Of a DNA stretch of 64,000 bases, positions 1 to 64,000 are shown piece by piece. The DNA lies in NCBI GenBank assembly GCA_015501585.1, contig JADNRY010000228.1:1-64000 (forward strand). Direction: 5' to 3'. The position numbers and the translations under genes are program-made. The notes under the pieces were generated by a model. It made no database searches. It saw only the letters and a program-made list of their open reading frames with translations, and was not told the origin of the DNA. The stretch's first letter is position 1. Every line of letters begins with the position of its first letter. This DNA is from Rhodocollybia butyracea. Its lineage: Eukaryota; Basidiomycota; Agaricomycetes; Agaricales; Omphalotaceae.

Positions 1-3000
1 TGAGAAAAAAGACAGACGGACCGCGTTAGAGCGCGAAGGACGCCGGAGTATAGCGTCGCGTGAGACTTGTCTAGGTGTTTCCACTGCAGATATGCGTATA
101 GGGTGATATAGATGAGCATTATCTCTTGGTTTCAACGAAGAAGGGTACCTTTTCCACAAGCTGTGGTAGATACTTTGCCGAAAAGTCTTGGAAGATTGGC
201 GTTACTACGGCTGCAGAGTTCGAACTCTGGAAGCAACGTTTAGTATCTTGGACCGCGGATTACTCGGAAGAGTTACAAGTCTGTCCCATCGACTCTAATT
301 ACCCTTTTTCAATAACGATTCGCTAAAAAAAAAATCACAAGTCCACGCACCCTTGCCGTCATTATCACCAGCGGCGTCTCAGGATAAGGTTTAAGACCCA
401 AGATTTTCGCGAGATAGTCTGATACAGCATAGTACTGTATTCTTCTGCGGTCATGCCGAACGGATTGTCCATTTTTGCTTTTTTTAAATTTTTTAAGAAA
501 AAAGGGTTGCTGTAGTGGAAGTTCTGGGATTGGAAAAAACGCGAGGATCAATGGTAGATGGTCGTTAACTTGCAAAAGAACCAAATTGGAAATTCACGAT
601 CACGTGGGATGAGCGCACTGAGCTCGCGTAAGTAGTTATGCAAAATTATAGGATATGTACATAGGGGCACCTCCCGGTGTATGCATACCACCACAAGGGT
701 TAAGTGTCAGAATAATTATACCGGAGGCTAACGAAGTACAGGTAACTACGCGTACCGCAGTCCGACATTCTCCGGGGACTTGGAAGGGCAAGCTCTAATT
801 AACTTGGCTACCTATTCCCGACTCGAGACGATTGCTGCGTTATATACATATCTATATCACATATAGAAATCGTTGAGATTTTGATTCTACGAAGATTAAG
901 GCGAATGGAAAAGAGTGGTCGAGGCGATATTGGATCAGCCAAGAGAGCTAACGGTCGTTGAAACCTTAGCCATGGTTCGGAAACCAGCGCTCCCAGACGA
1001 AGGTGCGGACGCATTTAGAGAGGGCTATAATATATAAAGCTCAAGGGAGATCTCCAAAAACGAGATTACAAGTGAGCTGAAACTTGAACTGGATGGCATC
1101 GATTTCGTTATTTTTGAAGGAAGGGAAGGAGTTACATTGGGCGATGTATGATTCGTTCAGGTGTAACCAAGGTATAACTGGGCGGAAAGATTAGGATGGA
1201 GAGTAACGTCTGGTAAGCCTAGTCCGAAGTAGAGTACACTGACTAGTACTACTCACTATAAAATCCCTCCCAGCCTATGAGATCCTTCTTGCCTTCTACA
1301 ACGCGTATGCAACGAATCCAGGTCTCCACCACGCAGTCAAAAGCAGTCCACTTTTCATATCACTAACATACCGCCTCCGAAGTCTGCGCTGGATGTGCGA
1401 ACGGTGGTGCTATGGCTGAAGTAATAATGAACCTGCGTATAGTTGTTGTGTAAGCCACCGTTCGTTGAGTCATTCCTCCAGTAAGTCGACTCGAAAATCA
1501 GGCCGAGTATTTCGGTGTGGAGGAAGAGAGCGGCGGAGAGGGAGGCGCGGAGATAGGTGACCAAGAGGAGGGTTACGACACTTGTAATTGGGACGAGAAT
1601 GTCGGTTAAAGATGCCCGAGTCGCTCGGAAATTTCACTGGTTCAGATAGTATTTCCATTGGGGCCTTCGTCTGGTTAATGTTCATCTTTTGCAAGAGGCA
1701 TACCCCAAAGATAGATAACTAAAAGAAATGGATTAGCCGTATTAGCGAGGAAGGATGATGATCGTGTGGGAGCCCAAGGGAGAAGTCGACCTAGCGGGTT
1801 CATGGTGCTATACAAATAAGATGCGGGGACCTGTCAGCACGAGCCCGCATCGCGACGCCATCTTGACGAGCACACAGTTTCGGATATCAGATGCAGTGGT
1901 TGAGCGAAGAAAACTCCTGTTTCGTTTTTGCCTGCCGGCTTCTAGCGCTTTGGCGCTTGCGAAGAAACTCCCAGCATTTGCTTTTGTTGTTCTTTTTGTG
2001 ACTGACTCGACCCACGCAGCAACACCATGGAGCGCGAATGCCAATGGCCCACAATCAAGTTCTGTCAATATTGCGCTCGGCCCAGAAACTCGTCAAATGA
2101 TACCAACAAGTGATATAGGAGTCGGTCTGCAAAGAAATCGTCGTTCGCGTGCACTGCAGTGTGATTTCGGGACTTCCAAGTACGTCGGCTTTTCGAATTC
2201 TAGCCGTGGCATTTGCCATTTATACCTTTTCCTTATAGGCGTCTCTATTTCAACTTTTGCGCTACCTGGATATCACAGTACTTGATATATGATAATCGGA
2301 GCATTGGAGTTTTTGAGGTCCAGCAAGAGTCATTTCAGTCGAGACGTGGATATGATAAGGCAGAGAAAGAAGTGACCAGACGATGCCAATCACTTTCTCG
2401 ATCATGAAAGTATTCCATTGACTGTTTCGTGCGTGGATACACGTCGTTTATGTGGACAATCCGGGGAGATGGCGGGCGTTGGTTTCCGCGTATTGCCTGT
2501 TCGCGTTATCAGTTACACTGTATCTTGGCACACACTAGTAACATCTACGCTGTGAAAAGATCGCAGTTACAGTACTCAGTTGACGCATACGGAGGTAAGG
2601 GGTTGCAGTAGGCTGCAGTGTATTTCGTTCATTGCCTCGAGGCTTGTGCTGCTACAAAGAAAGTGTAACTGTTCTCGCTTTGAGAAAATCTTTGGACCTT
2701 GATGCATCCATGCTTGATTGTTTCGTCTTCTCTCGTATTTACACTCACTAACTAACTGCACCGTGATGGTTCTGCAGCTTCTGCAAGCTTCTCAGTGATG
2801 CAAACTCCATCTACATCACCCAGGAATGTACCTGTAACTGCCACCGTTTGAGCTGTGTTATACAGTTTGGACAACGTAGACCAGGTAGCTGATGATATCG
2901 CTTACCTATTTACATCTGCCGCGCTTTGGTGCATGCAGCACCTGATTACATCTTCCCGTGTCTGATGATTCGATGATTGAACAGCGAGAAAGATATATCA

Positions 3001-3180
3001 ACTGTGCGGTTGACTTATTCATGACTGCTGCCCTCCCTTCTCGTTCCTCCTGCGGTTTTTGGGCCAAATTCACCGGTACTTTCTTTGGTATTATTTTATA
3101 TTGAGGTGACATGGTGAGCATCCTCGTAATGTTTTCGAAGACATGTCTCTTGTTTGCTCATGAATGATTTTATTTTTCAG
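1..3180. other. No recognisable gene
   Basis: I see no open frame with family motifs, no LTR or TIR pair, and no RNA gene in this stretch. The longest plus-strand open frame (1755-2285) has irregular composition, no recognisable domain, and lies opposite other equally open frames, so I do not call it. The missing 5' exons of the membrane-protein gene that begins at 3181 should lie in the last few hundred bases, but no clear start codon plus donor could be fixed. Confidence 0.5.
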
Positions 3181-4617
3181 GATTCCAATCCAAAGCGCGC
3201 AGATCCCAGTGGTTCCTCTCCTTTCCCCACACCTGTTTTTGCCCCTTTTAATGAGGTGCTCACTCCGGGTGCGACTGCATCATTCGTACTCGGCGGTACC
3301 CCGCCTCCGTTCGCAGTGATATTTTCAGACACTCACAGCGGCGGTCAAGCCGTGACTGTGACCACTGTTACGGCTTTTGAGCCTTTCTACTACATCAGGT
3401 CAACTAAGCGGTACAGAGGTCGAAGGACTTGTTTCTCTGGCCGTTCCTACATTAGCGTGAGTGCAGCATTTGTCTGGAGAATGGATAAATTTAAATCGTA
3501 TGTTTTCTTTAGTAAGACATCAGTTAACGTTGGCGTCGGTATAAGTTATATAAAGTAAGTTTCTTCCTACGCTTGCGCTGAATCGTACAATACTCGAGTG
3601 GCTTAGCGGCTGAATTATCATCTCAATTCACAGTGGAGGGGATTCTGGATTCTTTACCCTTCAAAATATCACGTTGGCGTCGGCTACTGCTACTACTACT
3701 ACCAGGTGAGTTGACTATACCTTGGACTCTGATCATACACTCAGATGGAAATTTCAGCGCGCCAACCTTCGACGGGGCGACAACTTCGTGAGCAATTATC
3801 TATAGAGAACGAGAATTTGGCTCATATCCTTTATCACCAGGACCGCGACAACAGCTCTCCCGTGAGTAATCACAATCCATGAGCTCATCTGAATCTCACA
3901 TACAATGTGAAACGTAGGTCATCTACATCCAGCCCTACAGTCATCCCTTCTGCGCTTTCTGCGGCAGAGACATCATCACATCATCACGTTTCTACTATCA
4001 TCGGAGGGACAATCGGCGCAGTAGTCGGCGCTCTCGTCTTGCTTCTAGCTCTCCTTCTATGGACCCGCCGCCGCCGACGGCTCGCGCGACCAGCCACCTT
4101 CCACGGAGACAGGATGGTAAAATCCCGGGACACAACAAACACCAGCTCACCCTATTTCGATCCCTTCCCAGTCGCACCATCCAGAGTGCACCACCAATCG
4201 CACTCCAGAGGCTCTTCACGAAACTCCAGCGTGGACGGCGCAACCGAGAAGACCCCGGTGATGAGAGTATACTCGCGCACCGTGAGTTCCCAATACTCGG
4301 ACGACGATCCGGAGCAGGAGCAGGAGACGACGGCTGTAGGCGGCATGAGCGAGGTGGGTGGTGGGTACACGCGCGCGCGCACGCAGAGCCGGTTGTCCGC
4401 CCCGCGGACGGACCGGCAGATGGAGCTCGAGGAGCGGATACACGACTTGCAGGCCCAGATGATATCGCTCAGCGATGGCACATCCGGCACCTCAGTCGAC
4501 AGCCAGGATTCCGAGATACAGGGGCTGAAATCTAAGATAAAACAGCTGGAGGAGCTGCAATCTTCAGATTGGGCGCTTGAGCGCTCTAATCAGAGGCCAG
4601 ACGACCTGTTATCATAG
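3181..4617 (+). CDS. Ser/Thr-rich single-pass membrane protein (5' partial)
   Basis: Exons read join(3181..3398, 3634..3705, 3758..3787, 3841..3861, 3918..4617), 347 codons with TAG at 4615. All four introns are phase 2 with GT-AG ends, and the three middle exons are only 72, 30 and 21 nt. The product has an extracellular Ser/Thr/Pro-rich stretch, a His triplet, a membrane helix beginning VSTIIGGTIGAVVG, a cytoplasmic Arg cluster, and an acidic/Ser-rich tail ending in a coiled coil (RQMELEERIHDLQAQ). This layout is common among uncharacterised mushroom surface proteins; the function is unknown. The first exon here starts with an acceptor in phase 0, so at least one upstream exon is missing from the model. 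The 3' third is duplicated at 7336-7418 plus 21077-21309. Confidence 0.7.
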
Positions 4618-4891
4618 GATTAGGCAGGTATTTATTTCTGATTGTAATTGTACACATATGATATTGTAGATTTCTGTACCATTATGCTTTGTATTGCCAT
4701 TTATGGTAAAAAAGAGAGGTTATCTTATTTTAGCGATTATAATAGAACTTCCTCTGTCTAAAGTCTAAAACTCACAAGCTAGACAAAGAGCGTGGCGAAT
4801 CAATTTGTAAACTACAATCGTCTGCCCCTTTTAAATCATGGCCGATAGAGCCACGCTTAAGCTTTGTGGATCTCATTGTCCTCGCCCGTGG

Positions 4892-4898
4892 TATATAA
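4892..4898 (+). promoter_or_regulatory. TATA box of proline-rich gene, copy 1
   Basis: TATATAA lies 155 bp before the start codon at 5053 and is followed by a pyrimidine-rich leader. The same box at almost the same distance precedes the second copy (21595-21601), while the sequence around it differs in places, which supports function. Confidence 0.55.
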
Positions 4899-5052
4899 TG
4901 GGCTGGTTGGTACGACTGGCCTCTTCATTGTCTGCTTTTTGTGCTCCTGCCTAGTCCGTCACTCTTAATCTTCTGCTCCGAATTGTCGCTGAAACCCACC
5001 CAACAGTTATCCAAACGTCGTTCTCGTCGCGCCCAACCAAAAGAAAATCATT

Positions 5053-5523
5053 ATGTCTGGCAAAAATCGTGTTGTTCGTGAACGGTATGTCAACTTGCAG
5101 CATCTCCCTCATCTACCCCTGCTCACACCACATAACAGAAGGAACGCCGTCGTTGATCTAGAGATATCACAGCATCTACCAATGAACCAGCTTCCGCCTA
5201 TCCAAGGCCTTTCTTCTCCTTCTCCCATCCAACTCCCCAGCATATCTCAGCTCATGCCACCCATCCATCTTCCCGCTCCGAACTCACAAGTCCCTGCTCA
5301 TCAGCCCGCCATCAATCCTGCTCCTGCGTATCCCCCGGGTCTGGGTCCAGATCTTCGACGCCAAAAGGCTCACGCGCCCACACGCTATACGTTCGGTAGT
5401 TCGCAGGTCCCTGCTCATCTTCGCGTTCCGGGCATCGTTATGTCGGATGATTATCTTTATGGTCCACAGAACCTACGGAAGGCACCGGGATCTCCTTCTC
5501 TTCATCCTTTGAGCAAGCCTTGA
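5053..5523 (+). CDS. Small proline-rich protein, copy 1
   Basis: Spliced model join(5053..5084, 5139..5523), 138 aa, starting MSGKNRVVRERRNAVVDLE. The 54-nt intron (GT at 5085, AG at 5138) keeps the frame even if unspliced. In copy 2 the intron is 53 nt, so only splicing keeps both proteins alike; this is strong evidence for the intron. The protein is rich in Pro, Ser and Gln with repeated LPPIQ/SPIQLP-like segments, then a YPPGLGPDLRRQKAHAPTRY block conserved in all copies. It has no signal peptide, membrane segment or known domain; function unknown. It sits between the membrane-protein gene and a divergent BTB gene, and this three-gene order recurs in the array. TATA box at 4892. Confidence 0.65.
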   Translation: MSGKNRVVRERYVNLQHLPHLPLLTPHNRRNAVVDLEISQHLPMNQLPPIQGLSSPSPIQLPSISQLMPPIHLPAPNSQVPAHQPAINPAPAYPPGLGPDLRRQKAHAPTRYTFGSSQVPAHLRVPGIVMSDDYLYGPQNLRKAPGSPSLHPLSKP

Positions 5524-5957
5524 GGGGAAGCGCTGCGGTCTCATTAAACAGAGTCAATACACCCTCGTTGTCACTCGCCCGTCTTTTTATGATTATGTCG
5601 TTACGTTATGTTCTTTATGCAAATAGAGCTCTGTTTCTTATATGTACTTATGCCTTCTCTGTGAATTAATCGATTTACTGCCCCGTAGAATACTCCAACT
5701 CCCGCTTAAATCGAATAACCCATGTCTTCTTTTGCGCATTCAGCCGTCTATCCTGAATGAGAATGGGTTCCAGACTCTTGATATTACCTTCTCGATGCCT
5801 TTATCAGGAGATAAGTACACTTCCATCGCAGCTCCGACAGCAAACAATTGATATCCGTAAGCCCCGCCAAAGGAGTTTCAGCACTAATCGGTTCATGACC
5901 AGTCTTTCAGCATGCTGAATCCTATTTTACGATCTGGCAGGGGGAGTAAATAACATT

Positions 5958-6874
5958 TCATTTAGTAAAGCAGTCAGATATGTTCGGAGAGAACTCTGGG
6001 ATCCCTTCGACTATTCGAGTCACAGCCCGCTCCCACTCAGCGAATGCTTCGATGCAACAAGAGTTTTGGTCGCCATCGCCATCCTTGAGCTCTTGGAAGA
6101 TACGATGATAATTAGCTGGTATCAGACAACTTGTTTTGTCAAACCGGCCCCTGAGGATCTGCACTATACTGCGTCGCCACCGGTTACACGCATGGTCGGT
6201 GGGAGGCCGTATAGCCTCCCGAAGTGCGTTAGACCATCGCAAATTTTGCATGATCTGTCGTCATCGTCACAACCGGGGAAACGGGATCATACTGTTGACA
6301 CGTACCCAGCCCGGCAAGTAAGGCGAACCCATTAAACGCTTCCCAATTTCTTCAATCGGTACATCCATGAGCTTCGGGTAGGCGGCAGCGATAAAGTCTC
6401 GGTCGAGATGCCTTGCCGAGTGCTCCAGAATTCTCAGAATTTGCTCGCGATCAGAGAGAAATCGTCTGGGGGAGAATATCTGACATTGACATTGGCAACA
6501 GTGAGGGGATGTGTTCCACTCACAGCCTAAAATTGAGTTTATAGATCGGGATCGCATTGTAAACGTGATACTTTTCAGCCGCTTCTGCAAAACGCATCAT
6601 GGTGTCAAATGCAACGTCGTCCAAAGTTGGGTGCGTCTCGCAGTGCATGAATTTAAACAGAATTCCAAGGGTTTCAGAATCTTCCGGGAGTTCTACCGGT
6701 GTGCCCGACTCGACAAGTAATTCTGCTGAAGGAAATGCTCCAGAAAACATCTCGAGTTCTTTCTTATTCATCTTGAACAGGACATTATCTGAAGATTGTA
6801 TTTCTGGACAATAGTGAGCGATTTATTTTTTCCATTTTACCAGAGTGCCTACCAACATCCATAGTGACTGACAT
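5958..6874 (-). CDS. BTB/POZ-type protein, paralogue A
   Basis: Model complement(join(5958..6254, 6306..6465, 6524..6803, 6853..6874)), 252 aa. Exon 1 is only 22 nt. Intron phases are 1, 2 and 0, and the same boundaries work in paralogues B and D. Residues 8-95 form a divergent BTB fold: SSDNVLFKMNKKELEMFSGAF, then VELPEDSETLGILFKFMHCE and AEAAEKYHVYNAIPIYKL, where the usual SDG..F.VH.. strand is altered. The C-terminal half is helical and Cys/Trp-rich with no name. BTB proteins of this type are greatly expanded in mushrooms and are usually thought to be protein-interaction or CUL3-adaptor factors; no function is shown here. The stop is TGA, so TGA is a normal stop in this genome. Confidence 0.75.
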
Positions 6875-7335
6875 TAGTCGTGGAATGGTTCTTGGAGAAA
6901 AGATGTGGCGCCAATGCCTCAAGGCTCAAGTTCACCTCACGTCCAGCTGCGCACGATCGACACGAGCTGGCCATGAGGCTGCGATGACAGTCACCTTTTG
7001 CTACCTTCCACACGTTGGTGTAAAGCCAGCGATCAATCAGCGAAGAATGACGATAGTCAGATAGAGTAAATCTGGTCTGGGAAGGATATCAGTGAATGTG
7101 TTCTGAAATCTTGAGACTTGAATGCTGCCCTTTCTGTGGAGAGTCTTTGTCGTGGGAGCTCCTGCGCGCGCGTTGGCGGCGGGCTCGAGCGTCTGATTAC
7201 TACAAGGTTTGCGAAAGGAGCTTTGGTACTATGGCTCTCCGATTCATGACAAGTGATTCAAGTAATCATTAGTAGACCGCAGTTTTTCACTATCCCGGGC
7301 TCTATTTTATGATATGTGACTGGCGGGACCATAAA
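6875..7335. repeat. Duplicated intergenic spacer beside BTB genes
   Basis: This spacer recurs at about 24634-25150, including the stretch GAGAGTCTTTGTCGTGGGAG and the block before GATATGTGACTGGCGGG. In the second place the spacer runs on into the 3' end of BTB paralogue D. Here it is cut off near 7335 and joined to membrane-protein coding sequence, so 7335 is a recombination breakpoint. No gene is seen inside it. Confidence 0.6.
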
Positions 7336-7418
7336 CGACATTCCGGAGCAGGAGGAGGAGCAGACGGCGGTGGAAGGCATGAGCGAGGTTGGAGGGTACA
7401 CGCGCGCGCAAACACAGA
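7336..7418 (+). pseudogene. Membrane-protein gene copy 2, left fragment
   Basis: This matches the acidic tail of the gene at 3181-4617 (Glu/Gln-rich, then MSEVGGYTRAQTQ). It begins abruptly at about 7336, where the BTB spacer ends, so the signal, Ser-rich and transmembrane parts are absent. It stops at the AGA target duplication (7416-7418) of the large insertion and resumes at 21077. A 5'-truncated, insertion-split pseudogene. Confidence 0.75.
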
Positions 7419-7579
7419 CACTGCGGGGGTTACCCGATAATCCGGCCTGAAAATTTTTGAGAAAATGCTAGGATTAGGTGTCAATATCCTCAGCTATTCC
7501 TGAACAGAAATTTCTACATAAGTATAGATGCATTTTGTAATTATTATTATAGACATAGCTAAGGAATTTCCAAACTAGC

Positions 7580-7779
7580 TGTAACGGCTACGCCGTTACT
7601 GGTCTTAAGGCGCTGCGTCGCCATTTAATTTCTTTATATTCAAATATATTCATTTTTCTATATACTGCATACCGTATGACTTACATAAGTAAGTCTTCTT
7701 TTATACTGGTACACTACATGCTATAAAGCTTGTCGTGTTCACTCGTGTGATTTAAGCAACGCCTCGTAGAGGCCTTACA
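7580..7779 (+). repeat. 5' LTR of gypsy element A
   Basis: 200 bp, TGTAACGGC...GGCCTTACA. It opens with an 8-bp perfect stem (GTAACGGC 7581-7588 with 7592-7599) and holds others, for example GCCTC/GAGGC near its end. I see no difference from the 3' copy at 19852-20051. Confidence 0.93.
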
Positions 7780-8240
7780 CTTTTTTGAACATCAAGTAGC
7801 ATTATACGCTTACCGTTGTTTAAAAGTAAAAGATACAGTACGCAGTACAATATCAATCATATTCATCAAAAATCCTCGCAATCAGCTTCTTTCGATCATT
7901 AAGAACTTCTGTTAAGAAATTCACTTCCATTCTAAGCCTTTAAAACGCTCAGATGACTTCACCGAGTCCAGAGACAGCGAATAATCGCACATCTGATAAT
8001 AAGGATGCCACGTCACAGAACGATTCCCACACGGTCAAACCGTCAGAGGAAAAAACGAGTGAGCCTGAAAAGCTCCTCATAAAATTAACAGAGGAAATAC
8101 CTCAGCAAGGAAAAAATCCTACGACGACGACTGAAAACAACAGTCGATCAGAAGGCAGTCAAATGACTGCCATAAAAGAACCAAGAGACGATGTCTCTAT
8201 AAATGAGAAAGCGCTGGATTCAATAACAGACCTTGCACAG

Positions 8241-8767
8241 TGTAAGAGCCCTGACTCTTAATGCCTCAGACCATGAGCAACATCAGGAAAAGGTGTTTTT
8301 GCCTAGGTGACCCCAGAGTGGCCTAAAGCAAACTAGGTGACCTATGAATCCTATGGCATCCTAGGAATTTGGGCTTGTCCCTTGCCAGTCAAGGCTCTTG
8401 AGGACTCCCTAGGCAAGCCTAGGTTTGCCCAGGTTTGCACAGGTGCTCCTGGGGAACTCCTGGGGAACACCTGGGCAAACCTGGGCAAACCTAGGCTTGC
8501 CCTGGGTTTGCCTAGGATACCCTAGGGAATCCTCAAGAGCCTTGACTGGCAAGGGACGAGCCCAAATTCCTAGGATGCCATAGGATTCATAGGTCACCTA
8601 GTTTGCTTTAGGCCACTCTGGGGTCACCTAGGCAAAAACACCTTTTCCTGATGAAGATCTCGTTCTATTAGAGAAATAGACCGAAACAAGTAGGTGGTAT
8701 GAGGATAAGAGTGAACTAATTATGTAATATCGGCGCTAACGGCAATGAACGTGCCGTAGGCGTTACA
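8241..8767 (-). repeat. LTR of nested element, split by a MITE
   Basis: The 152-bp LTR is interrupted at 8281-8653. The halves 8241-8280 and 8654-8767 match 9942-10093 except for three substitutions (C/A, C/T and T/C). Confidence 0.85.
8281..8653. mobile_element. 373-bp palindromic MITE
   Basis: Ends are CATCAGGAAAAGGTG and its exact complement. Nearly the whole element folds on itself, with CCTAGG motifs repeated through both arms and a short GC-rich centre. The other LTR of the host element shows the empty site (GAGCAAGATC), so the target was AA, which is now present on both sides. It has no coding capacity. The two-base AA duplication does not fit the TA of Tc1/mariner, so the superfamily is open. 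Confidence 0.8.
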
Positions 8768-8941
8768 CATGCCCCCTAGATTGACCCCACAGGTCCATCT
8801 TACCCAAAAAAAAACAAAAGAGAAAGATGGAAAAGGGAAAACATAACAAAGAGAAACATACAGTCATCTAATAGGTAACGTACGATGTAGTATGCTGGCA
8901 ATTTCCATAAGTGCAGAAGAAGAGAAAGTGTCCTGTGAAAA

Positions 8942-9898
8942 TCACCGGATTCTCTGGATGCTGACACTAAGTCCAGATTGAGATGGTGGTGGCACATTGG
9001 AGACAGTAGATCTCCAGCGCCATGAATGGGAGCATTGATTGGGAGCACAAATATGGTGATGGGGAGTTTCAGTGGGTGAAGGTGATGGCATGAGTGTACC
9101 AGATTGGGATGGGCAATGACTTGAACGAAGCAAGAGCGAACCAAACGCACCATACACATTGTGTTTGACACATTTACGAAGGCCTGTTGGTGGAACAGCA
9201 GTCACAGGGGCAACATAAGGCACAGGTGTACACTCGGTTGGAGTGTTTGAGAGATGAACATGAGCTGGCGGTGCGCCACCTGTGTGTTCGAGCCCCATGA
9301 CATGTTCATCCATGAATACTTTGAGTTTCCGGCCTGCTTTCCGCAGTTCAACCACCTCCCGTGCAAACTCTGAGGTTGGTTGGAGTTGAAATGAAGGGGA
9401 AGTGGGTTTGGAGGGTGAAACCAATGTCAGAGCATGTGGAGACGATTTCAATGCGTTCAATGCGTTTGAAGCGAGCGTGGGAGTCGGTGATGAGGCGGTA
9501 GGAGCGGTCAAAGGTGATGGAGAACTCGGAGCAGGAGGTGGTGTTTGAGATTTGGACAGTTCCATCCCAAACTCTTCTCCCAGTCTCTTAATAGACTCTA
9601 TCATCTGAAAACAGACCTCTGCCTGGAAACCTTCCTCCTTCACTGCCCAGCAACACCTTAATGTTGAATCCTGCACCACTGCCTCTGCCAAATTCCTACC
9701 AGCCACTGAAAGACCATGTTGTTCCCAGAGCTGCTTAAAGTTGACTAGCAGCTGTTGAATTCCCTGGGAGGAGAAGTCCAGGATCCCAGAGATGTGTGAG
9801 AGAGGATCATGAGGGAACATAGAAAGGATTTGAGAAAGAAAAGAGTAAGCCAGAGCCATGACAGAGTCATGGCTTGAGTTGTGCTGTTGTGTGGTCAT
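8942..9898 (-). CDS. 318-aa gag-like ORF of nested LTR element
   Basis: An uninterrupted frame from ATG at 9898 to 8942 fills most of the element's interior. The N-terminal third is helical (SFLSQILSMFPHDPLSHISG, then IQQLLVNFKQLWEQHGL). The middle is Ser/Pro/Thr-rich, and a basic helix (EFAREVVELRKAGRKLKVF) precedes a His/Pro-rich end. There is no zinc knuckle, protease or RT. In this position a gag-like packaging protein is the natural guess, but no family motif proves it. The intact frame contrasts with the broken host element. Confidence 0.6.
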   Translation of the reverse strand: MTTQQHNSSHDSVMALAYSFLSQILSMFPHDPLSHISGILDFSSQGIQQLLVNFKQLWEQHGLSVAGRNLAEAVVQDSTLRCCWAVKEEGFQAEVCFQMIESIKRLGEEFGMELSKSQTPPPAPSSPSPLTAPTASSPTPTLASNALNALKSSPHALTLVSPSKPTSPSFQLQPTSEFAREVVELRKAGRKLKVFMDEHVMGLEHTGGAPPAHVHLSNTPTECTPVPYVAPVTAVPPTGLRKCVKHNVYGAFGSLLLRSSHCPSQSGTLMPSPSPTETPHHHICAPNQCSHSWRWRSTVSNVPPPSQSGLSVSIQRIR

Positions 9899-9941
9899 AT
9901 TGCTGTAATAGTCCTATTCAGGACAAGGTTGCTCAAAAAAG

Positions 9942-10093
9942 TGTAAGAGCCCTGAATCTTAATGCCTCAGACCATGAGCAAGATCTCGTTCTATTAGAGA
10001 AATAGACTGAAACAAGTAGGTGGTACGAGGATAAGAGTGAACTAATTATGTAATATCGGCGCTAACGGCAATGAACGTGCCGTAGGCGTTACA
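9942..10093 (-). repeat. LTR of nested element, uninterrupted copy
   Basis: 152 bp, TGTAAGAGCC...GGCGTTACA on the plus strand. It supplies the empty site for the MITE in the partner LTR. The AA at the insertion point is followed by GATCTCG. Confidence 0.88.
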
Positions 10094-12887
10094 CACAGGT
10101 CTTAGTAAATGCTACAGGGCATATGCTGAAAATCGCGGAAACGAATCAGCAATCCCTGAGCGAATTCACATCGGCAATGCATCAATTGAATGCACGATTA
10201 AACGAAAAAGACGAAGAGAAGTCTTTGTCCAAGTCATCGACAAAGTCGACAGACAGTAGTGATCGTACTGGGATTGCCATGCCAGTACCTAGACTGCCGG
10301 ACATCTATAGGAATACACTGTTCTCGAACGCCTCGACAGGAAAATGGAAAGATTCCATGCTCAATGTATCACAGGCAATAGGTCCATCATCCATAGCACA
10401 TAGAAACTATGTGGGATTTGGACAAGTAGGAGAATTACCTCCTACAATAGGCAAATTGCTAATAACACAGCGAGGCTATACAGACTCACGTCAAAGATGT
10501 CCGTCATCGCTACCAGATACGCCGACACCTACGTTCCTTGCAGGAACAGGATATACACCTAAAGTGAGACAAAGTCCCACTGGGAGAACTTCTCCAGCAC
10601 CAAGAGGACCGAGGTCATTCCCGATACCGCCCAAATCCAGGGCTACAACACCAAAGTCGAATGACTTCATATTTGAAGAGCCAGAAATCATATCTGACTC
10701 TGCGGCGCAACTTATGGATCACATTTGTAATGCATTTGAAGTGTTGGCAACACCATCAACGCCCATAAATATATTGTCCACATTTGTGGATGACAAAGCT
10801 ACGATTAAAATGGAAGCATTCAGCGTGGTGATCCCACCAGCAAAACAGACAATTACAGAAAGCCCAGAAGATCCGGGTAACAAAAGCGATACAATCGTAG
10901 AACTACTAGAGCGGTTTGGATTAAACCAAACGCCAACGCAAGTTCCTAAAAGGAACAAAACAAAGGATCTCCCGAAAAGAGAATCCATACTGAATTAGCG
11001 ATGCAACGCTTGTGCAATAAGAGCTTCCGAGAAACCGGAAAAGCCTCGGAATTCTTCCCAGACCAAATGGTTGGGTTCAACACGGATGGACTTCCGGTCG
11101 ATAAATTCAACACACCCAAAGAGGTGTGGATACGCAAACAAGACAGTGCGCAAGATGCAGGTCCTTCTAAAAGTGGGGGAGGACCACCTCGAAAAACACC
11201 TACGAGAGGAGCTCCAGGAGCACCCAACGACGGTGATGACAGCTCAGACTCCAGCGGAGATGAGCACAAACGCAACAACGATAAAAATTGTCAAAGCACA
11301 CCATGGGATGATGATTCATCCCAAAACGATACAGATTTGGATGTCACAGATTCGTCAAACGAATCGTGGATTGGAGATATTCTCCAACCTAATAAGAAAT
11401 TCAGTAATAGCAAGAAGAAGAAGATGCGACGAAAAGTAGCATCACAACTTTGAGCAAAATCTGCAGATGATGATCGTCGCAAACTGTGGCAACACCAAGT
11501 ACACAAAGTGTACAGAAAGCAGATACATGAACATGTAGGCACTGCACTTCCTCCATTGGAGGGAGTAAAGAATATCAAAGTACCATCACCAGAGAGCTAC
11601 AAAGGTACTCCCGATGTAGAGGTATTTGAAAGGTGGCTATTGTCACTCCTTTGATGGTTTGTAGCACACCGCTATTGCGGTCCAGCTTATGATAGCGCAA
11701 GATTACAAATCTTAGGCATGTTTCTAAAAGAAAAAGCACTAGATTGGTACAACGACAAAGTTGTTGGTGCACACAGGACCACAATTAAGTGGACCAGTGA
11801 AGAAGCCATTATTGGCTTATTCGATAGATGCGTTCAAGCATCTACAATTCATCAAGCTACTCAGCAGTTTGAGTCAATCACTTACTCACCTGTTAAGGGA
11901 GTACGAGATTATCACTCAACACTAGTACAATGGGCATCAAGAATGCAACATCCACCGCATTCATATGATATGAAAATGTGTTTCGTTAAAGGATTGCCTA
12001 TGTCAATCCTTGAAATACTTATAGACAGGGGAATAATCCCTGAATACGCGAAATTCAAGACTATCGTCAAAGCGGTTACTCGCATTGAAGATAATCGCGC
12101 ACTACACGATTACTACGTGTCAGGCAAGCAAAAAACAAGCACACTGAGCTCGAAATATGTTGCAAAACGCGCTATTGCGGAACGAGGAGCAAGTACCCCT
12201 CCCGCTAGAACGTATACTGCAGCAGCAGTACCAAAAACCCAACAAAGGGTACAGTTAGTAAAATATACTAGCAAAGGGAAGAGACCAGTTAAATTTGGTA
12301 ACTCTTTCCATGGAACAGGACAAGTGTCGAAGACACCGTCTAAAGAAGAAGCAGTTTCTAGGAAACTATGCTTCTGTTGCGGCAAGCCAGGTCATTTTGC
12401 AAATGACTTGACATGCGAAAGGCATGGACAACCTCGATTGTACGCCATTCAGGAAGACAAGCTGGAATCAGCTAGTCAAGATGTCAATCCACAAGAAAAC
12501 CTCGAAGAGGATCTTGAATATCCTCCAGCACTTCAACCCGACGAGGATGAAGATGAGGACAAGTCTGAAGGAGAATACTTCCTTGAGATGTATGAAGAAG
12601 AATATGTCGGTCGACTATATGACGACAACGACGACTTCCAAGAGTACTTGGGTCATATTCATGACCCTTACATTGAAATCAATCCTCTAGAGGACTGTGG
12701 ACCGGCAGTATGCCTAGAGGATGACTGGGACAATGACACGTTCTTGTCCCTCGATCCTCAAAGCCACCAGATACAACTGGATGGCACTGATCGTATGGCG
12801 GTTATGAACACGCCCAATGAAGAGCCTAAAACCAATACGGGTGAAGGCATTCTTAAGTCTAGTAGACTTATGACCAGACCTGACTGA

Positions 12888-15800
12888 GGTCCAATCCAAA
12901 ATTGCCGTCTTATGACGGCAATCATTGAAATTGCAGGAGTAGAAGCATTCACGCTATTCGACTCTGGTTGCACAATCGAGGCTTTAAGCCCCACATTTGT
13001 TCGATTAGTGAACATCAAAGTACACCAATTGGCGGACCAACATTCGCTACAATTGGGAACTGTAGGAAGTAAAGCCAAATTTAATTTTGGCGCAAATGTA
13101 CATACCTCCTATGGAGGTATAGACGATAAAGTATACTACGACATTATTAATGTCAATAGATACGACACTATCCTTGGTACGCAATTTATGCGTAAGCACG
13201 GCATCAAACTCGATTTCGAGAGAGATGCCATATGCATTAAAGGGAAGGTAGCACCTTCTCTTTCTGTGGGGGAGGACGCGGTAGAGTTTTCCCGACGCAC
13301 AGCAATGAAACGTGAAGCTCTCAATGAGAAATTCAGAAGAAACGAGACTCAAGCTAGCAAAGAATGACTAGCTGCAGCTACAACTTCTAAGAAGTCAGAG
13401 CATAAATCGAAATCCACAGTGGAAATCGAGACGATAGTAGACGAAGAACATCTTTGGTCTGAAATGCAACGCTCTGCAAGGAGCTTCCCTCATAACTTCC
13501 CAGTTGTACTGGAAAGCTACAACAAGGATGATAATTCAACCTCGCCCAAAATAAAGGAGTTATCTGCAGAAGATTTCGATAAATACGTCGAAATCATACA
13601 AGAATTCTCTAGAGAATACTTTCCTCGCAAAATAGAGGAACAAGCGGAGCTAAGAGCTCAGCAAGATATGGAAGAGAATATATCTCAACCAATGCCGGTT
13701 GAACAAACAGGCAACAAAACAAATGATAATCCTAATCAGGATAATCACGATACAGGGATTAGCTATGAATACATAGCTATCCCAAATACTAACTCGACAC
13801 AAACAAGATCTAAAGATCAAGTTCAAACAAGTACTAATTGAAAAGGATTGAGAAGTAAATCTCGATCCATCTCTCATCAAAGACGAAGGAGACCCGTTCG
13901 AGTCAAGGTGTGGAAATTCCCACTTGACGACATAGAGTTTGAAGAACACTACGCTCATGGTCATGCAGACAATGAGCATGAAAAATTATACGCCATCCAA
14001 GAGGAAGACGTTATGGACTTCTCGGCTCTACCAGAGTGAGGCCCGTATACGGATGAGCAAATACCTTTGCTCCGCGCTCGTATTATACACGAGCATATGG
14101 ACATCCTAGGAGGAGTACCACTGGTACTCCCACCATTTCGAGATTAATCATCGGATTAATCTCATTGACAAACAGCATAAGTATAACTACTATATGCCAA
14201 GATGCCCAGATCATCTTAAGACTCAGCTTAGTGATAAGCTTGAGAAATACACCGGTGCTAACTGGTGGATTCAACAAGCTGTTCCACAAGCAGCTCCAAT
14301 GCTTTGCATTCCAAAGAAAAATGGTACTCTTCATACCATTATCAACTATCGTCAGCGTAATGCTAACACGGTAAAGGATGTAACTCCTTTCCCAGACCAA
14401 CACAACATCCGTACAGATGTTGCCAAACACAAGTATCAATCTAAAATCAACCTCAGCGATGCATACGAACAGACTTGAACTGAGCCTGGAGATGTATGGA
14501 AGACTGCATTTGCATGCGTCTTTGGGACATTCGTTAGCAATGTCATGATGATGGGAGACTGTAATGCTCCCGCCACTTTTCAACGATTGATGACCTACAT
14601 CTTTTGTGACGCTATTGGACGATATGTCCATGCTTATTTAGACGATATATTCGTCTTTAGTAATACACTCGAAGAGCATGAAAAGCACGTCAGAGACGTA
14701 CTAGAACGACTCAGGAAACATCACTTGTTTCTAAGGGCAGCAAAGTGTGAACTTTACTCTGAGTCTGTAGACTGCCTTGGGCATGTCATCGACGATAAAG
14801 GTATCCATGCGGATACCAATAAGATGTCAAGAATTTGCGAATGGCAAACCCCGCGCATGTACAATGATGTACAGCGCTTTCTGGGACTTGTACAGTACAT
14901 TGCACCGTACATGCCCGAAGTAGCCCAGTTCACTGGGCCACTTTCAATTATGGTACGGAACAATGTTCCGTTCGTATGGATGCCAACACACAAAGTATGT
15001 TTTCAAAACATTAAACGTTTAGCATCAAAGGCTCCAATACTGAAGCCAATTGATCCAAGTAAAGATGAACCTATATGGGTTATCTGTGACGCCTTCGTAT
15101 CAGGAGTCGGAAGTATGTACGGCCAAGGCCCTACTTGGCAGACGTGTAGACCTGCGGGATTTATGTCGCGCAAATTCACAGCTGCACAACATAATTATAG
15201 AGTCTTTGAATTGGAGACTCTTGCAATCCTCGAAGCTCTTCTCAAATGGGAAGATAAAGTTCTTGGATATTGTATACATGTGGTCACAGACCACAAAGCA
15301 TTAGAATTCTTCCTTACACAAAGGAAGCTTTCAAGTCGTCAAGCACGCTGGATGGAATATCTATCCAGATTTGACTTTGATATTTGTTATATCAAAGGTA
15401 TAACAAACAAAGTAGCAGATGCGTTATCGCGTTACTACGAATCCGACATGCCTAATGAACATCATGAGGCACATGAATATGTCAATGCAGATATTCGCAT
15501 TGACCGAAATCTAGACAACCTTCCACAAGGAAGAATCGAAGAATTAGTTAGCGAGCATCTTGCTAGCATGAACACTCGTTGATCTGCTCGACTTCTTCAA
15601 AAGAAGAAGCAAGTAAATCCTGTAGCTGAGACTATAGAAGCTCAAGACACTGAAGCAGCAGAATTACAATCTGCCGTTAAAGAAAAGGAACCAACAGTTC
15701 CTGTTCCCAATACTATGGAAGAAGATATTACTATCTTCAACTCTCGCGCAAGAGGTGAAGAACCGCTTGCTAGTCATGCCGAAAAGGATGATTTTATAAA

Positions 15801-17280
15801 GAACATTAAGCGTTGCTACGCTAATGATCCATTATTCTCAAAAGTGCTCAATAGTACTGAGCACCATAAGCCATTCTCAGTCGAGAACGGCCTCATATAC
15901 ACTGTAAACCGAGGCAACGAAAAAGTTCTTTGCATTCCTAACGGTAAAACTGTTAAAGGACAGAGCTTGAGAGGCATAATCGCCAAACAAGCCCATGAAG
16001 TATTAGGACACTTCGGAGGTCAACAAACCTCCGATTACATCCACCGATGGTACTGGTGGCCAAGGGTCAACAGTAACATCGAGGAATTTTGTAAGGCATG
16101 CGTTGAATGTCAACGCGCCAAAACTACTAATAGGATGCCAACTGGCCTCCTACATGCACTACCGATACCCATGAAACCATGGGAATCAATCGGAATGGAC
16201 TTCATTGGTCCATTCCCTGAATCACAAGGATACGACTACCTTTGGGTAGTCATCTGTCGATTAACTTTGCGGGTACATGTAATACCCGTAAAAACAACAA
16301 TAACTGCAACGCAGTTATCATGGATCTACGTCAAAGAGATCGTAAGACTTCACGGATTACCGAAGTCTATAGTCTCTGATAGAGACCCGAAGTTTACTTC
16401 ACGCTGGTGGCGTGAAGTTCATCATTTACTAGGAGCTAAACTCCTAATGTCTACTTCGTTCCATCCACAAACGGATGGAATTACTGAGTGAGTGAATAGG
16501 TCCATTGGACAAATTCTTTGCACTATGGTCAATGCCGACCAGAAGAATTGGGTGGACAAATGTCCACTAATGGAGTTTGCGTTGAACTCCAGTATCAACG
16601 AAAGCACAGGGTATGCACCATTTGAACTTGATGGAGGGTACATGCCTTGCATGATTTGCGAAGTACCCAGCGGTACTCAAACACCACCAGGTGTTCATGA
16701 ATTTGCAGATCGTGCATTACAGCACCTGCAAGATGCTCACGACGCGATTATAGAATCGCGCGTATATCAAGTCTATCACGCTAATCAGCGTAGACGACAA
16801 GAGCCGGAGATTCAACTAAATGATTTAGTGTATCTTTCAACTAAAAATTTGAACTTGCCGAGGGGGAGGGCATCTAAGCTACTTCCCAAGTTCATTGGAC
16901 CATACCCCATTGTTGAGGTACATGAAGACTCCTCAAATTATCGAGTAGGTCTGCCAACAGAGTTGGCTAAGCGTGGAATTCATAATAACTTCCACGCAAG
17001 TCTATTGCGAAAGCACCATCCGAATGATGATGCACTATTTCCTATGCGTTCCGTTGCGGAACCATACGATTTCGGAGAACCGTCAACTGTGGAATGGCTC
17101 GTTGACGAGATAATCGACCATCATTGGGATGGTCGAAAACTCATGTTCCAAGTCAAATGGAACCTAGGCGATATTACCACCGAAACTTACAATAATTGTA
17201 AGGATTTAACAGCTCTAGACAGATATCTAGAACTACAAGCAGTAGATGACTGGCGTCATCTACCGCAAACACAAACTTAA
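12888..17280 (+). pseudogene. pol: pol of gypsy element A
   Basis: It continues the gag frame past TGA 12885. Protease: LFDSGCTIEALSP (about 12955). RT: the region from about 14194 has the motifs INYRQRN, AYEQT and YLDDIFVFS (about 14636). RNase H: VTDHKALEFF (about 15282). Integrase: an intact HHCC finger (H, H, CKACVECQ, about 15995-16115) and catalytic D, D, E in MDFIGPFPES, SDRDPKF and HPQTDGITE. C-terminus: a chromodomain-like block (EWLVDEIIDHHW...FQVKWNLGDIT...ALDRYLEL). In-frame TGA at 13365, 13839, 14037, 14476, 15580 and 16489, plus one base lost near 14143. Two of the stops (14476, 16489) replace an Arg conserved in Ty3 pol. Confidence 0.9.
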
Positions 17281-17477
17281 CAGCGCCTAATTGCATAGTT
17301 ACTATGCAAACTAGCGCCTAAATTCCAAGGAAGTATTACTTCCAAATCGGATACGTTGATCTAAAGATCAATGTATGAGTGGCTGTGTCATAATATGACT
17401 GTAACTGATCGCTTCGCCTCGAGGCCGGTTAATAAAAGTAGGAATGTTTTCCAACTTTTCCTTAATTCTTGACCACC
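17281..17477. other. Hairpin-bearing spacer between pol and ORF3
   Basis: No coding sequence. It has three strong inverted repeats in 80 bp: TTGCATAG (17291-17298 with 17302-17309), GGAAGT (17329-17334 with 17338-17343) and TTGATCT (17356-17362 with 17365-17371). It may hold a promoter or RNA signal for the downstream ORF, but nothing specific is recognised. Confidence 0.5.
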
Positions 17478-19739
17478 ATGTCTTCTGGCAACGCCAAAGA
17501 CAAAATGCCCGTAAAACGAGCTATAATCAGTCAGGACGCGTCGCGAAGCGACGAAAACAACGACGATGGGCCAAACAACGCCATCATGCACCCACCGGAA
17601 CCACGCCACTCCGCATTCCCTGCCCAGCTGCAAATGCAGCAAGGGCCCACATTCAACGCGACAGGTAATACCATGCATCATGGTGTGCCTATGGCACAAC
17701 CTACACTTACAACTGGCTACGCCAGTCAAATATCACAAGTAGGCTGGACATTCCATCCAAACCTACATTGCGTAATACATGGAGCGGATGGAGTTAGCCC
17801 CGCATGCCCTGTATGTAGGGCTTTCATAGACCACGGCTTACAAGCCGTTGGTAACGCTGACTGAAGTTGGACGGCGGCTAGCGAAGATCTGGCGCGTTAT
17901 CACGTGCACAGTATCAACCCACCTGCTGCTCTGCAGCAAGAAGACGCTGAATCAGCGGTCAACCTAGCTTTGAAACTAGGCGCGGCAAAACGAGACGTCA
18001 ATAAACTCGACTGTCGCTTGCGTGATACGCAGCGTGACTACGACGATCTGTTACAAGATCATCGTGCTCTACAAGTAGAGTACGATAGAATAAGAGATGA
18101 GGTCGATGACCTCCGACAAGAAGAAGAGAGTTCTCGACGCGGTCAAGGCTCTCCTCATTACAGAGACGCAAGCCAGTCCGGCAAGCGTCATCGTGTCGAA
18201 CGATCGCCCTCAGAAGAGAGCGAATACCCAGCAGATGAACCCGCTGGCAATGATTCTGGACCTATGGACCAGGATCCCATGACTGCACCAGTTGCAGTTG
18301 ATACATCCGCCGTCCTGGCACCTGAGGTGCCTGGACCCGTTGCAGAACTACCAGTTCTCCCTCATAGGAGGGAGGACAGTGGTTACTTCGCGTCTGACCG
18401 TTGGGTTAGATATGGCATTGATGCCAACAACGCCGAGGCAAACGACAATCGTCGTTTACCCATCCCTATATCCGTGTCCAATGTGTGATCTGTCCAAATG
18501 GACAAGTCAACAAAAGCACTTAATCCAACTAATCAGTTGGAGGTAATCTGGTACCTAAGGTACCTTCGTGATCCTGCCCTAGCCCAGAGATGCGGCGTAC
18601 CCCGCAGTAGGCTATGGAGGATTCATCATCTCCTCGCAAGTATAATGCGAGAAGTGAACAAGATTGATCCATCGGAGCGATCAGAATGGCAACATTGTCT
18701 TGCCACAAATTGGTTCATCGCCGATTTTGTGCGTGAAGCAGCCACGGAACGCGAAGCTCGAGAAGCACTCGAGCGAGACAATGCTCGTATCGACGACGAT
18801 ACGGCCAATCCAAGCGTGAAACCACGCAAGACTAAAAACAAAGGCAAGGGCAAAGCCCCAGCCCCCATGCAGATAGTGGTAGAAGGGTCTCATGACACTA
18901 CTGCCAATATCAATGTGCCTAGTGTGCGCAATCCAACGCGGCTGTCCTCACCTGAGGAATGGGCTGCTTACCTCGCTAGCCCCTCTGGGGCTAAAACTCC
19001 TTTAGCCGGCGTATACCGGCGCCGTTCTGATAGAGCTATCAGTATGCGTACTCTTCGAGGACGCATATTGGTAACCTCCCGCAGGCCAACCATGCCTGCT
19101 AATACGCCACCTCATGTCGCTGCGCGATATTATTTGTTGGCGGCTGAAGTTATACTTCGGCCAAACTATTATAACAATTTGGTCACTAGTGGCCAAACTA
19201 CTATTGCTACTGGGACACCTGTCCCTCCAATCGCGTTTGACGACTCGTTCAACGCCACCATGCTGTCTGTGGCAAGGTTCTTCGCTGAACAAGGGCTGAC
19301 GGTCGCAGACATCGAGGACGCAGTATTTTACGCTGCTAATTGGGTATATTCATACGCACCGAGTAGCTCAGACATAATATTCGCCGCTAACGCGTTACGC
19401 GCTAGCTTCACTTCAAATGTACGCCTACCATTAGGGTACAACAAAGACTACTGGGTTCCTGGGGTAGGAATTGTTCCTGGCCCCACACAAGTTATAAATG
19501 CACACATTCATAACAACGCTGTTTCAAATACAGCATCTTCAAGTAACACGGGGGCAGTCGCTCCCCCAACTACATCCGCAACGACAACGTCGTTTGCACA
19601 TAACGCCACCCGGGCCGTCGTGGCAAACAATTCAGCCAGCATTGCATCCTCTGCTGCAGTGCCCGCTACATCCACCGCTCCTTCCACCGAAGCAGCACCT
19701 ATGTCCGCTGAAGCCGTTCAGCAGATGGATGAGACGTGA
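17478..19739 (+). pseudogene. Extra ORF (ORF3) downstream of pol in element A
   Basis: One frame of about 754 codons from ATG 17478 (MSSGNAKDKMPVK) to TGA 19737, with internal TGA at 17862 and 18486. Seen in order: a polar start; a Cys/His cluster (HPNLHCVIHG...CPVCRAFIDHG, about 17750-17835) that could bind zinc; a coiled coil (about 17960-18120); an acidic Pro-rich stretch; a Lys-rich KPRKTKNKGKGK patch (about 18820); a folded-looking region (about 18940-19500); and an Ala/Thr/Ser-rich tail. It lies where env-like genes sit in some Ty3 elements, but I see no signal peptide, membrane anchor or furin-type site, so I do not call it env. It shares the hairpin pattern of pol. Function unknown. 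Confidence 0.7.
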
Positions 19740-19851
19740 GTCTTGAAGGTTATGCCAACCTTCGAGGCGCCCCGCGTTACGCCAACGCTGGAGTCTCCTA
19801 TCCATATAAATCATCGCCTCGCTTCTGCGAAGCTTGTCTTGCGGGGGAGGG

Positions 19852-20051
19852 TGTAACGGCTACGCCGTTACTGGTCTTAAGGCGCTGCGTCGCCATTTAA
19901 TTTCTTTATATTCAAATATATTCATTTTTCTATATACTGCATACCGTATGACTTACATAAGTAAGTCTTCTTTTATACTGGTACACTACATGCTATAAAG
20001 CTTGTCGTGTTCACTCGTGTGATTTAAGCAACGCCTCGTAGAGGCCTTACA
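19852..20051 (+). repeat. 3' LTR of gypsy element A
   Basis: 200 bp, apparently identical to 7580-7779 and immediately preceded by the polypurine run ending at 19851. It is followed by the CTAGC duplication (20052-20056), after which the foldback element resumes. Confidence 0.93.
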
Positions 20052-20056
20052 CTAGC

Positions 20057-21076
20057 TCTTGCACAATCTTGAGGTTTTTATTTTGAATAGCTCTCTTTGG
20101 AAAACTATGAGTATTCCACCCCAGAATATCTTGGAAAATTTCTTCATAAAATGACATAGATTATAGCAAGAATATTCAGAATAATCTTCACATGACTCTA
20201 GATTATCACTATGGATGTTACCTAGAGCTTAGCCAAAGGTTACAGTATGATTATTAAAGATATTTACATTTTAACATGAGCAGGAAAACTAATGATTTTC
20301 TTGGAATAGTCTACGCGTGGAAAACATGAGGTTATTTTAAATCATCTGGCTCAGATTATATGTACCTGACGTCGAGACATCGATGATGTCTGGACATCGG
20401 GATATGTTACTGTCGGGACATCGTGGATGTCAGGATGTGTGATAGTGTCACAGTGTGAGGAGGTGGGATGCCGGGTTCAAAGGGCTTTGGTGTATAGACC
20501 ACCAGATCCAGACGCCCCTCAATCATGACATCCCGACTCTCCTGTGATAAACCACTGTTATGCGCAGATGTCACGTATCCCGACGTCTAGACATCATCGA
20601 CATCTGGTACATATAATCCGAGCCAGTTTATGTTAAAAAACCTTCTGCTTTCCGCATGCGGATTATTCCAATAAAATCTTTAGTTTTCCAGTTCCACTTA
20701 CTATATGAATATTTTCAATAATCTCATAGTAACCTCTGGCTAATCTTTAGGTAAAATTGTTGGTGATAATTTGGACCTATGTGGAGATTAGTTTAAATAT
20801 TCTTGCCATATTCTATGTCACTTTATGAAGAAATTTCCCAAGATATTCTGTGGTAGGATACTTGTAGTTTTCCAAAGAGAGTTATTCAATATGATCGTTC
20901 CAAGATTGTACAATAGTTAGTTTAAAAAATCCTTGACTATGCCCAGAGTAATAATGACAGAATGTATATGTACTTATTCAGAAAATTCTGTTCAAGAATA
21001 GCCAAGACTATTGACACTTAATCCTTGCATTTTCTCAAAGTTCTCCCGGCTGGATTATCAGGTAAACCCCGCAGTG
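20057..21076. repeat. Right part of the foldback palindrome
   Basis: 20057-20345 pairs with about 20627-20950, and the last 160 bp pairs with 7419-7579. The centre begins CTGGCTC and ends GAGCCAG (20346, 20626) and is itself roughly palindromic with short CATCG-type repeats. Arms are about 80-85% matched by eye, so this layer is older than the gypsy inside it. No gene. Confidence 0.75.
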
Positions 21077-21309
21077 AGAGCCGGTTGTCTGCACCGCGGA
21101 CAGATCGGCAGATGGAACTTGAGGAGAGGATACATGACTTGCAGGCCCAGATGATATCGCTCAGCGATGGCACATCCGGGACCTCAGTTGACAGCCAGGA
21201 TTCCGAGATACAGGGGCTGAAATCTAAGATAAAACAGCTGGAAGAGCTACAATCTTCAGATTGGGCGCTTGAGCAATCTAATCAGAGGCCAGACGACCTG
21301 TTATCATAG
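21077..21309 (+). pseudogene. Membrane-protein gene copy 2, right fragment
   Basis: After the AGA duplication the coding tail resumes at the exact point where 7418 left off. It runs to TAG at 21307 with only a few changes from 4390-4617, including the coiled-coil segment. The 3' flank is also almost identical to that of copy 1. Confidence 0.8.
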
Positions 21310-21594
21310 GATTGGGCAGGTATTTATTTCTGATTGTAATTGTACACATATGATATTGTAGATTTCTGTACCATTATGCTTTGTATTGCCATTTATGGTA
21401 AAAAAGAGAGGTTATCTTATTTTAGCAATTATAATAGAACTTCCTCTGTTTAAAGTCTCGAGCAGATAAAAAACTGATGAGCTAGACAAAGAGCGTGGCG
21501 AATCAATCCGTAAACTACAATCGTCTGCCCCTTTTCAATCATGGCTGATAGAGCCACGCTTAAGCTTTGTGGATCTCATTGTCCTCGCCATAGG

Positions 21595-21601
21595 TATATA
21601 A
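21595..21601 (+). promoter_or_regulatory. TATA box of proline-rich gene, copy 2
   Basis: TATATAA lies 153 bp before ATG 21754, matching copy 1. Confidence 0.55.
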
Positions 21602-21753
21602 TGGGCTAGTTGGTGCGACTGGTCTCCTCATTGTCTTCTTTTGTGCTCCCCCCTAGTCAGTACCTCCTAATCTTCTGCTCCGAATTGTTGCTAAAACCCG
21701 CCCAACAGTCATACAACTTCATTCTCATCGCGACCAACCAAAAGAAAATCATT

Positions 21754-22223
21754 ATGTCTGGCAAAAATCGTGCTGTTCGTGAAAGGTACGTCAACTTTCA
21801 GCAGCACACTCATCTACCCCGCTCACACCACATAACAGAAGGAACGCCGTCATCGACCTAGAGATATCGCAGCACTTACCAATGAACCAACTTCCGCCTA
21901 TCCAAGGCCTTTCTTCTCCTTCCCCCATCCAACTCCCTAGCATATCTCAGCTCATGCCACCCATCCATCTCCCTCTTCCGAATTCACAAATCGCTGCTCA
22001 TCAGCCCGCCATCAATCCTGCTCCTGCGTATCCCCCAGGTCTAGGTCCAGATCTTCGACGCCAAAAGGCTCACGCGCCCACCTGCTATACATTCAGTAGC
22101 TCGCAGGTCCCTGCTCATCTTCGCGTTCCGGGCATCGTTACGTCGGATGAGTATCTTTATGGTCCACAGAACCTACGGAAGGCACCGGGATCTCCTTCTC
22201 TTCATCCTTTGAGCAAGCCTTGA
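21754..22223 (+). CDS. Small proline-rich protein, copy 2
   Basis: Spliced model join(21754..21785, 21839..22223), 138 aa, with the same exon sizes as copy 1. The intron is 53 nt, so an unspliced reading would shift frame. Splicing restores the product MSGKNRAVRERRNAVIDLE and the conserved YPPGLGPDLRRQKAHAP block. About 90% identical to copy 1 by eye. No known domain. It appears intact and keeps its TATA box, so it may be expressed. Confidence 0.65.
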
Positions 22224-22483
22224 GGGGAAGCGCTGCGGTATCATTAAACAATTGCAATACACCCTCGTTGTCATTCGCGCATCTTTTTATGATTATGTCG
22301 CTACATTATTACATTGAACCTTCACACGACACGGTCTTTGTCTTTGTCTTTGTTGTAGTGCTAGTAGCTCCTCCACCGGATCACTCATTTAGGTTTATTA
22401 ACTATCACACCACCGGAGTCTTCCAGCCTCCTGAATCCTATTTTACTTACGTATGTATTACTGGCACGGGCATAAGTGATGTT

Positions 22484-23393
22484 TTATTCAGGAAAGTAGT
22501 CAGATATGTTCAGAGAGAACTCTGGAACCTTTTCAACTCTTCGGATCATAGCCTGCTCCCACTCAGTGAGTGCATCGATACAACAAGAATGACAGTGTTT
22601 GTCACTCTTGAACTTTTCGAATATACGCTGACACTGAGCCGGTACAAGACAACTTGTCTTGTCAAATTGGCCGATGATCTGCACTATATTGTATCCCCAC
22701 CATTCACACATATGGCTGTTGGGAGGCAGTACAGCATCACTGAATGCATGAGACCATCGCAAATTTTGCATGATCTGTCTTCATTGTCACAATCGGGCAA
22801 ACAGGATCGTAAATGTTATTGAAACGTGCCCAGCAAGTCAAGTACGGCGAGCCCATCAAACGCCTCCCAATTTCTTCAATTGGTACATCCATGAGCATCG
22901 GGTATGCAGCAGTGATAAACTCTCGGTCAAGACGCCTTGCAGAGAGCTCCAAAATTTCCAGAATTTGCTCGGGGTTGGAGAGGAATCGTCTGAAGTAAAA
23001 TTTTGACGTTGGCTCCGGTGAGGGAATGTGTTCCACTTACTGCCTAAAATTGAGCTTATAGATCGGAATCGCACTGTAAACATGGTACTTTTCAGCCGCT
23101 TCCGAAAAACGCAGCATTGTGTCAAATGGAACGTGGTCCAAAGTTGGGTGCGTCTCGCAACGCATGAATTTAAAGAGAATTCCAAGCGTTTCAGAATCTT
23201 CCGGGAGTTCTACGGGTGTGCCCGATTCGACAGGTGAGTCTGCCGAAGGAAATGCTCCAGAAAACATTTCGAGTTCTTTCTTATTCATCTTGAACAGGAC
23301 ATTATCTGAAGATTGTATTTCTGGACGATGGTGAGCGATTTAACTCTCCATTTTACCACACAAATGCTTACCAACATCCGTAGTGACTGACAT
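22484..23393 (-). CDS. BTB/POZ-type protein, paralogue B
   Basis: Model complement(join(22484..22774, 22830..22989, 23041..23320, 23372..23393)), 250 aa, with the exon lengths 22/280/160 of paralogue A. The third intron would begin GC, not GT (TGG followed by GCACGT at 22829), while A and D have GTACGT there, so this is a probable GC-AG intron. The BTB region keeps SSDNVLFKMNKKELEMFSGAF and VELPEDSETLGILFKFM. The frame is intact throughout. Confidence 0.7.
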
Positions 23394-24251
23394 TAGTCGT
23401 GGAATGGTTCTTGGAGAAAAGATGTGGGGGGCTTGGCAAGCTCGCCTTACTACTCAAGATTGACACGAGTTCTGGGTTGTTCGTGTGACAGTCACCTTTT
23501 GCTAGTTTCCATGCGTTAATGTAAAGCCAGCGATCTAGGCCTAAAGCAGTCCCCTCTATGAGGTTGACGTTAAATAACAAACCTCGATAGAGGAGCCTGG
23601 AAAGCGGCTCCGGACCGTGGCACAAACTTCTTACGGCCGTTTTAGGTTAGGTTTATTGCTAGGAAATAACTTTTACCTTCCGTTTGAGGATTTAGAGGTG
23701 GGAAAAGCACACTTGAGCATGATTTTTGTTCCGTACTTCCGTTTGTATAGCTACTTTTCACTTGTAATGGCTCTTGTATTATCGGTATCCTCGAGCTCAG
23801 ACACTTTCTCGACGCTATTGAGGATCAAATTTTTGAAGAATTGCCTGCAAGGCACAATTATAACGTTTAGCGTCTCGCTTCCTGTTTATCGTCTCGCTAT
23901 TTGTGGTCTCGCAAATGAACTTTGAACAAATACAAGGCTCAGGGCTGTGGATCTCTTGGATCAGAACGTTCAACTGTCGTTCGAGCTTGTTTTAGAGAAG
24001 GGAAGACTGCAATATGGCCCCGAAGACTCCGTACTCAGTACCTGTACCGTAAGAGAAGAATGCTTTGATTTTTGAGTCATTTGGGCCCCGGGCAGTGTTC
24101 TACCATAAGGCCTTAAATAGAAATCTTGAAATCTTGAAGGCTTAAGTCAATTTAAGGCCTTATTTAAGCCATAGGTCAAAATTTTCATTTATTGGCCTGA
24201 GGTAGAGATTTTATACCGACTATAGTGAAATAAAGTTATTAAAAGCCATTG
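23394..24251. other. Spacer, no gene recognised
   Basis: The start shares the BTB upstream sequence but then diverges (about 23430). I see no family motif. A short inverted repeat lies at 24107-24161. Confidence 0.4.
24107..24161. repeat. Short inverted repeat
   Basis: AAGGCCTTAAAT (24107-24118) and its exact complement (24150-24161) enclose 31 bp with a direct AATCTTG repeat. It could be a tiny MITE remnant; no target duplication was identified. Confidence 0.45.
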
Positions 24252-24633
24252 ACGTTGGCTCCGGTGAGGGAATTTGTTCCACTTACTGCCTAAAATTGAG
24301 CTTATAGATCGGGATCGCACTGTAAACATGATACTTTCTAGCCGCTTTTGCAAAACGCAGCATAGTGTCAAATGCGACGTCGTCCAAAGTTGGGTGCGTC
24401 TGACAACGCATGAATTTAAAGAGAATTCCAAGCGTTTCAGAATCTTCCGGGAGTTCTACAGGTGTGCCCGACTCGACAGGTAATTCTGCTGAAGGAAATG
24501 CTCCAGAAAACATCTCGAGTTCTTTTCATCTTGAACAAGACATTATCCGAAGTTTGTATTTATGGACGATGGTGAGCGATTTAAGTCTCCATTTTACTAC
24601 ACAATGCCTACCAACATCCATAGTGACTGACAT
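24252..24633 (-). pseudogene. BTB paralogue C, truncated
   Basis: Exon 1 (24612-24633) and most of exon 2 (24283-24513) are present. Compared with A, B and D, the acceptor of exon 2 has changed from CCAG to CCAT and five bases are missing near 24525, shifting the frame. Sequence related to exon 3 and exon 4 is absent: similarity stops shortly after the second donor, near 24252. A decayed duplicate. Confidence 0.75.
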
Positions 24634-25152
24634 TAGTCGCGGAATGGTTCTTGGAGAAAAGATGTGGGGCCAATGCCTCGAGGCTCAAGTTCACCTCACG
24701 TCCAGCTGCGCACGATCGACACGAGCTGGCCATGAGGCTGCTATGACAGTCACCTTTTGCTACCTCACGTTGGTGTAAAGCCAGCGATCAATCAGCGAAG
24801 AATGACGATAGTCAGATAGAGTAGATCTGGTCTGGAAGGATATCAGTGACGCCAACAGCAGGCCTAAGTGCCTTCTTCTTCGCATGTAGCCAACCTGCAT
24901 GAGGATGTGTTCCGAAATCTTGAGACTTTTGAATGCTGCCCTTTCTGTGGAGAGTCTTTGTCGTGGGAGCTCCTGCGCGCGCGTTGCGGCGGGCTCGAGC
25001 GTCTGATTACTACAAGGTTTGTGAAAGGAGCTTTGGTACTATGACTCTCCGATTCATGACAAGTGATTCAAGTAATCATTAGTAGACCGCAGTTTTTCAC
25101 TATCCTGGGCTCTATTTTATGATATGTGACTGGCGGGGGCGTAAACGGCATT
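24634..25152. repeat. BTB spacer duplicate
   Basis: Second copy of the spacer at 6875-7335, with one extra insertion of about 60 bp near 24850-24910. It runs without a break into the 3' end of BTB paralogue D, which I take as the ancestral junction. Confidence 0.6.
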
Positions 25153-26064
25153 TCATCCAGTAAAGTAGTCGAATATGTTCAGAGAGAAATCTGGAATCCC
25201 TTCGACTCTCTGATCCATAGCTCGCTCCCACTTAGTGACTGCGTCGATACAACAAGAATGATGGTCGCCTTTCTTGAACTTTTTGAAAATACTATGACGC
25301 TGAGCTGGTAAAAGACAGCTTGTTTTGTCAAACTGGTTGAGGATCTGCACCATATTGTACCCCCACCATTTACACGCATGGTCGTTAGGAGGCCGCATAG
25401 CGTCACGGAATGCATTAGACCATTGCAGGTTTTGCATTGTCTGTCTTCATTGTCACAATCGAGAAAATGAAATCATAAATATTTGTTGAAGTGACGTACC
25501 CAGCAAGTCAAGTACGGCGAGCCTATCAAACACTTCCCAATTTCTTCCATTGGTACATCCATGAGCATAGGGTATGCGTCAATGATAAAGTTTTGGTCAA
25601 GATGCCTTGCGGAGAGCTCCAGAATTTGCAGAATTTGCTGGGGGTCGGAGAGAAATCGTCTGAGGGGGGAATTTGGACATTGGCGACGGTGAGAGAACGT
25701 GTTCCACTTACTGCCTAAGATTGAGCTTATAGATCGGGATCGCACTGTAAACGTGATACTTTTCAGCCGCTTCCGCGAGACGCATCATAGTGTCAAATGC
25801 AACGTCGTCCAAAGTTGGATGCGTGTCACAATGCATGAATTTAAAGAGAACTCCAAGCGTTTCAGAGTCTTCAGGGAGCTCTACGGGTTTTCCCAATTCG
25901 ACAAGTGAGTCCGCGGAAGGAAATGCACCAGAAAACATCTCGAGTTCTTTCTTGTTCATCTTGAACAGGACATTATCCGAAGATTGTATTTCTGGGCAAT
26001 AGTCAGCGATTTATCGTTTTCCATTCTTACCATAATACGTACCAACATTCGTAGTGAGTGACAT
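25153..26064 (-). CDS. BTB/POZ-type protein, paralogue D
   Basis: Model complement(join(25153..25440, 25500..25659, 25712..25991, 26043..26064)), 249 aa, phases 1, 2 and 0 as in A and B, all introns GT-AG. It begins MSLTTNVEIQSSDNVLFK. The BTB core is conserved; the C-terminal half differs most (shorter loops near the KKGDHHSCC segment). Intact frame. Confidence 0.72.
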
Positions 26065-26214
26065 TGGTCGTGAAATGGTTTTTGAGAAAAAGTGTCCTCG
26101 CGCCTCAAGGCTGCAAAGTTTAAGTCGGATGCCGATTATCGGCTGGTGACACGTGACTGATTGTTCCCGCGGACGATCTCCATACTCCGGCTACTCCCTG
26201 GGATGCGCGAGTCT

Positions 26215-26520
26215 CAACGTCAAGAAAGGAGGCTGCCAGGCACATCTCAAAACCAACTTCCTGTCCCTAAGTCGCAACCCGCTTCTCAAATGCACACCAA
26301 TAAACGAGCCTCCAGCTTATCCTCCAGGCTCAGGTCTTGGTCCAGATCGTCGAGACCCAAAGTCCCACCGGCCGACTCGCTATACATACATTAGCTCACC
26401 GATCTACACAGTCTACGCTCATTAATCGTTATGTCGGATGATTATCTTCACGGCTTCCAGAACCACGATCTCCTGTTCCTCGTCCTTTGGGAGAACAGGA
26501 GCGGTACAGTCTCTTGAACA
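26215..26520 (+). pseudogene. Proline-rich gene, decayed copy 3
   Basis: Similarity to 5200-5523 is clear in the block for PAYPPGSGLGPDRR and in the 3' part (TCGGATGATTATCTTCACGG at 26433), but frame and spacing are lost and the first exon is not found. Downstream sequence to about 26760 also matches the 3' flank of copy 1 (5585-5815). Confidence 0.65.
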
Positions 26521-26849
26521 ATCGCTCCCATTGTAATTTGTCACTCGCCTATCTTCTATGATCATGCAGCTACACTATATTTTTATGCAGGTTGAGCTCT
26601 TTCCTATATGCACAGCTGCTTTTGCTCTCTTCGTGAATCTATCGATTTGCACCTTAGAACGGCGAAACTCCGGGCTAATGTCTTCCTCTGCACATTTAAC
26701 CATCCCTGGAGAACGACGCATTCCGAACTCTTGACACTTTGAGCAGTGCATTTTCGACGCCTTTCCGAGTACAATCAAGCTTTACACTGGGGCCCAGTCT
26801 TTGTCTTTTCCTGGAACGCCTGGTTACCGTAAACTCACCCACGAAATAT

Positions 26850-26915
26850 ATCACTGACAGGGGCGCAAGTAACATTTATTCAGTTTACTGTAGCAGTCAG
26901 ATATGTTCAGGGAGT
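26850..26915 (-). pseudogene. BTB 3' end remnant
   Basis: The motif AGTCAGATATGTTCAGGGAG and its flanks match the last codons of BTB A and B (5970, 22500) and lie at the expected place after the proline-rich copy. The rest of the BTB gene is missing: the array ends here at a breakpoint. Confidence 0.5.
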
Positions 26916-27041
26916 AGCTTACAGCCGCTGATGGAAATATTTCCTGGAATGTGTATAAAACTCCATCGAAGAGAAGGTGAAGTGTTGAAACAGAAAGTAT
27001 TACATGCACCCCGGTAAATAAAACCAGCTACCAAAATACAA

Positions 27042-27887
27042 TCATTGAATAGAGTCATGACTAGTTTCCAGTGTAGCGCCGACAGCGGCATTAAAAGCGT
27101 TACCGACCGATGAAGGAGAGCTTGCGCTATTCCAGTTGTTTCCACTAGGAACGATGATACTTTGACCAGCATCACTTCCAGAGAAACCAAGGTCAGACTA
27201 AGGGTTCGAGGGGTCAGAAGTGTTGAATACAGAAAAGGCAAATGACTTACGGTAGAGAGCGACCCGTCGGAATTGTATAAGCTTCCGAAGTTGCTGACAA
27301 TGTTGGAGTCATATCCAACATGACGCCCCGAAGTACGAAGTAAGTCGGAGGAAAACTGACTGCAGGAAGAGAGAAAACTGCTGGAAAACTGGATCAGAAT
27401 AAGTATCGATATTACTGGCACAAAGTGTAGCATTCATACGTACCAACGGTTTGAGTTTCAACCTCGCAGACCTGTTCTGTGATGATCCTAAATACAACAA
27501 GCATGGGCGGTCGAAGTGGATACGAGTACAAGGAGACTCACTGTCTGGCCATTTCCTGCAGCACGAGGAGTTTCTGCTGAACAATCTCGATGCTGACGGA
27601 TTGACAAACAACTTCTTCTTGTTGCTCGACCACAACTTGACTGCTGACCACTCCAGAAAAGTTATCCTTGCCGTAAAAGCTATCAAAACCGTTGAAACTG
27701 GAGATACCACCCCAGTTGTTGAAAGAGCCACAGCGACGGGCTGTGGGATAATAACATTAGTTCCAGTACTGTCAGATAAAAGACCAATATGTTTACCTAT
27801 GCTCTGAGTCTGAGGATTGAGAGGTGCAGCGAGGACATCACTGGCCAGAGCAGCAATGGAGAGCAAGAGAGCAAATTTGGCGAACAT
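27042..27887 (-). pseudogene. Small secreted protein, copy 1 (frameshifted)
   Basis: Exons complement(27797..27887, 27542..27740, 27444..27487, 27251..27388, 27042..27197). Signal peptide MFAKFALLLSIAALASDVLAA is intact. The middle exon encodes a Gly/Phe/Asn-rich part and a long amphipathic stretch (SIEIVQQKLLVLQEMARQ) with Cys residues. The 44-nt exon supplies IITEQVCEVETQTV. Relative to copy 2, exon 4 has one extra base near 27370 and the last exon has lost one base near 27070, so the reading frame breaks. Family unnamed but typical of mushrooms. The function is not known. Confidence 0.6.
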
Positions 27888-29987
27888 GAGGAATTCAACT
27901 ATGTTACTGTAAAATGTGTACCGGACCAGCGATGTATAAAGCACTCTTACTTACTGATATGAGTGAGTGTAGGGGTTATGAGAGAACGAAGAACGGTCGG
28001 ATAAGACTCGTGAGGCAACCGGGCCAAAGGGAAATAAGAGATCAAAAGAATAAAAAAGAACGAAGATGGTTTTCGATGTGGGTCTTGCCACCTTAAATAG
28101 TTTTCAAGCACCCGATACTTGCTTGGGCGCCAGGCCCAGGGTTTACACCGATACCAGGATGGAAGACATCCGGAGGACAGATGAAGGAATGATCGTGCCG
28201 GTTCGCACTAAGGTACAGAGGCTTCATGCGGAATGGGGAATCTCCGCCAAGAAACAGCTAAGAAACAGCCAAGTAACAATGAGCGCATTGGACTAGCAGT
28301 GGCAAGAAAAATCAATGATTCTATAGTCATATTTACGAGGATTGACAGAAAGGCTGTCCCATCCGGCGCTGGTTCGAAGATATGTAGTGCTTGATGCCAA
28401 AAGATGCTGGATCGTGAGATTGCGTCCTTTGCCTTCAGGAGCCTCTCGGAAACTCAGGAGGTAGTCGACGTACACCATAACATATAGCGGAAACATGGTA
28501 CTGTGGGATGCTTATCCTGTCATATATTAATTTCGTCCGTGAGGTCATTCGGTTGGTATCACTGTCCCAATCTTTCGGTATGCTCATAGCACTCTCCATT
28601 AGTACAGTTTTGGTTCCCCACAATCTTTAGGCATGCATATATCCCAGTTTTTCAGTTCTCTTTCGATTAGTAGAGGCTTGATTCCATCATTGCTCCGAAA
28701 CTCCTCCCCCCGACCATACCGGGTGCAAAGGAAAGGATTCAACCGGATCAAGCTGTACAGCGACGGGTGAATGAACGGGGTAGTCAAAAGCGCTCCTCAC
28801 TCATCTTGCTTCTTCATCACTGCTAGACACTAAGACTAAGTCGTACTAAAGAGGCTCCCTGATGTGGCTCGTACACTTCTCCGCATACCAATTTATTTTC
28901 AAAACGTGTGCTGTGCATGCTCAAAACAGATTCTCCACCTATCAATTCCGTGGTGTGCGGGGTGTGCATAGTGTAGTTCAGAGGTCTGCTGTGGAGGTAG
29001 TTATTTGTTTCGTGTTTTGAAGGTAGAAGATACTACGACGGGAGTGGGAGCTTGGCATAAAACTGAGTAATCAAGCCATTGTTTACGGAGTACAGGAACA
29101 GCGCCGGGGGAAATCGTGATTCAGGAATGGAAAAAAGCCACCTGGGGCAGTCAAGCCTCGATCGTTAAACAGGGCATGAAAGACAGTCCGCGGTGATGGA
29201 GACTTCATTATTGGTTTATGATCCCCACGAAAAAGCTTGTGATAAACCAGCTGCCTAGCTCAGCAGGTCGTTTTGCAAGGATGGACATCGGCTGTGGATA
29301 AATTCTGGGAAATCACGGTGAAGGAAGGGAAAACATGATGAAGCCGCATAAGTGACTGGAGTAATAGAAGCAATAGATCGGTAGGGCAATGAGGCACCTA
29401 AGAAAATACACCTAGGACTTGCACGAGGGAGGCAGCGTCTTCAGGGGACGCTTCGGACCTTTGCCATACCATGGTTCCAGTCGACCTAAGCTTGCACTAT
29501 CGGAAAGATTATCAGGTGCATGAGATCGGATTCGTTAGTGTCAGAGTTAGAGCATTCTAGTCGTTCGTAATTCTCCAATAATTCTCAGCAGTCAGCACTT
29601 GAAATTTTTTCGTTTTGTATCCGTGGGTGAGTTGATCGAGGAAGTGCTGGAAGAAGGCAAGCCAGGACTGTAGAAGCCCATATCCTTATCTTTTTGAATG
29701 AGTCAGATGAAAAGCAAGACCGTAGTGGGAAAAGTGCGTGATGTTGGGCTCTGTGCCAATACCCGATCGCGGGGTTGTCATGAAAGGCAAAAGAGAAACA
29801 TTTTCGAGGATTCAAATTTGAACAACCAATATCACCAGCTGATTAGAAAAAGGCGAGAACTTTATTGCACATCCAACGATGCATGGCACCGCGGCAAATA
29901 AAAACCGGCTAAGCTACCGTATACCCAAAATGTTCATTAATTACATCCACTTCCACTCAGAATAAGAAAACCATAAATGATTCATGA
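27888..29987. other. Spacer, no gene recognised
   Basis: 27888-28300 is the upstream region of copy 1 and resembles 30825-31260 upstream of copy 2 (shared CTCCGCCAAGAAACAGC at 28242 and 31199). From 28300 to 29987 I see no coding signal, repeat pair or mobile-element end. Confidence 0.45.
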
Positions 29988-30824
29988 CTAGTTTCCAGTG
30001 GCGGCGCCGACGGCGGCATTAAAAGCGTTACCGACCGATGAAGGAGAGCTTGAGATATCCCAGTTGTTTCCGCTAGGAACGATGACGCTTTGACCAGCAT
30101 CGCTTCCAGAGAAACCGAAATCAGACTGAGGAGAGTTAGAGGCATCAGATACGTCGGAAACATAGTAGTTTAAATGAAAGACTTACGGTGGAGAGAGACC
30201 CGTCGGAATTGTAGAAACTTCCAAAGTTGCTGACAATGTTGGAGTCATATCCAACGTGGCGGCCAGAAGTGCGAAGCAAGTCAGAAGAGAACTGACTGCA
30301 GGAAGAAAGGAACTGCTGGAAGACTAGACGAGGGGATAAATCAATATCGATAACTATTGCAGAATCATCCACTTGTGCTTACCAACGGTTTGAGTCTCGA
30401 CCTCGCAGACCTGTTCTGTTATGATCCTGAGTATAACAATGAGTGGTCGAAGGGGAATTGAGTATAAGGAGGCTCACTGTCTGGCCATTTCCTGCAGCAC
30501 GAGGAGTCTCTGCTGGACAATCTCGATGCTGATGGATTGGCAAACAACCTCTTCTTGTTGCTCGACCACGACTTGGCTGCTGACTACGCCAGAGAAGTTA
30601 TCCTCGCCGTAAAAGTTGTCGAAACCGTCGAAACTGGAGATACCACCCCAGTTATCGAACGATCCGTAGCGACGAGCTGCGAGGGAAAAGTCAGGATAAG
30701 GATTGGTAGATAGAAGACCGATGTTATTTACCCAGGCTCTGGGTCCGGGGGTTGAAAGGTGCAGCGAGGACATTGCTGGCCAGAGCAGAAATGGAAAGCA
30801 AGGAAGAGCAAATTTGGCGAACAT
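29988..30824 (-). CDS. Small secreted protein, copy 2
   Basis: Exons complement(join(29988..30125, 30187..30323, 30383..30426, 30478..30676, 30732..30824)). Exons 2-5 are all in frame with GT-AG ends: SSFDGFDNFYGEDNFSG, SISIEIVQQRLLVLQEMARQ, IITEQVCEVETQTV, SDLLRTSGRHVGYDSNIV and NNWDISSSPSSVGNAFNA, ending TAG at 29988. The first exon has two extra bases compared with copy 1 (inside the signal peptide, near 30800), which break the link between ATG and the rest. Either a start is used elsewhere or this copy is also dead. About 202 aa if the signal exon were in register. Confidence 0.55.
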
Positions 30825-31259
30825 GATGATTCCGAAGGTGTTACTGATGTGTACCAATTCAGTAGTGAGCAAAGCGATGTATGAAGCACCCTTACCTGCT
30901 GATGTGAGTGAGTGTAAAGATTGTGAGGGAACGAAGAATAGTCGGAAAGGGGCTCGCAAGGCAACCGGGCCAAAGGAAAACAAAAGACTGAAAGAGTGAA
31001 AGAGAACGAAAGTGATGCTTTTCGATGTGGATTTGACCTCTTTAAATACTTTTCCAAGCACTATACTTTCCTTGCGCGCACCACAAGAGCGGTTCAGGTT
31101 CTGTACCGATATCAGGATAAAGACATCTGAAGGGCATCTGAAGGAATGATGGTGCTGATTCGAGCTGAGGCGTAGAGGATTCATGTAGAATGAACGATCT
31201 CCGCCAAGAAACAGCCAAGAAACAGCGAGCGCATGTGACTGGGAGTGAAAAGGAAACTC

Positions 31260-33521
31260 GATACCAGTCTAGTCATGTTTGCTATGGTTGACGGACAGGC
31301 TGTTCCACGGATCGCAGATAGCGCTGGCAGTAAGTTGTCAGTCAAATGTTGATATGATGTCAAAAAGATGATTATCGGAAAGTTCCCTGGGATGATATAG
31401 TCAGGTTCTGTCCTCTCAAAAGTTTTTCTCGAAAGCGTACCAGTTAAAACGTGATATCATCTTGCAGAAATGTGATATTTTGTTCCGTTAGAACTTCATG
31501 CAACGCTTTTCAGAGATTCTGCCCCTCTCGATAGTAGCTTCATTTCCATTATTACATCAATGACCGCTCACGACAATACCAGGAAGAAAGGAGAATATCG
31601 AACCGCCTCCGGAAAGTCATCGTGTCACTGCCTCATCGGTCCAAAGCTCAAAAACGTGTTGAACCATGTGCATGAGCGCGGAGAGCTGTTTGTACCTGGG
31701 CTGGTTGATGTCGATGAGAGACGTCGCACTGTAGCAACGGTAGCTAGGTTGTGAGAGGGACGGACCGTGGCGCCTAAAAGGCCGGCAGTTTACGAGGTGA
31801 AGAAGTGGGCAGACAAGAGTGAATGTTATGGAGAGCGCTCTTCGATCCCGTCCCGATCTTGCACTTCGCTATCCCTTGGCGCATTAAGACCAGTTCGAGT
31901 AAGCAGCGCTAATCATGCCATCGCCATCGAGTGGCACACTAAGACCAAGTTTGAGTGAGCACCGACATCCCTGATGTACCTCCTAGTTTCCTTTATTTCC
32001 GATAATCAGAATTCAAATCCCATTTGAACTTGGTCCACCACTTCGTCTCATCCTGTTAGTTCACCGAATCATTCATCGAACCCCGGATAGCCGAGGCGTG
32101 TAGGTCGGATACGAGGCATCTGGTATGACGCAGCATTTCTACTACGGAGCCTGAAGGTGATTCCTTGTAGCGGGAGGTACGGCGGCAATGGGATGCGGCA
32201 TAGAAAAATACATCAACTAGTTTGACAGAACCGGATAGAACCTAGGAACAAGAATGACTGGGTCGCAATTCGGGAACGTGAAAAAAGCAGTGAAGGACAG
32301 GCACGACGTGACGCAGCACCTCCTTTCACTGTGGTCGCTAGATTAACTGCTGGAGACGGCTCACGTTGAGGTAGCAGCATGATATTCGATATTTACAATG
32401 TACATTTCCGCGGAGGGCAGCGTTGGAAACCTGTGCATTGTAGAACCGAAATGAGGCAATCGTGAAGAAAGATGCAGAGGCTTTTTTGTTTTTTTATGCA
32501 AAGCAGGTACCATCTAAACGAAACAACAGTGAGGTAGAGGAGTTTTACCGATCTGAAAATATGCGTACCATACAACGCAAGCGCAAACCCGCAGCGCGCA
32601 GCAGCTACCTGGACTTTCTAAACTGCAACGCTACCGTATGAGTCAATTCCTGATACAAACGAGCCACTATTTTGAGTGAGTGGATATATTATTTTGCTTC
32701 CAGGACTTTTTCGTAGTCTTGTAACTTGTTCTCGAAGGTTATTCTTTTCAGGGAAGAAGAGGAACCAAGTTGGAGTTACGGACCGACCAGCGCCTGTGAG
32801 CTTGATTGGCGCTCGAATTGACATATTCGTGCTCTTTCGGTACTGACTCGCAACGGGTTCTGCTATCTTTTCTTTGCGGTCCACACGTGCCTTCCTCACT
32901 ACTTCAATGTAGAACCTCTATCTTGTCCCTTCGCTCTTTCCGCAACAGAAAACCGGAAACCGTCTCCGATGTACCACCCAGCCTGAAATTGTACGTGAAA
33001 GAGTATTCAGACTCCAGTAAGTCCACTTCAACTTGCTCCGCTCTTGAACTTGTTTGGTGCCTACGCTATCCGCACAATTTTGATGTCAGAGAGATGTCAA
33101 TGGATTGGCTGGGAAATCGCAAAACGGCCAAGGAATACTGTTACATACCGATTAGACTTGCAGCTTAGACCACTACTAGGAACACCTCCTCATTGAAATC
33201 TTCAACCGAACTTCCCAAGGAACTCTCATTTGAATTTATCCATGACCACTTCACTTGTTTTGCTAACTTACCAAGTCTCCAACCCACCGGATTATTCACC
33301 GAGCCCCAGTAGGATACATGGGAGGTGTAGGTCAGATACGAGGCGTCTGACTGTGACTATGATGCAGTACTACGAATGCGTTGTAGAATGTAGTAAGAAG
33401 TCGCTGGGACAACGTTCAGCCAAAAAAAACAGAGTATGTATGTTACTTAGTACCAGCACTATCCGCTATCGACATCCACTCCACTATCGCTCTTCACCAT
33501 CCGCCACCAGCACAAAGACGC
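31260..33521. other. Spacer with array repeats
   Basis: Contains the first copy of two blocks that recur in the following tandem array: about 31680-31960 (again at 35090-35340 and 38425-38625) and about 32200-32345 (again at 37150-37215 and 40180-40320). I find no supported gene. The blocks mark the edges of tandem duplications that carried the secreted-protein genes. Confidence 0.5.
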
Positions 33522-34450
33522 TCAGTGCTTCAAGTGTCTCTTTCGAAAATTCTCCAAAAATTCTCTGAACCGTCGAAAACTGGCACCAAAGGGTATTTCC
33601 CCGGGTTTCTGGCGTTCATCCAGTATCTGCAAAGCTTCCGCATATACATTCCCGGGTCTACGGCTCTTGCTCTTGGCCATCCGCCTCACCGCCTTCTCTA
33701 TCGGTGCAAATGAGGTCAGAAAATCGAGTAATGTTTCACGGTATAGGTCGGCGGAGTCTGTTTCGAGAAAGGGTTGTCGGGTCACGAAATGTTGTCGGGT
33801 TCGCACGAGATGCCTCCACTTGACACTGGTAGAGAGAAGTCCACCATACGTATTCTTGGAAGGATTATCCGGAGTCTCCGGAGTGACAACATATCCATAG
33901 CATGGAACCTTGGAAGTACACCAGTCCGACAGTGGAGACATTTTTTCGAGCTTGTAATAAAGCATGTCCGAGGCGTCAAATTGAAGGTTTTTACCCACCG
34001 CAACAACTTCCAGATCTGCTGTTAGTTGGAACCAGTGCATCGCGTGCGTTACCTTCTTGATGGATTCCTTAAGGAGGATCTGTGTTGCGTCTGGGACTTG
34101 TGCTGGGTGACCAGTTACATTCACCACTTGCACCTTATACGAAAGCTAGTTGGGAAAAGTTAATCAACCCAGAATCGATTGCATGATGTATGTCTTACAG
34201 GAACATATTCCGGCTAATTCCAGAAAAGTCAGTAAACAGAATCTGCAGCATGTATGACTTACTAGCGTTGACGGGCTATATGGTGGTGGCTAGTTTTAGG
34301 AAACGTTAATAAAGCAGTATCGATGCATCATGTATGTCTTACCGAAGATCTTCCTGGTGGCGTTCCTGGCAACGTGGGCGCAGCACAGACAGGCGAAATG
34401 AGTAGTACCCCGAGGAGGACAAAGCCCAGCAAGTGATGTGTGAAGATCAT
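33522..34450 (-). CDS. Secreted protein with mini-exons, paralogue 1
   Basis: Model complement(join(33522..34145, 34199..34213, 34263..34289, 34343..34450)), 257 aa. Exon 1 encodes the signal peptide (MIFTHHLLGFVLLGVLLISP...) and a Pro-rich start. Two mini-exons of 27 and 15 nt add PPPYSPSTL and PEYVP. The last exon begins LSYKVQVVNVTGHPAQVPDA. All introns are phase 0, about 49-53 nt, and share the donor GTAAGWC. The mature part has a conserved YYKLE...WCTS...GYVVTPE core with two Cys and a basic helical C-terminus (SFRRFREFLENFRKR). No known domain. Secreted; role unknown. Confidence 0.65.
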
Positions 34451-34575
34451 TGAGAGAGGTAATGTTGTGAGAGGGGAATGTTGGAGATGAGATGGGATGG
34501 GACGCTGGCGACAAAGTGGCAAGAGACGAGTGAACTGAACCAGCAGCTGGGGACTCGAGTCCGTTCTTTCGTTTC

Positions 34576-34583
34576 ATTTATAT
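34576..34583 (-). promoter_or_regulatory. TATA box, mini-exon paralogue 1
   Basis: ATATAAAT on the minus strand, about 126 bp before ATG 34450, followed by GAAACGAAAGAA. The same element and spacing precede paralogues 2 and 3. Confidence 0.55.
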
Positions 34584-34679
34584 CCTCGGTCCATCATCAT
34601 GGACATTTCAATGCATACGTATATGATCAGTTGGCAAAGAAAGATTTACTATTGAGTATTGCCAATTTATGAAACTCAC

Positions 34680-35668
34680 TCGGAAAGGTAGTACTTATGA
34701 TGAGAGGGTGATGAGCAGCTTTAGACTATTTGAAATAGAATCTGGGTTCCCTAGGGCCCTCCAAGGACCCAATGCTAGCTAGTACACCGTCTTAAGAGAG
34801 ACTGCACTCAGCAAGACTCGGGGACCATTCAAAGCCTCGAACAAGATGTTTGAGGACCTGTACTTACCTATATACAATTTTTTTTCAAAGGCCGAATGAG
34901 TGATTGAAAAAGACCGCAAATGAGGCGAACATGAGGCAAGTAAATCATGGAGAAAAGCCTCAACTTGGTCTATTGCCGAAACGCAAACGTAAAGATGCTC
35001 CTCAAGTTTAGCGGGAAGAGGTACAGCGCCAATGAGATTGTTTTTTTGGGTTGCATACAGGCATGCGATTATAGTTATGCGTTCCCTAATTTATTGGCTG
35101 GTTGATGAGAGACGGACCGCAGAGCCTGAAAGGCCAGTAGTTTAAGAAGGTGAATTGAGGTTGGTAGGGTGAATCGAGGTGAAAGAGGTGAAGAGGTGGA
35201 CAGTGACAAGAATTTAGATGGGAAGCGCTCTTTGATCCTGTTTCGATCTTGGGCTTCAACTTGGCGCATTAAGACCAGTTCGAGCAAGTAGCGCTAATCG
35301 TACCTTTGCCATCGCGTGGCATGCTAAGTTTGAGTGAGCACTTTAGCTAATTCACCGAATCTCCCCACCGAATCGTTCATCGAAACCCAGTGGGATAGCC
35401 GAGGCCCGAGGCGTGTAGGTTAGATACGAGGCACCTGACGTATGACGCAGGTTTTCTGCTCCGAATGTAATTTCCTCAGGAGCTTGATTTTTCCCAAAAA
35501 GTCGCTCGGCCTAGTGCCTTGCACATTCTAACAGCGAGACGGGAACGACCTTGTCGTTTGCCTGATGGTGTCCAGGCGTTATAACAACGAAAGGATACGA
35601 CGTATTCCTATAGCTATTAGAATACCAGCCCTATCCACTATCGCCATCCGCCACCAGCACAAAGACGC
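34680..35668. other. Spacer with array repeat
   Basis: 35090-35340 repeats the block at 31680-31960. Otherwise no gene or mobile-element end is seen. Confidence 0.45.
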
Positions 35669-36639
35669 TCAGTGTCCCAGGGTTTTTTTTCGAAGATTTG
35701 CCCAGAATTGTCTGAACTGTTGGAAACTGGAACCAAAGGTTTTTTTCCTGGATTTCCGGCGTTCTGACAGTATCTGCAAAACTTCCGCGTTCAGGTTCTC
35801 AGCCAAACGGTTCGCCCTAGCCATCTGCGTCACTGCCTCCTCTATTGGTACAAACGACGTCAAAAACTCGAGTAATGCGACATCTGCTTCTTGTGAGAGG
35901 GGTTCTTGGGTCACGAAATGGTCCGCGTCGCAGGTAGAGAGAAGTCCACCATATGTAATCTTGGAAGGATTATTCTTCTCTGGAGTGACAACATATCCAG
36001 AGCACGGAGCCGAAGTACACCACTCTGACAGCGTAGACAGCTCGAGTTTGAGCTTGTAATAAAGCATGTCCGAGGCATGAAACTGAAGATTGTCACCTTC
36101 TGCAACAACTTCTATGTTCATCAGATCTAAAGGTAGGCTATTCCCGTGCATCTTGTCCACTACCTTCTTAATGGACTTCTTAAGGAGGATCTGCGTTGCG
36201 GATGGGACTTGAACTGGGTAACCGGCTATATTGACGACCTGCACCTTATACGAAAGCTAGGTTGGAAAAGTTAATAAACCCAGAATCAATTGCATGATGT
36301 ATGTCTTACATGACCATATGTTGGCTGGATTCAGAAAAATCAATAAACCAGAATATCTGCATTATGTAGTCTTACTAGCGGAGTCGATGGCCTACTATTT
36401 AGTGATGATGGCTATTTCCAGAAAAGTCAATAAACCATAAACGAGAACCTGCATTATGTATGTCTTACTGGCAGTGTTGATGGCCCACTATATGGTGGTG
36501 GTGACTAGGTTTAGAAAAGTCAATAAACCAGAGTGATGCATCATGTATGTCTTACTGGCGACGTGGGCGCAGCACACACAGGCAAAATGAGTAGAACCTC
36601 GAGGAGGACAAAACCCAGCAAATGAAGTGTGAAGAACAT
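35669..36639 (-). CDS. Secreted protein with mini-exons, paralogue 2
   Basis: Model complement(join(35669..36256, 36310..36324, 36376..36411, 36469..36504, 36556..36639)), 252 aa. Here there are three mini-exons (36, 36 and 15 nt): SPPPYSGPSTLP, PSSLNSRPSTPL and PTYGH. The two 36-nt exons and their introns are clearly copies of each other, so this gene gained an exon by tandem duplication. The signal peptide is MFFTLHLLGFVLLEVLLILP. The last exon (LSYKVQVVNIAGYPVQVP...) is intact to TGA at 35669 and ends KKTLGH. Same unknown family as paralogue 1. Confidence 0.67.
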
Positions 36640-36769
36640 TAAGGGAGAGAACGTTGTGTTGTCGCTTGGGAAAGGAGCGTTGGAGATGCGATGCAATCCT
36701 GGCGACAAAGGGGCACGAGACGAGTAGACTGAACCAGCAGTTGGGGACTCGAGTCTGTTCTTTCGTTTT

Positions 36770-36777
36770 ATTTATAT
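36770..36777 (-). promoter_or_regulatory. TATA box, mini-exon paralogue 2
   Basis: ATATAAAT on the minus strand, about 131 bp before ATG 36639, followed by AAAACGAAAGAA as in the other paralogues. Confidence 0.5.
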
Positions 36778-37149
36778 CCTCGATGACCTACCTACCTACC
36801 ATGGATTTGCATATTCATATGGTCAGTTGGCACAGAAAGATTTTAGCATCGAGGATTGCCAATTTATGAAACGCATGATGATCAACCCAGACTGTTTGAA
36901 ATGGGAATCTAGTACGACGCCTTAGGCTTAAGCACTCAGGCTTCAGCAGGACTCGGAGATCGGGCAAATTTTGAACGAGAGGTTTGAGAACCCGTACTTG
37001 ACTATGCGCAGATTTTTTATTTTAAGGCCAGGTGAGTGTTTGAAAAGGCCGCAAATGAGGCGAACAAGAGACTCTACTGAGTCTATTGCCGAAATGCAAA
37101 ATCAAAGCACGTTCTTTGTAGCGGGAGGGTCCGGCGGGATGCGGCAGCA

Positions 37150-38390
37150 CAGTATCAAGTAGTTTATGGAACCGGGACACCATATGAACAAGAACGACGG
37201 CATCGCAATTTGGGAACGTGAAAAGGGCGACATGTGCTTCACCCTGCCGTAGCGAGGCCATCAGGGCAAGAAAAACGCGCTTTAGCTGGGCGCTTATTCC
37301 AAGGCGTCTGCGTCACGTTCTTTCTTTACCACGCCCAAAAAGAACCCGTTCTTCCTCCTTCAAAGCTTCACCTTTTTATGAATTCCACCGCGAAAAAATT
37401 ACGCGATGAACAGTGCAATGAACTTAGACTTCAAAGCTTCACGGGTGTTGGTAACCGACGTGGCCCCAGCTACACGGGTGGGTTGTGAGGTGAATAGATG
37501 AGGGTGAGCCAGTCTACCTCTTTTCTTGACAAGCTTAACTATTTCGAACCCGAAGTCGTCCCCTCCTCGATCCGAATACGGAACGAAGGCTATCAACGCG
37601 GTCCTCACTAGTCCTGGGCAGTCCCTGCAATCCTTCGCCGCCGACGTTCACAGCCTTCGCATCAACGATGCATCAACCCCGGGGCAAACCTCTTCAAACC
37701 ACCATGTGACTCGTCCCTTCTATCAGCAATGCCATCGCGATCTTCGCGAGCTCCTCTGCCGACCCTGTATCGATATCTACAATATAGACTCCAATCCTGC
37801 TCAATTCCCTCTCTCTACACTTTACAGATAGATTCTACAATCTGTTTGGTGTTGTCCGTGCTCTGCTAATCATACGCCTCGTGTCTCGTCGCTAGAACAT
37901 TTGACTTTCGCAGAGGGATAGTGTATTCCGTTCATACTTCTTGAATGTCCAGGTGAAGATTCAGCTTCTTATGCCTTAGGCCTGTTCATTCCCCTTCTTA
38001 CGTCTTACCTTTTCTTTCAGGATCGGGTTCTGATTCAAATATTCGTCAACATCTTCCACCCTCGAGCACCTCTACCTCTCAGATCTCAGCCTTCCCCTCT
38101 CTCATACATCTCTGTCTAGACCCATGCATGATGGTGCAAAACAGATTCGAACCGGAGATGCGCGAGATTGTTCCTCATTGGTCGACGACATACTCATCCG
38201 GTGACTATGTGTTGGCCTCGACGCGCCTAACGCCCCCGGAGTACGATTGTGGGGGATGGGGAACTTCGTGTGGGCTTCGCTGGGTACGCAGGGGAGGTAT
38301 GGCCATAGTAAGATATTCTCGTAGATATCGGATATCTATTGAGATTTTAGGATATTGGCTATCTTTGTAGCGGGAAGAGGGTCCAGTGGC
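37150..38390 (+). pseudogene. F-box-like gene remnant, copy 1
   Basis: This block matches 40180-41400 over long stretches (GGTAACCGACGTGGCCCCAG at 37450 and 40531; GTCGACGACATACTCATCC at 38181 and 41357). The related ORF at 41355-41720 has the look of the tail of mushroom F-box/LRR proteins, so I infer that both blocks descend from such a gene. No continuous frame survives here. Confidence 0.35.
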
Positions 38391-38424
38391 AATGAGATTA
38401 TAGTTAAGCGTTCCCTAATTTTGG

Positions 38425-38625
38425 ATGAGAGACGTTGCGCTGTGAAAACAGTAGCTAGGCTGGGAGCCTGAAAGATTTATGAGATGGAGAGCACTCTTCG
38501 ACCCCGTTCCGTACTTCCGACCTTGCACTTTGCTATCGCTTCAACTTGGCGCATTAAAACCGGTTCAAATCTCGAGCAAGGAGTGCTAATTGTGCCTTCG
38601 CCGTCGTGTGGCACACTAAAACTAA
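38425..38625. repeat. Array repeat, third copy
   Basis: Third copy of the block at 31680-31960 and 35090-35340 (shared GCGCATTAARACCRGTTC and a CGTGGCACRCTAARA motif). It shows that each secreted-protein gene was duplicated together with its 3' flank. Confidence 0.55.
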
Positions 38626-38793
38626 GCTCCTAGCTTCTTCCCGGCTCTTCGCTAATCGGAATCTAATTCGGAACGACCCCTTGTCGTTTGCCTGATGATG
38701 TCCAGACGTTATAACGACAAAAGTCGTTGCGGATAGTGTCCCAAAAAATGTGACAAATTTCCCTATGAAGCTATTAGTATTACAATACTAGTG

Positions 38794-39758
38794 CTATCCG
38801 CCTTCGCCATTCGCCTCACTATCGTCATCCACCACCAGCACAGAGACGCTCAGTGTCCCACGGGTTTTTTTTCCATGAATTGTCAAGAATTTTCCGAACT
38901 GCTTCAATCTGGTACCAATGGGTCGCTTGGGTTTCCGGAGTTCTGACAGTATCCGCAAAACTTCCGCGTTCATCTTCTCAGGCAAACGGTTCTCCTTAGC
39001 CATCTGCATCGCTGCCTCCTCTACCGGTACAAACGACGTCAAAAAACTTGAGCAATGCGGGATCTGCCTCGTGTGTGAAGGGTTCTTGGGTCACTACATG
39101 GTCCGCGCCACAGGTAGAGAGAAGTCCACCATTTGCAAACTTGGAAGGATTATACTTCCCTGGGGGGACAATATATCCATGGTGTGTAGTCGAAGTTGGA
39201 TCCAAAGTACTACACCACGTGTCCACCGGAGACAGTCCTTCGAGCTTGTAATAAAGTATGTCCAAGTAGAAGGTGTCAAATTGAACATGTTCACCCAGCT
39301 CAGCCACTTCTATGTTCTTCAGATCTACCGTTGGGTTATTCTTATGCAGCTTGTCCACTACCTTCTTAATGGACTCCTTAAGGAACCGCGTTACGGATGG
39401 GGCTTGTAATGGGTGACCGTTTATATCGACCACCTGCGCCTGAAACGAAAGCTAGATTGCAAAAGTTAATAAACCCCGAATCGATTGCATGATGTCTGTC
39501 TTACACGATCATATGCTGGCTAGTTCCAGAAAAGTCAATAAAGCAGAATCGATGCTCTATGTATGTCTTACTAGTTCTATTGGTGGCTTATATGGCGTAT
39601 ATGGCGGTGGTGACTAGTTTTAGAAAAGTCAAACCAGAATTGATGCATCATGTAATATGTCTTACCGCTGGCCTTACTGGCCTGGGTGCAGCACATGCAG
39701 GCGAAATGAGTAGAACGCCGAGGAGGACAAAACCCAGCAAGTGATGTGTGAAGAACAT
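38794..39758 (-). pseudogene. Secreted protein with mini-exons, paralogue 3
   Basis: Exons complement(38794..39451, 39505..39519, 39572..39613, 39666..39758). Signal peptide MFFTHHLLGFVLLGVLLISP, then mini-exons of 42 and 15 nt (SPPPYTPYKPPIEL, PAYDR). The last exon begins LSFQAQVVDINGHPLQAP. One extra T in a T6 run near 39040 and one extra base near 38870 shift the frame compared with paralogue 2. Both lie at or beside homopolymers, so an assembly error is possible; otherwise the copy is dead. Confidence 0.6.
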
Positions 39759-39880
39759 CGAGGGACAGATAACGCTGTGAGAGGGGAGCGTTGGAGATGG
39801 GATGCGATCCTGGCGACAAAGGGGCACAAGTCGAGTGAACTGAACCAGCAGTTGGGGACTCGAGTCTCTTCTTTCGTTTC

Positions 39881-39888
39881 ATTTATAT
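39881..39888 (-). promoter_or_regulatory. TATA box, mini-exon paralogue 3
   Basis: ATATAAAT on the minus strand, about 123 bp before ATG 39758, with the same GAAACGAAAGAA downstream. Confidence 0.5.
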
Positions 39889-40179
39889 AGACGTTTGCAT
39901 ATATGATCAGTTGGCACTGAAAGATTTACTATCAAATATTGCCAATCCATGAAACACAGGAACCCTATATAGACTAGACTTTGATCTTCCCTTTTGGAAT
40001 GATCCACCCGCTGTCGTTGTGTGCGCTATGAATCACATGTTGCTACCGCTTACCGCTATTCCGATTCGCATGTTCGAACTTCAGAGAACAAGCTGTCAAT
40101 TTATTTAGCTGCTACTCTCTGCTACTCTTCCTTTGTCCTCAAAGTACTTTCGCACGCAAGCCAAGCCTATGGGATGCAG

Positions 40180-41720
40180 AGCAGTTTGACGGAATCGGGA
40201 CACGGGTTGGACACGGGCTTAGGATTCAGAACAAGAGCGACTGCGTCACAATTTGGGAACGTGAAAAGGGCGAGCACGACGTGACGCAGCGCCTGCTTTC
40301 ACTGCGATCGCTAAATTGACCACTGAGTACTGAAGTACTGAAGCTTCGACGTACGTGAATATCGAGTCAACGCGCTTATCTGCGCGCCTATTGCATAGGC
40401 ACGTTCTTTACCACGCCCAAAAAGAAAAAAACTTGAGCTTCCTTCCTTCACCAAGTTTAGATGAATCTCAACAACTCCACCAAAGCAACGTTTTTACGTG
40501 AAATTGTAATGAATTTCGATTTCATGGGTGGTGGTAACCGACGTGGCCCCAGTTACATGGGTGAATAGATGAAGGCGAGTCTACCTCTTGTCTCAGGCAT
40601 GCTCAATTCTTTCGTAGAGGATCCCGAACCCGAAGATATCCCCTTCTCAATCCGAGTACAAAACGAAGGCTAACCCAATATCTACACGGTTAACCTATAC
40701 TGCCTTTCCGGGTCCTCATCAGTCTTGGGCCGTCCCTGCAATCCTTTGCCGCCGACATTTACAGCCTCTGCATCAACGTTTCAGCGTAACCTCAGCTCTC
40801 CGGGGAAAACCTCACTTTTCAGACCACCATGTGACTTGTCTCTCTATCCTAGCGAACAGTAGCAAACTCGCCCAATCTGAGTCTTCCCTGCTGACCTTGT
40901 ATCGATGTCCACTGCCACGCGATCCTGCTCAATTCCCTCTGCGTCCTCTCTCTACACTTCACAGATAGACTCTCCAATCTGTTTGGTGTTGTCTTTGCTC
41001 CGCTAATCGCACGCTTCACTTCTTGTCGCTAGAACGTTCTTTCGCAGAGGGATAGTGTGTATTCTGTTTATGCCTCTTCTTGAATGTTCAGGTGAAGATT
41101 ATATTCAACTTTCAACGTCAACTTCTTAGATCTTAGGCCTTTTAGGTTTCATTCCTTTCTTACGTCTTACCTTTTCTTTCAGGATCGGGTTCGGATTCAA
41201 ATATTTATCGACATATTCCACCCTCGAACACCTCCACTTCTCAGTCTCCCTCAAATTCCAATGCACCCTCATCGAGTGTCTCCGTTCCCTCCCCTCCCTC
41301 ACACATCTCTGTCTAGAAAACAGATTCGACCCTTGCGAGGTTGTTCCCCTGTCAATGGTCGACGACATACTCATCCAACGACTAACCGTTGGCCTCGCGG
41401 CGTCCGACCCCAATACGATAGACGCTGGAGCTGATATAGATACACCTTCTGCCCTCTGCTCACGCCTTGAGAAGTTTGTGCTACCAGGATGCGGACATAT
41501 TTCCAAAGAGGCACATTTAGTTTTTGCGAGATCACAGACTAGCGTTGCTTTAACTTGGGTACACTGTCTCGTTTCGTCCCGTGGCCCGGAGGAGTCTTCC
41601 TCGGCAGAGGCGACCCGTAGCAGGAGCAGCAGCGCAGTGGTTCCATCCCCGTCTCCATTATCTGTCAAGGAACTTGGTTGGGATGTTGTCGTGAGGTGGC
41701 GGTATGAGGTGGCGGTATGA
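40180..41720 (+). pseudogene. F-box-like gene remnant, copy 2
   Basis: Second copy of the 37150-38390 block. Its 3' part keeps an open frame (41355-41720) reading MVDDILIQRLTVGLAA, then SALCSRLEKFVLPGCGHISKEA and a Ser-rich end. The pattern 'LC.RLE.....CG.IS.EAL..F..SR' is what I know from C-terminal tails of mushroom F-box/LRR proteins. No F-box is found upstream and no ATG-led frame spans the block. The assignment is tentative. Confidence 0.35.
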
Positions 41721-41757
41721 GTTGGCGGTATGAGTTGGCGGTATGAGTTGGCGGTAT
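41694..41757. repeat. 13-bp tandem repeat
   Basis: About five copies of GTATGAGTTGGCG (one with GGTGG) end to end, lying at the 3' edge of the F-box-like frame. Confidence 0.8.
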
Positions 41758-41759
41758 CC

Positions 41760-43480
41760 TATGCAGGACAGGATACCCGATTCGCCTTGGGAGGCAGCCA
41801 TATGTATAAGTGTGGGGAGTACAGTGAGTGTGAGGGCGTGGGGATGGGGATGGGGAACTTCGGGTTGGCTTCGCATACGCAGGTAAAGTATGCCCGTTGA
41901 GAGTAAGATATTCGTGTGTATCTTCATAAAGATCGGATGTCCATTAGGATTTATGTATTGGATTTTGACTACAGATAAGTCGTACATTGTTGGAGGTGGG
42001 TCTACTACACACTACTTATTTATGTAGTGTTCCTGTATACAGAGATGGTAGTTTGTAGTTGATGTGCATAGATATCATGACCGAAAGGATTTAGCAAGTC
42101 TTCGCGATATACTCGACGGTTGTCGTCTTCGCGGCTCTTACCCAGAGTACTTCATTTCATTTCAAGCCAAAGATTCGAATGATGTACCGCAAGTTCGCAT
42201 GCACATTACTTACACTTCAAGAGGATAATAGATATAGGGATTTCAACTTGACGAACAGTAATGAGGTCGGTTAAAAGTACTTGGTACATGAAACCAATTC
42301 GGGCAGCTGAGCCTTTGAAATGGCAACGTTAGAAATCTGTCATCCTCATACACCGAGGAAGAAGGAACGCAAAATGAGGCTTTCAGTTTCTTTATACAAA
42401 GCAGGTAGAAATCACATCTAAACGAAATAACAGCGAGGGAGAGGAATTACTTACTTATTAGGTGTTGTAACAAGGTTTTAAGTGTACCATCATCTACGCA
42501 ATAGCGCGTTATGAGTGAGTGAAGATTCGTAGTACTAGTAAACCACGCAGTTGTGGACCGACCAGATCAGGAACAGATCGATAATAGCGCCCGTCATTCT
42601 TGACTTTTCGGTCGTTTGCTGACTCATAATTTTTCTTGGCAGTCGTACAATCAAAGCGTGCCTCGATCGGTCTCATTAGAGACACAGGTCCAACAATAGT
42701 GTCCAGGATGTCGATGCTGTAGCCTCCAAATTGCTGTCTAAACCGTACCCCACAGTACCCACACACTCGATCATTAGTGAGGTAAGGTTTCGGATAACGC
42801 TCCATATTCAAGCGGGATCTACTGAAATGAACAAAGGAAACGGAACAAAGATTCTTGAAAGATTTTATTGGTGGTCATGCGCCCTAAGAATCGAGATTAG
42901 ACTAGTGTAGCTTCAACCATCTTCTCTGGACCGTACCGAGAAGAGTGATACTACACGTAGCACTGGGACGGTGGACCCTGGCGGAACACTCAACATGACA
43001 ACAGCCTGACTAGACCAGACCACTGTCAAAAAAAAAACCATTGCTATAGATTAAAACATCGCTTCACGCGCTTTATACCTGTAATTAATCGCTGAAACGG
43101 TTGGGGCGCCACGATATTCATCACAACAATGGAGCCAGGAGCCTGGGCTGTACACCTCCCGCACAATTTTCAGTCAAATACAATACAATCGAAACCATAT
43201 ATAAGAGCTCAACTTCAGGCAGCTTCACATAACTGCTATGTCAGTATATCAGAAAGGCAACACTTTCATAGCTGGTGAACTCTTATATGCAAGAATTACA
43301 CATTTAGCACCAATCATGGTTATGTATGGTGGGTGTGTTGTGTCACACATTAAAGTTCTTACGGTTAAGGTTTGGGGGCTGATTCTTATCATTTCTTCAA
43401 TTAAGGAATGTTTACGCTGGGAACATGCATTGCAGTTCAACCAATGATGTGCGTATAAATGCCCACCGTGATCCATAATT
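41760..43480. other. Spacer, no gene recognised
   Basis: Several short open frames overlap on both strands; none has family motifs. The 5' exons of the seven-helix gene that follows should lie at the right end, but I could not fix them. Confidence 0.4.
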
Positions 43481-43965
43481 GAATTTTTTCAAAGCTTATT
43501 TTCGGAAAAGCCTAAGATCTGGCTCCTTGTAGGCTTGATTTTGGTTTTCATATCATTTACTTGGACCATTGCAAATGTTGCTTTGGTGGGAAGTTTATCT
43601 GCAATTAACGTGGGCTGCGACGCTAGAGTAACTGGGCTAATCGGTTCATGCCCACACGTCCTTGACTCTAAGGTCTTGGATGGGCCATTTTTGACAAACG
43701 TTGAAGGAATTCCTATCACAATTACGGTGAGAGGTCAAGAACAATGTTAAGACAGGAGCATTCCCACTCAAGTTTGAGTGTTTAGCTTCTTGTCAGTGAT
43801 ATGATCGTAGTTTGGAGAGCCTGGATTCTACTCTCTCGCAATTGCTTTTGGAAAAATACCCTTGTGTCTCTTGCAATCATTAATACAGGTCAGTACACAC
43901 TTCTTCGGGAATCGGGAAGCCACCACTTGATTCAAAAAATTCTAGTTGTCAACATTATTGATTGC
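43481..43965 (+). pseudogene. Seven-helix membrane protein gene, left part
   Basis: Exons 43481(or earlier)..43726, 43786..43888 and 43946..43965. The first encodes PKIWLLVGLILVFISFTWTI and an extracellular Cys loop. The second encodes LLVSDMIVVWRAWILLSRN and a helix. The third is cut after 20 nt by gypsy element B at the ATTGC duplication. Donors, acceptors and phases (0, 1) are clean. The D.VVWRAW motif is typical of a large uncharacterised seven-helix family in mushrooms. The start codon was not located. Confidence 0.65.
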
Positions 43966-44328
43966 TGTCACCAACTTCATTTCTTTTCATCTGATGACAT
44001 ATGATGATCACTCAGTAACGATATCATCGGAACTCGCACGGAGTTATTACTCACTCTACCTTACTAATATAGCCGGATAATATCACAAGCTGTTCTCTTT
44101 ATATTGAAATACTTTATTTATAGGCTCGTTCTCCCATGTCATCCCTATTTACAGACTCAAACTCTCAGGCCACTCTCGTTACGGATTCATTCTCGTATCT
44201 CCTCGAAACGGTATAAATAATTAGGTAGTATTGACATGAGTCTCCATCTTGACCTCTTTGTCATTTGGAAACTCATAGTTGTCTATCCTAAGTTCCAACT
44301 TCGTGTCGCCGTGTCTACGAACGCCACA
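43966..44328 (+). repeat. 5' LTR of element B
   Basis: 363 bp, TGTCACCAAC...GAACGCCACA. It contains an ATG at 44236 that opens the leader ORF. No TGG-type tRNA primer site follows. Confidence 0.95.
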
Positions 44329-45742
44329 TTAGGTCAAGATCGCCCATTCGCCCCGTCTGTTGCTATCCAGACGCCGCGAAACCATTTTTCGTTATCAAAA
44401 CTTTACTCTTTCACAACGTCGCACCTTACTCACATCGTTGCCGTCTATAGTGACGGTAGCATAGTAACTCGACAGGTCATCAATCCTAACATTGTAGATT
44501 TCAGCATTGTCCCAATCTACAACAAACTTGATACAGAATCAGAATCCAGTGAAGATCCCGAAGACAATCGTAATCTAGATTTTGCTTCTACCCAAAGCAC
44601 TCGTGTAGCTGTGTCTGCAGACACTGCCGAATCGGTACCCATTCTCTCTGCGCCATTTAACCACAACGACGAAACAGACCCTTGGGAAACACCCGTTCCG
44701 ACCTTACTTGACAACGTTCCCATTAACATAGGAGTTGCAGAAAATCCCATTGATATTGACGATCCATCCACAATCTTCCCCAGCCCTTCGAACATCATAT
44801 CTTACGAGAGCGATCTTGTAACAGGCTTAGACACAGAACCTCTGATTGTACCCCCTCCTGCTCCGATCCCTCGATCACAGGTACCTTGCAACTCTCGATC
44901 TTCAAGTATTGGTATTCCCATTACTGACAGTTGGACCACTGCTCCTTGGGGATCTCTAGAGAACGATATCCGAATTCTCCCAACTCTCCTTAATCGACTA
45001 CAATCTAACACCACCCCTGGAGACAGTCTTGAATATCCTATTGAATTAGGAGAGACCGGAGACTCAATTGTAGACCCGATCAACGTTGACGAAGAAGAAG
45101 GCCCTAGCGTCCCAGTCTTCACCGGTCCTACTACAACTACCACTCATACGATCACCAACCAAAGAGGAGAAATCTTTACCATCACTAACAATCTTATCAC
45201 TGCAATTACTGCACCAAATTTCCCAGTAAACGTTACCGCAGTCCATGTCAACGTTAACCAATACACAGACGACCTTGTCATAACATTGCAATCACCCCTG
45301 GCACTGACAACCTCGACTACGTTGGCTCATTCGTATCATCTGTTAGCGCCCTATCCACCACAAGCTCCACAGATCACCTCCCATTCTACCGAGCATCTCC
45401 ATCTCCTTCTAACGATTCTCTTTCTCGAACATCTAGTCCATTTAACCCGTACTACGAACCAGTTCCATCGTCCACCACTCACGGATCTCCAATCCCATTT
45501 GCACCAGCTATCTGGTACGACCTTGAAGACCTTGCAAACCGATCTTCTCCTCCACCTCCATTTAGTCCAATCGAAACCGCTCCTGCTACACTATCTCCCG
45601 GTTCTGCTAGTAGCGCAGGCTTTCGATTAACTCTTGAAGAGGAAATTGACACTTTCGGAGCAGTTGCCGAGGAAGAAGGAGAAATCCACTACCCACAGGT
45701 TGCTACCTACGGAGACGACGACTCGGATCATACGAGTTTCTG
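44236..45742 (+). pseudogene. Leader ORF of element B
   Basis: ATG 44236 lies inside the 5' LTR (MSLHLDLFVIWKLIV). The frame runs through an acidic, Ser/Thr/Pro-rich region of low complexity. Near 45290 the sensible reading moves to another frame (TPGTDNLDYVGSFVS..., then LTLEEEIDTFGAVAEEEGE) and ends TGA at 45740. It is about 500 residues if one shift is allowed. No known domain. It could be an N-terminal gag extension or a separate accessory protein. A pyrimidine-rich gap of about 350 bp separates it from gag. Confidence 0.5.
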
Positions 45743-46129
45743 AACATATCTTAACTTTCCAACTATCACATCTATCTCTCGCTCAATTCCTCTTATCTGG
45801 TCTCGCTCTCACAAACTTTATCTCTCTCTCTCTATTTCCATCTTCAAGTCTCATTATCTCGTCTTGCCCACAGTTTATTTCTCTTTTGAATCTGTCGCCA
45901 ATACACTTGAATTAGTCCCTCAAAAGATTATCCTTTTGAAAAAAAATTCGTGTGGCAGACAAAGGCATCGAGTGATCACTTACCTTCGGGAAAGGCTCTT
46001 TGCTCAGGGACGCGCCCATATCCTAGACAAGGGGGCCCTGGTAGATTCCGCAAGTGAGAAATAAACTTTACTGTTGTCACTACGTCTACCTTCTCCGCAG
46101 TCTTTGACTGCTCCAGTGCGCTTCACGGA

Positions 46130-47546
46130 TACGACTCGGAAAACGAATCTTTTTGCTATATCAACGAGGATAACGAGTGGATCGACTGCGACATAGACCC
46201 GTGCCCAAACCGATATAACAATATCATAACAGAGGACGACGGCATCTTTAAAACATACGACCCTATACCCACAGACTCACTTCCTCGAGAACCAAACCCG
46301 CCAACTACTCCTACACCCGAGACGCCTAGAACACCTCCCCGAGTTGGAAGAACTAGCACCCTACCCGTTCCAATAAGCCCCGAAGAGTTTAAAACTCCTC
46401 CTGTATCTCCTATACCTGTCCGAATATCTACCCCAATCCCCAACGCAATGGCAACCGCCAAGATCTAGTAGATGCCATTAACGCATTAGTGACCAATCAA
46501 CAAACCTTACAGAACGCTATTTCTCAATTGGTCAATAACCCGCCAAGCACTGCCACCGTTAGCGCTTCCAAAACCATCAGCAGACCTCAGCTTTATAATG
46601 GACAAAGAGGAGACGAAGCACGACGATTTATTGCAGCTTTTAAGCTTTGGTCTTCTGGAGTACCAGCACTAGTGGCGGACTGGAAGAAAACCATAGAATC
46701 GGCTCTATCATATCTCGAGAAAGATGCAGCAATCTGGGCCACACCGTACACCGAGGTAATCATTAATTCCAAAGCCCCCAACTCAACAGTTGCCTATCCG
46801 TGGGCTAACTGGGATGCATTCGAGGCTGCCTTCAAAGCCCGCTTTGAAACAGCTGATGAGGTAGTCGACGCCAAACGAGCCCTCAGGAGTCTCTGGCAGG
46901 CCCGAAAAAGCGTGGCCACATACGCCGCATTATTCAAACAGTTTTCAAGTCGAACCGGATATTCTAATGCAGACTTACGAGATAGATTCTATGAACACCT
47001 AGCAGATCGAATCAAAGATGACCTCACACACACCGACAAACCCACGGACACCTTAGATCGATTAATTGAAGTATCTATGCTCATCGATCAACGACAGATA
47101 AAGAGAGCTGACGAGAAGGGAAAAAGACTCGTCGATGACTCCCTTCCACCTTTGCCTCCTCTGCTGCACATGCCACCCCATTTAAAGATCCTAATGCCAT
47201 GGACATCGATGCCACTTCCTCTTCGAGTGGGAAGAGAAGTACTGATGACTATCGAAAGTTCATGATGGGCAGATGTTACGGCTGCGGATCAAAGAATCAC
47301 AGAAAGGCGGAAGGACGCCATGAAAGGGACATCTGTGACTACTGCGGGATTACGGGACATCTCGCCAACGTCTGCCGAAAAAAGTACTTTGGTCAGAACG
47401 TTCAGAAGGTAAAAATTGCCTCCACTAGCGAAATTCCGGAGAAATCCACTCCTGGAATGCCAGATTTCGGAGCAATTTTTGAACAACTCACGAATAGCCA
47501 GAAAGCAATGGCTCAACAGATCGAAAACCTTACCAAGGGTTTTTGA
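46130..47546 (+). pseudogene. gag: gag of element B
   Basis: An acidic, Pro-rich start (about 46130-46460) passes with a frame change into the capsid-type region from 46465 (DAINALVTNQQTLQNAISQL, RPQLYNGQRGDEARRFIAAF, WDAFEAAFKARF). A second change near 47150 leads to the nucleocapsid part with a Cys/His cluster CYGCGSKNHRKAEGRH and a regular knuckle CDYCGITGHLANVC (about 47270-47375). TGA at 47544 overlaps the ATG of pol (ATGA). Confidence 0.8.
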
Positions 47547-50500
47547 AATGGGAATTGGTGACCGCAGCGTCTCAATTCTCGGACTTGTATAATAATTCTC
47601 TATCGTCTCTTTATGCCAATGTTTCCTCTTGTACTATTAGCTCGATCAAACAAACCCGTTCTGTGAACCATTTTCGAGTGAACGTAAACTTAAAAGGACG
47701 ATTCCGAAATACACAAACCGCTGCAATGATTGACTCCGGTGCTACCGGACTCTTTATCAACGAAGACTTCGTAAAGAAGCATGGTATGACAAAATGTAAA
47801 CTAACTGAACCCATTCGGCTATTTAATATTGATGGAAGTAACAACTCGGCCGGAAGTATTACCCATTTAGTAAGACTAATGGTAACTCCGGACAACATGG
47901 AAACTCAACCACTCGAATTTCTGGTAACCAATCTTGGAACAGAAAATCTGATCTTGGGATTACCATGGCTTCGGGCCACTAACCCCAAGGTTGATTGGAA
48001 AACAGGAACAATAGAATCCACCGGAGACACACCGGTCTACCGACTTAACGGAAACCATCAAAACCGACGACAATGGCTCCGTGCTGGTATTCTGGAAGAT
48101 CGTACAGAAGAACTTTGGTGCATGGCTGGTTTCACATACTCTCAACAAATTGCGGAAAACGCTCAGAAAGACAAACCAAAGAAAACATTTGACGAAATGA
48201 TACCTGAGCATTATAGGCAACATTCTAAAGTGTTTTCGGAGAAAGAATCTGAACGTTTACCAGAACATCGATCCTGGGATCATGCTATTGACCTTAAACC
48301 AGATGCACCTGAAACTATTCGAACAAAAGTTTATCCCATGTCAGTCAACGAACAAGAAGAATTGGAGCGATTCCTCACAGACAATATTAAGAAAGGATAC
48401 ATCGTACCATCTAAATCACCCATTGCTTCTCCTGTCTTCTTTATCAAAAAGAAGGATGGAAAATTACGATTTGTACAAGACTACAGACGACTGAACGAAA
48501 TCACTATAAAGAATTGATACCCTCTACCTTTGATCTCGGACATCATCAATCGATTACGACGAGCCAAAATCTTCACCAAGTTTGACGTCCGGTGGGGATA
48601 CAATAATATTCGAATCAAAGACGGCGATGAATGGAAAGCAGCATTCTCTACCAATCGAGGACTTTTCGAACCCCTGGTAATGTTCTTTGGATTAACAAAT
48701 TCACCCGCCACCTTCCAAGCGTTAATGGATACAATATTTGCCGATTTGATTGCGAAAGGACAAGTAGCAGTTTATCTTGACGATATCCTAATTTACTCTA
48801 TGACCATGACGGAACATCGCCGTATTGTAAACGAAGTTCTTGAACAATTGGCTAAACATGATCTCTACCTGAGACCTGAAAAGTGCGAATTCGAAAAGGA
48901 AGAGATTGAATATTTAGGTTTAATCCTAGGACATGGAAATGTGCGTATGGATCCGGTAAAGGTTAAGGCTGTCGCCGATTGGCCTGCACCAACCACTCTT
49001 AAACAATTACGTGGATTCCTAGGTTTTGCAAACTTTTACCGAAGATTCATCGAAGGCTTTGCACGAATAGCTCGATCCCTCCATGATCTCACAAAAAAGA
49101 ACATTAATTGGAAATGGGGTCCGACTCAAAACCAAGCCTTTGAATTATTAAAGAAAGCATTCACGGAAGCACCCATCCTTGTCTTATGGAGTCCGGAGAG
49201 GCCAATTCGAGTAGAAGTAGATGCTTCTGGTTTTGCCACTGGAGGAGTACTGCTACAAAAACAGGAAGATAATCTATGGCACCCAGTAGCATTTCGTTCA
49301 GCATCTATGCTAGAAGCGGAACGAAACTATGAAATCTACAATCGAGAAATGTTAGCCATCATCGAAGCACTGAAAGATTGGAGACACTTTCTAGAAGGAT
49401 TGCCAACACCTTTTGAAATTGTCACTGATCATAAAAACCTCGAATATTGGCGTACCGCACAAGACCTAAGCAGACGGCAAGCTCGCTGGGCATCTTGGTT
49501 ATCACAATTCAATTTCTTGCTTAAACACAAAGCAGGAAAAGCCAATGCACAAGCAGATGCACTCTCAAGGATGGCAAACTTAGAAACCTTCGATGCAGAC
49601 GATAACAAGGCACAGACAGTCCTGAAACCACAGCACTTTATCAAAGCAGGACAGACTTTAGAGCTTCGAAATCCATTCTTGATGTCCATTTGACAATCCA
49701 TGAAGAAGGGGATAGAATCTCAAATTGCCGACGCATTGAGAAAGCTCAAAACAGATGGCCCCGGACGACTATCAAAAGGCCTTACAGAATGGGAAGAACA
49801 GGATGAATTAATCCTATATAAAGGGCTAGTTTACGTACCAGATGATATCAATCTACGGCGAGAGATTGTAAAAACCTTTCACGAACTCAAACCTGCAGGA
49901 CACCCCGGAAAACATAGCACTTTAGAACTTGTCAGTCGCAACTATTGGTGGCCACAGATCCGTGCATTCATATTCAAATATGTTGAAGGATGTGAATGCC
50001 AGCGAAAGATTGCCCCTCGAAAAGCGGAAGATGTGTTACAACCGTTACCAGTACCAAAGGGGCCATGGGAATACGTAGGAGTAGACTTGATTGGAGAATT
50101 ACCCATGACACAAGACGGACATAATGCCATTCTAACAATTGTCGACCATTACACTAAAGTTACGCATCCAATCCCGACAACAACTGAAGTCTCAACGGAA
50201 GGAATGGCAGATCTTTATTACAAAGAGATCTTCCGGTTACACGGGTTACCTAAACGAATCATCTCTGATCGAGGCCCCCAGTTTGCTTCTGCTCTAATGA
50301 AAGAATTACTGCGATTACTTGGAATTGAATCTAGCCTGTCCACAGCATACCACCCCGAAACTAATGGGCAAACGGAACGATCCAATCAGGAAATTGAAAA
50401 ATACATTCGTATGTATGTTAATAGAAGGCAAGATGATTGGGATCGTACACTGCCAACTGCCGAGTTTGCCCTCAACAGCCATCTTCACTCCGCTCATAAC

Positions 50501-51216
50501 CGAACACCCTTTGAAGTTCAGTATGGATATACCCCCACCTATATGGTGGAACCCATTCAAGCTGAAGCACCAACATCAATAGAACTACGTCTACAGCTAA
50601 TGCGAGATTCAAAGGAAGATGCGGAAGCAGCCCTCCGCATGAGCAAACTACGGATGACAGGGCAAACAGGCAAAGAATCTCCTAGAACCTTCGAAATTGG
50701 ACAACCAGTATGGCTTACGACCACCAATCTGAAGATTCGCCAGAAAAATGGAAAACTAGGAAGTAAACGACTAGGTCCATTTGAGATAGCAGAGAAAACA
50801 GGTCTTAAAACATACCGTCTACGACTTCCTTCCTGGATGAAAATCCATGATAACATTAACATTAGCCGGTTATCCCATGGAATGGAAACGAAATCAATGG
50901 AATAACACCGCCGCCACCAGAACCTGAAGTCATCGAAGGAGAAGAATTCTATGAAGTAGAACGTATCCTGGACAGCAGATATCGGTATAGGAGACTTAGA
51001 TACCTAGTTCGTTGGAAAGGATATGATGAAAGCTTCGACACTTGGGAACCTGCTGATGAACTAGAACAAACTGCAGCAGAGGCAGTGGCCAACTTCCATC
51101 AACTACACAGCAATGCTCCAAAAAGGATTTCGGCGACAATCTTTGGTTCCCTTCCATGGCAACCTCTGGTTAATTTCACAGAAGGATCATTAAAATCAAT
51201 GGGACATCGATTCTAA
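47543..51216 (+). pseudogene. pol: pol of element B with chromodomain
   Basis: Protease MIDSGATGLFINEDFVKKHG (about 47728). RT FVQDYRRLNEITIKN and VYLDDILIYS (about 48770). RNase H VTDHKNLEYW (about 49422). Integrase has H...H then GCECQRK (about 49990), where the usual C-x-x-C is C-x-C, and catalytic motifs DLIGELP, SDRGPQF and [14 protein letters not shown]-terminal chromodomain FYEVERILDSRYRY...YLVRWKGYDES..TWEP (about 50950-51060). TGA at 48515 stands where Ty3 RT has Arg in NRYPLPL; another TGA is at 49691; one base is missing near 50876 before the chromodomain. Confidence 0.92.
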
Positions 51217-51228
51217 GAAAGGGGGTAA

Positions 51229-51591
51229 TGTCACCAACTTCATTTCTTTTCATCTGATGACATATGATGATCACTCAGTAACGATATCATCGGAACTCGC
51301 ACGGAGTTATTACTCACTCTACCTTACTAATATAGCCGGATAATATCACAAGCTGTTCTCTTTATATTGAAATACTTTATTTATAGGCTCGTTCTCCCAT
51401 GTCATCCCTATTTACAGACTCAAACTCTCAGGCCACTCTCGTTACGGATTCATTCTCGTATCTCCTCGAAACGGTATAAATAATTAGGTAGTATTGACAT
51501 GAGTCTCCATCTTGACCTCTTTGTCATTTGGAAACTCATAGTTGTCTATCCTAAGTTCCAACTTCGTGTCGCCGTGTCTACGAACGCCACA
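51229..51591 (+). repeat. 3' LTR of element B
   Basis: 363 bp, apparently identical to 43966-44328 and followed directly by the ATTGC duplication and the rest of the interrupted host exon. Confidence 0.95.
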
Positions 51592-52254
51592 ATTGCATTG
51601 CCAATCCAATCTTTAATATTATGGCTACCAACGGCTTTGAGCCTGACACTACTTCAGGCAATCTAATCATAAACTATTCTGGCATTTTGGATTTAGTTTC
51701 AATTTTAACTTCCTTGCTAGTAAATGCAGTTGCAACAATTCTGATTGGATGGAAAGCATGGTATGCCTATATTTGCTGTTTCTATCTTCATTCGTTATTT
51801 AGCAGGCTCTGACTAGGACTCACCATAAATCAATGGCAGAGGCTGCAATCTATCGAAGAACGTATGCCATCAAGATTTTACTGCTTCTGGTCGAGTCTGG
51901 GGCCATTTTCTGCGCAGTTCAGCTTATATACATTGCAGTCTTTCTTACAATCCAAGGTGACGCTTGGCGAGGATGGGCCCGAAATATGGACATGAAACTT
52001 CCAGTTGCAAGCCTTACGGGAGCTACTCAGCAAAATATTGCAAGCGATATGATAATTTTTGCAAGTGTACGTCCAAATTTATTGAATTTGACAAGCAATT
52101 TCATGTTGATCAAGATTTTGGCCTATGATTTCTGTAGGCATTTTACCCAATTGTTGTTGCCATTTTGATTCGTAGCACACCATCACCTGAAATGGTTGTA
52201 AACATTGTAGGATACACTCAAACAGGGGACCATGATCATGATAAACCAACGTAG
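51592..52254 (+). pseudogene. Seven-helix membrane protein gene, right part
   Basis: With one ATTGC copy dropped, the split exon continues in frame (…NIIDC then IANPIFNIMATN) to 51760. Exons 51817..52066 and 52138..52254 follow with GT-AG ends and phases 2 and 0. They encode LVSILTSLLVNAVATILIGW, AAIYRRTYAIKILLLLVESG and a last helix FYPIVVAILIRSTPSPEM, ending TAG at 52252. Apart from the insertion no lesion is seen, so the gene was probably intact until element B arrived. Confidence 0.72.
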
Positions 52255-52723
52255 CTGTGGGGCGGCTTAGTAGAGAGGAATATCCGAGCCATTATGCGCC
52301 GATGTAAACAAGCTGCAAACCATTGCGGAAATCAGATGTTCCGTTGGACTGTTGGTGTGAAGCGTTACAGTTCAACTTCACTTTTGACGTGTTTTTTTAC
52401 TATTCATGGTAACGCTGGCTCTTCTAGCGCAATTACACAAAATCCCCTTGTATTGTCGAAATTTGGGAGACTCGAAACTTGAATCGGCAAGCTTCAATAG
52501 CATCAGCTGCCGCCCGAGTAGATTGAAAGCATCTCATACTCAGGAACTAACCGAGCCACGAGCAAGCAAAAAAAATTCCCCGAGATCGATTACACCGCTA
52601 CGTAGTGTTCGCTCAGGGAGCTTAAAGATGAAATAGTAGAGTTGGAGGATCAAAGTATACACTGTTGTACAAGTAGAAAGAGCCCGTGACCTTCTCATGG
52701 AGTTTATCATGTTTGATTGTTTA
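52255..52723. other. Spacer, no gene recognised
   Basis: Only short overlapping open frames; nothing supported. Confidence 0.4.
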
Positions 52724-55700
52724 TCATCTTGGTCTCCACCGTTCTGCCCAATTTATCAATGCTTCAGAAGATCCACTGCCTATCTCAACAATATGGCATG
52801 TCGGCGAACAAACCACCATCCGAGTCTTGGCCTCCTCATCTGTCAACGACGAGAGCTTTCTCAAATCAAGAACGTGTCCTGGTCCCATGTGCAACATACT
52901 TACAGTCTCGCTTCTACGTTGTTTTCGAGGGTAAATAGAGCGTATGAGCTGTGTCAGGAGTATGAGACTTTTGCGAGGTACCGTCACGAGGAAAGCCCGA
53001 AGGGAAGGTCGAATTATTATCCCCTCGTTTGGCGGTGAGAGACATGAGGTTTTGATCACTTCTGTGTCTCCATCCACGATGAATATAAGTTCAGTATCAC
53101 CTAAGTAGATATTAAAATGTGCCCAATTCTGAGATTTGGTGGTAATTACCTGGAATGGGTACGATAGACTGTCCCAGACTATATGTGCCGATCCGTCCAC
53201 CGGCATAGAGGAATTGAGATAGCGAGAAAAGGCTAGGGTCACTCTCTGTGTTCAAATTCTGGGAGGCGAATATTGCCGGTGGGTCAAAGTTGAACCGTGT
53301 GCAAAAGGATTCATACAACTTCTCGTCCTGTTCTACCGCTTAAGTACAGAAATCATCAGTTTCTTATATCACATGCAAAATTTCATTAGCTTACTTCTCC
53401 TCGAAAGAGTGGTATAAATATTGCGCTGATGTCCGAACTGGCACCAGAATATTGCATCCCCACGTGTGGTAAACACCTGTATCCTTGTGTTGCTTCGAGT
53501 GTCTTCAACTCCGTTGGGGGTACTTAGCCTAGTAGTGTTGCAACCAACTTGAAAATCCAGCATAACCCCGGCGCGCTCGAAATCTGCTACTACCCCGGAT
53601 TCTCTTGTCATACCACAGAGTACTAGGGGTATTGGTGCTATATCGCGTCTTGCGCGCTCAAAGACGTATGCCACCGCAGTCTCAACGCGATGAACGGACA
53701 ACATATCTATTATGACAAAATCTGGCTTGTTGGAAAAGGCCCTCGAGTTGTTAACTATCGCGTTCTCAAGGGATGGGATTGTAGCAAAAACTTTGTAAAG
53801 GTAGTTAGCATCTCGTACGGAAACTTGATGAGTGCACTTACAGAGATATCCCCTGAGAGTAACCACCCGCACGTCTATGCCGGAGTGGACACTGTCTGCC
53901 TGGAGGTTTAAAGAAAATGAAGAATTTTCGGATGGTGGACTGTGAGTTTTTGCGTTTTGGGTGTCACTTTGCGGTTTGTCAGACTCGCCTACAACTTTTA
54001 ACTGATAGTTTTTGTTCCACCCCGTCTCCAAGTCCACCATCTGTCCTGTTTTAGGGCGCTATAAAGGTGCATACGGTCATTATTGTGCAATAATCATGAA
54101 CTATAGTGCGGTACTTACAGAATCAATAAAACCGTAAATAAGATAGACCACAGTTGCTACGGCTATGCCGATTCCCAGACCTTCGGCAAATCCCAAAAAG
54201 GTGCAAGCAATGAGTGTGGATATAACGGTATTCCATTCTAGAACCGTCAATGTCTTAGAAGATTCCCATACCGCACCAAAGAGAAGCTCAAGGCCCAGGA
54301 AGACCACGATTGCAGCTGCAAGTATGGTCGGAACATAAGGGAGTAGAAGGCTTGACGTGAGGAGAAGTCCAAATGTTAAAAGAATGACTATGGCCGCCTC
54401 AAAGCGGCCACCGTGTGCGCGAATGAAGAAAATTGAGTATGAGTATTGCTAAAGGAAACGGATTGGCTTAGTTATTCATAGATATAACATATACTCTCTT
54501 ACCAGGATATTAGGAACAGACCCTGTTATGCCTGAGAGTATATTGGCTGCACCTTGTCCAACAAATTCGCGATTCATATTGTATGAGACATCAAGGCTGA
54601 ACGCTAAAGCTGGAATAAAGGCTGAGGGATTCATAACACTGATGATAACCAGCAGGACGATATTTGTGGTGGCACTCTTCATCCCGCGCCACTCGACGCT
54701 GGAAAAGTCAAACAGCTTCCAATAATTCCATGTGTTCACAACTTCACTCCCCGACACGGTTCCACCCATATCAAAGAGCCAACCATTAGTGACGAGAGAT
54801 CTATGCGGATACTGTCTTGCTCCGACTACAGTCCAGAATATTGCAGGAATGGTTATCAGGAAAAGTGGCACATAGTAATCATTTTGAATGAACCCTCGTG
54901 TCCAGCGGTTTAGCTTCTGAGAACGAGTGGATACCGAGAGAAAAAAGGGTGGGAAGAAAGTTGCAGCCAACAGAGGAAGATGTGAACCCCGGAATAGGAC
55001 GGACTTGGTGGAAGAGAAGGTAAGAGGAGGCGACGTTGGTGGAAGGGTCAAGCCTAGGCCCAAGATGAATAACGATAGACCAATACTACCAACTGCACCT
55101 GTAAGAACGGTGCGAGGGAGATGAGTAACCTTTTCAACAGGTTCAGGTCACCATGAAGTGCGAAACTGATGCATATTGGACCAGACATACCAAATTTCCG
55201 AGTTTGAGAGCCCCAAGGATCACGAGAACTGAACCAGTCAAAAGGCTAGTGAGCGCATACGCTGCCATAACCGTCGGTATCAAAGAGGGGCTCTGATCAC
55301 CCATTTCAGCTCGAATATCATTAGCTATTCCTCGAAGGAAGGGGAGAATTTCAACTAGCATTGTGCCTATTCCTCCGGAGAAGCGTGACCCACCGAATGT
55401 AGTGACTATTTGAGATGTTATGGTGCTGCAACGGGAGCACTAATGAGCGGCACAACGGTGAGCTTATGATTGAACCAGCACCTCATGATAAACAACGAGA
55501 TACCCTGTAGGCGTATCGATTGAAAGACAGAGCCAGGACCGCCATCCGATCCACTTGGAAAGACGAGCAAGCCAACAGAGACTGCGAGGCGAAGTAAACA
55601 GTGGAATGCGTTGTGAAAATAGAGTCAACTACCTGCGTCGAGGATGTTGAATAAGGTTCCAAGCGCTACCGCAGGTACCGCGCGATATAGTGTTTTTGTG

Positions 55701-55876
55701 AAATTTAAGGTACAGTACCCGAAACGAGGTTTGAGCATGTCGGTAGAGGCTCTCGCCAACCAAGTAGTGAACGGATTGTCGCTATATGTGCTCAAGAAGC
55801 AACCAATCTCCGCGTGAGGAGACAGAAGTTGACTGATGATAAAATAAAGATGGAGATGAACTCCGGATCGGAGTTG
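52724..55876 (-). CDS. SulP-family transporter with STAS and cNMP-binding-like domains (5' end unresolved)
   Basis: Exons complement(join(52724..53100, 53150..53338, 53395..54058, 54119..54448, 54503..55129, 55191..55425, 55482..55581, 55633..55876)); all phases agree. Helices begin around AVPAVALGTLFNILDA and GLLVFPSGSDGGPG and continue with GISLFIMSTITSQIV, TNIVLLVIISVMNPSAF, GQGAANILSGITGSVPN and PYVPTILAAAIVVFLGLELL. A STAS domain follows (PDFVIIDMLSVHRVETAVAYVF, about 53560-53760). The last two exons resemble a cyclic-nucleotide-binding fold (GGRIGTYSLGQSIVPIPGD, IFIVDGDTEV). This order is that of fungal vacuolar SulP proteins of the YGR125W/Vsb1 type. The substrate cannot be read from sequence. 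No ATG exon could be fixed upstream of 55876. Confidence 0.75.
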
Positions 55877-57028
55877 CTGAGTGGTGCTCAAAAGAAAGGA
55901 ATATACTTATTGGGGCAAATATATATACTGTACAGCCGGAAGCAGCAGTTCTGGTAACATGTAACGAGGCCACCTGAACTTTTAATTTTTACACTTCCTA
56001 ACATGTAATAACAGAGCTCCCCAAGAGCGTCGTACGCATGAGGTTATGTAGCGAAGGCGCCCATGAAAAAATGGAACCATAGCACAGCTTATCCCCCAGG
56101 GCCGTAGAGTCCATACAGTAACTCTACGACACCCTCAAACGTGTATGGATGCCTCAAAAGGAGAAATGGTTTCCTAGAACACAACGACCATATGTCTAGC
56201 CAACTTACTCTATGAGATGGCTCATGCCATATTGAAGCAGGAAGGACTACAGTGTATAATCGACGATCGTACCAGTAGTAACAAAAAGAGTAATGAAACT
56301 AGTGTTGTCCTCGTTCATTGCTGTCTGAATCTTGTCTAGCAGGGGGGGGGGGGGGCTGCGAGGGAGCCGGGCAGCCGGGAAATTGAAGTTAAACCTACCA
56401 CGAACCTCCAACCGAAGGAAATACCTGTCAAATGTTTCCTGTAATTTTGCTTCGACTCTACTTGAGACCGACATACTCACCGAAATGCAACCGAAATGAG
56501 GTACCTAGGTACCATATATAATCAAATATCAATTTCAATTTGGAAATCGATTGTAAATTGTGGTCAATAGTGTATATACTACTGAGCGGAATCCACACTA
56601 TAGGTATTATAACCGATGGTCAAGTTGAGCCTAACATGTGTAACCCATGTGCCAATGCCCAAGTGGGTATTTATTTCAAAAACCTTGCATCAACAACTTG
56701 GTGGGAAATTACATTCATCTTTATCAGGAGTTCACTAGTAAATACTGGTTGCTTCAGCTTGTTGTAATTGAGATGCCTAGTCTAGTAGCAAGCTCACGCG
56801 TCAAGAGCAGCAACGCAACCCGGGGATTCGAGCATTCAATATTCAATGGTCATATACGGTTGATCCTAAAATTAGGAACACCTCATTGTTATGTATTACA
56901 TATGTACAAAATATATACCACAACCATGGGCAATTCGCAACATCCCCTTCGACATTTATGATTTGTTTAAGATGGTATACATTGGAAGAAATAACTATTG
57001 AAAAATGCATCAGTACACCGAAACGAAA
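55877..57028. other. Spacer with G14 run
   Basis: Presumably holds the 5' end of the SulP gene. A run of 14 G lies at 56342-56355. No other gene is supported. Confidence 0.4.
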
Positions 57029-59382
57029 TCAGACTGGAGATACTGACGGGTTTGAATCGACGCAGGTTGAGCCAGATGCGCAAACTGTAGGACCAGTCCA
57101 GCCGATACCACCACTAAACGGGGGTGCATTTGTCTCCAGTAAATCATTCGACATAGCAATAGACTCACCATTGACCGAAAACGGTCTGGGTGGCGGCGGG
57201 AGCAGTACTGGTTGTAGTACTAGTGCCAGTGCCAGTGCCAGTTCCAGTACCGGTACCACTGGTGCCAGTGCTAAGATCGGTATCGATGTTACTCACTGAG
57301 AACTATTTCACATATATGAAAACGCACGGTAGGCTGGACACTCCGCTGACTTTCAGGTCTGGATCGAGTTCGGTCAGGTGCGAATAGATCAGGGTGTGGA
57401 TCACTTACCAGCCAGGATGATCTGATCCTGGATCACAGCTTGCCAAACAGTCGTGTATCCACTGAACGAGTCGTATTGTGCTCAGCAAAGAGGTCAATCC
57501 ATTGAAGGAAGGTTGAACACTTACTCTGCAGTCCCTTCCAAGTTGATCCCACCAGGCTCAAGACTACCGACCGTGGTTCCACAGCAGGCAGAGGCTGTTC
57601 CCCAGACTAAGAACAAGGTTTAGCACATTTATTTATCACCGCCTTTGATACATACTAGGTCCTGCGGCCCATGCGCTCCATCCTGGTTAAAAAGAACCTT
57701 CAGTTACATGCTTCGCGACATGGCTATTGAAGAGCCACGAACCAATGTACACGTCGTTCGCCGTGAGGTATTGAATCATTTGAGGGAGAAGCTATAATAG
57801 AGGGTAGTTTTGAGAACGCGAGGTATAGGCTAGTAGAAAGAGCAGGATATACCTCAAGGCATGTGGGGTCATTGGATCCACCGAACTCACTAACGACAGC
57901 TCTACAAGGGTAATTCATGAGCTGCGATCTGTTAGGATAAAACGGGAAATGATCGTACTTGAGATTGTTCTCCTGAAGCCAAGTCGTAAGAGCGGCAAGG
58001 TTGGTATCGGCTTGTCAAGATGTTTATAATGAGCGTAGCTAGACGACTGGTTTCCTCTCACCAGGTTGAGTACATGTGTCATGACTGCCCGAGAAATCAG
58101 AATCTGTACAACATAAGCGTCAGCTGCATCTTCATTTCTTGTGCGAGGACGACGAGGTACCGAGGTATTCATGAATGTCAATGGCGGTGTTGTTCAAAGG
58201 GTCAACGATCTGGTTAAGCCAGTCACTCGAAGGATCGTCGTTTTCACCAGTTACTTGTGTCCATGAGTGGCCTCCCGTGAAGCCGTTGCCAGGTGCGAGG
58301 ATGAGCTGTTGTGCACCAGTCGATCGAATTCCATTGATAGCCGCTTGATCGTTTTGCAGAATTAATGAAGTAGCCTTGAAATGCGAAGATCATCGTGAGT
58401 AAGAGGTTTGAGAGTGTCACAAAAAGCGCGGGGATAACGAACCATGTCATGAGGCTCATTGTTGATCCCGAATACAACGTTGGGGTTGTTGACGAAGCGG
58501 TTGGCGAGCTCGGTCCAGAAGGTTTGGAACTGTGCGGTTGTGGCTGCGTTTGGATCAGTGGTATCTCCGATGATCTATCGAAATAAGGAGAGGTTTAACC
58601 GAAAGATCAAAGGGGTACTGGTGCAAACTTACGCTTCCGCTGTTGGGCTGGTCAGAAGGATCGCTAAAGATAGACCGAGGGTCAATTTAAAATAGACTAT
58701 CTGAATGCAATTATCGCACTTGTATCTCTACAGATGGTATTCAGTCGACATTATCACCTGTAACTCGAGGAAAATTAAGCTAACCATGTAGTTATGAGGA
58801 TCAATCAATGCATATTTTCCTTTGGTGACCGTGATATAGTTGATAGCAGCTTCGAATTCACTAAAGTACTAATGCCGGGAGTCATTTCGATATCGTGTCC
58901 CAACAACGGTAAAGGATAATGCTCACAGTCTCATTGAAAGTGCTCCCGAGGCCAGTAGCGATAGGGCACATGCGCTCCATGAGGAAAGTCACCCGGAAGA
59001 AATTGACTGAAAAGCAGTCAGTCAGTCGTAAAGAAGATGTTGAACGACTTGACTTTGGTTCGTGTCGACCCATGTATCTACAGTGTCCTGTAACACGAAT
59101 AAGCGCATGTAGCAGGACAATGCTTTCGAAGGGGACCCACCTCATTGATAAAGGCGTATTGGACGCCAAACTCTCCAGGAAGTCCAGTCCCAGGTGTCCC
59201 GAACACACCAAATTCACCGCCAGACTGGACACCGAATTTCAGCTCTTGGAGTAATCGATGACACGGAGGTCACCTACTTCATTGACACCTGCGTAAAGAA
59301 TTGTAGCCCCTGCGGACGCTGCGATGAGCGCCACAGCAAGAGCGGATTGGACGACGACCCGTAACCGTTGAGTCAAGAACAT
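57029..59382 (-). CDS. GH5 endoglucanase-type enzyme with C-terminal CBM1
   Basis: 18 exons: complement(join(57029..57113, 57169..57295, 57409..57461, 57525..57606, 57656..57682, 57743..57791, 57853..57901, 57959..58010, 58062..58103, 58161..58374, 58443..58574, 58633..58663, 58720..58727, 58785..58868, 58927..59006, 59054..59087, 59141..59224, 59278..59382)), 445 aa. Order: signal peptide; catalytic domain with LYAGVNESGGEFG, VTFLMERM, DPHNYMRYND, acid/base Glu in INNEPHDM, HEYLDSDFSG and nucleophile Glu in SEFGGS; Ser/Thr/Gly linker; CBM1 (QTVFGQCGGIGWTGPTVC). It should be secreted and cut beta-1,4-glucan (cellulose), with the CBM1 holding it on the fibre. Exon 58720-58727 is only 8 nt. The TATA box is 40 bp upstream. 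The last residues of the CBM1 (SNPSVSPV) lack the usual final Cys. Confidence 0.85.
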
Positions 59383-59420
59383 GATTTTGGAATGAGACAA
59401 AAGTTGACCAAAAAAAGGCT

Positions 59421-59430
59421 TTTATATAAT
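59421..59430 (-). promoter_or_regulatory. TATA box of the GH5-CBM1 gene
   Basis: ATTATATAAA on the minus strand, about 40 bp before ATG 59382, which implies a very short 5' leader. Confidence 0.6.
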
Positions 59431-60841
59431 CCCAGAGGTTCGTACGTGTCACTGCATAGCGACCTGACGGGAAATTTTCGGAGTCTGCGTTATGTTTCTT
59501 TTTTTGACCACAGATGCGCGAACGCAGAAACTCAGTTTCCAGTTCTTCTTTGCGGGTGTGTGCTAATTAAAGCGTGAGGATTAACAGCAGCTCTGTCTCG
59601 GAAAAATCGCCCAAAATAAAGATTTTAAAGAGATCTCGGTCATAAGCCATTTTACTGATGCGCTTATCAAATGAGATTATCCGACAGTGTAAGATGCATG
59701 TCCAGTTTAGGATACCTTCGGAGAATCATCGTTGGTGTTATGAGCTTATAGCATGATGATTGCTTGACGACGGAGAATAGTAGTGGAGCAGCGTGATTCA
59801 TTTCCTGACGTATTGTATAATCGTAAATGTTCTTACAGGGACCGAGGAACGGAAAAACTAAATGCACCAGTATCGCGAAGCATTGAGATGGAAAAGCTAA
59901 ACGTGCAGCCGTGTTCTAGTGTCAAGAGCCCTTTTGACAGAGGCATAAACAACCCCAGCGTGCCAGACTGGCTGCCAGTGGTTGTAGATGATTTTGAACG
60001 CGTCACAATTGCCTAAAAACACTCAATATGTGACTTTTCGTTAACGAAGTTTCTCATTCGCTTACCTCAGATAATTGTATGCAAGTATTATCCAGCTACG
60101 GCAAAATTTCGGGTTGCTTTGCGAATATGTACTTTAAGTCGTTATCAAAGCAATATACCAACGCGTTAAACGATTTGCGGACCATGATGTCCATCTCTCA
60201 ACAAGGGTGAACATAGCACCAGCCATGACGCGGACGGACGAGACCGGGATGAGCACGGAAGTTCGAGGATGAGCTAGCATTCGCTACTGCCACCGAGAAT
60301 TATCGATTAGGGTTTCACAGCATCTAAAAGGTCGAGCTCACTTAGTATCGCTTACAGGTCTATCTTCAGCCACCTGCTAAAATTTTCGCCACTACATCGT
60401 CCACCGTGTGCAGAGCGTCGCTATGTCATTGGATGGATTTGAAGGAAGATTTGAAGGAAGATGAAGTGGAACGTTGACGATGAGTCACGTATAATCCACG
60501 GTTTGAGACTCTGGCCTAGAAGGAGCATTCTGATAGCAGTGATGTGTCAAGCAGCCGTTCTGTGCAAGTAGTAGTGGTAGACGCAGTTAGCAGCAGCAGC
60601 AGCAGCAGCAAGTGCGGACACGGAAAGCGATTACCAAAAAAAAGTTTATAAACCGGGATAATCGGACCGACCGGAAATAGGGCCCCGGCACGTTTGCTAA
60701 GATGAATCAAAATCGCTCAAACGCGCTCCATTTTGCTTGACAGGGACATTTGCTCAAACATACTCAAATATACCTTGAGCCTGCCTCTTTTTTGCTTACT
60801 TTCAAGGGACAAAACAAGACCAGTGACGCTCAGTAAGTATA
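59431..60841. other. Spacer; (AGC)7 at 60589-60609
   Basis: Short open frames on both strands without motifs. The only structured sequence is seven AGC units at 60589-60609. Confidence 0.45.
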
Positions 60842-62558
60842 TCATTGCTCTGTATATCCTGGTGGTATCTCCATCGGAAATTCCGATTCAAGTGCGCTCT
60901 CTCCCGTAAGTCTCAAGCCACTATCTATATGTACAGTAGGAACAGTTCGACCACCACTATCCGGCTGTCTTTCTCGCTGTTGACCGTGAAGTTGGTCCTG
61001 CATGATGACAAGGCGCTGCTGAAGTTTTATCATAAGCGCACTATCCGAATTAGCACCATCGGTGGAAGGGACGTTTTCGCCTTGTTAAATAAGTATTCAG
61101 CGTCATTAAGTCACGAACAAAAGACCCGAAAATTACCTGAGAGATGTACTTTGGAACTTGAAGACGGTAACATCAATCCTTCGTTGCTGGCAAAGTGGCT
61201 TGAACTTGGGATATCACGATAATCGAATGAAGATGCGGCAGCTTGTATACTGAGCGTGCCAAGTCTGTTTCGTCTTGATCTCCTCCGCCACAAGATAATC
61301 GCCCCGATTGAGAGAAGCAAGATTGGAATAATAGAACCTAAGATGGCACCGATCAAGACTGCGGGGTGTTTCGTTTTATCGGATGATAGAGGTAGTGCGG
61401 TGGCGGGGGAGCTAGGGGAGCTGCCGGGGGATGTAGAGCTGGTGTTGGAGGATGAACTGAGCTGTGATGCAGTGGCATTGATATAAAAATAATCGAGCTG
61501 CATTTGACTTGATGGGCTGATATTGAACGACACAAGCATCGAGTGTGCTCCGAGATCTAGATCGCTAGCCGTGAATATGAGTTGGTTCGACGCATCCGAG
61601 CTTAATATCGGTACTTGAAACCCAATAGGATTCTGTTTATCGACTTGATATACCCCATTGGCGAAGGGGTTATCATTCAATCCGAATAGCCCTCCGTACA
61701 TGGACAATGATGTTCCTGAAGATCCCAACGAGTCAGTATCAACGAACAGATCCAAGTAAAGAAGGAGATTCACCATTGAAATCAATCGTGACATTGGAAT
61801 GATTACCCGATAAAGTCTCAAAATCATTTGTATCAAAGACCCAGCCTTGGGACTCGGGAAACGTGAGCATACTGTAATCCGTTACATTGTCAATAACTTG
61901 TGCCATTCCTGCTTGTAGAATATCCCCATCCTGCACGACAGGATTAGGCAAGCTCTCAAAGGTGAGATAGTCGAAAAACCAGCCCATGGTGCCCGGGAAG
62001 TTGGTAACAGCTACTTGCAGCACATGCTCCCCGAGTCCCGGTTGGAAAGCACTGCTGTCCTCACTTATACTAGTAACACTGCCCTGGACGACGCAAAAAA
62101 GACCATTGTTCGCGGGCCCATGATTTTGTCCCGGGTTCGCCGCGAGATTCCCCGTCTCTGGTGTTCCAATTCCAACGCCATCGAGTGAGCAATCGACTTG
62201 AGGCATAGTGTTCTCGATGTCTGCTGGATCCAACAACCCGCTCGCATCCAGCGTTCCGTATAATCCAAGAAATCCAGAACCTGGTGATCAGAGAAGGAAA
62301 AAGCTAAGTTGAAAGCTAATGCTTAGTAGTAATTAGTTATTGAAACATACCATTAAACCGAAACGTGAAACTAGCATTGTCCCTCGTCTCATGCAGCGTA
62401 TTGTTGAATACAGGACCATTAGGCAGCAGACCCGTGGCGGCGTCCGGACCATTCGACTTTGCCAATTGTGTTGCGTTTAGTGTCAAAGGAGTCCACGATC
62501 CAGCTGAATAGTTGAACCGTGGATCCGCGTCATCGACCATTAACCATACGGTGGACAT
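60842..62558 (-). CDS. Ser/Thr-rich single-pass membrane protein
   Basis: Exons complement(join(60842..61080, 61137..61715, 61774..62280, 62351..62558)), 510 aa, all introns phase 1. The extracellular part carries two beta-rich repeats (DDADPRFNYSAGSWTPL; NVTIDFNGTSLSMYGGLFG) of a type frequent in mushroom surface proteins, many N-x-S/T sites and a Ser/Thr/Pro stem. A membrane helix (AVLIGAILGSIIPILLLSIG) is followed by RRRSRRNR and a cytoplasmic tail with a coiled coil (MIKLQQRLVIMQDQLHGQQ). The layout resembles the gene at 3181-4617. No signal peptide is seen after the first ATG (MSTVWLMVDDAD), so an upstream exon may be missing. Role unknown. Confidence 0.7.
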
Positions 62559-62710
62559 CTCGGGAGTACTAGTGGTAAGAAAGGAATGGAAGTGGAGGGT
62601 GGGATCAAGATTTGTGGTGTAACGTCGAGTGCGGAAGCCAGGCCAGAGCCAGCTGGTATATGAGAGTGTTTGCGAGATGCCTATATTTGGGCCCGCGCGA
62701 GCGAGCGACG

Positions 62711-62717
62711 ATATATA
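62711..62717 (-). promoter_or_regulatory. Possible TATA box
   Basis: TATATAT about 153 bp before ATG 62558 on the minus strand; the distance resembles that in other genes of this window. Confidence 0.4.
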
Positions 62718-62719
62718 AG

Positions 62720-64000
62720 TTGAAACTATGTCGTACGGGGATTTTTGTATCCAGGATATGTCAATGCGAATGAATTCAAACTAGGTTGGCATGGATATTC
62801 TGATTTATTCTGATTTTTTGCATCATATATCATTAGCCAGCACATGGAGAAAAAAAAAGGACGATGGTGAAAGATAAGAGTGATAAAGTAGCAAGGCAAG
62901 TGGACTCACTTCAAATCTGTGATAAAGTAAGATGAACTTACTGTAAACCTCAAGCAAATCCTCTCTTACAGGTCTGATATCGATTCAAGCCATCAACACC
63001 GTCTATATCATTCAACGTAATCGAGTTGAACATGGAGTAGAGCGTTTATCTCTCCTTGAAACACCATCTCCCGGGCAACCCGGTCCTTCCCTCGACATAT
63101 CGTGCTTTACACCGCAGGTAACAGGAGGCGCGCCGGAAGGCAAGGGTGTGACTTGCTAGGAACACTTAAGAAAGAGGAATTGAATACGGGTGTTCATGTC
63201 TAATACAGATTCGGCACTCGCATATGCACAATAAGACCTCTGGGAAAGAAATGTACCATTAATTAAATGGGTTCTTGAACAAGCAAAAGAGGTACCAAGC
63301 AGGTATTGAGTACCAATGTTAATCCTTCGGAAGATCAGACCTGCCACAGTTCGTACAAGTAGAATAACAATAACGTCAATAGCAGGCATGATAAGGTTAT
63401 AGGCCACTTGGAGGAGGCGTTTTGATAGGGTGGTTCTATGATGTAAATGTGGCCAGAGACCGTAAGATTTGAAATTATTACAGCAGACTGATACTACCCA
63501 GCACGTAAAAACGACAGGGAAAAACAAGCGGGAGAGAAACACACACTTCATAAGGCATGATTTGAGGAGATATCGTGCTGGCAGCTCGATCAAGTTCACT
63601 ACCACAGAAATTAGTTAAAGATAGCAATGGCAATAACTTGCTATCCTCGCTTGTAAGTAGAATGTATACCCAATATTGGAGCGATAGGGGCTCACAGGAA
63701 GAGCACGTATCACGATATTGCCGGCGGTTGGACGAGAGTGGAGTGGGTGGATTAATATTAAGTACATTTGCCAAAGCTCGTGGTTGATCCTTGAAAAATA
63801 AGGTTGAAGCAGATGATTGGATGATAAGGTTAGAGTAAATTTGACTTCAGGCGTTTGATTTTACTGGGACCAGGAGCTCCAACGGCACTACTGGATTCAA
63901 AATTATCGCAGCAGACGGAGACCACTAGTAGCAGACTTTATTATGCTGCACAGAAAATGAAGGGGAAGACGAGTCGGAATACTTATGGAACCCGTATTTC
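62720..64000. other. Spacer, possible membrane-protein remnant
   Basis: Minus-strand frames at about 63156-63774 contain several hydrophobic stretches (SCLMKCVFLSRLFFPVVFTC, LIMPAIDVIVILLVRTV) that could be exons of a helical membrane protein, but no start, splice chain or family motif holds together. Confidence 0.3.

What the first reader, a model, noticed from the sequence alone, without database searches (positions are those of the whole stretch)
7580..20051. A retrotransposon packed with short perfect hairpins from LTR to LTR
Gypsy element A carries far more short inverted repeats than chance would give. By eye, an incomplete scan finds 24 perfect stems of 7 bp or more with loops of 1-11 nt; roughly 8-9 would be expected in 12 kb of random sequence. 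Nine have stems of 8 or 9 bp (about 2 expected): 7581-7599, 14112-14130, 14141-14162, 15383-15407, 16300-16318, 16396-16418, 16459-16480, 16971-16997, 17291-17309. Others include 11305-11322, 11349-11365 next to 11371-11387, 11825-11844, 12391-12407, 14320-14340, 15279-15295, 15309-15327, 15844-15864, 18756-18774, 18786-18803 and 18977-18993. They occur in LTR, gag, pol, spacer and ORF3, and mostly use synonymous positions so that pol motifs survive. Element B in the same window does not look like this. I know of no described retroelement with such a pattern. Possible causes: selection for a folded genomic RNA, or a mutational process such as strand switching during reverse transcription that turns imperfect palindromes into perfect ones.
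Basis: partly seen in the sequence, partly recalled or inferred. Interest (0 to 1): 0.88.

Follow-up and report, generated by a model that had tools for sequence, protein, structure and literature searches.

The report
Mushroom retrotransposon studded with conserved hairpins
A jumping gene in a mushroom genome carries about ten times more short perfect hairpins than chance along most of its length, a distant sister family keeps many of them in the same places, and its predicted RNA folding is about twice the highest genome-wide value we saw reported for RNA viruses, for reasons still unknown.

Summary
Element A (7580-20051) has 78 perfect stems of >=7 bp (loops 0-12; shuffles 8.0) and 27 of >=8 bp (2.0). 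The excess sits at short loops, is specific to inverted repeats and survives codon-preserving shuffles (z 14-20); element B and host DNA lack it. A is a Ty3/Gypsy element of a mushroom, very probably Rhodocollybia butyracea. All 30 loci fetched from its two families (about 77% identical DNA) are enriched. Predicted folding exceeds dinucleotide shuffles by 40% and 48%; highest genome-wide value seen in print: 23.4%. A repeat nested inside A lacks the excess. Between families 26 of 54 alignable stems share a centre (chance 1.9), and double changes favour re-pairing; silent sites in shared stems are conserved. I favour selection on the replicating nucleic acid, probably genomic RNA; template switching shows no clear trace in close copies. 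Against an RNA reading, interior G.U is no commoner than A.C. Function unproven; ten literature searches gave no retroelement precedent.

The parts
7575..7579 (.). target-site duplication CTAGC, 5' copy
   Evidence: read directly
7580..7779 (+). 5' LTR of element A (200 bp, TG...CA), opening with an 8-bp hairpin
8649..10095 (.). nested foreign repeat with 121-bp direct repeats at its ends (8649-8769 and 9975-10095, 97%) and antisense ORF 8942-9898; internal control with little hairpin excess; exact borders not settled
11655..12884 (+). gag-like open frame (no Pfam match; label by position, inferred)
12888..13364 (+). aspartic protease, PF08284
14479..15579 (+). reverse transcriptase and RNase H, PF00078, PF17917, PF17919
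15583..16488 (+). integrase zinc-binding and core, PF17921, PF00665
16492..17277 (+). end of integrase, SH3-like domain PF24626
17865..18485 (+). ORF3 first part, no Pfam match
18489..19736 (+). ORF3 second part, no Pfam match; 6 homologues found, 4 of them named Rhodocollybia butyracea
19843..19851 (+). purine run GGGGGAGGG before the 3' LTR, polypurine-tract-like
   Evidence: read directly
19852..20051 (+). 3' LTR, identical to the 5' LTR
20052..20056 (.). target-site duplication CTAGC, 3' copy
   Evidence: read directly
7581..7599 (.). hairpin 8 bp, loop 3
8154..8171 (.). hairpin 8 bp, loop 2
11304..11323 (.). hairpin 8 bp, loop 4
11989..12011 (.). hairpin 8 bp, loop 7
12854..12870 (.). hairpin 8 bp, loop 1
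12901..12922 (.). hairpin 9 bp, loop 4
13102..13120 (.). hairpin 8 bp, loop 3
13572..13595 (.). hairpin 8 bp, loop 8
13760..13779 (.). hairpin 8 bp, loop 4
14112..14130 (.). hairpin 9 bp, loop 1; seen also in F2
14140..14163 (.). hairpin 10 bp, loop 4, the longest in A
14955..14971 (.). hairpin 8 bp, loop 1; one compensated pair in F2
15375..15397 (.). hairpin 9 bp, loop 5, overlapping the next
15383..15407 (.). hairpin 9 bp, loop 7
15481..15504 (.). hairpin 8 bp, loop 8
16013..16034 (.). hairpin 8 bp, loop 6
16192..16216 (.). hairpin 9 bp, loop 7
16300..16318 (.). hairpin 8 bp, loop 3
16396..16418 (.). hairpin 9 bp, loop 5
16459..16480 (.). hairpin 8 bp, loop 6
16971..16997 (.). hairpin 8 bp, loop 11
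17114..17136 (.). hairpin 9 bp, loop 5
17186..17202 (.). hairpin 8 bp, loop 1
17242..17263 (.). hairpin 9 bp, loop 4
17291..17309 (.). hairpin 9 bp, loop 1, in the spacer after pol
19853..19871 (.). hairpin 8 bp, loop 3, second LTR copy; with the 25 above these are 26 of the 27 stems of 8 bp or more, the other (9854-9874) lying in the nested repeat

Best explanation
Element A belongs to a clade of Ty3/Gypsy retrotransposons (two families, F1 and F2, in one mushroom genome) whose replicating copies are kept under selection for a dense row of short, locally folding Watson-Crick hairpins (6-10 bp, loops mostly 3-7, about 13 per kb), built largely by synonymous codon choice. Shown: the excess, its specificity, its presence in both families, partly conserved stem positions, conserved silent sites in shared stems, compensatory double changes, and fewer stems in degraded copies. 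Inferred: that the folded molecule is the full-length genomic RNA, with hairpins that form quickly as it is transcribed and so make it compact, hard to anneal to and possibly faster to transcribe or package, while stems stay far below the length of long double-stranded RNA.
For: Codon-preserving shuffles (200 each): F1 copy L002 58 stems vs 8.4 (>=6 bp, z 17.4) and 35 vs 2.9 (>=7, z 19.7); F2 copy L013 44 vs 6.7 (z 13.7) and 29 vs 2.2 (z 18.6). Folding energy gain over dinucleotide shuffles, 350-nt fragments: L013 48.2% sense/38.2% antisense, L002 40.1/35.6, A 10096-20051 31.9/24.6; B 3.0/1.8, host -0.6/-1.6, nested repeat 7.6/7.2, copia 4.6/6.0 and 0.8/2.9, other Gypsy 6.8/8.5 and 3.6/7.3: a clear sense surplus only in the A clade. 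Stems at the same centre in 26 of 54 alignable cases (random 1.9, codon-shuffled F2 3.7, max 9 of 100). 4-fold sites: all F1 stems 61 of 92 identical between families, outside F1 stems 121 of 269. Double changes re-pair 16 of 25 (null 9.3, p 0.003) and 14 of 24 (p 0.03); in shared stems 7 of 7 and 5 of 8. The conserved pol is the densest part (15.8 stems/kb), open frames 13.4/kb, LTR-leader-spacer 11.5/kb. Stem residues are not less conserved. Loop-closing C...G pairs exceed codon shuffles (0.41 and 0.33 vs 0.23 and 0.22), as expected of folding hairpins. The foreign repeat nested in A lacks the excess.
Against: G.U, which RNA folding tolerates, is not commoner than A.C inside stems (L002 7 vs 8, L013 5 vs 10, L003 5 vs 6), and between families single changes give A.C as often or more (19 G.T vs 28 A.C; 20 vs 27). 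At outer stem ends A.C exceeds expectation over G.T in gag (23:6, p 0.023), pol of A (24:6, p 0.005) and L002 (28:7, p 0.01), not clearly in L013 (23:7, p 0.06) or ORF3 (12:11). Nearest-neighbour step preferences fit RNA hardly better than DNA overall (Spearman 0.56, p 0.09 vs 0.50, p 0.14), and loops show no significant A-over-T surplus. The absolute folding gain of the antisense is nearly as large in L002 (31.4 vs 32.1 kcal per 350 nt). Decay data are mixed: stems and other sites changed alike in F1 copies L007 and L020, but stems changed less in most F2 comparisons (pooled over the 11 F2 copies: 57 of 6399 vs 322 of 25015), which inserted, unselected copies need not show. No function was tested.
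Confidence: 0.5

Rival explanations
1. Mutational origin: during reverse transcription the nascent strand folds back on itself, copies its own first arm and returns to the template, turning imperfect palindromes into perfect ones; the element's reverse transcriptase would do this unusually often.
For: Pairing is Watson-Crick only, with G.U no better than A.C, as copying would give; loops are short and stems local; the excess is limited to one reverse-transcriptase lineage; both coding and non-coding parts are affected.
Against: In 2305 stem comparisons between close copies only 19 have two or more differences all in one arm, against 44 with one in each arm (comparisons are not independent, CpG decay inflates the 44, and only 23 of the copies were used). 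Changes between families are not one-armed (79 vs 65; 54 vs 69). Non-coding parts, free of protein constraint, are not denser than coding and no stem in A exceeds 10 bp. Stem residues are no less conserved than others. Silent sites in shared stems are slower, not merely coupled.
Confidence: 0.2
2. Selection on single-stranded DNA: hairpins in minus-strand cDNA protect it or help strand transfer, so pairing is judged by DNA rules.
For: G.T and A.C are treated alike; A.C on the sense strand is G.T on the minus strand and exceeds expectation at outer stem ends in 3 of 5 sets.
Against: Folding surplus is larger on the sense strand in A, L002 and L013; within equal composition GC steps exceed CG (1.65x vs 1.07x) and TA exceed AT (1.06x vs 0.56x), the RNA and not the DNA order (energies recalled, effect weak).
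Confidence: 0.2
3. Ordinary by-product of retroelement composition or coding pattern, or a local property of this chromosome region.
For: Two copia families in the same genome show about 2.2-fold excess over codon shuffles (92 vs 40.8 stems in 10 loci, all copies of two families) and six Gypsy loci 1.6-fold (43 vs 27.0), so a weak tendency is wider.
Against: Codon-preserving and dinucleotide shuffles, no mirror-repeat excess, element B and host flat, nested repeat at the same place nearly flat, and 30 of 30 family loci on many contigs enriched at least 4-fold.
Confidence: 0.03

Closest known systems
[quoted passage not shown] coronaviruses and hepatitis C virus (PMC7642675, passages seen; PMC3950689, abstract and outline seen)
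   Same: Many consecutive local stem-loops through coding sequence, measured as folding-energy excess over shuffles; made by sequence order, not composition.
   Different: Here an LTR retrotransposon; mean excess 40-48% in pol pieces against 15% for SARS-CoV-2, 7-9% for HCV and 23.4% for a deltacoronavirus as the highest genome mean, though the paper reports a local peak above 50% in one SARS-CoV-2 gene. GORS positions are described as poorly conserved between relatives; here about half the alignable stems share a centre. Pairing here is nearly strict Watson-Crick.
Ty3/Gypsy LTR retrotransposons of Agaricomycetes (homologues named from Mycena chlorophos, Phanerochaete sordida, Trametes)
   Same: LTRs, protease-RT-RNase H-integrase order, SH3-like tail.
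   Different: Hairpin load; six other Gypsy loci and element B of the same genome have little or none. Whether the 53-62% relatives in other fungi share it could not be seen, as only proteins were available.
Quasipalindrome-associated template-switch mutation (PMC7202029, listing and start of abstract only)
   Same: Would give perfect short inverted repeats.
   Different: No one-arm rewriting found between close copies.
Nascent-transcript folding that limits polymerase backtracking (PMC7427326, passages seen)
   Same: Local, fast-folding structure behind the polymerase favours elongation.
   Different: Shown there for RNA polymerase I in vitro and rRNA; no such test exists for this element.

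Membership tests
Ty3/Gypsy LTR retrotransposon | two LTRs, TG...CA ends, short target-site duplication | tested here: met
   200-bp identical LTRs, CTAGC duplication
Ty3/Gypsy LTR retrotransposon | pol order protease, RT, RNase H, integrase | tested here: met
   Pfam matches in that order
Ty3/Gypsy LTR retrotransposon | tRNA primer-binding site after the 5' LTR | not tested
   sequence after 7779 read; no primer match sought
GORS | folding energy well above sequence-order controls along the genome | tested here: met
   31.9% over 28 fragments of A, 40.1% and 48.2% over 11 fragments each of L002 and L013
GORS | stem positions poorly conserved between relatives | tested here: not met
   26 of 54 alignable F1 stems co-centred with an F2 stem, 1.9 expected; 28 others are not
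GORS | structure formed by genomic RNA | not testable with these tools
   no probing data; sense surplus for, lack of G.U preference against
RT fold-back (template-switch) mutation | one arm rewritten as complement of the other in a single step | tested here: inconclusive
   19 of 2305 close-copy stem comparisons one-armed with >=2 changes; few active-phase changes available
RT fold-back (template-switch) mutation | unconstrained sequence more affected than coding | tested here: not met
   11.5 vs 13.4 stems/kb (both LTR copies counted)

The most novel reading that the evidence does not exclude
A retrotransposon lineage carries a second, Watson-Crick-only hairpin code laid over its whole genome and its proteins, kept by selection on the replicating molecule and about twice as strong as the strongest genome-wide RNA structure reported for viruses: a kind of genome organisation not described for retroelements.
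Probability: 0.4. Interest if true: 0.9.

Novelty: new variant of a known kind. Interest (0 to 1): 0.78.

Why it matters
Genome-wide RNA structure is an open puzzle in RNA viruses: it is widespread, its function is debated and it is rarely conserved. Here is an extreme case in a harmless mushroom element, with two sister families, many dated copies, a nested foreign insert as internal control and near-flat sister elements in the same genome. It makes the question of selection against mutation testable by probing, by a polymerase fidelity assay and by comparing relatives. If the cause were instead a fold-back habit of one reverse transcriptase, that would be a new mutational force shaping coding sequence.

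Tried and rejected
Alignment A1 mixed strands, because genome-search loci come in contig orientation; it was thrown away and redone after orienting. Rfam gave no match in the window. ORF3 has no Pfam match and no convincing solved structure. Regular spacing of hairpins was looked for: no clear period. Loop motif: none seen by eye among loops of 3-5; composition only mildly AT-rich, with A over T not significant. Codon register: all three registers enriched. Compensatory changes in decayed copies were set aside, because C>T/G>A changes dominate there and paired CpG sites can change twice independently. Differences per arm between families look under-dispersed, but silent sites are near saturation, so I drew nothing from that. 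Misaligned stretches of L005, L006, L008-L010, L023 and L029 make their rates unreliable, and I quote none of them singly; L023 is in the pooled F2 count. Host RNA silencing: Piwi-domain exons are present; the RNA-dependent RNA polymerase search did not complete, nor the HSP70 control. Helitron control loci could not be cut.
Full report
What is there. A scan for maximal perfect stems with loops 0-12 finds 170 stems of 6 bp or more, 78 of 7 or more and 27 of 8 or more in 7580-20051; ten mononucleotide shuffles give 31.2, 8.0 and 2.0. The excess begins and ends with the element (per 500 bp), is large at loops 1-7 and near background past 12, and stems are short: the longest in A is 10 bp, and pairing beyond a stem's end falls to background after about four bases. 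It concerns inverted repeats only; mirror repeats are at 0.8x, and direct repeats (2.5x) are as common in element B (2.3x).

What the element is. LTRs of 200 bp (7580-7779, 19852-20051) are identical, start TG and end CA, and are flanked by CTAGC. Pfam finds protease, reverse transcriptase, RNase H, integrase and an SH3-like tail in Ty3/Gypsy order in 4 of the 10 frames given; the other 6 have no match. The frames of A are broken by stops. Two homologues of its ORF3 sit on contigs of 705046 and 73948 bp named Rhodocollybia butyracea, exactly the lengths of contigs C223 and C611 of the window's genome, so the host is very probably that mushroom (Agaricales, Omphalotaceae). Family F1 (A and copies) and family F2 are about 77% identical in pol DNA; the next intact Gypsy group in the genome is near 40% in protein.

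Controls. Shuffling synonymous codons: L002 (F1, 1238 codons, open as found) 58 vs 8.4 and 35 vs 2.9; L013 (F2, 1137 codons) 44 vs 6.7 and 29 vs 2.2, for stems of >=6 and >=7 bp. The four element B frames tested show no excess. The repeat nested at 8649-10095 (39 other copies at 96-99% among the 40 matches listed) has 3 stems vs 1.8 in its core and a 7.6% folding excess. All 30 fetched F1/F2 loci are enriched at least fourfold over 5 shuffles each; L001 is A itself and L020 and L024 overlap in one copy. Weaker excess occurs in ten copia loci of two families (92 vs 40.8 codon-shuffled stems) and six other Gypsy loci (43 vs 27.0), so the A clade is the extreme of a wider, weak tendency, and this should be weighed against calling it unique.

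Size of effect. With 350-nt fragments and dinucleotide shuffles (8 per fragment, non-overlapping, so close to but not identical with the published procedure) the excess is 48.2% (L013), 40.1% (L002) and 31.9% (A 10096-20051) on the sense strand and 38.2, 35.6 and 24.6% on the antisense; B 3.0, host -0.6. Codon shuffles give 47.3 and 38.8%. Passages of PMC7642675 give about 15% for SARS-CoV-2, 7-9% for HCV and 23.4% as the highest genome value, with a local peak above 50% in one gene.

Selection or mutation. Of 58 F1 stems in the pol frame 54 can be placed in F2, and 26 share a centre with an F2 stem of 5 bp or more; random placement gives 1.9, codon-shuffled F2 3.7. In the other direction it is 23 of 44. 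At 4-fold sites the families agree in 108 of 239 outside all stems, 61 of 92 in F1 stems, and 39 of 53 and 36 of 45 in shared stems (shared stems are chosen partly for likeness, so the 61 of 92 is the fairer figure). Double changes restore Watson-Crick pairing in 16 of 25 (null 9.3) and 14 of 24 (null 9.2). These speak for selection. Against a fold-back copying origin: one-arm rewriting is rare between close copies (19 of 2305 comparisons with two or more changes in one arm and none in the other; 23 copies used), differences between families fall on both arms, non-coding stretches are not denser, and proteins show no cost. None of these is final: silent sites between families are near saturation and close copies differ mostly by C>T decay.

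Which molecule. For RNA: a sense surplus in the A clade only, C...G loop closure, stacking order within equal composition (weak). Against: G.U is no better than A.C inside stems in L002, L013 and L003, and A.C is in excess at outer ends in 3 of 5 sets, which would be G.T on the minus strand. One count goes the other way: in L013, stems of >=8 bp with at least one G.U are 2.9x over codon shuffles and with A.C 2.1x, whereas in L002 it is 2.2x and 3.5x. I commit to genomic RNA at about even odds within selection, with cDNA as the main rival.

Copies in the genome. Older copies have fewer stems (for example L029 26 in 3661 bp, L006 33 in 4051). In F1 copies L007 and L020 stems changed as fast as other sites (0.037 vs 0.035; 0.041 vs 0.036), but in the 11 F2 copies stems changed less (57 of 6399 vs 322 of 25015, copies not independent), so decay is not cleanly neutral; lower CpG content of F2 stems is one possible reason and was not tested.

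Precedent. Ten full-text searches showed no retroelement with such a pattern; the library lacks most subscription papers, so this is weak evidence of absence. Three papers were opened: passages of two and abstract and outline of one.

Noticed in passing
8649-10095: A separate high-copy repeat (39 other copies at 96-99% among the 40 matches listed) with about 121-bp terminal direct repeats and an antisense ORF of 318 aa lies nested in element A; it looks like a small LTR-type element.
   Followed up: partly
8268-8666: Large inverted repeat, arms 8268-8433 and 8501-8666, 91% complementary, beside the nested repeat.
   Followed up: no
7580-20051: The LTRs of A are identical although its frames carry stops and it differs from copy L002 mostly by C>T/G>A; A may descend from an already damaged parent moved in trans (inference).
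   Followed up: no
43966-51528: Element B, a second Gypsy element with identical terminal 300-nt repeats, has no hairpin excess.
   Followed up: partly
4378-7342, 21070-25973, 27076-30679, 33494-39888: Several locally repeated stretches of host DNA (66-96% alike), one pair of blocks on either side of element A.
   Followed up: no
18489-19736: ORF3 protein: 6 homologues found, four named Rhodocollybia butyracea and two from JGI sources (63% and 62%); no domain known.
   Followed up: partly
L063-L072: Two copia families of the same genome show a roughly twofold short-hairpin excess over codon shuffles, concentrated at loops 3-8 when pooled with the Gypsy controls.
   Followed up: partly
10096-17280 and L002: The first non-Watson-Crick pair outside a stem is A.C far more often than G.T (23:6, 24:6, 28:7), unlike in ORF3 (12:11).
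   Followed up: partly
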